Shown: positions 1-64,000 of the stretch, in pieces
Layout of the letters: each line of letters starts with the position of its first letter
Numbering within the stretch: position 1 is the stretch's first letter
Assembly (NCBI GenBank): GCA_963930775.1
Contig: OZ005698.1
Coordinates: forward strand, 5,152,501 to 5,216,500
From: Cliona cf. orientalis
Taxonomy: Eukaryota; Porifera; Demospongiae; Clionaida; Clionaidae
Reading direction: 5' to 3'
Length of the DNA stretch: 64,000 bases
The notes under the pieces: model-generated
The model's input: only the letters and a program-made list of their open reading frames with translations
The model's database searches: none
What the model was told of the DNA's origin: nothing
Program-made: the position numbers and the translations under genes

Positions 1-705
1 TATGCAGCAACTAAGACAAAGAGTGAGTAAATTGTTTGTAGCTAGAGTAATTATTATATTGTTTGTAGCTAGAGTAATTATTACTACATCGTACACAATG
101 GGAGAGACAGATTAATTAGTCGAGTACTTATTTGTCCTACATGTCTAGTGACATGAAAGGAGTGGGGAGTCTTGCCAGTATGTCAAACATGCATGGTGTG
201 GTATGCATAAATTCTGTGGAACATCTTGCAGCTCCATAATCCTACAAAGTTGTTTACACGAAACTGGATTACTTTAATCTGGATTCTAATCTGGGTTAAG
301 GGCCTAGTGTAAACAGAGCTATAATTCGGTTAGTGGCATAAAATTGTGTGTGAGTGATTAAGTGAGAGAGTGTGTGTGCATGTGACATTATGCTGTTGTG
401 ATCATCCCTCTACCCCCAATACGAATAAGATAGACTCTATAGGTCAAATTTAGAGCTGTGAGCACTGTACGTAGGCTACAAATTTTCATTCAAGCTAGTG
501 ATGAATTATAATAATATATCTACGTTATTTCTCTTAGTTGTCAATGTACCTTCTGTACTAAAACGTGTACATAAGCCATCATAATGTTTGGTTCATGCAT
601 GTCATCTATAGTACGCATCTAGCTAGTATAGGTTTGCAGTGTGATGTACACCGTAGCAGCTGGCACACCAATAAGTGCCTAATATAGGGTATTCCTCTAA
701 TGCAG
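1..705. other. non-coding stretch, probably intron or intergenic
   Basis: No coding exon is supported here. The stretch opens with a direct duplication (positions 30-85) and is otherwise AT-rich with short GT runs. It ends at a plausible splice acceptor (701-705, tgcag) that opens the next exon, so at least its right part is probably the last intron of that gene. Confidence 0.5.
30..85. repeat. two-copy tandem repeat, period about 28 bp
   Basis: The block containing tttgtagctagagtaatt occurs twice back to back with no visible mismatch in the core. It is too short to assign to an element and looks like a local slippage duplication. Confidence 0.7.
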
Positions 706-1340
706 GTAATTATACTGGCCTCTCATCACTGCCCGACCACTATACTGAGCGTTCAAGGTGTCTGGATGACTTTAGGGACATGTATGGAGGTGAACTGATC
801 CTGCCCTATGCAACTTTCATCATTGAAAGCATGACGCCAGCTCCAAGTAGAAACAGAACTTATTTATCAAGATACCATAATCTAACTCGCAACGCAAGTC
901 GCACTTTCTTCCGCAGATCACACAACATAACAAAATCAAAATCTTTCAATATATCTGAGCAACAGAAACTCTACGGGTCATTACTAGCTCAAAGAAAGCA
1001 AAACTATTCCCGCTCCAACCTACCAAGGTCCAATAACACGATGACCTATTCTCACCAGTCAAGATCCTCCAATAATATGACCCAGATACGGCAACAGTAC
1101 CACAATGGCCGCCAAGCACCCGTACAGGGCCAACAGTCAAGACACTTCAATGTCACACAGCTACGGAGACCAAGCCAGCAAGGCCACCAGAAGACATTAA
1201 GTGGAGGAGAACAATGGAAATACTTGAATAGAACCCAGATACGAAGACAATATTATCACAAACCACATCCAGAGGTTAAGCCTATGAAACCTATGGGAGA
1301 ACAAAGGAGAAATTCTGTCAGTAAGAATAGTGTCAGATAG
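706..1340 (+). CDS. last exon of an unrecognised, sequon-rich protein
   Basis: The frame is open from a splice acceptor at 701-705 to a TAG stop at 1338-1340 and gives about 211 residues. No in-frame ATG lies near the start of the frame, so this is taken as a 3' terminal exon whose first codon is shared with an upstream exon outside the window. The product is rich in Arg, Gln, Ser and Tyr and carries about eleven Asn-X-Ser/Thr sequons (for example NYT, NRT, NLT, NAS, NIT, NVT). That is far more than expected for a soluble cytosolic protein and suggests a glycosylated extracellular tail. A short conserved-looking head (CLDDFRDMYGGELILPYATF) precedes the low-complexity tail. No family was recognised. 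A non-coding open frame remains possible. Confidence 0.45.
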
Positions 1341-1672
1341 ATAACTAACAATAATTATTACAAGTTGTGCTTATTGTTGCAGCGTACTCTAATGCTGAAT
1401 CATGCATTCTTATTATACTAGTAGTTTGATTCGCGATGGTTACTCGATTTATTTAGACAACTCAACATTAATTATTGGAGAATTGTAGATTTCAATGGGT
1501 AGATTATGATCAGACAAAACAGTATGTCTGTGGCTGGATATGGCTGGCCCTAGTGTATGGTTTACTGACGCATGTGCCCCTGAACGCTAACTGAAAGCTC
1601 ATTAAAAATCCTGCATGACACAGTCCAGCAGTTGGTATCCAGCAGAGTTCTATCAAATTTGTGAAGGTGGTA
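1341..1672. other. short intergenic region before the CAP gene
   Basis: About 330 bases separate the stop of the upstream exon from the ATG of the CAP/ITIH gene on the same strand. I see no clear TATA box or polyadenylation signal. It should hold the 3' end of one gene and the promoter of the next. Confidence 0.4.
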
Positions 1673-3602
1673 ATGGCATTTTTTGACCGAATCATACTAG
1701 CATTCTTGGTTAGCGTTTGTTGTTCCTTACTGTGCTTGAATGGTGAGAGCAATATCACCCCGGGGGAAAGAAGTAAGATCATCAACCTCCACAACACCTT
1801 CAGAGCATCTGTAGCTCCATCTGCTAGTGACATGGAGAAAATGGTAAGATGCATGATTCATTAGAGCTATTTCATGAGTCATTGCAGCTAGCTACTTATA
1901 CTGGTGTATGGTTGGTTAGCAACCATATGTGCACTTTGCTTTGCAGGGAGCCATACATACTAATAATTATAATAGCCACCATTTCCTAGTCGATATGCTC
2001 CTGTGTATATTGGTTGGCAGTGCTGATGCTCCACCAGTGGCTTGATTGATTGTTGGTATTTCCTGCAGGTATGGAGTGAGGAACTTGCCTTGTTAGCCGA
2101 GGGATTTGCTGCCAAGTGTGTAGCTGATCGCCAAACTGATCAAAACACACGATCTCAGTCTTTTGAAAGTATTGGAAGAAATTTTTATGTTTTATCAGAT
2201 CTGGATTTGGAGAACAAGGTTAACTTCTCTACCATAATTGGCATGTGGTTTAGCGAGTCATCCAATTACAACTACAATGAAACTACCTGCCTTGGGTCAT
2301 CATGCGACAACTACACTCAAGTATGTCTGCAAGTAAAAATCACTCCTTTTGACATCAATGTGTTCTATTCTCTAGATGGTATCGGCAAGTTCTAACCAGC
2401 TTGGTTGTGGCTCATTTTATTGTGAAGTACCTATGCTTCATATTGGTATCAAAGGACGCTTTTTCGTTTGTAACTATGCACCAGGGTAGGTCATCATATT
2501 GGTGAGCTAGGGTGCATACATATTGCCATGTACATGTACATGTCAATATAGGGAGAATCTGAATGAAACGAGGTGGCCGTATAAGCTGGGAATTCCATGT
2601 TCCAACTGCCCTACTGGTACCAGTTGTGATCCAGAATCCAACTTGTGTGGTATAAATTTAATATTGCAGTTTTGTGGTGCTCTTAAATCTGTTCATGTTC
2701 TTCTCCCTTGGCCCAGCAGCTCTCGATGTTGCTGAAAACCCCCACTTTAGGGTGACTCTGCCAAGTGGCCACATGTTCTGCTACAACATTCAAGGAGAGC
2801 AGGATGCAGTGTACAACCTGATCTCCAGCAAATACTTGGAGATGAACGCTGGTTTCTCAGTTGATGCTTTGAATCGGAGCAACTCGTGGATGGACTCCAT
2901 TGGTGTCACTGTCTTCCACAAGGGACAAGAATCGACGCTAATCAAATTTTCAGCCAGTGCCTGGGAGGTGAACGTTGGGGATAGCGTATCACTGGAAGCA
3001 GATCAAATAGAAAAGATTACTGTGTCCAAAGGGAGGTTGATGATACTGCCAATGTACCCCAAGGAATTCCCAGTAATCTCTCCCAGTATACAGGTCCAGT
3101 TCAGTGACCTTGACCTGGACTTCTCTGTTCACTACTCTGAATCGATTCATGAGGATGAATCAATAGCTCGAGTGTCGCTGTTTTGGCACAGCACTGGAAC
3201 AATGCATTCTGGAGCACATGGAATAGTTGGTGAGATTGTAGCATCAATATCAGTAGTATGTATATTATTATACGTGTAATCTTATAGTTGGTCAATTGCA
3301 AATGCACCCTGTAATGACATTGCATCCATTCCATGGCTTGTGCAGGACAACTCCTACAAGATGGTGTGCACTTAAGAGAAAATGAGAGCAAGCTGATCAT
3401 TCCTGAGCATGCTCCTGTTTCTGTGACTGAAATCCCAGCCTGGAGATTGCAGCGACTGCTGTCTACCGAGCTCAGTGACTGTCGATGTTGGTCTACTGCC
3501 AGTAGAATAATTCAGCAGAGAGATGATGTCATCAAAGGAACTTCAGTTGACTATGTTGTTGATGATGTGTTCTCTACTGGCTTCAAGTTTAGAGGATTGT
3601 GA
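1673..3602 (+). CDS. secreted CAP-domain protein with ITIH heavy-chain C-terminal domain
   Basis: Six exons join in frame: 1673-1843, 2069-2320, 2376-2485, 2552-2649, 2720-3229 and 3346-3602, giving 465 residues. Residues 1-24 form a hydrophobic signal peptide. Residues about 30-178 are a CAP (CRISP/antigen 5/PR-1) domain, with LHNTFR near the start, WSEEL, the VGCG-like LGCG step and the signature FVCNYAPG. A Cys-rich hinge (PCSNCPTGTSC) follows. Residues about 213-465 match the C-terminal domain of inter-alpha-trypsin inhibitor heavy chains: NPHFRV and CYNIQGE at the start, a GQLLQ step, and a final CW...DYVVDDVF block. The usual CAP motif GHYTQ reads DNYTQ, so one conserved His is lost. 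The first exon uses the ATG before the signal peptide; a GTG 12 bases upstream is in frame but unlikely. The protein is probably extracellular; its ligand is unknown. Confidence 0.8.
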
Positions 3603-4349
3603 TGAGCTGGCTTGCAGCTCAATACTATTATTACTCAGTTATTACCTCTTGACTACTATGTATACGTGTGCACACTACCATTAATATTTTATATTATTAC
3701 CCCCCATACATGACGAGAGTTTCGACGATGCTATTTGTTTGGTGCCGGCCAGTAACGGTCCAGAGAGCCACCACCTTAGTATTACGCAAACTAGTACTGA
3801 AACCTCTTGTGCATTGCATCTGCAGACTTAAGCTTGTTTTCCACATGTACAGTCACTCTCTATTGTGCTACTGATCTTTCGTAGGTTTATACCGGTCTTT
3901 TCATGCTCAAATCTGAAGGTACCACATCCTATTATTCCCCCAAAATTATGTTAGGGCCTAGCAGGGAAATGAACCCAACAAAATGAAAAGTTCACAAAAT
4001 TATTAAGATTGCAGTTTAGACATATCCGTATTTCCTCCATGAAATGGAATCATTAACCACCAGAGAGAATCAAGTTTTTTGCAATTTGTAATAATAACAA
4101 TATGACTTCACTACATGTATTGCATTAGTTCTCATCTCCAATTTCATAATACAAACCCAATAAGTCATCAGTGCCAGTCCACTCAAAAATCCAAAACTGC
4201 CACAGACACACTGCTATAACAGGATGTCCATCCATAGGTATCTAGGTCGCTTTCTTTCTCTCCTCTTTAGTGACGACTGACCGCACTCTTGACTATACTC
4301 GTAGCACACACCTTATCATCATTCCATCAAGTTATCAATAATTTCTTGG
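3603..4349. other. intergenic region between convergent genes
   Basis: The CAP/ITIH gene ends at 3602 on the plus strand and NAA60 ends at 4350 on the minus strand, so this stretch holds two 3' untranslated regions facing each other. Only short spurious frames are present. No repeat was recognised. Confidence 0.5.
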
Positions 4350-7300
4350 CTAGTTCATGCTGCTGGGTGTTTGTTCAAGGTCCTCTCCCCTGACCCATTT
4401 GACCAGCCACCGGCCAAGCTCAGAAATCAGTTGACAGCACCAGCTGTCCACGACATAGCGCTGGAAGTAGGAGGAGAAGGTGTGGGGGAACGGCTGACCT
4501 CCATTTACATAGCAACAACAGAGCACAGCAGCAGCATGACGGAAAGAGATGTAGTAGTAATCTGGTATGACTTGAAGCTGAGTGAATCCAACACTATCGT
4601 AGAATCCTATGGGAGAGAAGAGAGTACACCATGTAATATGGAGTCCACCATATATACCATACATTATATACATGTACATGAATTCTTACCAGGAAAGCAT
4701 ATTTGCCAATTTGCCACAAGTTCTAAAACTACATATTGTTTACATAGAAATTTTCACTGGGAGAAAAATTTTGCCAATTCCGCCATCTGCTCTCATTGGT
4801 GAAAATTTTCACGTACATGTATTATGGCAGCAACCTTTTATCAGGGGCAAGCAAAGTGAGCCCCCCTTGCTTATAATATCCTATTGCCTGAGACTGACCT
4901 AAGGCTTGGGAGTTAGTGGCCAGTACATGGAGGTAGACTAGCAGGCAGCTGGAAAGGCCGGCAACATGGCTGAACAGCTGATTCATCAAATGTCGTCCTA
5001 TTCCCTGCCGTCTGTACTGCGACCGGACACCTGTGTGCACGTAGGCAATGTCATGTACATGTATACTATAATATTGTATAAGGAACCCAACATGTGTACA
5101 CATAATGTACTAATTACTATTGCACAATTACTACTATAGAAACTTTCAGGAAGTTCAAAATGGTACATGTACATGTACATGTAGGCATGGCACTTTTGAC
5201 CATGAAAATCACATTATTCCCAAGTGCAGTGGACTTTGGTAAGCATTCCAATGATAAGATATGCACATGATACATAACCGCTGTCATTCTTAACATACCC
5301 AAGCTGAGGACGTACATGACAGTGGAGTGAGGGGAAGGTTTATGCAGCAGTGGACCTAGCTCAGCCTCCAGGTCACTGAGAGACTGGAGCTCTGCCACCA
5401 GCATTCCCATCAGGCTACCATCACCTGTGAACAAACCCAGTGAGTACACCTGCAACGACAAACATTAGTGATGCAATATAATAGGTACACTACAACACTT
5501 GAAGAGGGGAGGGAAATGGAGGGGGGGGGGGTGAAGAATGGGAACCTAAGTGTATAGCCCTCTCCTCAGGCTCCCTTTAAAGGAGAGCCTGCATGCACAT
5601 GGCCATGTATGCTGTTGCAATTACACCTCTAATCCACCGCATCACCAATGAAAGTATATAGCAAGTATGGTTTGCCGACGATACCTCAGCTGGGGGGAAG
5701 CTTGAACACATCAAAAATTGGTGGGATAACATTTCTCGAATAGGTCCGGAATACAGTTACTTTCCAAACGCAAGCAAGACATGGCTCATCGTCAAAGAAG
5801 AAAACCACATGCAAGCAAGACAGATGTTTCAGGGCATTGGAGTCGTTATTACCCCCGAAGGAAAGAGACATTTGGGATCTGCAATTGGATCACACTCCTT
5901 TGTAGAGTGCTATGTTGAAGGGAAAGTATCAGAATGGAGGGCCAAAGTGCTTTCAGTGATACTCTCCATGATCTAATGGCACTACCGGCCTGTCTTGGGG
6001 GTCTGGGCATCATTGATCCTTCATACAAATGCATCACTCAATCACAGCTCCACTTAGCGATCTCATTGTACAGTAGTCTTAAATCTGTCCTCCAGAAACA
6101 CAAAGTATTTAGATTGGTGCAAATTATCGTGTTCGTACTAGGTGAAGATAAAGTGAGAGGGCAGAAGCAAATAAGATAGCTAACAAACCTCACAGAGAGC
6201 AATGGAAGTGTCATCTGAAAAAGGTGCTTCAACTTGGCTCACTACCCTTCTGATTGCTGATCATGGATTCACCCTTCATAAAGGTGCATTCTGTGATGCT
6301 CTGTGTTTGAGATATGGTTGGCATCCTGAGCAACTCCCGTCTCGCTGTGTCTGTGATCAAAAATTCACTATAGAACATGCCCTGAGCTGTTCTCGGTGTG
6401 GCTTTCCCTCAATCCGGCACAATCAGATCAGATATATCACTGCTGAATTTTTGACAGAGGTATGTCATGGGGTAGGCACGGAGCCAAGCTTGCAGCCAGT
6501 GACAGGTGAAAGGCCTGCACAGAGATCAGCAAATAGAGAAGATGGAGCCCATCTGGATATTGTAGCTGAGAACTTCTGGAGCCCGGCAACGTGCATTTTT
6601 TGATGTCCGGGTTTTTAACCCATTCGCACTGAGCTATCACAATACCTCCCTTACCCAATGCTACCATAGAAATGAACTTGAGAAAAGAAGAGCGTACGAT
6701 GAAAGGATCAGAGAAGTGGAGCATGGATCATTCGTTTTTTCAACAGCTAGGTGCCACAGCCAATGTAGTGTACAAGAGGATTGATTGCAGACAAACACAG
6801 CAAGCTGTATAGCAAGACCATGAATTGGCTCAGATGCAGACTCGGTTTCTCCTACACTAGCTGTGATGTGTCTGCGTGGATCCAGATCTTCCGGACCGAT
6901 CTTCCCTCCATCACCCCATCATTTTCATCTGTGGAAATATTGACCTGGCTGTAGCTAAGGGCCAGGGGGTATTCTAGACTTCTCGAACCATATTTTCATG
7001 CCTCTTATTTTTTCGCTATATGTGTAAACTCATATTTTTATCCCAATCTACAAGTGTACATGTCCTGCTACAGTTATTACATGTATGTACATGGTTAAAA
7101 ATACTTATTGCATGCTATTAAAGTGCTACTGTGTACCTTGTTAGAGGTAATGTAGTTATACCAGGAGTCTGGATAAGAAATGGGGAAGCACTCAATGCAC
7201 AGTGCCCTCACTTCCTCCAGGTGAGATGGAGTCAGGGGGTGAACAGTGGAACCTGAATACTGGCAAGGCTGTAAGGAGGGAGATCAAATACACTGCATTA

Positions 7301-7399
7301 AAGAACAATATTATACTTAGTCCTCAACACGCAAGAGAGTTAGCTAGCTAGCCATGCTGTAGCTACCTAGCTAGAGCTAGAGACACTCACCTGCTGCAT
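4350..7399 (-). CDS. NAA60: N-alpha-acetyltransferase 60 (Golgi GNAT acetyltransferase)
   Basis: Five minus-strand exons join in frame: 7391-7399, 7137-7268, 5299-5449, 4899-5030 and 4350-4606 (226 residues; human NAA60 has 242). NAA60 acetylates N-termini of transmembrane proteins on the cytosolic Golgi face. The reading gives FPISYPDSWY (family FPIEYPDSWY), MLVAELQSL, VLSLGVR, the acetyl-CoA motif RRQGIG, YLHVLATN, then GFYDSVGF and PDYYYISFR. The C-terminus contains the family NGGQPFP-like step and a hydrophobic stretch with Cys/Trp that fits the membrane-anchoring tail. The first exon is tiny (MQQ), followed by a GTGAGT donor, and exon 2 starts after a strong pyrimidine tract. The start codon is the least certain part. 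The gene is head-to-head with BCR. Confidence 0.88.
5640..6975 (+). mobile_element. decayed retroelement with reverse-transcriptase remains, inside a NAA60 intron
   Basis: Antisense to NAA60, in the intron between its second and third exons. The plus strand reads a reverse-transcriptase palm with the box VWFADD (5668 on), then WW and KTWLIVKEE motifs, EGKRHLGSAIG, and after a frame change LPACLGGLGIIDPS. A Cys/His segment (CVCDQKFTIEHALSC, 6347 on) and the string DVRVFNPFA (after another frameshift near 6597) follow, then RRAYDERIREVEHGSF. This order is typical of animal retrotransposon open reading frames. Several frame changes and missing segments show that it is dead. The exact class (DIRS-like or other) was not determined, and no long terminal repeats or target duplication were found. 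Confidence 0.75.
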
Positions 7400-7731
7400 T
7401 TCACTTCCAAATGATGCACACCTGGAGGCGACCTTTACCTTACCTTATTGACCTCGGATGGCCCCGGGCCCCCTTGTAGCGGGGTCCGGAAATTTTTGGT
7501 ATTGACGCATGCGTAATAGGATTATCGTGCAGACATTGTTATTAGGTGTCTGCTTATCAAAATGCAAAGCTCCCAACAAATGAATATCAACTTTGGCTGG
7601 GTGATGAATGTTGCACACAAAGCCATGTGCTGTTAGTTGCCTGAAGAGTATAAAGTCCTCAGAAAAGTTGGCATTCACTTCTCTGTCACAGCCAAGTTTA
7701 TTGGAGCGTAAATAGGAGCGACTGGTGCAGT
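7400..7731. promoter_or_regulatory. divergent promoter region between NAA60 and BCR
   Basis: Only 332 bases separate the inferred NAA60 start (7399, minus) from the BCR start (7732, plus). Both promoters and both 5' untranslated regions must lie here unless further non-coding exons exist. No TATA box is evident, as is common for housekeeping-type bidirectional promoters. Confidence 0.55.
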
Positions 7732-10023
7732 ATGGAAAGCGAGTTCTTGGAGCAATGGAACGCAAAGTTTGGAGCGAAACCCCCGGAATGGGTATTGACG
7801 CTCACTTCACAGTATTCCGCTCAATCACTGCTGGAGCAGGATGTTGACCGAGAAGTAGACAACTGTCAGGCAAGGATAGACAAGCTTCGTGCCGACCTCG
7901 ACCAGGAGTTGTTTCTAGTCGAGTGGCTTCGTCAGCAAAAGGCTAGTTTTTCATCTGATCTTTCAAAGCCACCCACTTCTACGAAGACACAGAACTCTCA
8001 CGTGCAAGGAGGCCACGACAGCCAAGCAGTTGGTTCCACACCTGACGACCAGCCAACCGAACAGTCGTCTCTAAATTTAAACGGTGAAGTGGAAGAGGAG
8101 AAGGGGACTTCTCCCAACCAGTCCTCACCATTAGCTCAGCCTGGGGGGCATTCTCCCACCAGCCAACCCCATTCTCACAGCGAGGAATCCGTCAAATCAA
8201 CTCCTGAGAGTCTCGAGTATCACACAGCACCTCAGAGCGTCGCTGGGGACAGTTCTGGGACTGAGCTAGAAGATCAACAAAAGAAATCCACCAGTGAGGT
8301 GAAAGAGAACGGTTTGCCCACTACCCCAGATATCTCTTGTCGTCAGCGGTTTGCTCACAAGGTAGACAGTAGTGACGTAACCATAGCCAAGGCTGTCAAC
8401 CGACGTCTACTTGAACAGCAGAAACTGCATAGTTCTTGTAACGTATTAAACCTTGATAGTGTCAGTGGTAAGTTATCACCTGCTGATAAGCCTGTATTCC
8501 GGAAACGTGCTGCCAGTGACCCATCACCTCAGAGAAGTGAGAGAAGTGAGCTCTTTGATCTCAAGAGTGAAGGTGGAAAAAGAGTACTCTCATCTCCTAT
8601 TGAAAGCCCTCGGCTACCCAAGAAAAGTGTACAGAAATTTGACAACTCGGTCAACGTTGATAGTGTGAAGTCAAGTGTACCTGAAAGGTTAGCAAACGGT
8701 ACAAGTGACAAATTTATAGAGAAGATAGTCAATAGTCAACCGGAGGAAGGTGATTCAGAGATAGTCATGACAAGTGAAGTGGAGAAGCGTAGCTCAAAGG
8801 AAGAGGACTCCATAGAGCTGAGGCAGTGGGCTAACCTTGGCCCGGGCAAGCGTAGCAGCAATGGCATCCTGGATAACTATGAAGGCTACAACATCATTGT
8901 TTCACCTGACGAGGAGCGAGATCCAGCCCTCCTGAACGTGTTAGCTGGTAGGATTCGCTCTGGTACGCCTCGAAGCTCCATTGACCACCTCCGAGATCCT
9001 CCCCCTGAGGCAGCTGTAGCCAATGGAAGTAGTGAGACTAAAGATAACACATCTCCACAAAGACCTTCTTACGACTCACAACAGACATTAGTGGCAGAGC
9101 TATCACCAAGGCGAGGTATTCCACCCTCGCTGGCCAAACCAGAGAGAGCATCACTCGTCTTCTCAGAAGATGAGTGTATCACACCCAAGGGAGACTCGGA
9201 TCACTCCATGAACATACCAACTGAAGATGAAGAAATTAGAACGAAGGAGAGATCACGGACCCTAGTGGGAGGCCAGGATGACACACTGAATGTCTCGAGA
9301 GTAGAGAAACTACTAGAAGAGGTTCAGAGAACTCAGGCCCAGGAGGGGGAGGACGACACTACAATGATGACACTCACACGAAATAACACTGACAAGTTTC
9401 GAAGCTATGGTATTGATGCGGAAATGGGAGACTCCTCCCAAGAGTTTACTCCTCTGGGCAGTTTGGACATTGACATTCAGGAGACACTCTCCAAGATCCA
9501 GAATGCACCCGAGATGAGTATGGCCACCCTCCTTGACACAGAAGAGAACAAGCAAATGAATGCACGTTTTCAAGCTAGGTATACAGATCCTTCCCTTGAT
9601 GACTTTGAGTACACACAGGGGATTGATGATGCAACAATTTCCGCCTTGACCCTAAGCAATGAGCTATTTTCATCCCGATCCAACTCTGTGTCCTCTCTGC
9701 CTGGTCTCTACTCTAACAGTGAGTCCAACACCAGCATCTCCCCTCCAGACACGGACTCCCCCTCACACGCCCGGCAAGGGGTCAACCTCAGAAACACCGG
9801 GGGCGCGAAAAGGGGGAATAGGAGGAGAATGGGAAATGCCGATTTGGACAAGATGACTGGAGCCTCCGATGAAGGGAGTGATCTCTCTCCCAGCCACACG
9901 CTGTCCTCTAGGTCCATGAGCCCTACATCAGAGCTGGGAAGTCTTGCCAGCCTGACGATGAGTCCTTCCAGTCCAAGGGAGTTCTCAGGGTCAGACTCTT
10001 CAGGAGGGATCGCTGATGCTATG
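7732..10023 (+). CDS. BCR: BCR exon 1: oligomerisation coiled coil and disordered Ser-rich region
   Basis: This single exon encodes residues 1-764. Residues about 33-72 ([20 protein letters not shown] onwards) match the BCR N-terminal oligomerisation helix, including the EQELERCKAS-type heptads. The remainder is Ser/Pro/Glu-rich and apparently disordered, with one Tyr-containing patch ([10 protein letters not shown]) that could be a phosphorylation site. The ATG at 7732 is chosen because it opens the coiled-coil region at the same distance as in the family. The donor is ATG|GTGAGC at 10023; the open frame that runs on to 10083 is intronic. Confidence 0.88.
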
Positions 10024-10598
10024 GTGAGCTCAATTGTCTCTCTCCCTCTCTCTTTCTCTCTCCCTCGTCAGTATATTCAATAATACATGCAGTACCATAA
10101 TATTAGAGTGACTGACTTAGCATGTACCGTAGTGTCTGTACATTCTGGAAACTACAGTATGTGCATGTTATTTTCTTGGATAGAAATGCACAGTGGTATT
10201 GGTATCGTCTAATATGGGCATGTGCTTTATGTATCATTTGCATGCACACTGTGTATGTCAATTCTTTGTGGTACAAATTATTTTCAATTCCCACACGTTG
10301 AGATAGGACTTGCTATTTAGCAGGTGTAATTAGCAACTCTGAGGAACCATTAGAGCCTATTTTGCTGCTGAAGTGCTTTATTTACTGGTACTTGATTGAA
10401 ATGATGAGGCTTGGCATTATCTCAGTCTACAGTACATCCCCTTATAATACTGAAGTCGCGTATTAGTGTTAATCTGTAGCGTGTGTCCTGTGGCACCACT
10501 TGCGGGTCTTCATTCCTAGGAAATACGTGTAGAGAAAGCCTTTTATGCACATGTAGTCTTTGTGTGTGTCCCGCATTGCGTGTGTGTTTGTTTGTGTG

Positions 10599-10651
<53 letters not shown>

Positions 10652-13600
10652 TGTGTGTGCCTTCCTTGGGTAGAAGAAATGATCCCTAAAGTTATTTCGT
10701 TGTCTACATACATATGTACCTACATAGTGCACACTTGTACACATACATAATGTTCTGTACGAGCAGTAAGATATCATTTGTAGTCTTCCATAAGCAGTAA
10801 GCATAAAGCCTGGGAGCTGTGTAGTATTGACTAGGGACTTTGACTTCCTGTTTGCTCTCAAGCATTTCTTTAAACTCTTGATGTGTTCACCTGTTCTTTT
10901 TTGAGCTTTATGTCACATGATCCTGTCTGTTGTTTTTTGCTCTCTGGTCTCCGCTCTTCCCTGTTGCACAAACACTGCTGTTTGCTTTCACCATTTGCCG
11001 TTTATGCATTACTGTCATTGTCCACACAATACTGACTGATCTCGTGCACCTGATCCATTTGTGCATGTATCGGTGAATGTGTATTAGTGTGTGTGTGTGT
11101 GTGTGCAAGTATGAGACAGTGTGTAAGTATGGATGGGATGGGTGGGTGGGTGCTATTGTGAGTGTGAATGGTTTGGTGAAGCAGTTTGTTATAGTTAGTT
11201 GTACTCTTATAAATTCATGTTGAGTCTCCCTGTGGGGTACACATCGCATCTGTGTACAGGCATACATGTGCATTTGCATACGGTAGGCACATACATGTAC
11301 GTACATACATACATACATGTGTACAAGAGCTATAGCAAGCTCATGAGCTGGTGAGGAAGCTGTCATGAGAGATCTTTGTGGGTTGCAGTTTAATGGTTGT
11401 ACTTGTGCTTCATCTTTGATGCGGGATAGAGGTGGGTGGACAGTAGTCTTTGCCTGTTTTCACTAATCTAAAAGTGGAGTTTAACCAAAATGGGCAGATA
11501 CATGTAGTAAGTACAGTCACAAGGTTGTGATGTAGTCATGTGACCAGAAACCCTTGGGCCCACTTTTCAGGTGTGATTGATCAACCATAGACTTAGTGAC
11601 TATTTCCAGTTTAGTGTCCTGAGTAAACTCTGATACCGATATTGAAGCATATTGTAGGTGTAGCCACTGTGTATGTTTGTAATATCTTGTTGGTGCAGGT
11701 GCTAGTTTCATGGCTTTGATGATCTGCTTTGCTGTTTATTGTGCTTCCTGATAGTGTGTGAGTGGCTTAGGATGTAGTAGCAGCAGTGTTGCATGTTCAT
11801 GCATGTAGAGAGCTCCCCATGACGCACAGCGTGATGCAAGTTAAATAGAGACTGTACATAATTGGGTGACAAGGTGATTTAGGTAGACCTTGATTACCAT
11901 AGATTCCATTCATGCCTAAGGGCCACATCAAAAGGAGGTACTGTATGTGCTTTGCTTGTGCGCATGCATAAGCTGTACTATACCCGTTATGGACGGTACA
12001 TACGTGTACAAATGTATCTGGCAGTGTACATGTTCACTTACGTTGTATATCATATACGCTTTGTAGGGTGCAGGTGCATATGCATGACATTGTGTGTATG
12101 ATATACATGTATGTTCATGTCATTGTCCGTATAGTATTGTGCTGAGCAGTCCAGGGATGGTCACTGAATGGGGTTATTGTTAGTTAGTTGTGTGTATGTG
12201 TTCCTTTAGTGGACTACTGTCCAATGTATACAGACATTTAGAGAAGTTACTTTGCCAATTTAGACATTCTGCCTTATTGTGTACACGTATGTATCATGGC
12301 AGTATCTCTCTCCCCCTCCCTCTCACAAGTGTATCTGTTCACTCACAACAATGGACATGTACCTAATTACAGCATTGTGTGTTGAAGTAGTTTCTTTGGC
12401 TTCCCATTATCCTCAGGTGACACTGTGTTGGTGTGTGTGTGTGTGTGAGATTGTGTGCATGTGTGTGTGTATTTGTGTATATGTGTGTATGGATTGTACA
12501 CAATCATTCGTTGAACTGAGTACACTCATAAACAGTGTAGTTTATTCCAGATGTTTTGAAACTTGCTTAGTCTTCCTAGTTTACAGTAGTTTACCCATCA
12601 CCGGCTGCTTATCCAATATTCTTGAGGGCAGTCACACTCCTGCAGACTCAATCCGCCTACCTTTTATCATCATAACAAATATAGCTAGATCATAACCTTC
12701 TAGTCCTCTCTGTTTGATCCACTTGGTCATCTTATGACTGGCCAGAGGATTGGTTTTGACTTGATCCTCTGCTCCACCCCAGACAAACATCTGAGATACC
12801 TGTAGTGAACTTGTTGTCCTCCCTCTCTATTGGGATTCCCTTTCTTTTGTGTGAAAACCCTACGCTCTTGCTTGCTTGCTCCATGTAGCTATGTGTCTTG
12901 TAGCTATATTATTCCTGCATAGATGAAGCATTGGTTATATGATATTTCTGTTTAGGGTTATCACCAGTTGTGATACTATCTATCCAAAACAACAGATTAT
13001 CACTTTTGTAAGCAGTTACTAACTAAAGTAAGGCACACAGGGTTCTGCCCAGAGTGGTGGCTTCATTGGTGCTAGGCATTTAGCCAGAATGCAGTGAAAA
13101 TCTGCCCGGCGCAGAATTCAGATGTTTTACAAAATAGCTTGAGTGATAGCCACCTCCAACCATACTATGACTGACATGATATATATACTCCTTTTTGCAT
13201 ACACTACCACTGGTGTATAAGTACCCGGATAGTAGTAACATGAGGAAGTCAAGATTACCACTTCACCTCATAATATGCAATTAGCTTCTCCGCAAAGTGG
13301 GCTACTGTCACTGATAATTGTGCATATGGCGTGTCATATGATAACCCAACATACCCGATTTAATTAGCCAAATGGGGGGATATGGGGTAGTTAGGTTGTA
13401 AGCCCACTCTTTGGGGGACTGCATGATCACGCTGATGCCCACAATTAACAGTCCTCAGTTAATCAATTGCTCTTCCCATTCAACATAAAGGCCATTGACA
13501 GTTGATAGACGATCATATCCTAGATTCCTATAAACATCTAGGATTGTATGCCATTTTATGTTCATTGGATGTTTTGCATTGAATACTCGTGGTGAATGGA

Positions 13601-16600
13601 GACTTATGCTTGTACATTATTATGGAAATGAACATGTATAATAAAGCATGCTCCTAATTTGTATATACTTCGCCATGTGTTGCGTGTATAATAGATAGAT
13701 AGATATGACTGATTGGCCACACCCTTGTGTTACCGGCACATGCCTCACTCACTTGCTAGCATGTTCATTGTTGTGAGTTGTATAGCAAGATGATGGGTGC
13801 ATGCTCTGTGGCTTGATTTGTTTTGTTTTATTAGTGAGTGTAGTGGACAGATGCCTTCCTGCCTAATTGACCTGTTTACTACAGTGTGTGTGTATTTTGT
13901 GTATATATGCCATATGCCTCTCCGTTCAGTGTATGCTATACATACAATGTCATATATCGTGTGGTACAGTTCCCTAAAGCATGTTATTTATGCAAGTATG
14001 CACAATTGTTGTGAATTTGCTATCAGTAATTGATTTACTTTTTGAAAACATTGTGTTGAATGTGGTCCCCTGACTGTATGTGGATATTAGAAAGGTTATT
14101 TATCTCTAGCTTCCAATCACTTACATAAATATATACATGTACATATCATAGAGTCGGTAGACTCTATAAGTAGGGATGGCCCGGATATGCCATATATGTA
14201 ATACATTACAAATACCCAAATATCTCAAAATCGGTAATTTTGTGAAATTTCTAAGTGTGAAAATCAGAATCTCCAGCAAATTGTGCATCTAACAAGACCA
14301 AGATCATTCATCAAAACAGTTGTACACGTCAGAACCAGATGTTCAAAAAATAGGCCATTTCTCATTCTTTCTTTCTTCTTTCTTTCTTTCTAGTTTCTTG
14401 GGCTAGCTCAAGACAGCCTCCACCGCTCATCTTACTTTGAGTATAAATCCACTCTATTTTGTAGCGCGCAGTGCAGTGGCACGCTAGTTTGTCGTTATCT
14501 CAACAGGACGTAATAGTGGGCGTGTACGGCGCATTATCGAATGGGTGTGTCTGATACGCCATTTTTGTGATATAATGCGCATGCTCGGAATATGTTGCCA
14601 TGGTGAAGTCATGTGACAGCGCCTGGCCCTAGGCGCATAGGCGAGCTACGTAGCTATTTCGTACATCGCTAGCGCTCGCGCTAGCGCGTGCAAGGGCGCG
14701 CTGGACCAATCACGGATATGAAGGTTCAAGGCTCGAGGAGCGGTAAGGCGCTAGGCATAGGCGAGCTACTCGCTAGCGCTTGCAGCGCTAGTGCTATGCT
14801 GGATCGATCATAGATATCATACCGGCATCGCGATACGAAGGTAGCTAGCTGCTCAGTGCCGACAGTAAAACTTATAACTTGGTTTTCTCCCTAAGCGTTA
14901 AGTCTCATCACTACTTGGGCCGCCTAAAGCACTGAGCCTTCTTGGTCATCCTGTTCATCGTCATAATAATTATGAATGCAAGTTAATGAGGGGCGTGGCA
15001 AAGAATTTTGTGCACCTCCCATCTTCCACTTAATCAGAAATTGTGAGCAAACCATGTAAGATGACATTGATAAATTTCACTAAGTGCAATAAAAAAGAAC
15101 AGAAACAAGTATAAAAACAATTGAATAAAATTGAAGAATGAAGTAGGGATGGCAGGATCAAAAAGTACACAAACAAGAGATAATTGCATCTACTATACAT
15201 CCCTACGCTTGCTTCTTGAGGGGTGCAAAAATGACCAGTAATAATGTGATTGAATCAAAACTGATAAACCCAAACCATCGTGACAACTAGGGAACAACCT
15301 GCACGAATGTCTCCCACATACTGCACTCAACAAACACATCAACCATGTGCACAATAGTCGAGAAAAGTAAGCGTAGGGATGTATAGTAGATGCGATTATC
15401 TCTTGTTTGTGTACTTTTTGATCCTGCCATCCCTACTTCATTCTTCAATTTTATTCAATTGTTTTTATACTTGTAGGTAATAGGTTTGTTCACTTTTGTG
15501 GGTTTTATTTTGATGCCTGGACTGTTTGGATGTGCACTTATCAGTTTTCCTTTCAAGATACAACGGAATGAAATACGTAGAATCTACCCTGAGTGGTATG
15601 GAATGAGGACCCCAACTAGTAGCACTGTGTCTTAGTAGATATTAGGCTCGTACCCAGAGGAGGAGGAGAAAGGGCCTGGTACACACTGCATGTGCATGCG
15701 CCAGGGGACCCCAGAAAAATACGTGTGCATAAACTGTCTACATTGAATAGCTAGGTTATTACACTATTAGTAGTATTACAATGTCATGTATACTATCCGC
15801 TAACTTGATGCATCCACCTGTTAAACAACTGCCTAGAGACGCCACTGCTCTCTCTCTCTCTCTCTCACACACATGCATACATCATTTACTTCTTGATCAA
15901 ATGTACATATTATATCATATCCATGCACATGTGCAGTCACAGTCTCCCACCACACGTGCGTCACGGATGTTTCCAGTTCGTCGTAGCACAGTGGTAGTTC
16001 ATGGAGGAGAGGAGCTGGTCATCAGAAAGCTGGTTCTTGCTGGAATCCTCTCAGCAGAGAAGTCCTACCTTGACTGCCTCTCTGTCATAAAGGAGGTGAG
16101 TACATATTAACGGGGTGGATGGAAGTAATGTCTGGGTGGCTAAATATGTGTGGGATATCACAAAGGAAGGTAGGGCAACAGTCAAACCGTCCCAACCATT
16201 CGTTACCCGTACAATACTTGAATAGGTTGAATTCCTGTGTCTCTACTAATGACCTTGTTCATTCTGCGTAGCGTGTTAGGTGGAGTGGGCCAGTGGCTGA
16301 GGGTTGGTAGTTGTCCCCACAGGCACCTCGGGCAGGTAGCCCTGGGTCCATATTTCCGTGTGTCACTGCCTTATGGGGAGGGCTAGGGGAAGGCTCTCAC
16401 TAGTGGTATCCATGGCAACCTAATAGTGGAGGAGGGCAGCTGGAATCAATAAGTGCTCACTGATTGCTTCAAGGAGCTGCGCCTGTGCCAAACTTCTGTG
16501 GGCATATTGGCTTTGTTACTAGCACTTTGGTTCTTATGTCACACAGTATGCAAGTATGGTGTATCTGAAATCGATGTGGTAACGATATTTATGAGTTTAA

Positions 16601-19600
16601 TTGCCAGGTATGCTGTGTTCTCCCCAAGTATACTTAAGCCATGTTGGCCCTACAAGCCTTCAGTGCAGAGATTTCCTTAATGTGGGAATGGTTTGAGTCC
16701 ATATGATCGTTAGTCTTGCCCAACCAGACCCTCTCATCAAGGCCTTGGTTATTCTCAAGTGGGGAAGAACGTTGGGTATGTGCATGAAAGTGTACAGTGC
16801 AAATGTACATGGTCTTGTACAAGTATAGTTTCATGTATACGTGTAATGGTAATAATAGTATTATTTCCTTCTCTACATTTCTATCATTGGAGTTTTATTA
16901 GTCTCATATTGCCTGCACGGTTCTCAAAGTATTCATGTATCCACTCTCAATTGCACTCATGTCCATACAGTATTACCGTAAGCCTTTGCTGGCCCGGGCC
17001 ACCACCTCTCAGCCCATCATCTCAGAGCGAGACGTCAACATCATGTTCTACCGGGTAGAAGATCTCTATGAGCTCCACCTCAAGTTGTCAGAAAAGCTGG
17101 AACCAAGCCTGGAGAACTGGTCTACAAAGACCTGTGTCAGTGGGTTCTTTGTCCAACTGGTGAGTCTCGGTTTCTATATGGGAGATAATTATTAGGAGGA
17201 AGGGAGGGAGAGGTGTGAGGGAGAGAGAGGCTGGTGTCGTAATAGATAGGGTGTATCAATCTGTCGATTACCCAATATCATGCACAACATAACTACATGT
17301 ACATTGTACATGTAGCTCTCCTATGGCTTTTAGCAATAATATAATAATTATTATAGGTGGTGAGGTGTTGGATACGCTGCCTCAGTTGCTAGTAGTAATC
17401 GAAGCCATAGTGGGTAGGTCACCTGAAAACAGAGACAGAGGAAGTATTGCCACTGGTGATTCCCTCCACGTTGATATCCTACATGTGCACGATCTACCCT
17501 GTACACGTACATGTGTCAGTGTCCATTGCATGCAGTGTTGGTTGGACCAGGTGTCTGGCTGTGACAACTGCTCACGTATTCCTAAAACAATCGACTGATT
17601 CTGATTCCTGAGTGTCCATACTTGCATACCCTGAAATGTATGTGTGTGTATAATATATGTATTCGGCTCTGCCTATACATGAGCCTGAGCAGATTCTGGA
17701 TGAGTGTTGCTCTTAATCCCCTCTAAAATGGACTGACCAGTGAAACTAGCTCTTGATTAGCTGGTTGGAATAGCATGTATTGTACATGTACAGGTTTACT
17801 TGTCTGGCCTAGAGCCTCTGAATGTGTCATGCATGTGTGAATCTTGATGTACAGTGTGTAATATCTCCACTCTACTGCCTAGTGTATATTATTGACAATG
17901 TACATAGCCGCCTGTTTCGAGTATGAGTGGAATTCATTCCTCCCTCTTGATGACCCACACCCTTTAGCACTTAACACATACACTCTATGCTGTATGCCTA
18001 CATTTGAATAGTTCACGAATGGATCTTGCCATGGTATATCTGTAGTACATTTGTGTATAATGGTTTTGAGTTCTCGTAGACTAATGTTTGACCATTGCCT
18101 ACACTGTAGCAACCAAAATTTTTACCGTGCGCTACCTGAATTATCTACACCTTATTTATCCAGACTTACTTGTGATGGGCAAATACAGCAGGGTGTGGGC
18201 TGATCATCCTTCAAGGGGTGTGGTGATAGTAGAGCATTGAGCTTGACATTTTTCGGACTTGCTTTGGCCAAAACTGGATGACCAGTAAACTTATATAAAT
18301 GCTACTGACTAAAATTGTGTTAGGCTAGGCATCATAAATTGGTTGAAAAAAGAGGTACTAAGTTATCCAGACAGTTTTACTTGTTAGGCATGTGTGCTAG
18401 CAATCACCAGAGAGGGATCTGGATAATTGAGGTTGCACTGTATTATTGGCTACCAGAAGGGTGTGGGTGATCATAGGGTAAGCCAATAATGAGAGGGGTC
18501 ATGGGCCAACAAAGTTGTTGGATGACCTTAATTGTGGTGCTTTTGACCATGTATCCCAATTGAGATCATGCAATTATTACTTACATGTATATTGTACTGC
18601 ATAGGCTTAAAACCTGGGATATAAAATGTGTATAGAAATTGCTATATTTGAAAGAGGAGTGGATGCTTGCCTGGGGCACTACTCCATGCATATATGTGCT
18701 GATGTGTGTAACATGCATATATGTTTCTACACGTGTAACTTAGAGCTAAACAATTACTTATTGTAAGAGAGAGTGTCTGTGAATGTGTATTGGTCCCAGC
18801 CCTAGTCTAGCTAGCATGAAGACAGGTGTGTGCCTATGATTCCAGTCGGCCATGTGTCTTGGGTGTGTGTATAGTGGCATGTAATTTTTGATGTTCTGGC
18901 TTCATTATTCAGCTCTACTTGATTTAGATGTGTTGAGGTATGAGGTTTTTATGCCTTGTTCTTACAAATATATTTCTGACAAGTTCTTGATTGGAGTTAG
19001 ATATTATGTACACGGACATATACACATGTACATGTGTGACTACATTTAAGATTAATTTTATAGTACATGTAGTATACTCCGTATTGTACACCTCCTTTAG
19101 TTGATGTATTATGTGCGCATACTTGTATAGATCATAGCTAGAGTACACAGCTGTTGGTTGTTAGCTGAATTTGCACTAGCAGGGATTGATGCAGAAAGCT
19201 TTTATCAGTCGCACTTAGCTTTAGAGGATGCTTTCCTCAATATGATGTCTAGTACTTTGATCTCTGCAGAGTCTGGTGCCACGTTTACATATTCGTGTAA
19301 CACTGTCCGATGTTGTAGGGGTAGAGGGGGTGGTGGGAGGAATGGCATTAAGATAGGAAATCACAGAATGTTGATCCTTCTTGTATTATTACCTAATCTG
19401 TATATGTACGTACATGAGGTATAATTGTTACTAATTCGCATAGCAAGTATGCTCATTCTTGTTACACAAACACTGGCAGAATAGAATAATAATAATATAC
19501 TTGTTGACGGGGAGTCATCTATGCCCAGCTAGCCATCCCTGCACCAGATGTGGGCTGTACCCAGTTATGCAGGAAAGTGGTACAAAAGTGGTTGCACGTT

Positions 19601-22600
19601 CTCAAGCTACATGATCAGTGATTCAGATTATAATGGAAGAGGTGTGCATTTAAAGGAGATCCAATATGTATGGTATAGGTCGTCAGTGTGCGGTAAGGGT
19701 CGTCACGGGACTTAGTTAAAATTGCATGTATAGTACAATTCTGAGTCTCTCCCCCTCCCCCCTCCCCCCCTCCCACAGTGCCGGAGCCTGAAGCTCTACA
19801 AGGACTATGTGGAGATGTACAGGGCTGCAGTGGAGTGCCTCAAGAGACACAGGCAGGAGAATGAAAACTTCACTCAGTTTATTGAGGTAAAAGCAGAATC
19901 AGGCACGATTACTCTAATATATGTACATGTGTATACAATACAGTTAAGTAAGGTATGCTGGGGCACTGTGCCATTAGCGCTTGTTCTATGTTCTTACAAA
20001 TAATATTATTTGTGCTGTTCACCTGTTCTTTTGTTTTATTCTTCTATCTGCTATGCAGACTGTTCAAGTCACTGTAGCTGTGAGTTATAAGGAGGTGCCC
20101 AAGATCAATGGTGAGTCCATACCAGTCAAGTAATGAGTAGGGGATTGTTGATTCGGATTTGGTGGGTGTAATGTTAATTAGTTGTGCTCCTACACAATGA
20201 TTACACTATTATTATTCTTTCTTTAGAGCTGCTGAGAAGGCCCATTGAAAGACTACAGAGTTACTCTCTTGTGTTGACTGTAAGTAGTGCAATCTGCTGA
20301 TGTTACAATGGGTGGCTCATATCACTAACTCAATCACCAGTATCTCACATTCTATGCTGCGTTTGAGACAGGGAGAGAGCCAATATTAACTCCCCTGTTG
20401 CTGGACAGATTGGTTTGAGAGCTCTTTGTTAGTGCTCTTCAGATCTCATTCACCAGCTACAATCTCCCTTAACAATACATGCACCTAGGTGTTTTGTGGG
20501 GCTTTCCTTTTAGAATGACGTAAAATTCCTTATATAGATGTGTAATTATTTGGTATGTGTGAGCTACAGTGATTGGAGAGAAGTATTAAGGCAATCATCA
20601 AACAAGTCATTCTTACAGCAAGGGCAAGGCTCCTTGTCAGCCTTGACCTGCTCAATACAGGCCTTGCAGTAGCTATAGCCACAGCAGGTGACCTGGTAGG
20701 GCTCACAGAGAACCAGCAGACAAAGTCTCAATTCCTCGTTTGTTATGCCTTTCCCCATTAGGCATTAGGCTATACAGATTCTCATAACTGGTGATTTGCC
20801 TACTATTGGTTGATACATGTAGTACAAGTAAATGTGTACAATGATCTGCAAATCATTATTATTTGCGCTGTATGAGCTAGTGTTCTATTTCTACAGGACT
20901 TGTGCATGCACACTCCTGACAGCCATCCCGACTACCGCGTCTTGAAGGAGTCCCTGCACACCATGTCCGACTTCATCGCCAGCACTCATGACCCACAGTC
21001 CTTCCAACAGGTACATACGTACATGTACATTCATGAGTTTATGTAAGTACTATAGAGCTGGAAAATTTTGTCAGGAGAAAGTTGATAATTTAATCTCATC
21101 ACCTGCTCTCATTGGCAAAAAAAAATTGGCCATGAATTGTTTTTAAGATTGATCACAGAGGATAATAAAAAATTAATATGTAATTTCGTGAAATGTTTGA
21201 CAATAGTTAGCTGGTTTGGATTTTGGCCATGCAATTCAAAACCTAAGCACTAAACATTTTTTCATTGTTTTCCCACTATTTCTCACTGTTCAGTTGAGTG
21301 GTGGTTATAACCGTGAGCTGGTCAAGGAAGGTTTGGTGGTTGAGCTCTCGGATGACATCAGGAAAGTTCGTCGATTGTTTCTCTTCCATGATGTCCTTGT
21401 ATCATCAAAACAAAAGGCAACTAGGTGAGCATAGGATGTACTTGTACATACACACAAAGATGTACTGACGTACCAGTTAGTCACATGGCAGTACCAATTA
21501 AAACATGTCCTGTATTATTTTACCTTTCGAGTGTATACATGTACATGTATGTGACTGCATGTACGCCTTCACACAATGTATGGTTGCCTGTCTGCAGAGG
21601 AGGAATGAAGTTTGAGCCCAAGTGGTCTCTGCCTCTCTGTGATCTCTCCTTTTCGCCGCCTGAGGAGAACCCAGAAGGTAACCAACAGATCTGTTTGGTA
21701 AAGGGTCGTCAGATACCTCTTTTTTTGTGTGTGTTAGCTCCTCGGCCAGTGCCAGTGACCAGTGACATGGAGCTGAGTGTTATGAAGAACAAGATAGCCG
21801 AGCTGAAAGCGCAGCTTAACAAAGATAACCCTCGGGAGAGATCTGCCTCTTCATCCGGAGAGAAGGAGCCACAGGGATTCACATTTGTAAGGGCAACTGC
21901 TGCATGCATGATATCATGCCTTATGATTGCTGTTGGTGGCCCTTTGCAGAAGAGGACACTCAAAGGTCACATCTCAGTCATCAAGAGCAAGCAGGCAGAG
22001 AAAATGAAAAAGAAACTGCAAGAGCAGGTACTGTTTGGTGTACATGTGCAATCCAGAGTGAATTGCATGTATGTGGTATACATGTACTGTACATGCATGG
22101 AGCTCTGTATTTGAGTGGTACCGTATTTATTTGAATAGAAGCTGCACCCCGATTAGTAGCCGCCCTCGAATAGTAGCTGTACGCATGCACGAACACAATT
22201 AAGTGGGCGTGACTGCGATCACAATCCCTAAACGATTATTAGTTCGAGGCAAAAACATGGCAGAAAACGTCCTTGGCTTGATTCTGCTGTTTATTTATCG
22301 ATCATCTATGTCGAATATTCGAAAATAAGTCCTAAAAATCCGTGTCAATGTGTCCAAGAGGTATTGCTCCAAAATTAATAAAAGCTGCCCTCGATTAGTA
22401 GCCGCACTTCCTTCAGCAAGGCCGGAATTAATAGTAGCGCGGCTAGTATTTGAATAAATACGGTATTTGCATATGCATAGTGTAGTATGATAGTAATTGT
22501 ATGACCTTAATTGGGGTGTTGGAGATGCAGCACTCCAATTAAGATTTTATAACTATCTTGTTAATCCATATAACCACTCGCATTATTGGCGCCCACATGC

Positions 22601-25600
22601 TTCTGGTAGCTACATGTAGCAATTTGCCTATATAATTTTTAGTTGCTAGGCAATGATCAAGAATACCTTTACTTTAACCAATGGTCTATATCACTAGCTG
22701 TACATGTGTTTTTTACGTTATGATTCCCTAGGTATACATTGTACATGTACATGTGGGCTATGAATGTACATAATTATGTATTGTGTATGTGCATACATGT
22801 AGTTTCAGTGCCGTAGTCACTAGTTGCTATCCTATACATGTATATAATATTATGTATGTATGTACGTGCTCTTTCCTTTTTGCAGCAAGTATCTTTCTGG
22901 GTGGCCTCCCCCAGTCTCCCTCTCAGGATTTACGGCAGGAATGGAAAGGTTAGTACTGATGCAGTTGATGCAGTGCATGTACATAACGATTGTGATTACT
23001 ACCAAATTAAGTGCTGAAACTGTTGACTTATTTCCCGTTTCAGCAATCCGTGTTCTTGCTGCACAATGAAGAGGAGAGAGAGAACTGGATATCAGCGATC
23101 AAGAAACTCCAACCAAAGGGTAAATTTCTGTCATAAGTCTATTTGTAATTTGATAGATGCAAGGTTTACGCTTTTTGGATATAACAATTTTGCATGTTTA
23201 CTTTGTGTTGTTTGGGATAGGTGGTCCTTTTTCAACACTGCTTCCATTATAATCGGCAAAATAAGAATGCAAGGATCACTCATATCCCTCTATATAGTAT
23301 CATAATAGTGTAATTCCGCTCAATTCCGACATGCTGCTGCTCCAGACAGTACTTATCCAGATTTTATTGCCATATGAAAAAAGAGTGAAATACACATATT
23401 CAACTTTGGTTCCCATTGAATGTATGTGACGTGTTGTGACGCTCTCCATTTGCTCCTGCATTGTAACTTGTGTATGATACCACAGCTGAGCTACTCAAGC
23501 TTTTAGTACATTTGCCTAAACTCTAACGGTTGGACCAGGGAGGGTAGCTTCGTTGATCACTGGTTGAACGATTGTCAATCGACCCTCTCTCGGCTCCTTC
23601 AAGGTAGTTTTACAATCTGTTTTCAATGAAATCCTACAACCTGATTGGCTGTATCAAGATCTTGCTCGATCAAGCCAAAATGGAGTACATTTCAAGACTC
23701 GTTTCCACATGTGATAGAGTCTGAACACAAGACTGCAGTACACAATTGTTTGTGTATACATACAAGTGATAAGTGCAGGCCCTCACAGGCTCAGTATAGT
23801 ATGAAGTTAACAATGTGAAAATGCTTACTGTTGATGTTATTCCTGTAAGCCTTTTCAATTATGGGCATGTTTGTTACAAAAAAATGCACAAGTTGACAAA
23901 TTAACAGTATTTCTTCCCTGATTATATGCGTACAGGCACTATTCATGTATATGTTATGCTGTATGTACATGTATATACTGTACCTTCGCAAAAAGGGCCC
24001 ATGGGCGGTGCACCTTACATTGGGCCAAGACTGCGGGGATGGGCTGGATATTCGAGGTATCAGTGTCACAGATAGACATGAAAGTTGAAGAGCGCCCAGG
24101 TAAATTAACCACGGATATTCATTATTCGAATAGTAGCTGTGGCTACTATTGATTTCAGCCTTATTCAAGAACGGTTACCAATCAAGAGTGAGAGCGACTA
24201 GCAATGCAGTATTACTTCACCGTGTGGCATTGAGGGCAGCCGTATTAAGTGAGTGTGGTTACGGTCACTAGCCGTGCAGGATTGGTTTTTTTTGTGCAGA
24301 AGTGCGGCATAAGGCTAGTTCTGGCTGTTTGGCAGGTTATTTATCGATATTATTTGAAGTTTAGTCCTCATAAACCAGCCATTTGAGCTGCGTTTTTCCA
24401 GGGCAGCTACACATGGGTGCATATTCAAGTAAACATTAGACCATAGGAAATTGAACCCAAAGTGGGGGTGGGCCAATATTCCGTAGTGGGCCCTCTTTTG
24501 CAAGGGTATGGTAATACGATCTATTAAATACATGTACCGGTACATGTACATGACCATCCAATAGTGCAAAATTCTTCCATGGGTTGCTAGCTATTCTATA
24601 CTGTATGCCACTTTTACACATGAGTACGAAACACTGCAGTATTGTAGTAGTACAATATTAGCTTGAATCTAGCTCTAGTTTGATTGAGTAAGCATATTTT
24701 CACTTGTAGTTTCTAAACCATATGTACATGTATATATTTTGTGCACGATGACTTGATAAGCTTATACATGTGCACAATATTCATTAGCTAGTTAGCCAGT
24801 CACAGTGTATGCTACAACTGCCGAAAGTCCATACAATGTATGTTTATCAGGTTTATTTGTACACTACATATGGGAGATAATAAAATGCACGAACTGCACC
24901 CATGTTCAGTGAGCATGACTTTGGCACTTTTAGCTCAGTCACTATTTTGCCAGCTGATGACCTTGAAATCTTTTCCATCGTTTAGTACCCTCGAGTTACA
25001 TTTTGAGCTCAAGAGTAACTGAACAGAAAATTGGTACATGTACACTAATTTTATTAGTACCGTATTGTCTCTAATTTAACGGACATCTCTAATTATCTGG
25101 ACACCATTTCGAATTATTTTTTTACCTCTAATTACACCGGACAGTCAATAGTCTCGTCCCCAGACCCCACCCCCAAAAGGAGGGAAGGGTCTGGGGACAT
25201 TGGTGCTGATTCTTGGTTCTGCAAGCTCAGCAATCATGTGATTATTTGCATAGGTTTGTATTGGAGCACGTGCAGTCACGTGATGGTGCGCACGACCAAG
25301 AAAAGGCCTCCAATGTCCCCAGACCCTTTCCTCGCGTGCGTGATGGGGTCTGGGAACGAGACTAGACAGTCAATGAAGTTTGAGTTTTTGTTGTTCTAAT
25401 TATCCGGACATTGTTGGACAGCTCGCGCTAGCGTGGTACTGATCGAGCAAAAATTGCAATGGACAGCTGCTTCTTTGGTGGTACTGAAGGAGGCGAGTTG
25501 TTCTCTTTCCCACTGTGAACAGGGAGCTCCAGGTACCGTCTCATTTTCTCAATCTCTGCAGCTGCTCGATCGCACGTCCATTTGACCGAATGCGCATGCG

Positions 25601-28600
25601 TGAAAGCGTGTTCTAATTCATCGGACGCTTTGAACGCCGGATATTTTCGTGTGCTCTAATTATAGCGGACATTGGCCAAAAATTAATAATTATTTTTCTG
25701 GTGTCCGTTAAATTAGAGGTAATACGGTATGTGATATCCCCAGACTCTCAAACTCGAAGTTTTCATATTATATATATATACGTAGCTCCTTTAGGAATGG
25801 AACCAGTACCTACAAGTATGGAGGACCAAGGCACCACAATGACAGTAGCATGCATATCCTAGTGTTGGATAGATTACTGACTTTGTGGGCGAAAATGCGG
25901 AGTAGTGAACTACCACACTGTCATGATCCCACTAGATAATGATATTCACGATGCCAGGTGTGCGTAAACAATAGTGCTTTCAGATAAAATTGCGTACACA
26001 GTGGTCCATTGTCTCAGTAGCAATGGCCAAGAGGCGTGGAGGTTTTAATTTAGAGTTTGTTGAGAGTCCTCCAAAGATTGTTCAGAGTGAGTGTCCAGTG
26101 TGTCTGCTGGTTCTCTGTGAGCCCTACCAGGTCACCTGCTGTGGCTATAGCTACTGCAAGGCCTGTATTGAGCAGGTCAAGGCTGACAAGGAGCCTTGCC
26201 CTTGCTGTAAGAACAATATCTTTGATGATTATCCCAACAAGGGTCTCCAGTGATCTCTTTCTGGCTTCAAGATATACTGTAGCCACCGCAAGGAGGGCTG
26301 CCAGTGGATTGGAGAATTTGGTCAGTTGGAGAGTCACCTCAATGTCAGCCTACCTCAACATGGCCAGCTAGAAGGTTGTATGTATGTTGAAGGAACTTGC
26401 CAGTTCTGCTGTAAGCCCTTTATGCGTTCCCAGTTGCTGGAACACCAGTCTGAACTTTGCCCTCTGCGTCCTTTTGCCTGCCAGTACTGCAAGGTATTCC
26501 ATTCACACTATGAGGATGTGATAAACAACCACGTGCCAGGGTGTGTCTGTCGTCCTGTATCCTGTCCCAATGAGTGTGGTGCCACTGTCTTGCTCAAGGA
26601 TGTGGACAGGCACATATTTGACGACTGTCCCCTGACTGTCATCACTGTGCAAGTTTATCGTAAGGATTTACCACCACACAATGTCTTAGTTAGTGCTTGT
26701 GTGAACAAGGACAAGCTTGAACTGGAGAGACTTGAAAGAGAAATTGCTGTTATTAAAGAACAGCTAGCAAGGCGTAATCGATCTCTTGATCAACGTGCCA
26801 CAGGCCTGCGTGCTAGCTCCAGCGTTGCTCCTTTATCTCGTAGTGGAGGAGCGTTGCATCAAATAATCCTGTTCGCGTGACTCTGTCTACGTTTTCCACC
26901 TTCAAGGCTAATGATCAAGTGTGGTACTCCCCTCCTTTCCATGCCCAAGGCTACAAGTTCTGTGCAGCAATCGCAGCCAATGGCTTGAGTACAGCCAGAA
27001 ACACATACGTGTCTGTATTCATTTATCTGATGCGTGGAGCTTCTGATAGTACATTGAGGTGGCCATTCACAGGTATCATCACTCTTCAGCTCATTGACCA
27101 GACTGGAGAGAATCATGTCACACATGTTGTCGACTTTACTAGTGCGTTGTGTCGTAAGGCTGGTGATCGAGTATCCTGGTGGAGAAGCAGGTCATCTGTT
27201 GGACTAGGAAAGTATGAATTTGTTTCTCATCATCAACTTGGTCCTTACTTAAGACATGATTGTTTAGACTTTCAAGTTTCGAAAATCGAACTGACGTGAA
27301 TTATATGCATTGTTTGTTTTGTGAATGTTCCTTTCTCTAGTTGTGTGTACATCTTATCTTAGCATCAATTGCAGTGGCTTACTGTGCGTGATTTTAGGTA
27401 TCACAATGTCATAGTACTGAAACACTATCACTAATAATATATCTCCAGTAGCTGCATGATAATAACGGTGCATATGGTAAGGGGTCGTCAACACAGTGCA
27501 CATTCAATGCCCCTAATCCCTCTGAGACCGACTCTCAACCTTGAAAGTGACAAATCTCGATGCTTCAATCACAGAGATGAACTTGATAGCATAGTAAAGC
27601 TTCCAAAGTTCAGATCGGTTGGGTCGTGGACGGTGTGCTATAATATTATAGCATAATATAGCACATGCTATATAGCTAAAGAGATCACGTAAGCCAAGGA
27701 GTTTGACCAGCCATACTTACCAGAGAAAGGAGCACACAGCTTAAAAGGTATTCGCTGGATACATGCGTTAGATACTCTACATACATGTACTTACTGATTG
27801 TCAAGTCTCAGAATGGCTCCATAGAGGCCCTGAATATTCTCGTAATTACCTAAGAGATTACCTAATAATTATCTCATAACCACAGAAAAGTAAATTGCTA
27901 CTGGGGATATAATGAACAACTTAGAGACTACGTCCAGAGTCCCTCACGAATACGCCGCCATAAATTCGAACTAGGACACATCGACAAACTGCGCATACTC
28001 CGTATACGCATACAATATTGGGGCGCGCGGCTTGAGCCGGTTGACCTTCACCTGCCATGTGCTCGACTGAATAGGGAAATCCCCCTGCCCTGAAAGCGAG
28101 CTCGCTAGAGAAAGCAAACTGAGAGAAACGCCAAAAGGATATCATTGGATAGTCCACGATCTCTTCTACGCTAGGTTCGAATTCTGGGTCCCAACAACCT
28201 TTCATGAGCGCTAAACATTTTGAAACAGTTTCACAGCAATTACATCATAATTTCATCATAGGTTTCATCATTATTCATCATAATTACCTCATCGCGAGGC
28301 CGAATCGATTTGTTAATTGGGACTCTGGACGTAATGAAAAACTTGCTATATCCCTTGTCCCTCATGAAAAGTATCATACCGCTCTCTCATTATCGACCTC
28401 GGACACATCGACAAACTGTGCATGCTCCGTATTGAGGCATGTGGCGTGAGGTGGTTGACCCGGATGTGACCTCGACCTGCCATGTGCTAGACTGAATGAG
28501 AAATCCCCCAGAATACGAACGCGCCAAAGAAAGTAAACTGAGAAAATCGCCATATATCATCGATAGTCCACAGTCTCAGGGATCTCCCTAGCTCTGGCTC

Positions 28601-31600
28601 ACCAGAGTGGTAATGGTTAAAAGATCAAAGTAAAATTGTGGTTATTTCTAATTAAAATGACCACATCAAAGTTAAATCTATGACAACAGAGTGGTGCAGC
28701 ACCACGCTACTGCGCTTTAGGGAGAACCCTGAGTCTCTTCTTCTCTAGGTTCAAATTCTGGGTCCCAACACCCTTTCATGCGAGCTAAACATTTTGAAAC
28801 GGTCTTCACCGCATTTTCATCATAATTTTATCATAATTTAATACCTCATCAATTGGCCAAATTTTTTTGTTGATTGGGACTTGGGATATAATAGTTGCTA
28901 TAAAGAGTTGCTATTATTATCCCGGGGTGCTTACTCAAGAGATAAAGTAACTGGTTTGGTTGTCATTTCCATGACGTCCCGAAATTGAGTTGTGAGCAAT
29001 GCCCTCAAGGTTTAGAAGAGTGATGAATTTTAGCTCTAAGCATCCTAGAAAGACACGAATGCTGCAAATTGTGTGTTAAATCAATTACACTTATCTGTTA
29101 CACAAACATGTAGTACTGCCCTCTACTGCCTCAGCTGCACATGCACACTCAAACCCATAATTTGGTAAAGGGTGTCGAATAATTAGAGATACTAAATAAA
29201 TACCGTACTCACTCATCCCAATACATGCACTGTACATTTTCATTCAGCTGTGAGTGGTGTTACGCTGAGTTCATTTGAGCTTCAGGACCTCTTAAGCAGA
29301 CAGACTATTAATGATGTAAGAATGACATCATAATTATACTTGCATACAATAACTGGTTTTCCCCTCGTGATACTAGCTGCGAAAAGTGGAGGAGATGATC
29401 AGCCCTACAATTGGTTAGTGATTAATAATATACTCAGGCCTTTTTATATACATGTGCATATATGACTGAGTGCTAATTATTTCTCTCCATGTTAGATGAT
29501 GAGTACCTGAGTGGAGTGCTGAGAGTCAGGGTGACCTCTGCCAATGGACTCAAGGCAAAATCACGTACGTTCATGCAGGCATACAAGTATACTGGATGTT
29601 GTATGTATGCTCTGGGACACTTTTATGCATTGCGTTTGAACTGCGCTCGTACTGTGGTGTGGGAACATGATGCATGTATGGAATATCTCTATCTGTCGAC
29701 CAAAACTTGTGTGTGCTTGTATTCATCCCTGTTCAGCTGTGTGCACATAGAGAATGAACAGTTTCAAGCTTGGATAACCTTTGTTGTCTTATTGCCAAGG
29801 GGGGCTAGCAAGTGTGACAGCACTGTACTTAGGGTAGACACCAAAGTGGCTCTGTTGGGTTAGGTTTGCCCAGCAGGCATTGTGATGGTTTACCTTGTAA
29901 ACTACCCATGTAATCAGCTTGCTTTAGTAAGCATACCATGGCTGTGTACTAGGGGATAGACTGGGCTTGGAAATTCGAGAAGTGAATTAGGAGAAGCGAA
30001 TTATGTGGTATGTACACTTACATGATGATGAGAATGCAATCCTGTTGTTTGAGGGCGTAATTTGATATGAGAAGACACGAGCTACTCCCTTGTAGGTAGG
30101 TCAGTGGCTATTGCACTCTAGTTAGCTTTGTTGAACAGCACAGTTGCACGGAAGTGGAAGCTGTTAAAGTTTAACAAAGGTGTGTCGGAAATCACCATGT
30201 GCAGTGTGTGTATGCATTGTACGAGTATAATGTCTAAAGAAATTTATACTCCCAACTGCTTGCTGTTTGCCTTATTAGCTTCTTTCTGCTAGTTTGCATC
30301 ACCTTCCTACCTCTCTTCTGCTCATGCTTGAGCTCATTGTTGAAATAACTTTCCAGATAACACACATATTCATGAGCGTTCGAGCGCGAGTGATATCATT
30401 TCATGCCAGTGATGTCCAACCAATCAGATTTGAGTATTGAAATTTCCTAGCATTCTTCAAAAAAATTGGTGCCAAAATTATTTCCATGCAACTGTGCCAG
30501 CATGAGATCTAGGAACTCTGGTTTAGTAGCCTGATACCCAAATTTTCAGTTCAGGGTGTGGTTTTATATGGATTGGTGCACAAGGTTAAGGTCTCTTATT
30601 CATGTAATGTCATCCCCTTCCTCCCTATAGTTGGCATCTACTGCTGCCTTGAGCTGGACGAGTATGGCAAGTTTGAGCGCAAGGCCCGCACATGCCCTGT
30701 TACCATGGACAACGCTACTCTCATCAGTACATGGGACCAGGTAACTTAATACTTGTACTGATACCAAGATGCAGCACTGTTATATGTGATGTGCACACCA
30801 CCCTGCCCCATAGGTGTTAGCTCCAGTGCCCTTTATGTCAGTGTCATATATCTACGTCTAATACTATTTTGTGATGATTAAAGGCAAAAAAGAGCCCTTT
30901 ACATGCTATATACCCTTGTTAATCTTGCTCCAGTTACTAGTGCCAAGACATTGTAGGTGTGTATTAATTCTGTAGTTGGGAATTTAGGTACCCATCAGTT
31001 ACTAGGCTGTGTGTGTACATTCTCTGGCAGTGTGGTGAGTATCGGTGCATACTGACTTTGTAATGTAACACATAGTTTGAACACAAGGCAACAAGCGTAG
31101 CAAGATAAACAGAAAATTGCTGTAAACAATACGTGTAATGGTCTGCAGTGTCGACTGTGACTGAGGGTTGAGTTGAGTGATGATATATACACTGTCAGTG
31201 AATATAGAGCTCAACAAGTTCTACTGGTGTGTCTCCAAAGCTAGTGTATGTGCTTCCACATATTCTGACCTCCAGATCATTCCTGGTGGGCTCTGGCAGT
31301 TCCTTGCAGAACCAGGGAGGCTGATGAAACTTGCAGCAGATACTGTTTGAGCCACAGCCCTGGCCGTCCCATAGGGGATCTGTGGAGTAGAACACACTCT
31401 CGTGGACCTTGGAGCATTCCTCAGTAGTGGCTGGGGGGTGGGAGGCTGTGCCTGTTTCGCAGAAGTAGCTAGTGCCCACCCATGGGGGAACTTTAACTCG
31501 CCTGTAAGAATTATTGTCGTAGTTTTTTCTCGTGCATTGGCATATGGCATCTCTCCCTTCGTAGTTTTCATGTAGTGCTGAAGCAAGGGTCCATACGTGT

Positions 31601-34600
31601 TGCCGGGGTGATGTGCCATGTGATATTGTAACACCGTCTACGAAAGCGTCGTCTATTGTCATTTCATCCTCGTTGTGGAAGTAAGACCAGAATGCTAGTG
31701 TGTTGCAGTACTGGTAGCCTAGTATTCTTCCGCATACATGGCGGTACTGTTGTCCATAGGTGTTGAAAATGGCTGAGCTACACCCAGCACCATTTGCCTC
31801 CTCTTCCTCGTGTCCACCTGTGTCTGTTTGGCTGTTGGTTCTTCCACATGTTCTTTTTGGTGACGTGATCTCTCTCCACTGGTTGGGACAGTTGTGGGTG
31901 GGGTCACTCATGTTCAACAGTGCAATACGAGTCCAGCCACCAACTATATCACAGCCACTTCTTCTCATGTTACAATACCGTTGAATTGTAGATCCATTAT
32001 CCATGTTTATCCAGTAGTGTCCTGACGGTAGACCCATTCTCTGTATCTCTAGACATGAGTTTACTCCAGTGGTGGGACATGTGCCCCGTATGCAGTCATC
32101 TTCAGTGAGTGCGTCAGTGTGGTAGTCGAATAGCCCTGTCACTCCTTCACCAACCTGGCTGTGATAATCATTTTCTTCGTCTGATTTCCTCTCCTCTTCA
32201 CTGTGACTCACTCCTGTCTCCTTGTCCAGTTCCATCTTGTCAAGGTCAGCTATGAACCAGAGCCTAGTCAGCAGCAGAGCTCCCAGTGCTACGCAGACTA
32301 GGCCTAGCAGTATAGTGACAACTGAGGACAGTGTTCCCTTTACTTCCATTGCTTCTAGTTCAATAGCTTGACTGCTAGCTGAAACTTATTATAGTCCTAG
32401 GTGTTTTGGCTATTGTAGACTGTTTGTTTTTCTAAACGCTTATCATGCTTTCATGCATAATTGGAGCCCTAGTTGAGCTGTCAAACGGCCCATTCATACT
32501 CCTAGCACCACCAACTAACAACTCCACTGAACTAAAGAAACTGCCTGCTATTCTAGACTGGGGCCCAATATATACACAGTGCACCCTCCTACTGGCTAGG
32601 GGACACTCCCACTGCATCGTACAGTGTCTGTAGGCTGTATCAGTTACATGGAGGAGTAGTTTGTTTTGCAACCATGGAAGTATCATCCATGTATGTCAAC
32701 TGCAACAAATCTGTTACTGCTTGGTTCCAATTGTACTGGGCCATATGCTATGTACTCATTGTACATGTATACTGTAGGAGCAACTTTTGTATACAGTGCC
32801 CACTGTGGCGTAGTATGGTATGGGAGGTATGTGCACACTGTATCGTTGTAGGGACTGAGGGCTTTGTGTACTATCTACTGGAGGGATTCAATAACCACCA
32901 ACTAAAGTACATTCTTGCATTATGCCAGTGACTGTAAGCTGTATAGTAGCTTGGGTTTTTCCTGTACTAGTCTACCTGTAGATTTGTGCATTTCACATTG
33001 CAAGATACGTAGGCTGCATAGTGGTGTACATGTACATTACATGTTATGAGTATGTGCATGGTGGGGTACACATCTTATGTTTGGTGTCTATTGAGATCCT
33101 GCCGTTTTGGTAATAGCCATCCAGATTGCCTGTCAAATTTGGATATCACAATAATTATTGATGTACATGACTTTAATAATAAACACACATACACACGTGT
33201 GCAGGATTTTGAGTTGGAGCTTGCTGGTGCTCATGTGATGAGGGTTCAGATCTGTTCCAAGTCACTGCTGAAGGAAGAAACTTATGCCCATGGAAAGATA
33301 AGGGTACGTGTTGTCAGTCCACTATTTACTGTAGCATGTTACATGCTAAATTATTAGCATTACCAAGACTTGCATGTATAATACTCTTGGCATTACCCCC
33401 GTGCCCATTCCTTTTCAATGAAGGCATAGAAATTGCTCAGTTTTGTTTGACCTTCTCTCTCTGTGCATCGTCATATACGCCACATTGCTCTCAATCATCA
33501 TGACATGCTGCATATGATAATGTATGTTTTTCAGTGTGCAACTAGAAATGGGCGTTGTGATGAGCCTATTAAAAATAATTTTCCAATAATCCGGTGGGGT
33601 AGCCTGGGTGATGGAGTACTATTGTATACATGAAAAGGTTGTGTGTGTGAAGGGGGACAGGGTAGGGGGATTTCAGAGGAGGTTCGACAGGGTAAAAGGT
33701 CACAATTAACTAATCACGTGCTCCCATACGTTTGTATGGGAGTACCGATTTCACTGCTGTACCCCAGTTATCTTGTCTCTATCATGTTTTTCGTCGTGTC
33801 TAATACTAGTTCGAGCCTTGTACCCTTTGCGAACGACTTTCTAGGCTACCATCTGGCTGACCTTTGCTACCTTAGATTGCAAGGCAAGCTGCTGTACATG
33901 TAGTGAGAATGATGGCATAGAAAAGCCGCTGATTACTTCTAAACTGTTACCCGTCTTGGAGAAAGCAGCGATTGTCACCACGATAAATCAGGACTTGTCC
34001 AAACTTGGGGTCAAAGTACAAGAATGCTCGTTAATGAGGGATTATTGCTGACCTTTCGACCCTGTTGAAACCTCCTCTGGGGGGATTTGAGCTAAGGGTG
34101 ATAACTTCCAGCACATGCCCCTCTATATGAAACACATTATTTGATGTACATGTACATGGGAGTATGCATTATATTATTGTGTTTGTGCAGTGTATCAATT
34201 TGTGCATGCATGGTGTCCTATTTCTGCATAAAGGGGAGTATAATAAATTCTTCATTTGGGTGATATCATGGATATTTGTTACCCTGTTGTGCACATTGTG
34301 TAGCTTCCCATCAAGGAGCTGAAGCAGAACAAGCGTCAGAAGTTAGAGGTGAAGCTGTATCCTCAAGGAACCATCACCCTCATCCTGGAGTACTTTACGA
34401 GCATGGCCTCCATCAGTCGAAAGCCGTCCATGCTCAGCTCTGGAGTATTTGGGGTGCCAATCGAAGTGGTTGCCAAGTGAGTTCTTATTGGTGTACTATC
34501 TTTATGATATAATACCCGCACGCATGCATAAGGGGTAAAGCAATCGGTTTATCCGTCTGTCATTGTCGTCGTCGGCACAAAAATGGCCATATCTCACGTT

Positions 34601-36673
34601 CTAGGCATCTGTGCGTGCTCTAAGCACAATCAATCAGTAGATATTGGTGAAAATTGATTTGTACACGCTATGAATTGCTCAATAAGGCTTACTAGCGCTA
34701 TAAATCATGCATTTTCTGTTTAGCATGCCTGTGGTTTATCAACCACACCCAACTAGCATGTGCTGATGCGACTGCACATGCTCAAGCTCAGTGTTGGAAA
34801 GCGTTGTCAAGTCATTAAACAGCACTACAGTAGATTGTTGCAATACTACGCTACAGTGGCTATAGTGCGTGCAGGGTATGTGCTCTATAGAGCTCTAGTT
34901 ATGAGATATCTTTGCAGCCTTTGGATTGCCTCATTGTAGACTACAGTGTACATGTACTCAACTGTATTTTGGAAAGTGTTCATCATTTCTGTGGTGTGCT
35001 TTATTAAGGGGTACATTCTTTGCCTGTATATTTATTTGCCTTACTGACTATACGACAGTACAGCATGAGATTATCATATTATTCTGCCCTTCCCTCATGT
35101 CACACAAATATGTATACACAGGCGTGAGAGACACGACATTCCCCTCATAGTACAGACGTGTGTTGATGAGGTGGAGAAGAGAGGTCTGAGTGAGGTAGGG
35201 GTCTACCGTGTTGCTGGGGTACTCAGGGATGTTGAAGAACTCAGGCAGGCGTTTGATACAGGTGGGAATATCATTCACACTGTGCAGTTCATACTGTAAA
35301 GCCATACCTTAATGTGTGAATTATGCGATCAGTGGTCGCATAAATTCAAGTTTTTATTGCGCTATACATTGAAATGCATGAAAAATTTAAACATCACATG
35401 AATTTGTTTCAAGAGGCCTGTTTTGACTTTGCATCATTTAATTTCATGTGCAATGTTACAGTAAACATTTCTCAATAATAACTGTGGCCTTGTCATAACA
35501 GTTACTGGTTATTTGGTTGCTTAGACTACTTGAAGGCTCAGATGATTGCCTTTGACACGGACATCCATGCTGTGGCCGGGCTCCTCAAGAGATACTTCAG
35601 AGAATTACCAGATCCACTATTCACTGATGCACTCTACACAAGCTTTGTCCAAGCATTAGGTAAGGATTATTCCCCAGTTTGTACTGTTTATTGTGTGTAT
35701 GTACATGTATGTTATGAATTCTAAGCATACTTTTGTCGATTGCTCTGCCAACTTGTTCTTGATTATTCTGTCCAGGTCTGTCTGACCCGGAGGCTCGGGA
35801 GCAGTCTTTACTGACTCTGTTACACTCCTTACCTCCTGTCAACTTCAAGACGGCAGTGTTCCTCTTCAAGCATCTCAGAAAGTATGTAGCTTCCACTAGT
35901 AATAGTTATGTAATTGATCTTGAACATACATGTATGCATAAGTTGAAGGTCCTTTCCCTGTGTTGCTCTGTATGGTGGGACACTTATTAGTTTGATAGCC
36001 TTTGGCAGAGCAGTGAGAGCATCATATTTTTATAACACTGAAGTGTTTAACTTAATGTTTGCAGATTTTTCTCCCATGAGGTCTCTAATGATCTTTGACC
36101 TCTCCCCCACTATATTTACGCATACATGTAGCTGCATGTATACAATATCATGTAATATTATTGATGACAGTGTCAAATACTATGCTTCACCGCCTCCCTT
36201 CCTCCCCACACACATACAGTGTGGCAAAACACTTAAGTGACAACAAGATGAGTCTGAACAATCTTGCCACGATATTTGGTCCTAATCTTCTTCACCCTGG
36301 GACGACCACCATGGAGGCGTTCATGATGGATGTTGTCACACCTGTCAGCGTGGTCCTCTTCTTTCTCAACTGTCCCGAGGAGTACTTTGACGAGAGCCTG
36401 TTCCGAGCGTCACCAGACTCCACGGCTGCCGCTGCTGTGAGCTCTGCTGTACCCAGTCAGCCGGTGCCACAGGAGAGCCAGATCAGTCAAGTCAGTCGAG
36501 TGTTTGGGGGCAGTCGGAGGGAGGGCGGTGGTAGTGTGCGGCAGAGACCAAAGCCAGATGTGGACTTGGGAGATATTCCCAAGGGAGTATTGAGACGAAG
36601 CCAGCGGCGCACCAGCAAGGGAAGCACCAAGACTCAATCAGCAAGCTCTCTCAGATCTTTTAAAGAATCATGA
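7732..36673 (+). CDS. BCR: BCR/ABR-family protein: coiled coil, DH, PH, C2 and RhoGAP domains
   Basis: Twenty-three exons join without any frame break into 1645 codons including the stop (human BCR 1271 residues). Exons: 7732-10023, 15937-16095, 16971-17159, 19779-19886, 20059-20110, 20227-20279, 20897-21010, 21294-21424, 21598-21677, 21738-21886, 21950-22027, 22886-22948, 23044-23119, 29248-29315, 29377-29413, 29496-29564, 30631-30740, 33205-33303, 34304-34476, 35122-35261, 35525-35659, 35776-35881 and 36220-36673. BCR is a multidomain regulator of Rho-family GTPases, acting as exchange factor (DH-PH) and as GTPase-activating protein (C-terminal RhoGAP) in cytoplasm and at membranes. All domains occur in the vertebrate order. 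I see no nucleotide-binding kinase motifs in the long Ser/Pro-rich N-terminal part, and the tail ends FKES rather than the PDZ ligand of human BCR. A further small exon inside the long first intron cannot be excluded. Confidence 0.9.
10607..10648. repeat. TG dinucleotide microsatellite in BCR intron 1
   Basis: A nearly pure run of TG repeats, flanked by imperfect TG-rich sequence from about 10560 to 10660. A shorter TG run sits at 11090-11105. Confidence 0.9.
14625..14830. repeat. imperfect tandem duplication with GCGCTAGC palindromes
   Basis: The phrase cataggcgagctac occurs at about 14636 and again near 14756, each followed by cgctagcgct-type palindromes and then by a tggaccaatca/tggatcgatca segment. 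The two copies are about 120 bp apart and diverged. The stretch is unusually CpG-rich for its surroundings and may be part of an old element. Confidence 0.55.
15105..15474. mobile_element. foldback (MITE-like) element with arms of about 106 bp
   Basis: The left arm (15105-about 15212) and right arm (about 15369-15474) are reverse complements with one difference seen (gataattgcatc against gataatcgcatc). About 156 bp of unrelated sequence separates them. As RNA this would form a long hairpin inside BCR intron 1. No clear target duplication was found, so the class is open. Confidence 0.8.
15650..15725 (+). repeat. dispersed repeat copy shared with about 52645-52725
   Basis: The phrase gaggaggagaaagggcctgg followed by cacactgc...gcatgcgcc...gggg.ccccagaaaa occurs here and again near 52655, with scattered differences. 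It is part of an unidentified dispersed element. Confidence 0.6.
15937..21010 (+). CDS. BCR: BCR exons 2-7: DH (RhoGEF) domain
   Basis: Six exons encode residues about 765-989. The first conserved block reads [19 protein letters not shown], followed by [19 protein letters not shown] (family ATTSQPVLTSQQIETIFF), [46 protein letters not shown] (the third conserved DH helix) and [10 protein letters not shown]. The spacing agrees with vertebrate BCR across every junction, which supports the exon borders. This domain would load GTP on a Rho-family partner. Confidence 0.88.
18123..18441. mobile_element. possible diverged MITE in BCR intron 3
   Basis: The left end taccgtgcgctacctgaatt and the reverse complement of the right end (tacagtgcaacctcaattat) are similar but clearly diverged. 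They are similar in layout to the taccgta-ended elements elsewhere in the window. Weak evidence. Confidence 0.3.
20610..20722 (-). pseudogene. inverted TRAF RING-finger fragment in BCR intron 6
   Basis: On the minus strand this stretch reads the RING part of a TRAF-like protein ([20 protein letters not shown] and CPCCKN). Its 113 bases are identical to 26101-26213 in reverse orientation, whereas flanking similarity drops quickly. It has no zinc-finger array or MATH domain, so it is a fragment. The perfect identity implies recent duplication or gene conversion. Confidence 0.8.
21294..23119 (+). CDS. BCR: BCR exons 8-13: PH domain
   Basis: Residues about 990-1181. The reading contains [20 protein letters not shown], then [11 protein letters not shown] (family KWYIPLTDLSF), a Lys/Glu-rich helix insert ([12 protein letters not shown] and KAEKMKKKL-type) as in [17 protein letters not shown] (family SPSMAFRVHSRNGK), and the final PH helix [14 protein letters not shown]. 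All splice phases match. The Trp in the last helix is the PH hallmark. Confidence 0.87.
22119..22465. mobile_element. MITE with taccgtatttatt termini in BCR intron 11
   Basis: The left end taccgtatttatttgaata and the right end (reverse complement taccgtatttattcaaata) match at all but one position. The interior carries repeated phrases such as gattagtagccgc and cgaatagtagc. The termini fit insertion at a TA dinucleotide. About 350 bp long, with no coding capacity. Confidence 0.8.
25058..25729. mobile_element. MITE with taccgtatt...aatacggta termini, host of a nested insertion
   Basis: The ends read taccgtattgtctctaattt and, at the right in reverse complement, taccgtattacctctaattt, then both continue aacgga. 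The interior repeats the phrases ctaattat and ccggac. It is interrupted by a second element at 25149-25364. Without that insert it is about 450 bp. It lies in BCR intron 13. Confidence 0.85.
25149..25364. mobile_element. nested MITE, TAGTCTCG...CGAGACTA ends, 9-bp target duplication
   Basis: The element starts tagtctcgtccccagacccc and ends ggggtctgggaacgagacta. It is flanked on both sides by the exact 9-mer gacagtcaa (25140-25148 and 25365-25373). It sits inside the 25058-25729 MITE and is therefore younger. A second element with the same ends and a different 9-bp duplication lies at 48929-49281. Nine-base duplications are common in Mutator-like elements, but the superfamily is not proved. 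Confidence 0.85.
26023..27299 (+). pseudogene. intronless TRAF-like gene (RING, TRAF zinc fingers, coiled coil, MATH), broken
   Basis: Nested in BCR intron 13 on the same strand. The reading begins MAKRRGG, passes a RING finger (CPVCLLVL ... [11 protein letters not shown] ... CPCC), two TRAF-type zinc fingers ([25 protein letters not shown]), a short coiled coil ([17 protein letters not shown]) and a MATH/TRAF-C domain ([21 protein letters not shown]). An in-frame TGA at 26251-26253 separates the RING from the zinc fingers, and a frameshift near 26850-26877 separates the coiled coil from MATH. TRAF-like proteins link receptors to ubiquitin signalling. No introns interrupt the roughly 1.3 kb, so it may be a retrocopy or a single-exon paralogue. 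One sequencing error could explain either break, but hardly both. Confidence 0.75.
27900..28890. repeat. diverged tandem duplication, units of about 420 bp
   Basis: The phrases cacatcgacaaactg, tgccatgtgct and gactgaat, then attctgggtcccaaca, ctaaacattttgaaac and ttaattgggact, occur in the same order in two successive units (about 27900-28316 and 28317-28890). The second is interrupted by an insert at 28578-28730. Both units carry ttcgaattc/ttcaaattc boxes that resemble a pol III B box, but no tRNA fold is seen. Function unknown. Confidence 0.65.
28578..28730. mobile_element. small MITE inserted in the tandem repeat
   Basis: The ends agggatctcccta and (reverse complement of the right end) agggttctcccta match with one difference, and agtctc lies on both sides, though an extra g precedes it on the right. 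The insertion interrupts a segment that is continuous in the neighbouring repeat unit, which fixes its borders. A stretch near 13035 (agggttctgcccagagtggt) looks related. Confidence 0.6.
29248..34476 (+). CDS. BCR: BCR exons 14-19: linker and C2 domain
   Basis: Residues about 1182-1366. The linker exon reads [10 protein letters not shown] (family LTSVELQML). The C2 domain begins [20 protein letters not shown], continues with [20 protein letters not shown] (family LYCTLEVDSFGYFVNKAKT) and [20 protein letters not shown], and ends with [15 protein letters not shown]. The segment [16 protein letters not shown] then leads into RhoGAP exactly as TGVFGVKIAVVTKRER does in human BCR. The 69-bp exon 16 and 37-bp exon 15 are short but in phase. 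Confidence 0.86.
31195..32349 (-). CDS. type II membrane protein with fibrinogen-like extracellular domain, nested in BCR
   Basis: A single-exon gene of 384 residues on the strand opposite BCR, wholly inside BCR intron 17. Residues about 8-32 form one hydrophobic helix ([20 protein letters not shown]) followed by an acidic stalk, which gives a type II membrane or secreted topology. The ectodomain starts [17 protein letters not shown], then IQRYCNM and [11 protein letters not shown], the layout of a fibrinogen-related or intelectin-like N-terminal subdomain. The remainder is Cys- and Trp-rich ([32 protein letters not shown]) and does not follow the canonical fibrinogen fold, as in expanded families of sponges and cnidarians known to me only by general resemblance. 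It may be a surface lectin or receptor, but its ligand is unknown. The ATG at 32347-32349 directly precedes the membrane helix. Confidence 0.75.
   Translation of the reverse strand: MEVKGTLSSVVTILLGLVCVALGALLLTRLWFIADLDKMELDKETGVSHSEEERKSDEENDYHSQVGEGVTGLFDYHTDALTEDDCIRGTCPTTGVNSCLEIQRMGLPSGHYWINMDNGSTIQRYCNMRRSGCDIVGGWTRIALLNMSDPTHNCPNQWREITSPKRTCGRTNSQTDTGGHEEEEANGAGCSSAIFNTYGQQYRHVCGRILGYQYCNTLAFWSYFHNEDEMTIDDAFVDGVTISHGTSPRQHVWTLASALHENYEGRDAICQCTRKNYDNNSYRRVKVPPWVGTSYFCETGTASHPPATTEECSKVHESVFYSTDPLWDGQGCGSNSICCKFHQPPWFCKELPEPTRNDLEVRICGSTYTSFGDTPVELVELYIH
34514..34907 (+). mobile_element. copy A of the ggggtaaa/gagctctagtt repeat family
   Basis: Begins acccgcacgcatgcataagg followed by ggtaaagcaatcgg, then a gtcgtcgtcggcacaaaaat segment and tatctc...taggcat, and ends gggtatgtgctctatagagctctagtt-like. 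The same order recurs in five other places in the window. It lies in BCR intron 19. Non-coding. Confidence 0.7.
35122..36673 (+). CDS. BCR: BCR exons 20-23: RhoGAP domain and tail
   Basis: Residues about 1367-1644. The catalytic arginine finger is in GVYRVAG (Arg1396), followed by [37 protein letters not shown] and [13 protein letters not shown]. These are the conserved RhoGAP boxes, with no key residue missing, so GAP activity is expected. The last ninety or so residues are basic and Ser/Gln-rich and end at a TGA at 36671-36673. This tail is longer than in human BCR. Confidence 0.9.
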
Positions 36674-37768
36674 TTGTTTGTTAATAGCTATTAATTTTAT
36701 TATTGGCTTATGAATTGAAATTTTCATTTCTGTGTGTGTCTATTTGCAATAATTATTATTCTTTGTTGTTGTTGATTTGTAATTATACATCCAGTGCACA
36801 AGAGCTGTCTGTAATCACAGTCTTATTGAAACTACAAAAATTAATAACAGTCATTGACTCACTTTTGCAGGTACGTAATGTTCAGTACACTAATTATTTG
36901 TAATGCACTGTCACCTCATTTTTGATTGTTGTGTGTATGTATTGTGTGTGTGTGTGTGTGGTAATATTATTATTGTGTGCAATAATTATCATGTCAGGCT
37001 ATAATAATAACATAGTCATTATCAAGTGTGATTATTTATATTATGGTACGAAGTGGATTGTTATGATGTTATTGATGATGTCATATTATTATTATTATGA
37101 CATCATATACATAGTCCTGAACTATGTAGTTGGCCAAAATTAACGTATGAAGTCAGTAGCTGCAATACCAGTGAATCGTAAGCTTTCCATTATCAACAAT
37201 TGCAAGGCTTCAGGATTAGGCATTGACCAATCATTAAGGGGAACAATGGGACAAAATCAATTTTGGTGGCATTAGCATTGCATGAGCATAATAGGTTCAG
37301 ATTTACTAATTTGAAGGTATAAATTGACATGGGGTGTGGTTTGATGTTGGCCACAATATCATGACCTGATAAAGGCTAGGCTGCTATTACTACCCCGGTA
37401 ACTCTGAAGGTAGCTCTGAACCTGTTTTATCCATTCTTAAATAAGAGACTATGTACAGACCCTTGTACGATTCTCAAGATGTGACACTATAATTAATTGT
37501 GGATTGCCGTTTTTAAGAGCATAGTATGAGTATAATAGGGACTATTATTTAACATTGGCAGAACTCCGAACATAAAGGACAGAATAATATAGGCAAAGTT
37601 TTAGAATAATTATTGGCCAAAGCCTAATATAATCAGGATGCATATTAATATAATATAATAATATAATAATTTTTGCAATGGCTGATAATATAATACCGGT
37701 AATAATATAAATCTTAAGCTTGCCATCATCAACGAGGCTTCATATAAATTATTATTATGCAATGGCTG
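36674..37768. other. intergenic region after BCR
   Basis: AT-rich with many ataata/taatat runs. It should hold the 3' untranslated region of BCR. Small open frames here are low-complexity. No gene or element was recognised. Confidence 0.5.
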
Positions 37769-38440
37769 GCAGACGTACCTGAGCACAATACAGTGTTTAC
37801 TGGACGAACGTCGTGAAGTCTGTCAAGGAGTGTGCATGGAGTGGATAATCAAGAGCTGCTACCTGGCTACTATTATCAAGATGATGGTGTGAAGATCTGG
37901 AAGGCCACTGAAAGTGGCATATATTGGAGAGACGGATGAAGATTCAAGATGTAAGGAGTTCCAGAGCTGGGCTGAGGACATCCACACCAATGGTTTCCCT
38001 GGTTACTTTACTTTAATAATGGCCATCCCCAGTAGCATATTCAACAGGAAAGTTCTCCTCAAGCTCTGCACTATGCTGGCTCAGCTCAACATGCTTCCAT
38101 CAGTTTTGGTCAGTACGAGATGTTTGGATTTTCCCCAGCGCTCCTACCACTCTTCGACAGCCTCCACCCACTGGAAAGGGAGGGAGTTGCCACCTATATA
38201 CACCACACTCCTTCAGGCATTACCAGATCAGGGGTGACTCATACCTAGAAATTTATTGTTGAATGGTATAGTTATAATATTATTATAATACTGCAGATTT
38301 TCCTGGGAAATTATTGTGCTAAGCGCTTCCCCCCAACATCTGATGGCCACATATCAGGAGCAACTTCTTAGCATTGCTCGTGAACGGAACAAGAAGGTGG
38401 ACATACCTTATATACCTACAGAAGATTCCAACTAGTATCA
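37769..38440 (+). pseudogene. lipoxygenase pseudogene (3' part)
   Basis: The stretch runs parallel to the last available exon of the lipoxygenase at 60102-64000: TNVVKS and an in-frame TAA, PGYYYQDDG and IWKATE after a frameshift, FQSWAEDIHTNGFPGYF, and the segment around the third iron ligand in broken frames. Further on it reads LPDQG and KVDIPYIP, equivalent to the end of animal lipoxygenases. Several indels (one of about 30 bases), at least one stop and the absence of the PLAT and first catalytic exons show that it is dead. It is on the same strand as the live copy, about 23 kb away. Confidence 0.8.
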
Positions 38441-38923
38441 CTGTTTAGATGATGACTTGCTGGACTGTGAATAATACATTTTTCTACTACATATTTATAA
38501 GTTACTGGAATGTAGTTTTGTAGTAGCTATTATAATATATATTATTATGTAGTTATTGGATTGACTACCTCATAGTTGTCCACTAACTCAGTTAATAAGC
38601 CACCACTTAAAATAATAATGTTATTTTTCTGAATCACTAACTTAATTGGTAGCTTAATTATTAACTCTTGATTGTTGCTGAAGGGTGATAAATCCAATAC
38701 ATAAACTTCAAGCTCAAGAGGTAGCTCTGTATTCATTATGGGTAGTTTTTGTAAAGCTGATAAATCTGAAATACATTGAAGTTAATTTGTTGCAAATTTA
38801 TGTACACATGTGGTCAATGAACATGTAGCTATATAATATACTAGTGTCACCAGAAGTTGCACTGCTAGAGCAGAAGACAAAAACATAATGCCATGTTTGT
38901 GTGTACATCATGAGAGTCAAGCA
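38441..38923. other. intergenic region between lipoxygenase pseudogene and kelch-kinase gene
   Basis: AT-rich, no coding signal seen. It should include the 3' untranslated region of the minus-strand kelch-kinase gene. Confidence 0.5.
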
Positions 38924-41900
38924 TTAGCAAGTGAGTTTAGCAAGCTCGTCGATGACCAATTCTGCTGTCGGACGCTCAGTCGGATTCTTCATCAAGCACA
39001 TATTCACAATTCTTAGGTAATCATTGCGATTTATTTCTGCTTTCAACTGATTATGGCTTTCAACGTCAGGAAATTTACCAGTGAATATTTCAATAAGGAG
39101 GATGCCAAAGCTGAAAATATCCATTTTTGGTGACTGAAGTGGAGGTGAAGTTGCCTCAGGGGCTGCGTATGCTGGGCTACCGGGGCCAACTGTCTTGAGT
39201 TCCTTCAGGAGGTTAACAGAGCCATAGTCAGCAATTTTAGCTTTCCACAGGTTCTTAGGAAGTGGGTCAAGAAGAACGTTTCCACTGCTTACATCCCTGT
39301 GGATGATTGGATCAGGTTTGATGTTGTGCAAATAGTTTAGAGCTTTCCCCACGTCAAGACCGATGCACTTTATTTGGAGAAAGTTCAATTTTTGTTCTAC
39401 TAAAACATGTCTAAGGCTTGTTGACATAAGTTCAGTTATGATGATAGGCTCTCGATCGATAGTGGCACCAATAAATTGTACCAGATTAGGATGACGTAAC
39501 CTTGCAGCCATATTCATCTCACGATTGAAAAGATGTCGGTTATAGTTGGATATTATTTCGCCGTAAAAGCATTTTGCTGCCACTTGAGTCTTGCGAAATG
39601 TAGCAATGGTCACCGTAGCCCAACCACCCTGACCCAGGATCTTCTCTCCGTGCTCTGGTATGTGAATTTCACTTCTATCTATTATCCACTGACAGTTGTT
39701 ACATTCTCTAACAGTAGCTGAAGATGCAAGTCCTATTTCTTTTTCATGCTCAACAATCTGTTTCAGGGATTCAACTTGCTGTTGCGTTCTCTCTAACTTG
39801 GCTTGCATTTCAACCATTGCAGCAGCATATTCAACTTGAAGACTAGTTTGTCGCATACCTTGTCTGCTATACATGTTCTGCAAGACGGAACGTGAATGTC
39901 AAAATATGCATAACAATTCATTTTAGATAAACTCTTATCACTTGTCCAACACAAGGGTTACTTTGTATCTTGTATGGTGACCCAGAAGGCCACTGCAGTC
40001 ATGCATGCACTAGCTAGCTGATCAAGCCATGATTTTCATTTTATCAGTGCAATAATATTAATTATTATTGAGAACTTGCCTGTAGTCTCTCTCTCTTTTC
40101 TTTAATTCTATTGGGTGCCTGACGCTCACTATTGATAGTCATACATGATATACTCCACTGCTTTGCAGAATCTGCCAAACAAATGATGTTATGGACAATG
40201 AAAAAATTTAATGAAGTTGCTTGATCTCACCTTTAGATAGCTGCACAATCAGTGTTTCAGCTATTGCAATGTAATCATTGGCAGTAGTGACTTCATCTGG
40301 CCAGTTACTGCACCCACCGAATATAATGACTTCAACATGATCATCGCCCCAACCAAGAGAGGTCGCCGAGTGGCCCCATCTTGAAATAAACTCTCTTGGC
40401 AAACAAATCTGTAAGTAAATATAGCATTAATCATTCCACTAATTGGCAAGGCAGCACTTCATGCTTTATGTGCATATCTAGGGAGTGCCACCTATCTCTG
40501 TTGAATTAAGGTGAGTATGCCAAATACCGGTAGTATGGTTGCTTGGTGTATAGTGTCTCCTTCGTGCTATGAAAATTGTTATTAATATACACAGCCTATG
40601 TACATTTCCATATTCATGAGGCTATCATGCAATATATGGTACCGATAGTGTATTAGGAAGTGCACATAACTCCTGTATTGTGCTAAGATGATGGTGCCAT
40701 AGCACACAGTTGATAGTACACAATTTACTGTGGCCAAAAATGCAAGCACTTTATTTAAGCCCATGGAATACTCGAGGGTATTCCATTGGTGGTGTTCTGA
40801 CCACGCACTGTGCAGCACACTTTGCCACTCTACCATGGCAATGTAGAGTACTGTATATGGGTAGGCCAAGCTATAGTGTAGTGCAATGGAAGGGGAATCA
40901 CACCAGTTTGCTCTACGGCCATTGTCATAAGGGATAGGATATGCTCTAGTAGCTGGTCATATTATTCAAATTTGATTTGACATCTTAATTAACCCTTTCA
41001 CACATCTCTAATTAAGAAGCATCTCTTGTGAGATTACCATAATTATTATAGTGGGAAGGGATTCAATTTCTCATGGAGGATAGGCGGTCTGCAACATTTG
41101 TGGATTCAGGACTCGTGATCATTATGGTAGCATATTGACATTGTGCAAGTATAGTGGTGTAGGAAGATGTTTTGGAGTAAGGGGAGGGGAGAGAATTGGC
41201 AATTGAGTTAGATAATAGGCTGCCACAATCTAGGGGCATGCTCTCCATGATCGGTTCTGGTGCATATTGATCAAAGTCTTTAGACAAGTGTATAGATGTA
41301 TAATACTATTACCCCGTGAGCATGCACAAGGGGTAAAGTAATCGGTTGTGTCGTCATTGTCGTTGTTGTCATTGGCAAAAAATTGCCATATCTCGAGACC
41401 TAGGCACCTGAGTGACTCATAAGCACAATGAATCTGATTCAGTCGAATTTGGCGAAAAACTGGCTTCAGTGTGCTTCGGAGCGTCATAAAAATTATAGTG
41501 CCTTTTTTGTTAGCCTTCATAGCCACACCTATTGACAGTGCCCACTCAATGCATTATGCATGCAGGTCTCATGTTTTCTGCTAATGCACACAATATATTA
41601 TAATGAACTGGTAAAGATTGTTGATAGTGCTCGTGACATATTTAATGTTTGGTAATGTTTGGCTGCTACAATAATATTATAGCTATCCGCAAATTGGAAA
41701 GCCCTATGGAACCGAATCAGAATGTAAGATAGCTATATCTTAACTTTCCCATGCACACAAAAGTAGATCTGTAGATTGCTCAATGTGTGCATGGGGTATG
41801 TGCTTACAGAGCTCTAGTTAATTACCGAGTACAAGGATTTCACAAGGGAGCTAAGATCTTACTATTTGGAACTAGGGGGGCTTTAGACCCCTCCCCCCAG

Positions 41901-44900
41901 CTCCCCTGGTTCTTATGTCACTGACTTCGTATAATTTTATGTATAACAGTTTAAATTTGCAGTTAGTTGATCCAAATTTGACCCCTTGAAAAGTTCCTGC
42001 TATAATATGGTATGGTACTTACGATAACCAGCTATACGTAATGCAGCACACTGAACACAGTATGTCTTATGCATAATTGCTTACCTCTTTCCATTTTCTT
42101 GTGATGAAGTCAAAGAGCCACATATCGCCCAAAATGACGGAGTTGCTGTCTACCCCACCTGATATGAATAGTTGAGGATATGCACCATTGAAATCCAGGC
42201 AGCACGCAGCATGATGTGCCCTTTCAATAGGCCAGAGATCATCAGAACTTGGTACAATTCGTGCCCACTTCTGTAATTATTATGTGCAAAGTATAGCTAT
42301 AAACAATAGAAAATTACTACCGTAATTAATGCAAGAAACTAGAGCTCTGTAGAGCACATACCCCGTGCGCACATTGCGTAATCTATGGATGTACTTTGTG
42401 TGTAGGTCTACAGTTAAAATTTAAGAAAACTTGAATTGTGGTTGGTTGCAGGGGTCTCCAGTGAAAATATCACTGATTCTCTCTACATCATATCTAGACT
42501 AGGAAGATATCCACTGCTACTACCTTTATTAAAATAGCTATCTTACATTCTGATTTGGTTCCATAGCGCTTCACATGTCCGTTTGTGAATAGCAAACAGC
42601 CAATAAAACAGTATGCCATGAACATTACCTATACTGAAACTAGTTTTTCGCCGAATTCGATTGATTCCTTGTGCTTACAAGTCACATAGATGCCTACATC
42701 TCGAGATATGGTGATTTGTGTGCTCACAATGACGACACGACTGATTACTTTACCCTTGTGCATGCGCGCGGGGAAATCAGCATAATAATATTATTACGAA
42801 TATGTGTTTTTCAACATATTTTTGCCCTGTGCGCTTGCGCAAGGGGGTAAAATAATCGGTTGTGGTGTTGTTGTCGTCGTAAGCACAAAAATCGCCATAT
42901 CTCGAGACCTAGGCACCTGAGCGACTCGTTAGCACAACAAATCAGTCAAATTTGGCAAAACATTGGCTTCAGTATGCTTAGAATTGAGGGACACGATCCA
43001 TAAGCATCACAAATAGTGCCTTTTGTTAGCCATCGTAGCCACGCCTATGGACAGTGCCTACTCAATGCATAATGCATAGCTTTTTGCTCATGCATGCGCA
43101 CAACTAACTGGCCTAGTATATGAACTGGCAAGAATAGTTGACACATTCTGCTCATGACTATACTCTACGGTTTGGCTGCTATCCCCTATGGAACCGAATC
43201 TGACCTATAAGATACATGTAGCTGTATTTACCCCACACACATGCGCAAGGGGTAAAGTAATCAGTCATGTTGTTGTCATTGACTATACTCTCTGCTATCC
43301 CCTATGGAACCGAATCTGACCTGCAGGATAATACAACAAAATATACAATGTCATATATATTATATAATAGCAGTTCATATCTTCCTAGTCTAGATCTGGT
43401 GCAGAGCTAGAGAGAGAATCAGTGTTTTTTTTTGGCTGACATCACAAACAAGTCATTTCTACTAGCTAATTATAATCATGCACACGAAAGTAGATTTACA
43501 GATTGCACAATGTACGCATGGGGGTATGTGCTCTATAGAGCTCTAGTTGTCCATGCGTTCTATTAGATAAAGTTGTTCTATTCTGTACCAGGAGAAGATT
43601 AGATAGGAGTGTTGAACTATATGCAAATGCATTCCTGGAGGATGACGTAAATAATACGTGAATCTGAAGTCATGTAACATGGGTGTAGATAACTTTTTCA
43701 TAGTGGGGGGGGGGGCTTGTGTTGCCATGCCCAATTTTGTGACCACTCCTACTTATTATTAGATTGCCACCATAGCAGGTGGTGTTAATAAATTAAATGA
43801 TAAGGTGGCTCGTCCTTTTTTGCAAATATGAAAGTTGGCTCGATAAGCCCTTGATTGTACATAGTTTATGGTGAAAAATCTGGGGGCTTTAGCCCCCCTA
43901 GCCCCCCCCCCCCCCCCCCCCCCCCCCATTATCTACACCCTTGTGTAGGTGAGTACAGTAGGTGTGTCCCACCCAGGCCACCATAGTACCAGCTGCACTA
44001 TACAGTGCAGTTTGCGTTTACATAATACACGTCATCCTATCGGAACGCTGTTACTACGTTTGTACTGTAGTTCAACACTCCTACGTACGTATCTAATCTA
44101 CTCCTGTCTATACCAAGAGTGCACTAGAAAGATCATTGTAGTAATAAAACATTTCAGCTTTCTACATTAATTTTGTGGGCATGAATATAACGGTGGTACT
44201 AGTGTTACAACCATCACGGCGAGCATGTGCCACTGAATAAATCCCTACAGTACATACCCCTTGGTTATAATCCATCAAATAGAGATCATTGGTGCAGTAT
44301 CCTTTAGCAGGCTGATGGCCACCAAAGAGGAGGGCATGATGACTAGTAATTGCTGTGTATGAAAAGAATGAGGAAGGTGGTGGCTTCATCCCAGCAGTTT
44401 GCAGAGGTGACCATCGTTCTACAGCAAGATAATACAGTCAAAAGTTATGTACAATGAAACACCTTCGACTATCATACTTCTAAAAATTCGGCATGAAAAT
44501 AATATTGCTTGAGCTTTGCTGAATTTTTAGAGGATATTCCATCCAGGTGTGCATTCTATTCCCATTTACTATTACCGTAGTGTCCTGGGTAAGTGCCCAT
44601 GGGTGCTTAAACATAACTCGTGATTTGGGCCCGCATGGGCGCTCTAATACCCGAGATACCTTATAGCAGGTAATTTTTGAGGGGTGCTAATTTTCATTAT
44701 TTTCATGGCTGACTTGGCAGTCATAAATTTTCCCACCCACGAAAATTAATGCCTACGGTCGAGTCCATGATGATGCATGATGATGGGCATGGCCAAAAAC
44801 ATCATGGCAGCGTGGCCAACACTTCCCTGTGTTAACAAGCAACAGTAGCCACTGTTATCTAGCTGATGGCATCTTCGACATATTCTTCTAACAAAGAAGA

Positions 44901-47900
44901 TCGTGAGCGAGATCGAGCATGTGTATCGATTACATCATCGCTTGTGCAGTGCCACGCCCCTGGACTGGTTGTTGTCACGAAATTTAAAACTATGAAAATT
45001 AATTTTGAGGGCCTTTTCGGACTTTCCATGAAACTAACAACCTGCCATACGTTCCATACATTTGTATAGAAGCTGCTACATAGACCCCTTGAAATGAGGT
45101 ACATGGGCACTTAATTACCCAGGAGTGGGCGCTTGCCCGGGACACTATGGTATATGCATGACAACATTTGCCTAAAATTTGAGGATATTTTCAAACACTC
45201 GGTAAAGATACCAAATAATTGGAAGGGTCAAATTATTGGCCTAGACTACTATGAACATGATTTGTGCTCAAAAACTAAACCGGAAGCATAATCAAGGTTA
45301 GTTACCTACAGTTGCTCAAGATATCACATATATTTGTACACTTACACACTATGAAGTGGGAGTGGCAAGAGGTATAATAATATATCTCTTGCCACTCACT
45401 CTATACCACACACATACCCAAGAGTACATAAATACTTTACAGGTTCATAACCTTTGTTGTAGTAATATTCACATGCTTGAGGCCCTCTTCCTAGCCATTT
45501 GTACTGTAGAGCACTAGGTGATGTTGTCGGACCTTTGTGTACGAATATCATTACAAAGGTCATGACCCCCGTAAAGTGTTGTAACACAGTACCACCTAGT
45601 GAAACAGGATACTCTCCCTCCATATACATGTATCAGGCCCGTAGCCAGACGTTTTAAAAGGGGGGTGCACATGTGTATGGGTTTAGTGACTACCGTAAAT
45701 CGCGAATATTTCGTTGTTAAAATATTTCGGACAGCCAAGCTTGTGCGAAAATTGAACGCACGAAAATACATGCGCAATATTAACGATAATGCGGTACAGG
45801 GTCATTCGTCCGAAAATTATTTAACGCGAAATATTATCGCATGAAATATTTTAGACATGAAATATTCGGGATTTACGGTACTATAATAATTATGCATGTA
45901 TTGGTCACAACTGCTTATTGATTGAGGTGTGATATTAATTAGCTGCACTAAGTGTGGTTTTGTCAAGCTGATAGAGAGGATAGCATGCAGCCTCAGTCTA
46001 TTGCTCATGCAATTAAGAACTTCTGTGAAATGACATGCAATTATTAGGCTGAAAAAAGGGGGGTGCACGTGCACCCCCCTGCACCCCCCCCCCTGCCTAC
46101 GGGCCTGTGTATATTCATATGGTGCAAATTTTCATATTGTCTTGTGTAAGTCGAGCTATTCTGTATGCAAAAATAATCTGCATGAACCTTGAACTCACAA
46201 CAAGGGAGTAGCTTTGCAGTGTTTGTCAAGTCTTTGAGCAGCTTATAACAGAAGCTACAAAGCCTCGTGCACCCAGAGATGCTAAGCTGCAGCAGGGGCG
46301 GCTGAGGGTAGGTCAGTTTTGGGGGGGGGGGGGGGAGGAGGGGGGGGCACCCACAAATTTTGTAACAAATGTCATATATTTAGTACTATTTGGTATACAG
46401 AGCTTATAGTTAGCTAGTTAGGTCCACCTTCATGGCTATTACATTAGAATTTTGGTTCAAATTGGTGGTAGTAGGTGAGATGCCAGAAATACAGTGTACA
46501 TGCATCATAACAATAAAATGTAGGTCTAACTATAGCCATCCAGTTTGGGGGGGGGGGGGGGGGGGGGAGGGGGGGCGACTGCCCCCCTGTTCCGCCTCCC
46601 CTGTGCAGGTGAGCTGCAAAGACCTGGTCTGGCAGCTCTATATAGCTAGCATGTTATGAACTAAGATACAAGGAGTTAATCCATGGTCTTTTTGTCTAGA
46701 TAATAATAGATGAAACTACGTACGTTTCCTGCTGTGTGGTAATTAGTGGAGCAACGTTCTAAGAATGGCCAACAACAGCTAATAATTCGTAATGTAGTTG
46801 TACTTGTGCCTTCCTATGCTTGATATGCACTTTATTACTTGAGGACCCTTGCCTGCATCGAGTTTGAGTCGATTTGGCACATACCGTAGGACGGGTTTTA
46901 ATTGCGTAGTTTAATAATTGCGTTCTAGTCAAGTAAGGCCAAATTGCGAATCCAATAATTGCGATGGACGACCCCGTACCGTACTGTCGTATACGTGCAT
47001 GCTTATGTTTGCGAATCTATTAATTGCGAAACGTAGAAAAACTCGCAATTCGCATTTAATAGATACTCGCAATTAAAACCCGACCTACGGTATTATGCAT
47101 GGTCTTGCCAGATGTATGATCGATAGGCATGGCCAATACAATAATATATTCGTAACACTTGCGGCAAGTGCCTAGCATTAAGAAGCAGAAAGAGAGTTTG
47201 TTGCTCGTTCTGACTATTTGATCGAAACTACTTACCAATGACCGTAGTATCTTGATGGTAGACCTATAATATTTTCTGTGCCTACAACAAATTTTTATCC
47301 CTTGTGAACCTATAAGATAGGCCCAACTTTAGGTGAGTCAAAACAAATTGAAGCATTCATTTAAGATTAGGTTGGGATGTTAAGGGTCGTTTGTCTGAAA
47401 ATTATTTAACAATTATTGCATGAAGTATTGAAAGATTTACGATAATTATTGAAATATTATGAACCCACAAAACAATTAAAATCACTCTAGTAATACCTTT
47501 TCTAAGACTGTAAAGATGTAATTCATTGCTCCACCCTCGTCCATCTTCAAAATTATGATTGGCAATAAATGAAGATCCCCCTTGAATTGAGTTATCGAGA
47601 TTTCTACAGTATCCTCCAAAGAGACTTAAATTGTCCCCTAAACAGTATGCCAGCCCACAGCCCACTTTTATCATTGGAGCTCTACCTACTGATGATTCTC
47701 CGGAAAGCAATGACCACCGTTTCGTGCTGACATCTAGAACGTGTAGTGATCCATGTAGGTTTGATCCATCGTTGCCTCCATACACGTAGATATTGTCGAG
47801 AGCAGATACACATGCTCCTCGATATAGGCCAAAAAATGGTGTACCTTCAGTTATTTGTTCCTCCCAGCTTTCAAATAGTGAATCAAATGTGTTCACAGAC

Positions 47901-48034
47901 GATAAGAGTTCACCCCGCACACTGGCATCGGAAAGATTGAAGACTCTTCCACCGCACACATAAACAGTTCCTTTAATAGCTGCTGCATAGTGACCCCATC
48001 TTGGTTTCGGTTCATACGATTTCACAATCGACAT
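38924..48034 (-). CDS. kelch-repeat protein kinase (kelch, coiled coil, TKL-type kinase)
   Basis: Six minus-strand exons join in frame: 47497-48034, 44258-44418, 42085-42270, 40231-40408, 40080-40171 and 38924-39877 (702 residues). Residues 1 to about 330 carry kelch-type repeats with double-glycine steps (VYVCGGR, IYVYGGND, LSLFGGYC, ALLFGGHQ, LFISGGVD, VIIFGGCS) and trailing Trp positions. Residues about 398-432 are a predicted coiled coil (MQAKLERTQQQVESLKQI). The kinase spans about 455-702: glycine loop LGQGGWATV, Lys487 in VAAK, helix-C Glu505, HRDVSSGN (Asp580, Asn585), DYG instead of DFG (Asp602), and APE. The catalytic residues are present, so activity is likely. The family is tyrosine-kinase-like by overall look. 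The intron after exon 5 uses a GC donor. The start is the first ATG of the open frame, just before the first kelch strand. Confidence 0.85.
41305..41823 (+). mobile_element. copy B of the ggggtaaa/gagctctagtt repeat family
   Basis: Starts accccgtgagcatgcacaagg followed by ggtaaagtaatcggt, with tatctcgagacctaggcacc inside, and ends catggggtatgtgcttacag then agctctagtt. It lies in a kelch-kinase intron. Confidence 0.75.
42344..42778 (-). mobile_element. copy C of the ggggtaaa/gagctctagtt repeat family, inverted
   Basis: Reverse orientation: begins aactagagctctgtagagca then cataccccgtgcg, and ends gattactttacccttgtgca followed by tgcgcgcgggg. It faces copies B and D, so adjacent copies can pair as inverted repeats in the kelch-kinase pre-mRNA. 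Confidence 0.75.
42827..43548 (+). mobile_element. copy D (double) of the ggggtaaa/gagctctagtt repeat family
   Basis: Two heads occur in this stretch, gcgcttgcgcaagggggtaa at about 42830 and acatgcgcaaggggtaaagt at about 43240, but only one tail (tatgtgctctatagagctct near 43525). A second copy therefore seems to have inserted into, or duplicated within, the first. Confidence 0.65.
43903..43927. repeat. poly-C tract
   Basis: An uninterrupted run of C residues follows ctagccccc. Together with the preceding gggggctttagcccccc it resembles the end of an unclassified element. Assembly of such a tract is unreliable. Confidence 0.9.
44573..45152. mobile_element. MITE with taccgtagtgtcc termini in a kelch-kinase intron
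   Basis: Left end taccgtagtgtcctgggtaa; right end in reverse complement taccatagtgtcccgggcaa. Phrases such as gggcgct and tacccgagat are repeated near both ends. About 580 bp. A diverged relative of one end appears near 54420-54460. Confidence 0.75.
45634..46107. mobile_element. element with caggcccgtag termini and 5-bp duplication, host of a nested MITE
   Basis: Starts caggcccgtagccag and ends ctgcctacgggcctg, flanked on both sides by tgtat (45629-45633 and 46108-46112). Near both ends the inside reads ggggggtgcac in opposite senses. A separate MITE sits at 45691-45880. Confidence 0.7.
45691..45880. mobile_element. nested MITE with taccgtaaatc termini
   Basis: Left end taccgtaaatcgcgaatatt; right end in reverse complement taccgtaaatcccgaatatt, one mismatch in 20. 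Insertion at TA is consistent. A diverged relative (gaaaattatttaac, gcatgaagtatt) occurs near 47395-47440. Confidence 0.85.
46293..46603. mobile_element. element with caggggcgg/caggggagg termini and two poly-G tracts
   Basis: The left end caggggcggctgag and the reverse complement of the right end, caggggaggcggaacag, are similar. The 5-mer tgcag flanks both sides (46288-46292 and 46604-46608). Long G runs lie at about 46320-46345 and 46548-46577. The termini recall hAT-like elements, but the duplication is shorter than the usual 8. Confidence 0.55.
46882..47092. mobile_element. MITE with taccgtaggacgggttttaa termini
   Basis: The left end taccgtaggacgggttttaa and the reverse complement of the right end, taccgtaggtcgggttttaa, differ at one base. 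The interior repeats attgcga. About 211 bp, in the first kelch-kinase intron. Confidence 0.85.
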
Positions 48035-48179
48035 CTTGCATACAGTCACGCCCTATGTTGTGTCTTGCCCAGTGGAGCCGCGCGCATGCGCAAAGGGTAG
48101 CTAGGATCAGGTAAGTGCACAGCGTACCGGGTACGGACCTCGCATAGGCAAGATGGACGAGTACGCTGGAAGATACGAT

Positions 48180-48483
48180 AGAACGCAAGGGGTAAAACAA
48201 TATTATTGGTTTGTCTGTCGTCGTCAGCAGAAAATCCGAGAAAACCGCCAGATCTAGGCATCGGATCAACTCCTAAGCACATTGAAAAGCTTTGAATAGG
48301 CCCTGGCCCCATGAGCGCGAGCGTACTGCATTTTATTGGCCACGCCTATCAATTGCGCCCACTGCTGGCACAATATGCAGGTAAAGATCGTCAACAGCGC
48401 AAGCCTCACGAATGGTACAAATACTGCTGCAGCAGTATGAAGGATGCAGCACGCGAGGTATTTGCTCTATAGAACTCTAATGC
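48180..48483 (+). mobile_element. copy E of the ggggtaaa/gagctctagtt repeat family, upstream of the kelch-kinase start
   Basis: Contains acgcaaggggtaaaacaata, gtcgtcgtcagcag, tctaggcatc, ttggccacgcctat and ends tatttgctctatagaactct. It is diverged and lies about 150 bp upstream of the kelch-kinase ATG, on the side where its promoter should be. Confidence 0.65.
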
Positions 48484-48928
48484 ATTATTATGTACACTGA
48501 CATTGACACTTATCATTTGAAGTATTGTGTAGCTTAGCTAGTTCCACACTATAAAATAAAAATTGGGATAGTCTCAGGTGCACGAGACTAAAATTGGGAC
48601 AGGTTCAAATAGCTTGAAAGACCTTTTGACAATGGATAGGTTGAAATAATGAGTGAAGATATTATTATCATTGGATTGGTATAAATAGAGGCTGCAGTAA
48701 GTGACGGTGGGAGAGCCTGTCATGGGTTCGAACTTCGAGGGTAGTCCATTCCATTATGGTAGTTTATATCAGTGATAATAAGCCACTCTCATGAATGATT
48801 GCAATATCCTTGGTGTGCAGCAACTCTGGAGCTCATTTTTAGACACCTGCATATTATATAATTGAGGGGGAACCACTGACAGAACATAACTTAATGTGCT
48901 GTTTTTGAAGCCCATGCATAGTTACTGT

Positions 48929-49281
48929 TAGTCTCGCGCAGCCAGACTCTCTCTCAGGGAAAAGGGGGAGGGGGAAGGGGAGGGAGAGAGTCTGGTAAAG
49001 TGCTATATATACATCGAGTTGTCCCAGCGCCTCGTACGAGGCGCGACCAATCAGATTGCATCTTTATGGCATTACATAGTTTGCGGTGGCGTATCCGACT
49101 ATGAACGGACGAGATACCATTGCGCACGCGTGTTTATTCTCCGTTCACAATCCGATATGCCACCGCAAACTAAAGATTGGTCGCGCCTCGTACGAGGCGC
49201 TGGGACAACTCGATGTATATCACTTTACCAGACTCTCTCCCTCCCCCTCCCGAGGTGTAAGAGTCTGGCTGCGCGAGACTA
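48929..49281. mobile_element. palindromic MITE, TAGTCTCG...CGAGACTA ends, 9-bp target duplication
   Basis: Starts tagtctcgcgcagccagact and ends agtctggctgcgcgagacta, flanked by agttactgt on both sides (48920-48928 and 49282-49290). Inside, a further inverted pair (catcgagttgtcccagcgcc and its complement) makes almost the whole 353 bp a single palindrome. Same terminal octamer and duplication length as the nested element at 25149-25364. Confidence 0.88.
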
Positions 49282-49290
49282 AGTTACTGT

Positions 49291-50214
49291 AGGGTAGTGC
49301 ACCAAATTTAAAAATTAATGAGAAAATATCACCGACACTTCCATTATAGCACATCTAGTCTGTAGTGTGTGTACATATTAATCTTTGCTTTTTTATGAAG
49401 TTGAATTTTCAATATTCAACACATCATATCAGCATAATAATAATCATCTGTTATATTAAACAGCTTGTAATGCTCTGTGACAATGTTGGCTGCTTTTGGT
49501 AGCTATTATTATGACATTGTCACTGTCAAGCCATAGCTAAATTATTGCACAATGTTATAATATGTGCCCTGCACTGAAATTCTCGAAGTCGCGTGAATAG
49601 CAACTATGACTACATAGTGCATAGCAAAAAGGCTACCTCAGCTCAGTAGTCAAGACCTCAGTTTATCTGTCTATAGAAAAGTGGGCCAAGAGCACACCTA
49701 GCTTCCCCAATTCCTATGCCTGTGACAGTATCTCAGTCAATAATAAACATCTTCCAAGCCAATGTAGTAAATCGCAAGCTCATACCTCCTGCACTCTTGA
49801 TGGTGATAAACATACTAGCTAACTATCGCTAAGGCAATGAAGGAAATTCAAGCCCATTTAAGCAGCAAGTAGCTACTTCCTCCATGGCCAACCTGCACCC
49901 AATCACCAACATGTTGACAACAACACTGATTAGTTATTTCCTCCTTCTATAGCTAATCACATTGATTCCTATTCATGCACGCAATGTATCATCACCCATG
50001 CATAAAGAAAGGCAAACAGCTTTTTCTATCCATGAAGAGACAAGTGTGCCTTCTTCAAAATGTGATCCATGCAATGACATGCATGATCTCCGGCCTTGAG
50101 TGAGGTCTGAAGGAAATTTGAGCATTTGTCAACATGTTTATGGTTTATGATGAGCACTACGTATACAGCTAGCTCTGTCAACAAGAGTCTGGAGAGTGTA
50201 GGTGACCGTATTTC
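49291..50214. other. intergenic region upstream of the small secreted precursor
   Basis: No recognised gene or element. It is less repeat-rich than its surroundings and lies directly upstream of a TATA-driven gene, so regulatory sites are plausible but none could be named. Confidence 0.4.
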
Positions 50215-50222
50215 TATAAAAG
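50215..50222 (+). promoter_or_regulatory. TATA box
   Basis: The octamer tataaaag lies 80 bases upstream of the ATG at 50295. A start site about 30 bases downstream would leave a 5' leader of some 45-50 bases. TATA boxes of this quality are typical of strongly or conditionally expressed genes. Confidence 0.6.
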
Positions 50223-50294
50223 GAGCTTGAGCAGTTGCAACCTCTCCAGGTCAACTCTAGCCGAATCGACTATTAAACTTCTGCAAGCACCACA

Positions 50295-50792
50295 ATGAAG
50301 ATTTTCATCACCTTAATCGTTCTGTCCGCTCTTGGCCTTATCCATGCAAAGCCTGCTTCTCAGTCCAACTTCAACCAAGAGGAAGTCAAGGCTTTGCTTC
50401 AGAACCTTATGCGAAGTGAAGCCTATCAAGATACTGATGCAGATGAATTGAGCAATCAGAACAATGTCAATGCACTGAGCTTGGAAGATGAAACTGTCAA
50501 CAACCAAATCTTTGGCTGGGCATTAAAATCGGCTATTAAAAAGATATTTAATCGCAAATTTCGAAGTAAAATGTTTAAGCTCTTCAAGCCATGTTTGTGC
50601 GGTCGTGAGGAGCTGGTAAAAGAGCAGCAGTCTGATGATGATGACGATGGTGGAGCTGAGGTGATGCAAGATGATGATTCTGATGGTGGCATGAATGCGG
50701 AGGCAGAATTCTTAAACTTCAAGAGGATGAAGAAGTGTGTATTCAGGAAACTTAAAAAGCTTCCTGGATTGGCTTGGAAATATGCTGGATAA
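50295..50792 (+). CDS. small secreted precursor with cationic and Asp-rich segments
   Basis: A single-exon gene of 165 residues. Residues 1-18 are a textbook signal peptide ending at HA|KP. Residues 19-68 are acidic. Residues 72-98 (from FGWALKSAIKKIF to KLFKP) are strongly basic with spaced hydrophobic residues, as in an amphipathic helix, and are followed by CLCGR. An acidic linker with two Asp runs (113-131) separates this from a second basic, Lys/Arg-rich block at 142-165 that ends KYAG. There are three cysteines (100, 102, 148). The alternation of acidic and basic blocks is the usual layout of a precursor from which cationic peptides are released, for example antimicrobial or membrane-active ones. 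No family was recognised and function is inferred from composition only. The ATG follows a TATA box and no other in-frame ATG precedes the signal peptide. Confidence 0.75.
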   Translation: MKIFITLIVLSALGLIHAKPASQSNFNQEEVKALLQNLMRSEAYQDTDADELSNQNNVNALSLEDETVNNQIFGWALKSAIKKIFNRKFRSKMFKLFKPCLCGREELVKEQQSDDDDDGGAEVMQDDDSDGGMNAEAEFLNFKRMKKCVFRKLKKLPGLAWKYAG

Positions 50793-51833
50793 ATGCTACA
50801 GAACTGCTGATTGGACTATACATAATATTATCAACATTAGGGGATTGTGTTAGTCATAGACCCTAGCTATAGTATAGTATTAATGCACTATGATTACTCT
50901 GTTGAACTCCAATAATGTTTATAGTTGCTTTCTACTCCATATACAACTATTATCAGTTGCATCCTCTTAGATTGTGAAAATTGAATAATTTTAGATATTA
51001 AACTTCTCATGTGGAATACCCCTGGGTGACGATGCTGCTGTCACCTGTGGCACTCGGCTAGATGTTTTAGCCATCAGGCCCAACTCATCAAAATTATAAT
51101 CATAAGCTGTAGGACTTGTATACGAGCCCTAAGATTTTTTCATGGAAAGTGCTACAGCTCATGAACATTATTTGTTACTTATTAATGGTCCCTTTTCTTC
51201 CTTTCACCCTTCTCCTATCAGCATGAGGGAACACAGCGCTACTTTATAGCTTGCAAGCCAGCCCCTCCCCCTCACCTGTACAAGCAGCAAAACGCTGTGG
51301 GCGGAGCCCATGCACCCGTGGGGCAGCAGTTGAATAAGGAGTGGAGTTTTTCAGCACGGGCTTAGCAACAGCGCTTTGATTATGGTATGCATCTATGGAT
51401 AATAATATACTTATAATAATTAATATAGCCTCGTACCTTACATGACGCTGGCCACGTGCCTGATAGAGGTGTGTATCGTCTCAACTTAATTATGCATTAA
51501 TAATAATAATTATTATGCGTTATTAGATAATAATTATGGTGTGTGGGTGGTTATTTGCAGGTAGAATTTTTTTACGGCTTGGTATACTGTTGTGGGAGTA
51601 GCGATATTAATTTTTGATGGGGTGGCCTAGAGCCATGATGGATAAGGTAAACTGGGATATAACTGGTATTCGTACATCATATCTTCGTGATTCCTGCTAC
51701 TCAATATGGAATTTCCCCGTATGTGAAATTACCACTGTTTACTTAGCTGGTGGAGAGAGTATGATGTGTACCATAATACTCCACTTCTTCTAGAGTAAGG
51801 TGATCTAACTCCACTGGCAATGACCTTCGTTAG
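50793..51833. other. 3' region of the secreted precursor and gap before ANAPC7-like pieces
   Basis: AT-rich. An attaaa hexamer near 50997 could be the polyadenylation signal of the precursor gene. I searched for a first exon of ANAPC7 here and did not find one. No repeat with clear ends was recognised. Confidence 0.4.
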
Positions 51834-51865
51834 TTCCCTGCCAAACATGCTAGTGTCCTTATCTG

Positions 51866-52560
51866 CAGTGGCATATCTAGACTTGTAACGTTACCCGGGC
51901 ACTTGGTGGACCCAGTAGTGACTTGAGAATTTGAGACTCCTATCGACCTCGATCTCTCCCAACCCAATGAAAAAAATCTTATTACATTTGTAATAGCTAT
52001 ATACCTCACAGCCAAAACAAGTGGGTTGTTAACTTAACCCATAATGTGGGTTGCCTAAGTTGCATGCATACATGCACTACCTTCTCCCATGATGGTTCTC
52101 AAAATAACTCGGTTAATCATAGTGATTAATGAAGTATTCACTCCATTATACATAACTAATAGTATGTCAAACATGCGAGTTTGTTAATAACAAACTGGCA
52201 TTATATTACTTGCACTTAATACTACTTAATTGTCCCATAATAGTTTTCAAAACTGGACAAGAAGTACGTGCAATATTATGCCAGACTGGCATGCATACTT
52301 GATATTATTATCTGTAGTGGAGTGAACACGGTATTAATTACTATGATTAACTGGATTATGTTGAGAACTGTCATGGGAGAATTAAAAATGTGTGCAACTG
52401 AAGTAACTCTCATACATTATAGGTTAACGCGGGTTAACATGATCCACTTATTTTTGCTTTGAGGTACTTGATCCTTAATTGAATTGGCTATTTTACCAGG
52501 GCACGGGCCAGTTTGGCCTGGGCCTGTGCCCTGGTAGGCCCTGGTGTAGCTACGCCACTG
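51866..52560. mobile_element. non-autonomous hAT element with perfect 8-bp target duplication
   Basis: The element starts cagtggcatatctaga and ends tagctacgccactg, the CAGTGGCGTAGCTA-type hAT terminus, and is flanked by cttatctg at 51858-51865 and 52561-52568. An 8-base duplication is diagnostic for hAT. It contains remains of another element (about 52010-52460) shared with 58197-58990. It lies inside the first ANAPC7-like exon piece. Confidence 0.85.
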
Positions 52561-52904
52561 CTTATCTGTTATGCTGACAATCGTCTTGAAGACTTCCAGT
52601 ACCGGAGAGCCATTGTAAGTGTCTACATTGCCTTTGCCTTGTACCGGGTCCTTCAAGAGGAGGAGAAAGGGCCTGGTGGTGCACACTGCTCATGCACGTA
52701 TGCACCGGGGGTCCCAGAAAATGTAGGGGTAATTGGATGCTATATAGCAGAGTCGGAGCCAGCATTATTCAAAGTATTATTATTGTGTAAGCTGATGGTA
52801 GGACATAGTCCCAGCAGGAGGAGGATGTCTTTCCTTCCACACAGAGCACGGAAGCTCAAGGGTATTATGATAGTGAAATGTACTGATATGATTACGTAAA
52901 TCAT

Positions 52905-53080
52905 TGCCTGGTTGTAACAGGAGTAGAGTATGCAACACACATAGTAGTAGTACAACCATCTCTTTCTAGATTAATTTTGACGTCACGGAACTAACGACAA
53001 CGACAACGACAACAATGACGACGATGACGATGACACGACCGATTACTTTACCCCTTGCGCATGCGCGCGGGGTAATTACA
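52905..53080 (-). repeat. solo terminal-repeat copy and truncated copy F of the ggggtaaa family
   Basis: Near 52920-52975 the phrase gcaacacacatagtagtagtacaaccatctctttctaga matches, in pieces, the terminal repeat of the element at 61400-62157. It is followed by a truncated, inverted head of the ggggtaaa family (gaccgattactttacccctt at about 53037). Confidence 0.6.
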
Positions 53081-55260
53081 TAACTAGCGTGGTTCACCAT
53101 CTGTGTGATGTGTATGTACATGTATGTGTGATGATCCTGTACCGCACAGCCAAATCTAAATCTGCTCACTTTGCCCATTACACAACCAGACAGCCATGGC
53201 CCTACATGTCAGTGTAATTTAGATGGTGTAATTGGTCAGCCAGTTGTGTAACTAGATTGAATTGCGTCATGATCGATGATAACGATGCACAACTATTGCT
53301 GTCTTCCATTGAAAGCCTCGCTACCGCTGCTCAATTGGTGCCCAGGTGTATAATAGCAGTCCCAGGCTGAGTGTCTGTACAATGGGTCATCTGGCTGTGT
53401 ATCCATACCGGGAATTGGGGCATCTGTGCATATGTATTATGGTACCAGTAAGAAATTTTTATTTTGGTACGTGGTTTTGAAGGTAGACCACATATTAACC
53501 ACCAAATTTAATTTTTCTGCCAAAAATTGTGGCCATACTGTAACTCTTTCCTTTTGATCTGTGAATGCATGGCATTGTTAATAGGGTAACTGATATACCT
53601 GCTTACTATTTCACAGCTGCAATCACTTATCCTGTCTAGGAAACCTAACACTATAGCTGCCAGGTGATGAATAATGTAGTCTATTGCAAGTATGTATAAT
53701 AATTTTCGCTAATGTTGTATCACGAGCAGCCCTCCAATTGCTCTTGAGAGAGCCATGAAGGTGGATGCAACATTTGAAAGGGCGCCTCTCACTCTCAGTA
53801 GCCTGTACATGTTAGAAGGAATGGCAGAAAAAGCCGTTGAAGTATTAATTAGTAATAACTTTATGTTTAGTTGTGTACAGATGCATAATTATAGAAGTGT
53901 CCATTATCCTCCTAACCAGGTCTGAAGTATTACTGTTCCTCATGGGACAAAATTTATTGAGAAGCATGATTGATCTAGGGATGTACATTAATTTTAGACA
54001 TTGATTTCTAATTGAGAGGCCTTGTTGACCACATTCATTAGGATACACTTAGTGAGAGTATTGATTTTTGGCTTAGTTGTGACTCTAAGGATCCATTAAC
54101 CTGGTATGTGGTGTGTCTGCTTAATGAAAATGTCCTTTTAGCAACTTGCTTTGATGTTCGATCCTTGTTAGTGATATTGCACAAATCTGAGTAATAATTT
54201 TACTCGGGCTTTCACAATATTCAGAGGTAATAATATTATTATTATTCCACCTGCATGTGCGCCCCTAATACAGAATGAAATTTGCCTTTCCATAGATAAA
54301 GTTTGTGAAGAGTTATGGTAGCCACATGCCTAATGCACTGACTCTGGCCCACATTGGCACTTAACCAGAGAACAAGTTGCAAGCGTTTGTACGGAAGTAG
54401 CTACATACCAGTGGGATAATGGGATTTGTTCAGGAGTGAGCACTTGCCTGGGATGCTGATATTTGTTGTCTGTGTATGCATCTGTAGCTACATAATATTG
54501 GAGATTAATTTGGTGACAGTAACTTATGAAGCCATAATAGATTTATATGGAGAGGAACTGAAATGCTTCATACCATTAATTTGTAAGACAGTAATTGTCC
54601 CATTAGCTACACGTGTACAAATATTACAATGTCATGACATTGTAGGTAGAGCTCATTGCTGGCAACATATCTATGCTGGAAACCACCATTATTGTCCTTT
54701 TAAGTGTGTGGATGTGCATGTGGGAAACAGCTTCTCAATGAAATCTGTATGGACGTGGAAATAAATACACACACTCAGTTTCCAGGATTATCCAATAACT
54801 CTGGGAGATAAGCGATCTTGATAATATTATGATTCTGCTGACTTGGAATAATTTATTATGTCTCTTTCTCTCCCACTCCCTCTCCCTCTTCTTCCCCTAC
54901 TGACCAAGTGCAGTGCGCAGAATTAATGTTGAATAATGATATGAGGATAATTAATGCTGAATAAAGATAATCGTAACAATATTGAAATGACATAATAATA
55001 TTATTATGACCCCCCATACCCGGTACCCTCGTGTATGCACTGTTGGCATTGATCATTGTTATTGATTTATGATCGTTGTACATTCCATGTGGGTTTTTCT
55101 CTGGTAGCCTTGAATGGCAGGCAGCTCTGAGAAGACTCTGAAGGGTGTGGAGTGCGTCTCTTCAATGCCTAGTGACGAGGGAGGAGGAGGAGGAGAGGGG
55201 GACAAAGCCACTATTGACTTCTACCTGGAGCTGGATGAGGACAATGGAGTAAGAAAGAGG

Positions 55261-55283
55261 GGGGGGGGGGGGGGGGGGGGGGA
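55261..55283. repeat. poly-G tract
   Basis: A run of G residues directly after the aagaaaga that follows the third ANAPC7-like piece. It is probably unstable. Confidence 0.9.
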
Positions 55284-58196
55284 AGGCGAGCAGGGAGGGG
55301 GTGGGGGTGAAATTCTGAAATTCTATGTATTTTCATTAACTAGCTTTCGACTTCAGTAATTATTGATGGGATCAAGGAGGGAATGGGAACTTAGCATGGT
55401 CCTAAACTAGTCCCCAGGCCCTCCAGTGTCTTTGCGTGAACATGCACTTACAATATCTATTGGTCCTGGAGATTGAGGCAGATTGATACATACCAATGGC
55501 ATGTATCAGCAATTAATGTATACCCTCGAAAGCATAATATTACTGAGTTTATAATGTGGTGGTTAGTGCATGCAGAGAAGAAGTTCGGGTAGGTGACAGC
55601 TTAATAATAATAATGATCGAAAGAGGAATTCAGTAAACATGGCATTGTGTGTAACTACTTCCACACACTCACCATCTGCTGCATTACTGTCCACTGTGCA
55701 TTCTATGCGTCTCTACTCAAAGTGACCACATGCCCTGATTAAGTGCATTAACATACTAGCTGTATCACATTACTCTGGCTACCATAGCTACAATAGTAAT
55801 ATTATAATCATTGATGTATAGAAATACAGTGGGAAAGTGGACAGTTTAGACTCTGGCTAGGGCTGGACCATCACTTCCAGTCATGACTACTGAAGCCATG
55901 CACACAAACCAAAGCCAAGTTCTAGTAATATTAAGGCATTCCTGTGGCATAATAATTACTGTCTGCCATGCACATACACTGTGACCATGGTATATATGTT
56001 ATGGCATGCAATTACACCAGAAGGTGTTGGAATAAAATAGTACATGCAAGTCTCTTATACTGTGGCTTCATGGTTTATTTGAATTATACATCGGATCTGG
56101 TGACTTGCTCTAAACCACTGGGCTTCGCCTGATGGTTTAACTGCATGATGCATGTATAAACCACTCCAGGCTATGATTATGATTATGTAGGAAGTATGTG
56201 ATCATCCATTTGCCTTGGTTGTGTGGGAGTTGAAGTGTATCCTGCCTTCCCAGCATATCAGTCATTTCCTGGTATTGTGTGCAAACCAGTTGATAGTGCA
56301 GAGTACAAATGTCAGGCAATTTGCTTTTATCCTTATCCTGTGATGGATTACAGGTGGCAACCTTCCTGTACTGAGTGCAGGTGGCAGTCTTCCTGTACTG
56401 GGTGCATGTGTGATATTATTGAAGGTGGGCTTCACTCTATTCACCTACCTGACTACCATCTGCCCTTCCTGCATGTTATTACTTCTACTTACAGGGATAA
56501 ATACAGGGGGTACCCTAGGACCCCCTCCCTCCCACTGGTATGTTCCCCCTCTGAGTAATATACTCAAATTTTTCCTTGGGGAGCATGCCCCCAGACCCCC
56601 TAGTTTGGGTATGCTACCACGTGCTAGAATTTTCCCCCTCCGCAAAAAAATCCTATATTAATCACCTCTGACGTACATATGCTGGTGAAGCCACACAGAC
56701 AATATTATTATAGGAGTAATCTGCAGGGAGTGGCCTGGGGACAGGCTACACAATGGCAGGACCCATAACAAAGCCCATGCCCTTTGTCACTGGACCACTG
56801 AATTGTCAATAATAATTGTTATTGACATGTATTATAATTGATTTCCCAGACAGTTTACTCTATATTATGATCAGAGCGACCCAGGGATGATCACTAATTC
56901 TGTTTATCTGTATCAGGATAGTACTCCATTGTACTCCATTGATATAATTGTATATCCTGGGTAAGTGTGTGCTTATGAGGGTTGAAATCAAGAGTTATGT
57001 GAAGCGCCTGCTTACCTGATAGACAAACAGAATTGATATAGATTCTAACTTATAGTTATAACACTGTTAAAAAATGTGGTGTTAAACCTGGTATTAAGCG
57101 GGACAAACTAATTTCACAGTTTACTGTCACAGACTTTTCGATTTTGCATGCGGGCAGGCAGTCATTACTCTAATTTCAAACTAGTGAGAAATGTCAGCTT
57201 CGAACTTATGATCGCTGAGGCCATGCCCTTCAATTGCAGGCTCAAGGGGGTGGGGCCAAAGTGCCATATAGTTGCTGTATATATACAATCTGAAATCTGA
57301 AATTTTTTGAGAAATCTAAAAATCCATGCAGGCGATGCCTGTGTTACCCAAACTCCCCATGGGGTGTGTAATAAGTACACTTTTAGGTATTGGAGAATCA
57401 CCCAAAGGGTACACATGACATTTACTTGTACTCTCACTGGGGGCATATTATGGGTACACTCCATGTGAATTCACACTACATGAATATGAGGTTTAGGTTA
57501 TAAGGTGAGTGCAGGCTGTCACAAAATTATTATGACAGTCTTCTGAAATCTTGTATTAGGTTATCCAGGGCTCTTGGCCATGCACAGCAGGCTGCATGCA
57601 GGAATAGTAGAAGTTTCAAGTGGTGTGGTAGCTAAACTAGTTTTTGGTGGTCTATAGCATCCACTCATCTGAGGAAACCACTTGACCACCAGCATGCCAT
57701 TGGGTCAAATTTTAGCCACTGGTAATCGTCAGTTTCTTCTTGTATGCTCACATCTCTGCCTGCATGCCTTTATAATTAGTTTATTCACTCATGATCAACA
57801 GTACTCAGCACTAGTGATATGGAGAACTGATCAGTATAATAATAATATTGTATCACCCGCATCATCAATAATTATTATTAAGTGCTGGAGACTATTAATT
57901 ATTCATGATTAAGTGCTTTGCAGTTGGCTGGATTAAACATTATTATTATACTCCTAGCTACTGATTGTATTATTGTTGATCACTGTCGTGTTCACTGTGT
58001 CTTACTACCTGCATTGACCTTGTTATGTGAAACTTTGATGGATTCACTCTGGAATCTGTTGTTGAAAACGTTGTGGCACTAATACATCCAATTTAAAATT
58101 CCGTAAGCATCTGGTGACTAAGTGTATACAGAGATGAAGATATAATTATTGTCTTAATTTTATAATCTCCAACTCGCTGTAAAACTGAATGCTTAT
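55284..58196. other. intergenic region
   Basis: No gene was recognised in 2.9 kb. The only structured feature is a two-copy 27-bp tandem repeat at 56351-56404. Small open frames are short and show no domain-like composition. Confidence 0.5.
56351..56404. repeat. two-copy 27-bp tandem repeat
   Basis: The unit caggtggcaaccttcctgta plus ctgagtg is followed at once by a second unit with two substitutions. Confidence 0.8.
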
Positions 58197-58990
58197 CAAA
58201 AACAAGTGGATCATATGTGACCCACTCTGAGAAAGGGGACCACTTGGGATAAAATTTCATTTTCCAATAATAGCTACAATGTGCATGGGGAAAATTTCAG
58301 CTGTCTGTTTTTTTACTCTACCAGAAAATGTAGAAGTTTGGCTTCATATTGATATGCTATGTTTATGTAGTTGCAGTATTATGTAAACTATCGTTAAGGG
58401 CGCAAACAATTGCTCAGATACATACACTTTAATACAAAATTTAATTAAAATATGCACATTTTCCGAAAATCGAATATATCTACCTGCGTGTATAAAACTG
58501 GTGATCCACTTGTGATCAATGAAACTTGCACCATTGGATTCAGTAAACAGTGCTACACACAGAGCTATCAATCCATGCTAAAAACTCAATTTTTATGAAA
58601 TATCCCGAGTGGTCCCTTTTCTCAGAGCAAGTCACATATTACTAAACTAATGTGGGTTGCTTCAGTTGCACACACTAGTTACATAGTTCTCATAATACTA
58701 TAAGTATATCAAACATGCCAGTTTGTGAATAACAAACTGGCATAGTTGCATGTACCACTTGTCCCATAAGTGTTGAACTTCTCGAATTCATGTAGTAACT
58801 GTATATACGCTCTATAATATGCATAGTTCACATAATTACTACAATCATACATCATGGGAGTAGTAGCAATTTTGATAGCTACTCATAAACTGGCAAGCGT
58901 GACATAGTAGCTATGATTACAAGAACTGTGATGGGAGTCAATGTGCCAGTGCAACTGCACATTGATTACTGTGATCCACTTGTTTTGCTG
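58197..58990. mobile_element. element with acaagtggatca/tgatccacttgt ends and a nested insertion
   Basis: Ends aaaacaagtggatca and tgatccacttgttttg are inverted. Inside, a second inverted pair (gtgacccactctgagaaa at 58217 and the complementary tttctcagagcaagtcac ending 58635) marks a nested element flanked by atat. The outer element shares aacatgc.agtttgt.aataacaaactggca with the hAT interior at about 52170. Confidence 0.65.
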
Positions 58991-59704
58991 TGATATGTAG
59001 TCTGGGATAGGAAAGCTACCTAGCATTTTTTCCCTTTAACGAAGCATTGAATGTGTTCAAGGCCCATTAGATGCTAGTATTTCAGGAACTAGTCCCCTAA
59101 TTAGCACAAGTGGAGAGCTCATCTTCTCGGTAGTGAATTCATATATTGTAGTCTTGGGCTGAACGGATCTTGAGAGCGCCAAAAGCTGAGGCAACAGGGG
59201 CGACATAAAAGGCCCAGTGCCTCCAAGTAATATACGGACTTGCCAGTATTTTATTGACTTCTGACCATATTTAATATAATATTATAGCTACTGATAGAAT
59301 TAAAAAAAAATTATCATAATAATTTACTATGGAGCTCTTCGCAAAATATACGCATGCTATAATACTGAAAGACAGGAGAACAGCTTTGAGGCAGTGAAGG
59401 CCCGGTGGACTTGGTGGGGCTATAGCCCCACTACTTTTCAGGAAGGAGGGCAGACTATATATTATATTATGGCCCCACCACTTTTTCAAAGTGTGCTAAA
59501 TAAAATATTGTGTAGATCATAGATGGTGGATTGGTGGGCAGTGTCAAATTAATATTATTGCTTTACAGCAGTAAAAGCTGAAGGACTACTATAAAAATTG
59601 TAGAACTGACAAAACACTAACAATTAAAGCAGATGACAAACATTAATTAATTAATTAATTATGAGCAATTAGAGATATCACATGGTGGTGAAGCATGATT
59701 TCGG

Positions 59705-59870
59705 TTATGAGAAGCAACTGTGACAAGGACATGACTGGTTTTTGGAGTTGAATCTTGATAGGAATGAGTCCCAGAAGATGTCTTCTAGTTTAGTTTTGAA
59801 TGACAGATTAAGATCGATTGTGGGGAGGGAGTTCCAGAGGCAACATCTTCCCATAAGTGCCAGCAAACAG
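59705..59870 (-). mobile_element. 3' end of a LINE-type retrotransposon reading frame
   Basis: The minus strand reads LWNSLPTIDLNLSFKTKL then a Phe/Trp-rich stretch ending CPCHSC, the typical C-terminus of CR1/L2-like reverse-transcriptase proteins (LWNSLP ... FKxKL ... CPC). Only this end is present, and it stops about 230 bases before the lipoxygenase start. Confidence 0.65.
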
Positions 59871-60101
59871 TGGGTGTGGCAACAATGCTCCCCTGGGCTC
59901 GTGGCGCATCGTAGTTCCGGTTGGCTTGACTGATTTGCACTACTGCGCATGCGTAGATTCGGATACTAATCGGTGTTTCGCCAATAAAAGAACAACGTAC
60001 GGTATTTAGCGTATCATCCCTACATCGGGACTGAGATACCCTGCAAGCTGAAATTTTCACGCTAAAGACGCCAGAGTACTTGTGGCTACGTCTCATACGT
60101 G

Positions 60102-63100
60102 ATGGCAGGTGACTACGGAGTTGAGATCTTCGAGAGTAAGGTTGATAAAAAAGTTACCCAATCCGATGAATCTTCTTTTGGCTTTCCGTCCAACAAACGT
60201 AAGAGTGACTCATAAAAGTTAACTATCAGGGTATTAGGCTATGAGCTATTTGCATATCCTGGTATAATGTATGCATGCAGATGGAAGATACTACTATGGA
60301 GTATCAGTTGTGACTGGAAAGCAGAAGGGAGCAGGAACGTCAGATACTGGGGTTTTTGTGCAGCTCGTTGGCAGCAAGGGCCAAACGAAGAAAGTATACC
60401 TGCAGAATTACCTATCCATCCTTCTTGGCCGTGATATTGATGAAGATACGGTGGAAAATCTGATCATCGAAAGTAGTGGAGACCTTGGAGAGGTGTTGGT
60501 GGTGATCCTAGGTAATGATAAGAGCTGGCTAGCACCACTCGGAGCTCCTTGGTTTGTCAATGAGGTACAGGTGCACAATTTCCAAAATAAGATCCACGAG
60601 AGATTTCCCTGCTATCACTGGATTGGTGACGGAGATGAAGTTAGCTTCACAGCCCACACAAGTGAGTTTCAATGTTGGAATCTGATATTCTATATGAACC
60701 ATGTAGCTATAGTTATGCTATAATATGTATACATGCAGCCACCTTGAAGGATGTGTCTCAGGATCAAGTTTTATCCAAACAGCGAGAATTGCAGCTAGAA
60801 AGGCGAAGGGCAGAGTACAAATGGGAAAGGCAGTCCGACTGGGGTCTTCCATCGAGCATCGATTCAAGTGTGGCTAAGCTGCCGGATGATGAACAGTTTG
60901 AGAGGGTCAAAAATGTTGATTTCACTGCGACTGCTCTCAAAAATGGGGTGAAGATCCGAATTCAAGCAGGCTTCAATGACATTGAGGACGTCGAAGACTA
61001 CAAGAAGGTGGCTACTGTCCTTGACATTCCAGAGATACAAGTCTACCATGCTGCCAGGTGGACCACTGATGTGGAGTTTGGCCGGCAGGTGCTGAATGGA
61101 GTCAATCCCGTTGTGATCAAAAGGTGCACTGCACTTCCTGACCCTTCTGTCTTTCCTGTTACTAATGACATGGTGAAAGGATTTCTCAATAGAGGACTTA
61201 CCCTTGAACAGGAAATACAAGTAAGTTACTGGCTTCCTGTATTATCTGTAGCTACAGTTATTAATTAATTTGCGTGATTATTCGTTCCTACTGCCCCTGT
61301 TACAGTGTAATAGGCTTCTCTAGCTGAGTTTATAAGATTATAGCTGTGACCATCCTCGAGACCCAGATATATAGTCATACTATTGTTATTGTATAATACC
61401 AGGAGTACATTACAAGGAATGTGCAACACACACAGTAGTAGTACAAACATCTCTTTCCAGATTTGACATCACAACCACCCTTGTACATGGGCCTGAATAT
61501 CATTAAAAGGTACTTAAGTTGCAACCACCTCTGTGTAGTTGCAGCTGCAGCTAGTTTCTGATAGGACAGTGCAGACACAACATTCATGGCTTCATGGTTT
61601 TAATGGTTGTGTGCAGAGGAGGTTGGACATAACCATGTGCACACAAAAAGTGGGCGTATTGCCCCATATATAACACTATACAAAATGTAAGTCACGATCT
61701 AAAGCCTTGAAGACAGTTTTAAAATTAATGTGAAAAGTTGAAATCCATGATAAAAGAAGATCCAGCGCCATACCCCGCCCGTCCACCCCTCACACTTCTT
61801 GCAAATCGAGAAAACTCATTCCTCAGAATGGCAACATTAAATACTGTATTTGTTGATTGCAGTCAGCTTCTTTCGCTGTTACAACATTAGATCTACACGA
61901 TTCAGCTCTGTTTCAGCTTCAGATTTAGCCATAGTTCACAAATGCAAACATTTTAGCTACCAGCTACACTCGCAAATGGCATTCTTTTGAACACGTGGCA
62001 GCATAATTGCATACCAAGGTCATGTGACTACAGCGCAAGTGTGTGTCATGTCCAACCTCCTCTGGGTTGTGTGTTAATGATATTCTGTGATGTCAAATCT
62101 GGAAAGAGATGATTGTACTACTATGTGTGTTGCACACTCCTGGTAATGTACTCCTGATAATATAATGTCATGCAATTGACATGCAAAAACACGAGAATCA
62201 TTTTCTCCAGTTTAGGTTGCCTCGGTTCTTTTTTAATGAATGTCGCTTGCACTATTATGCTTGGCAATGATAGCCATTGGCCATTACGGTATTATCACTG
62301 TCAATGGCTTCTGAAGCCAAGCTATGTTTTACTTGATAGATGCAAGGAAGGCTAGCTACCATGTGTTTCCTGGTCAACTGAAGCCACTAAGTTCGATACA
62401 ACAAGGAATAGTGTATAGCTAGTGGCCAGGAATGACAGTAAATGTAATAATAATTATTGCATGGTAGTAGGGAGTGCTAGAATATTATGGCTGTATAAGC
62501 TGGATAGCATGGACCTATACCATGCTATGTGTTACATGATTGTTTATAACTTCATGAGTAACATATAGGGATTCAAAATGACTGTTTTAGCTATAGCTAC
62601 TATAGAGCCACATAGCTGTTCATTCAGCCATGACTCAGTATTAGAGACTGCGTGTCTGGGCATGTCCACCTCGAGTAGTGATAGTGAGTGCCACTGTCGA
62701 CTTGGATTAGTTAATCTAACCTGCATGTACAAGACTCGTCGGCAACTCGCACTTATGGCTGGCATATTTTTAGTGCCGTTATGGCGAAGACTATGATTTT
62801 CTCTAGTATAATATATCTATGCAGCATCCAGCTCTAGTTTAACTCGGTAGATTAACTTATTAAGTTTGGTGAGTTGCATGATAGACCATGTGCATGATGA
62901 TAATTTGCAATATTAGGCTGGACATGTGTACATATGTGACTTGACCGTCATGGATGGGCTTCCAACTCGTGAGGGACAGTATTGTGCTGCTCCCACTTGC
63001 CTGCTCTATGTCAATGGCAGTGACCAGCTGGTTCCCATAGCCATCCAGCTGAAGAAGAAACCAGCTGAAGACAACCCCATCTTCCTCCCCAGTGATAACT

Positions 63101-64000
63101 GGATTGACTGGCTCTTGGCGAAGATTTACTACCAGAGTGCAAGTACGCAGGTAAGCCTCATCACGCTCTGAAATTCATCTTTAATTTTTTACAGTAGCTT
63201 CATAGATTATCATATAGATGACACTTAATGGCTTCTAGCTGCCATGCTGTTGCTTTTACATGAGAAGTCTTCCAGAAAATGAAAATTTCTATCTTCTTTT
63301 ACAGTTCCATCAGCTGTCCACTCACTACTTCTCCTGCCATGCTGCTATGGAAGCCTATGGAATGGCTACCATGCGTAACCTTCCTGATCCACATCCCATC
63401 TTCAAGCTCCTTCGACCACATTTCCGCTACACCATGGCCATCAATGCACGGGCCAGAGCCTCCCTTATCAATGATGGGGGAACCATCGATTTACTGTTTG
63501 CAATCGGTGGTAAGGGAAAGGTTGAGCTCATACAGCGTGCTTCTGCTCTTTACAGTGTTAACTGGACGAACATTGTAAAAAACACCAAGGAACGAGGGGT
63601 AGAAAATCTGCCGGGCTACTACTACGCAGAAGATGGTATTCCACTTTGGAAAGCTACACAGAAATTTGGAGGGGAGATCATAGATCATTTCTACAAGACA
63701 GATGAAGATGTAAATTGTGACAAGGAGCTTCAAAATTGGGCTGAAGACATCCACACCAACGGTTTCCCTGGCTACTTTGGAGGGAAGGAAGGCCATGATT
63801 TTCCACAAAAGATTTCAAGCAAGGAGCAGCTGACTGAATTGTGCACACTCATAATGTTTACTGGCTCAGCTCAGCATGCCGCTGTCAATTTTGGTCAATA
63901 TGCTATGTACGGATTTCTCCCAAATTCTCCCGCCACCCTTCGTAAACCAACACCTAGCAAGAAAGGGGTGGCAGACTATGCTACGTTGATGCAGACACTG
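60102..64000 (+). CDS. animal lipoxygenase (PLAT plus catalytic domain), 3' end outside window
   Basis: Five exons join in frame: 60102-60198, 60281-60661, 60739-61220, 62917-63150 and 63305 to the window edge (630 residues so far; family about 650-700). The enzyme inserts O2 into polyunsaturated fatty acids with a non-haem iron. Residues about 34-150 form the PLAT/LH2 membrane-binding domain (YYGVSVVTG, AGTSDTGVFVQLVG, FPCYHW). The catalytic domain includes APTCLLYVN, VPIAIQLKKKP, NPIFLPSDNWIDWLLAKI, then FHQLSTH with iron ligands His400 and His405, HPIFKLLRPHFRYT, LPGYYYAEDG, HTNGFPGYF and QHAAVNFG with His589 and Asn593. All visible ligands are intact. The residue 38 positions after His405 is Ala443, the position that is Ala in most S- and Gly in most R-lipoxygenases. 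The start ATG is the first in the exon before PLAT. The C-terminal Ile is beyond the window. Confidence 0.9.
61400..62157. mobile_element. element with terminal inverted repeats of about 70 bp in lipoxygenase intron 3
   Basis: The left end caggagtacattacaaggaa, the phrase tgtgcaacacacacagtagt and ctctttccagatttgacatc reappear inverted at the right end, with a few differences. A second internal inverted pair (gaggaggttggacataacca / catgtccaacctcctc) lies within. No coding capacity. A solo relative of the end lies near 52920. Confidence 0.8.

Follow-up and report, generated by a model that had tools for sequence, protein, structure and literature searches.

The centrocins of sea urchins (EeCentrocins and SdCentrocins) are synthesised as precursors in which a 20-residue signal and a 30-residue prosequence precede a cationic heavy chain, an excised interchain of 24 residues and a light chain, the heavy and light chains being joined by a single disulfide (PMC4805251). 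In the published description Gly-Arg acts as an amidation signal, the pI is 5.2–5.7 for the precursor and 10.0 for the mature peptide, and the preprosequence and interchain are conserved while the chains are variable; one light chain is inactive alone, and Gly-Arg does not always lead to an amide (PMC4805251). The arminins of Hydra and the arminin-like precursors of placozoans have a signal, a strongly acidic N-terminal part, a basic end and a final Gly, and one basic C-terminal region is described for them (PMC12013895). Halocidin and dicynthaurin of tunicates are linear helical peptides whose chains are joined by a single disulfide (PMC10608444). Among sponges, ASABF of Suberites, a 64-residue, defensin-like peptide with a Cys-stabilised fold (PMC12466427, PMC3210614), is counted by a recent review among the few well-characterised antimicrobial peptides, and the same review states that many compounds formerly credited to sponges are now thought to be made by their symbionts (PMC12466427).

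Here we describe a gene of the reef-boring, photosymbiotic demosponge Cliona cf. orientalis, located on chromosome 10 (C10, 9,786,199 bases) within the window, the whole 64-kb stretch of DNA that was analysed. Its product (copy A) resembles the centrocins in carrying a signal, a prosequence, a cationic chain, an interchain and a second cationic chain in one ORF, a likeness of layout in which excision of the interchain is presumed. The comparison is made by layout and description between a sponge and sea urchins, and the sponge genome also holds many-repeat polyproteins. Copy A further differs from the centrocins in its Gly-Arg after the first block with a bare Gly ending the second, in the CxC of the first block and in its Asp-rich spacer. 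Precursors of plants, insects and frogs carry several antimicrobial peptides between acidic spacers; the chromosome 13 genes described below are like these in layout, whereas copy A has two unlike blocks. The arminin layout is shared by copy A in its signal, acidic N-terminal part, basic end and final Gly, but in place of a single basic C-terminal peptide copy A has two basic blocks split by an acidic spacer, and Cys residues. ASABF is likewise a sponge antimicrobial peptide gene; copy A, with three mature Cys and no Pfam family above cut-off, falls outside the defensin-like type. The likeness to the tunicate peptides is one of description.

A duplicated gene with alternating charge

The ORF at 50295-50792 is uninterrupted over 165 codons by direct reading and translation. 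The features that a preliminary description had picked out were all recovered: a signal-like hydrophobic N-terminus (residues 1–18), a TATA box, CLCGR at residues 100–104, KYAG as the C-terminal end, Asp runs between the basic blocks (residues 114–118 and 126–128) and the alternation of acidic and basic segments. In window coordinates, the locus comprises:

50183..50936, + strand: duplicated, predicted transcription unit with promoter, single-exon ORF and 3' flank (blastn and sliding identity)
50215..50223, + strand: TATA box TATAAAAGG, 80 bases before the ATG (direct reading)
50295..50792, + strand: coding sequence (CDS) of copy A, 165 aa, single exon, intact in all three genomic copies found
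50295..50348, + strand: putative signal peptide, residues 1–18, a hydrophobic stretch assigned by eye and by hydrophobicity, with probable cleavage after IHA
50349..50507, + strand: acidic pro-part, residues 19–71, net −7 by charge count
50508..50606, + strand: basic block 1, residues 72–104, net +10 by charge count, IFGW...KPCLCGR
50592..50600, + strand: Cys100 and Cys102 (CxC) in basic block 1, kept in all three copies (alignment)
50601..50606, + strand: Gly103-Arg104, candidate amidation signal, kept in all three copies (alignment)
50607..50708, + strand: Asp-rich acidic spacer, residues 105–138, net −14 by charge count, ending NAEAE
50709..50789, + strand: basic block 2, residues 139–165, net +9 by charge count, ending KYAG
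50736..50738, + strand: Cys148, sole Cys of basic block 2, kept in all three copies (alignment)

When the mature part was shuffled 10,000 times, 0 to 24 shuffles reached the charge range seen over 25-residue windows (fractions of 0, 0.0006 and 0.0024 for copies A, B and C, respectively); the basic maximum taken alone was weaker (0.0105, 0.0595 and 0.0426). A strict scan of both strands of the 64-kb window for ORFs with a hydrophobic start and both strongly basic and strongly acidic 20-residue windows returned 50295-50792 as the sole ORF to pass, and no ORF passed at 20 other loci in the genome (63,168 bases); relaxed limits admitted two additional ORFs in the window. A structure model of copy A (AlphaFold, three-sequence alignment) is of low confidence (pLDDT 41) and places predicted helices at residues 68–84 and 87–112. 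The amphipathicity expected of a helix in block 1 did not rise above the block's own shuffles (p 0.74, 0.23 and 0.44), and that of block 2 did so weakly (p 0.02, 0.06 and 0.03).

Whole-genome DNA and protein searches (216.8 Mb searched; the published assembly is reported to total 217.17 Mb, PMC12639293) revealed two other intact copies, copy B at C10:2997331-2997846 and copy C at C10:3005558-3006052, with 86 and 85% DNA identity and 78 and 77% protein identity to copy A. The same three copies, and no others, were returned when the query was copy C, the first 71 residues, or promoter plus leader DNA. Because two other genomic copies are intact, we take the ORF to be a real gene and not a chance reading frame. 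Copies B and C lie together in an array from which copy A is 2.2 Mb away. When window positions 45001-56000 were compared by blastn with two 10-kb paralog regions, each gave one long block of 82–83% identity, and the resulting unit begins just 5' of the TATA box and ends about 145 bases downstream of the stop; outside this unit, across the 11 kb compared, five short matches of 33–65 bases were the only others, some of them inverted. Copies B and C are alike across about 1.4 kb plus further pieces, some inverted. The sequence TATAAAAGGA occurs at −80, −93 and −93 in copies A, B and C. Retro-duplication was considered for copy A, as its single exon and sharp edges would fit, and set aside: since the shared block includes the TATA box, an RNA intermediate alone is insufficient.

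Copies B and C differ by substitution at 3.6% of CDS sites, as compared with 9.7% and 17.4% for their flanks, and their CDS has three indels of 3, 15 and 3 bases. For A-B and A-C the divergence of the CDS (11–12%) is no lower than that of the 5' and 3' sequences within the unit (8–11%); the nucleotide aligner fragments the CDS indels of these pairs, which the protein alignment shows as whole codons.

Nonsynonymous change is concentrated in the basic blocks. Compared with the rest of the protein, the blocks hold 24.5/144 vs 19/252 changed sites for A-B (p=0.0069), 29.5/145 vs 18/244 for A-C (p=0.0002) and 10.5/143 vs 2/248 for B-C (p=0.0011), three comparisons that share branches and hence are non-independent, and synonymous changes show no such enrichment (p 0.56, 1.0 and 0.19). 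The signal region has one nonsynonymous difference in A-B, one in A-C and none in B-C, leaving out an extra codon of copy B. By the Nei-Gojobori method overall dN/dS is 0.73, 0.69 and 0.57 in the three comparisons, none individually significant; the Asp-rich spacer gives 0.35 (A-B) and 0.30 (A-C), neither individually significant, basic block 2 gives 1.07 for both of these pairs, and dN/dS is nowhere significantly above 1. The signal, acidic pro-part and Asp-rich spacer are conserved while the basic blocks change fast, a pattern that resembles known host-defence peptides and is shared with the centrocins, in which pre-, pro- and interchain parts are conserved and the chains variable.

Precursors of similar layout on chromosomes 10 and 13

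The region C10:2948001 to 3011999, read gap-free in pieces, holds an array of + strand genes at 2958344 (163 aa), 2963785 (276 aa), 2967536 (192 aa) and 2985859 (195 aa), followed by copies B and C, which are themselves single-exon secreted ORFs with cationic blocks between Asp-rich parts. The four neighbours are mutually related (E 1.1e-10, 1.2e-8 and 4.9e-6 to the 192-aa protein). Those at 2963785, 2967536 and 2985859 have two segments each, with the sole Cys of each segment at its end, and the gene at 2958344 has one Cys in all. Graded by eye, three of the six Cys-ended segments are weakly charged: both are strongly cationic in 2963785, one is strongly and the other weakly cationic in 2967536, and both are weak in 2985859, which fails even the relaxed filter and was found among long ORFs. 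Between copies B and C, C10:3000453-3000560 shows a weak match to the 192-aa array protein (E 3.7e-4) in a 39-codon frame and may be a relic; another weak match to this protein lies at C10:1634829-1634984 (E 0.0014).

A second cluster, on chromosome 13 (C13), was read in four parts (7486-7496, 7498-7508, 7524-7530 and about 7588-7596 kb). In its precursors as many as five cationic blocks are set among Asp-rich parts. One of 365 aa has three cationic repeats with AEAQ before each, another of 276 aa has a Pro/Arg-rich end, and further members are:

L062:725-2518 (C13:7590725-7592518): secreted-looking precursor of 597 aa, with four near-identical cationic units and Asp-rich spacers of LEDILAKLQ type between them
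L063:234-2156 and 3014-4261 (C13:7524-7528 kb), minus strand: secreted-looking precursors of 640 and 415 aa, in which helical, Gly/Tyr-rich and long Arg-rich blocks occur together with Asp-rich parts
L066 (C13:7498001-7508000), minus strand: four tandem related ORFs of 250–343 aa, with a leader like that of L063, weaker charge blocks and ends of RGFFETIKQFFKNLYQ type

Two of the four weaker-charge ORFs pass the strict filter and two the relaxed filter only. The 597-aa precursor matches Pfam Qua1 at E 1.3e-5, yet below the curated cut-off. Adjoining the 365-aa precursor are two related short secreted-looking ORFs, L065:4835-5263 and 6453-6791 on the minus strand (C13:7.49 Mb), possibly another small secreted family.

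By place (its paralogs B and C stand in the array) and by layout, copy A belongs well within this wider set. Sequence comparison is suggestive of homology, short of proof. A search with block 1, spacer and block 2 found, besides the three copies, C13:7589260 (E 0.008, 52% over 65 residues), C13:7489871 (E 0.49) and one further match (E 7.2); the first two fall in secreted-looking precursor ORFs with Asp-rich parts and cationic blocks. In the reverse search from the C13:7589155 precursor, copy A was the second match (E 0.021), and this precursor is the best non-paralog match (p=0.002 vs shuffles keeping local composition). Against shuffles that preserve composition within 10-residue pieces, copy A without its signal scored above chance with five of nine other precursors (p 0.001–0.045, nine uncorrected tests) and at chance level with four (p 0.144, 0.402, 0.139 and 0.618). 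In a profile comparison, the alignment to the four C10 neighbours was confined to the first 22 residues, which are the signal region (probability 78.6, pairwise E 1.7e-5). The two clusters are linked by a match between the 276-aa C10 protein and the 365-aa C13 protein (E 8.5e-4). A C12 match (E 4.66) was rejected as weak, as were several weak genome matches whose frames were short or not secreted. Many genes of the set have a TATA-type promoter: 12 of 16 carry TATAWA between −62 and −128, compared with 6.7% of background 80-base stretches, the range having been fixed after looking and A, B and C being non-independent among the 16.

Ten non-paralog members were scanned against Pfam, and no family reached its cut-off for any of them. 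For copy A, too, no Pfam cut-off was reached and no convincing PDB sequence match was found, so the clear match to an unrelated family that would have spoken against a precursor of this kind did not appear. The nearest candidates were dismissed: Madanin in Pfam (E 0.094, below cut-off, residues 3–58) and 18 weak matches among PDB sequences (best E 0.062), 17 of them to one kinase and one to a phage protein. No relative was found in viral contigs and GTDB genomes by scans with two short peptide patterns each, which are hence insensitive, in phage records by tblastn, or in plasmids with the 192-aa array protein as the query in place of copy A; a bacterial or viral origin of the gene is not supported. 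Six strings from copies A to C had no occurrence in the non-subscription papers searched, and nothing matching was seen among the matches listed for sponge or Cliona antimicrobial precursors. The family, its host phylum, the clusters and the Ala-Glx junction described below appear new, and the acid-masked, multi-chain antimicrobial precursor is a known kind. The preliminary description knew of no named family with this layout; a partial answer is that the centrocins have nearly the same one (PMC4805251) and that arminin-like precursors are partly alike (PMC12013895).

Candidate processing signals and cysteines

Of the 29 basic blocks in 14 precursors, 16 have Ala-Glu or Ala-Gln among the ten residues that precede them. 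The expectation is 3.7, and 0 of 5,000 random placements reached 16; copies B and C are left out as near-duplicates of A and internal repeats are included, the blocks not all being independent. Counted by eye, 8 of these 16 have Trp, Phe or Gly immediately after the pair. No such junction precedes the remaining 13 blocks, among them block 1 of copy A and every one of the five in the C13:7590725 precursor. We propose from these counts that Ala-Glx serves as a processing signal; we know of no enzyme assigned to it. Copy A has no dibasic site before block 1, and Cys148 is preceded by a furin-like RMKR in copies B and C and by RMKK in copy A.

Mature copy A has three Cys (Cys100 and Cys102 in block 1, Cys148 in block 2), of which one-to-one pairing leaves one over. 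The single end-Cys per segment in the three C10 neighbours suggests that two chains of one precursor may be paired. The Gly-Arg and the final Gly are kept in all three copies. The genome has 13 matches to the convertase P-domain, and furin and PC7 are described in another sponge (PMC6850559). It also has ten exon-size matches, six without an internal stop, to the C-terminal family of copper monooxygenases; these were set aside as evidence for an amidating enzyme, as PAM could not be separated from related hydroxylases. The convertase-type and copper monooxygenase-type domains would permit convertase cutting and amidation, and do not show them.

The proposal of a precursor made in the preliminary description has gained from the three conserved copies, from the focusing of change in the basic blocks and from the genomic set of secreted acidic and cationic precursors. 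Its more specific parts are still predictions: that exactly two peptides are released, and that Gly103-Arg104 or Gly165 is a site of amidation.

Candidate functions

From the sequence features above, the gene probably encodes a secreted prepropeptide that belongs to a family of host-defence peptides in Cliona and releases two cationic, likely disulfide-linked and putatively membrane-permeabilising peptides; we hold this reading with reasonable, not high, confidence. During storage, the acidic segments would keep the basic blocks neutralised. Proteolysis would take place at the Ala-Glx junction ahead of block 2 (NAEAE|F), with the cut before block 1 probably falling after Gln71 (NQ|IFG), and the ends might be trimmed by monobasic or dibasic cutting (GR|EE, RMKR|C). 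Gly103 and/or Gly165 could be converted to C-terminal amides, and a disulfide from Cys148 to Cys100 or Cys102 would produce a two-chain molecule. The released peptides would then bind and permeabilise microbial membranes.

The same alternation of Lys/Arg and Asp blocks could belong to an uncut polyampholyte, a secreted matrix or mineral-handling protein that meets silica through its Lys/Arg blocks or calcium through its Asp runs. The C13 precursors with poly-Arg and Gly/Tyr-rich stretches would suit such a product, the wider set could serve structural roles, and the animal makes spicules and dissolves carbonate, being described as a bioeroder (PMC12639293). We nevertheless judge this unlikely: the basic blocks change fastest, although conservation would be the expectation for a binding block, many of the blocks have an Ala-Glx junction before them, and the discrete cationic units starting with Trp or Phe (WGFFKK, GWFKK) are in our judgement more like membrane peptides. 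The one spicule protein compared, hexaxilin of glass sponges, is described as a relative of the metallo-beta-lactamase fold, another kind (PMC10772126). A precursor cut by convertases, amidated and acting on sponge cells (neuropeptide-like) or on the algal symbiont would account for the conserved Gly-Arg and final Gly and for the RMKR of two of the three copies. Receptor-bound peptides are usually short and conserved. The present blocks are long, highly cationic and fast-changing, and copy A lacks both an R-X-K-R site and a dibasic site before block 1; a signalling or symbiosis-control role is in our estimate quite improbable, even with the convertase P-domain matches in this genome, furin and PC7 in another sponge (PMC6850559) and the intracellular Symbiodiniaceae reported for this host (PMC12639293). 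Least probable by far is a relaxed, perhaps non-functional duplicate with a leftover open frame. The overall dN/dS values, with no pairwise test significant, are what such a duplicate could give; three intact frames, in-frame indels, a B-C CDS less diverged than its flanks, a TATA box kept in all three copies and the nonrandom concentration of changes all speak against it.

More speculatively, the host-defence precursor may be one member of a sponge peptide superfamily of clustered single-exon polyprotein genes, each holding a private cocktail between Asp-rich masking spacers and cut at Ala-Glx instead of the usual dibasic signal, which would police microbes and perhaps intracellular dinoflagellates. 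The cocktails in this tentative picture might include helical, Gly-rich, Arg-rich, Pro/Arg-rich and disulfide-paired cationic peptides. If true, a host-encoded, clustered multigene family of acid-masked cationic peptides would make the innate peptide arsenal of a sponge readable from its genome. The two-chain precursor design known from sea urchins would then also occur, whether through descent or through convergence, in an early animal lineage, and the control that a photosymbiotic sponge exerts over its microbes and algae would become directly accessible.

The surroundings of copy A hold several other features. Upstream of the gene, a long inverted repeat seen by eye at about 49005-49222 of the window is perhaps a small mobile element, and a Kelch-repeat exon lies at 47402-48049 (minus strand). 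A protein-kinase ORF is found at 38924-39883 (minus strand), and downstream, at 60271-61268, are exons of a PLAT-domain lipoxygenase (Pfam PLAT 1.1e-11, Lipoxygenase 1.1e-9).
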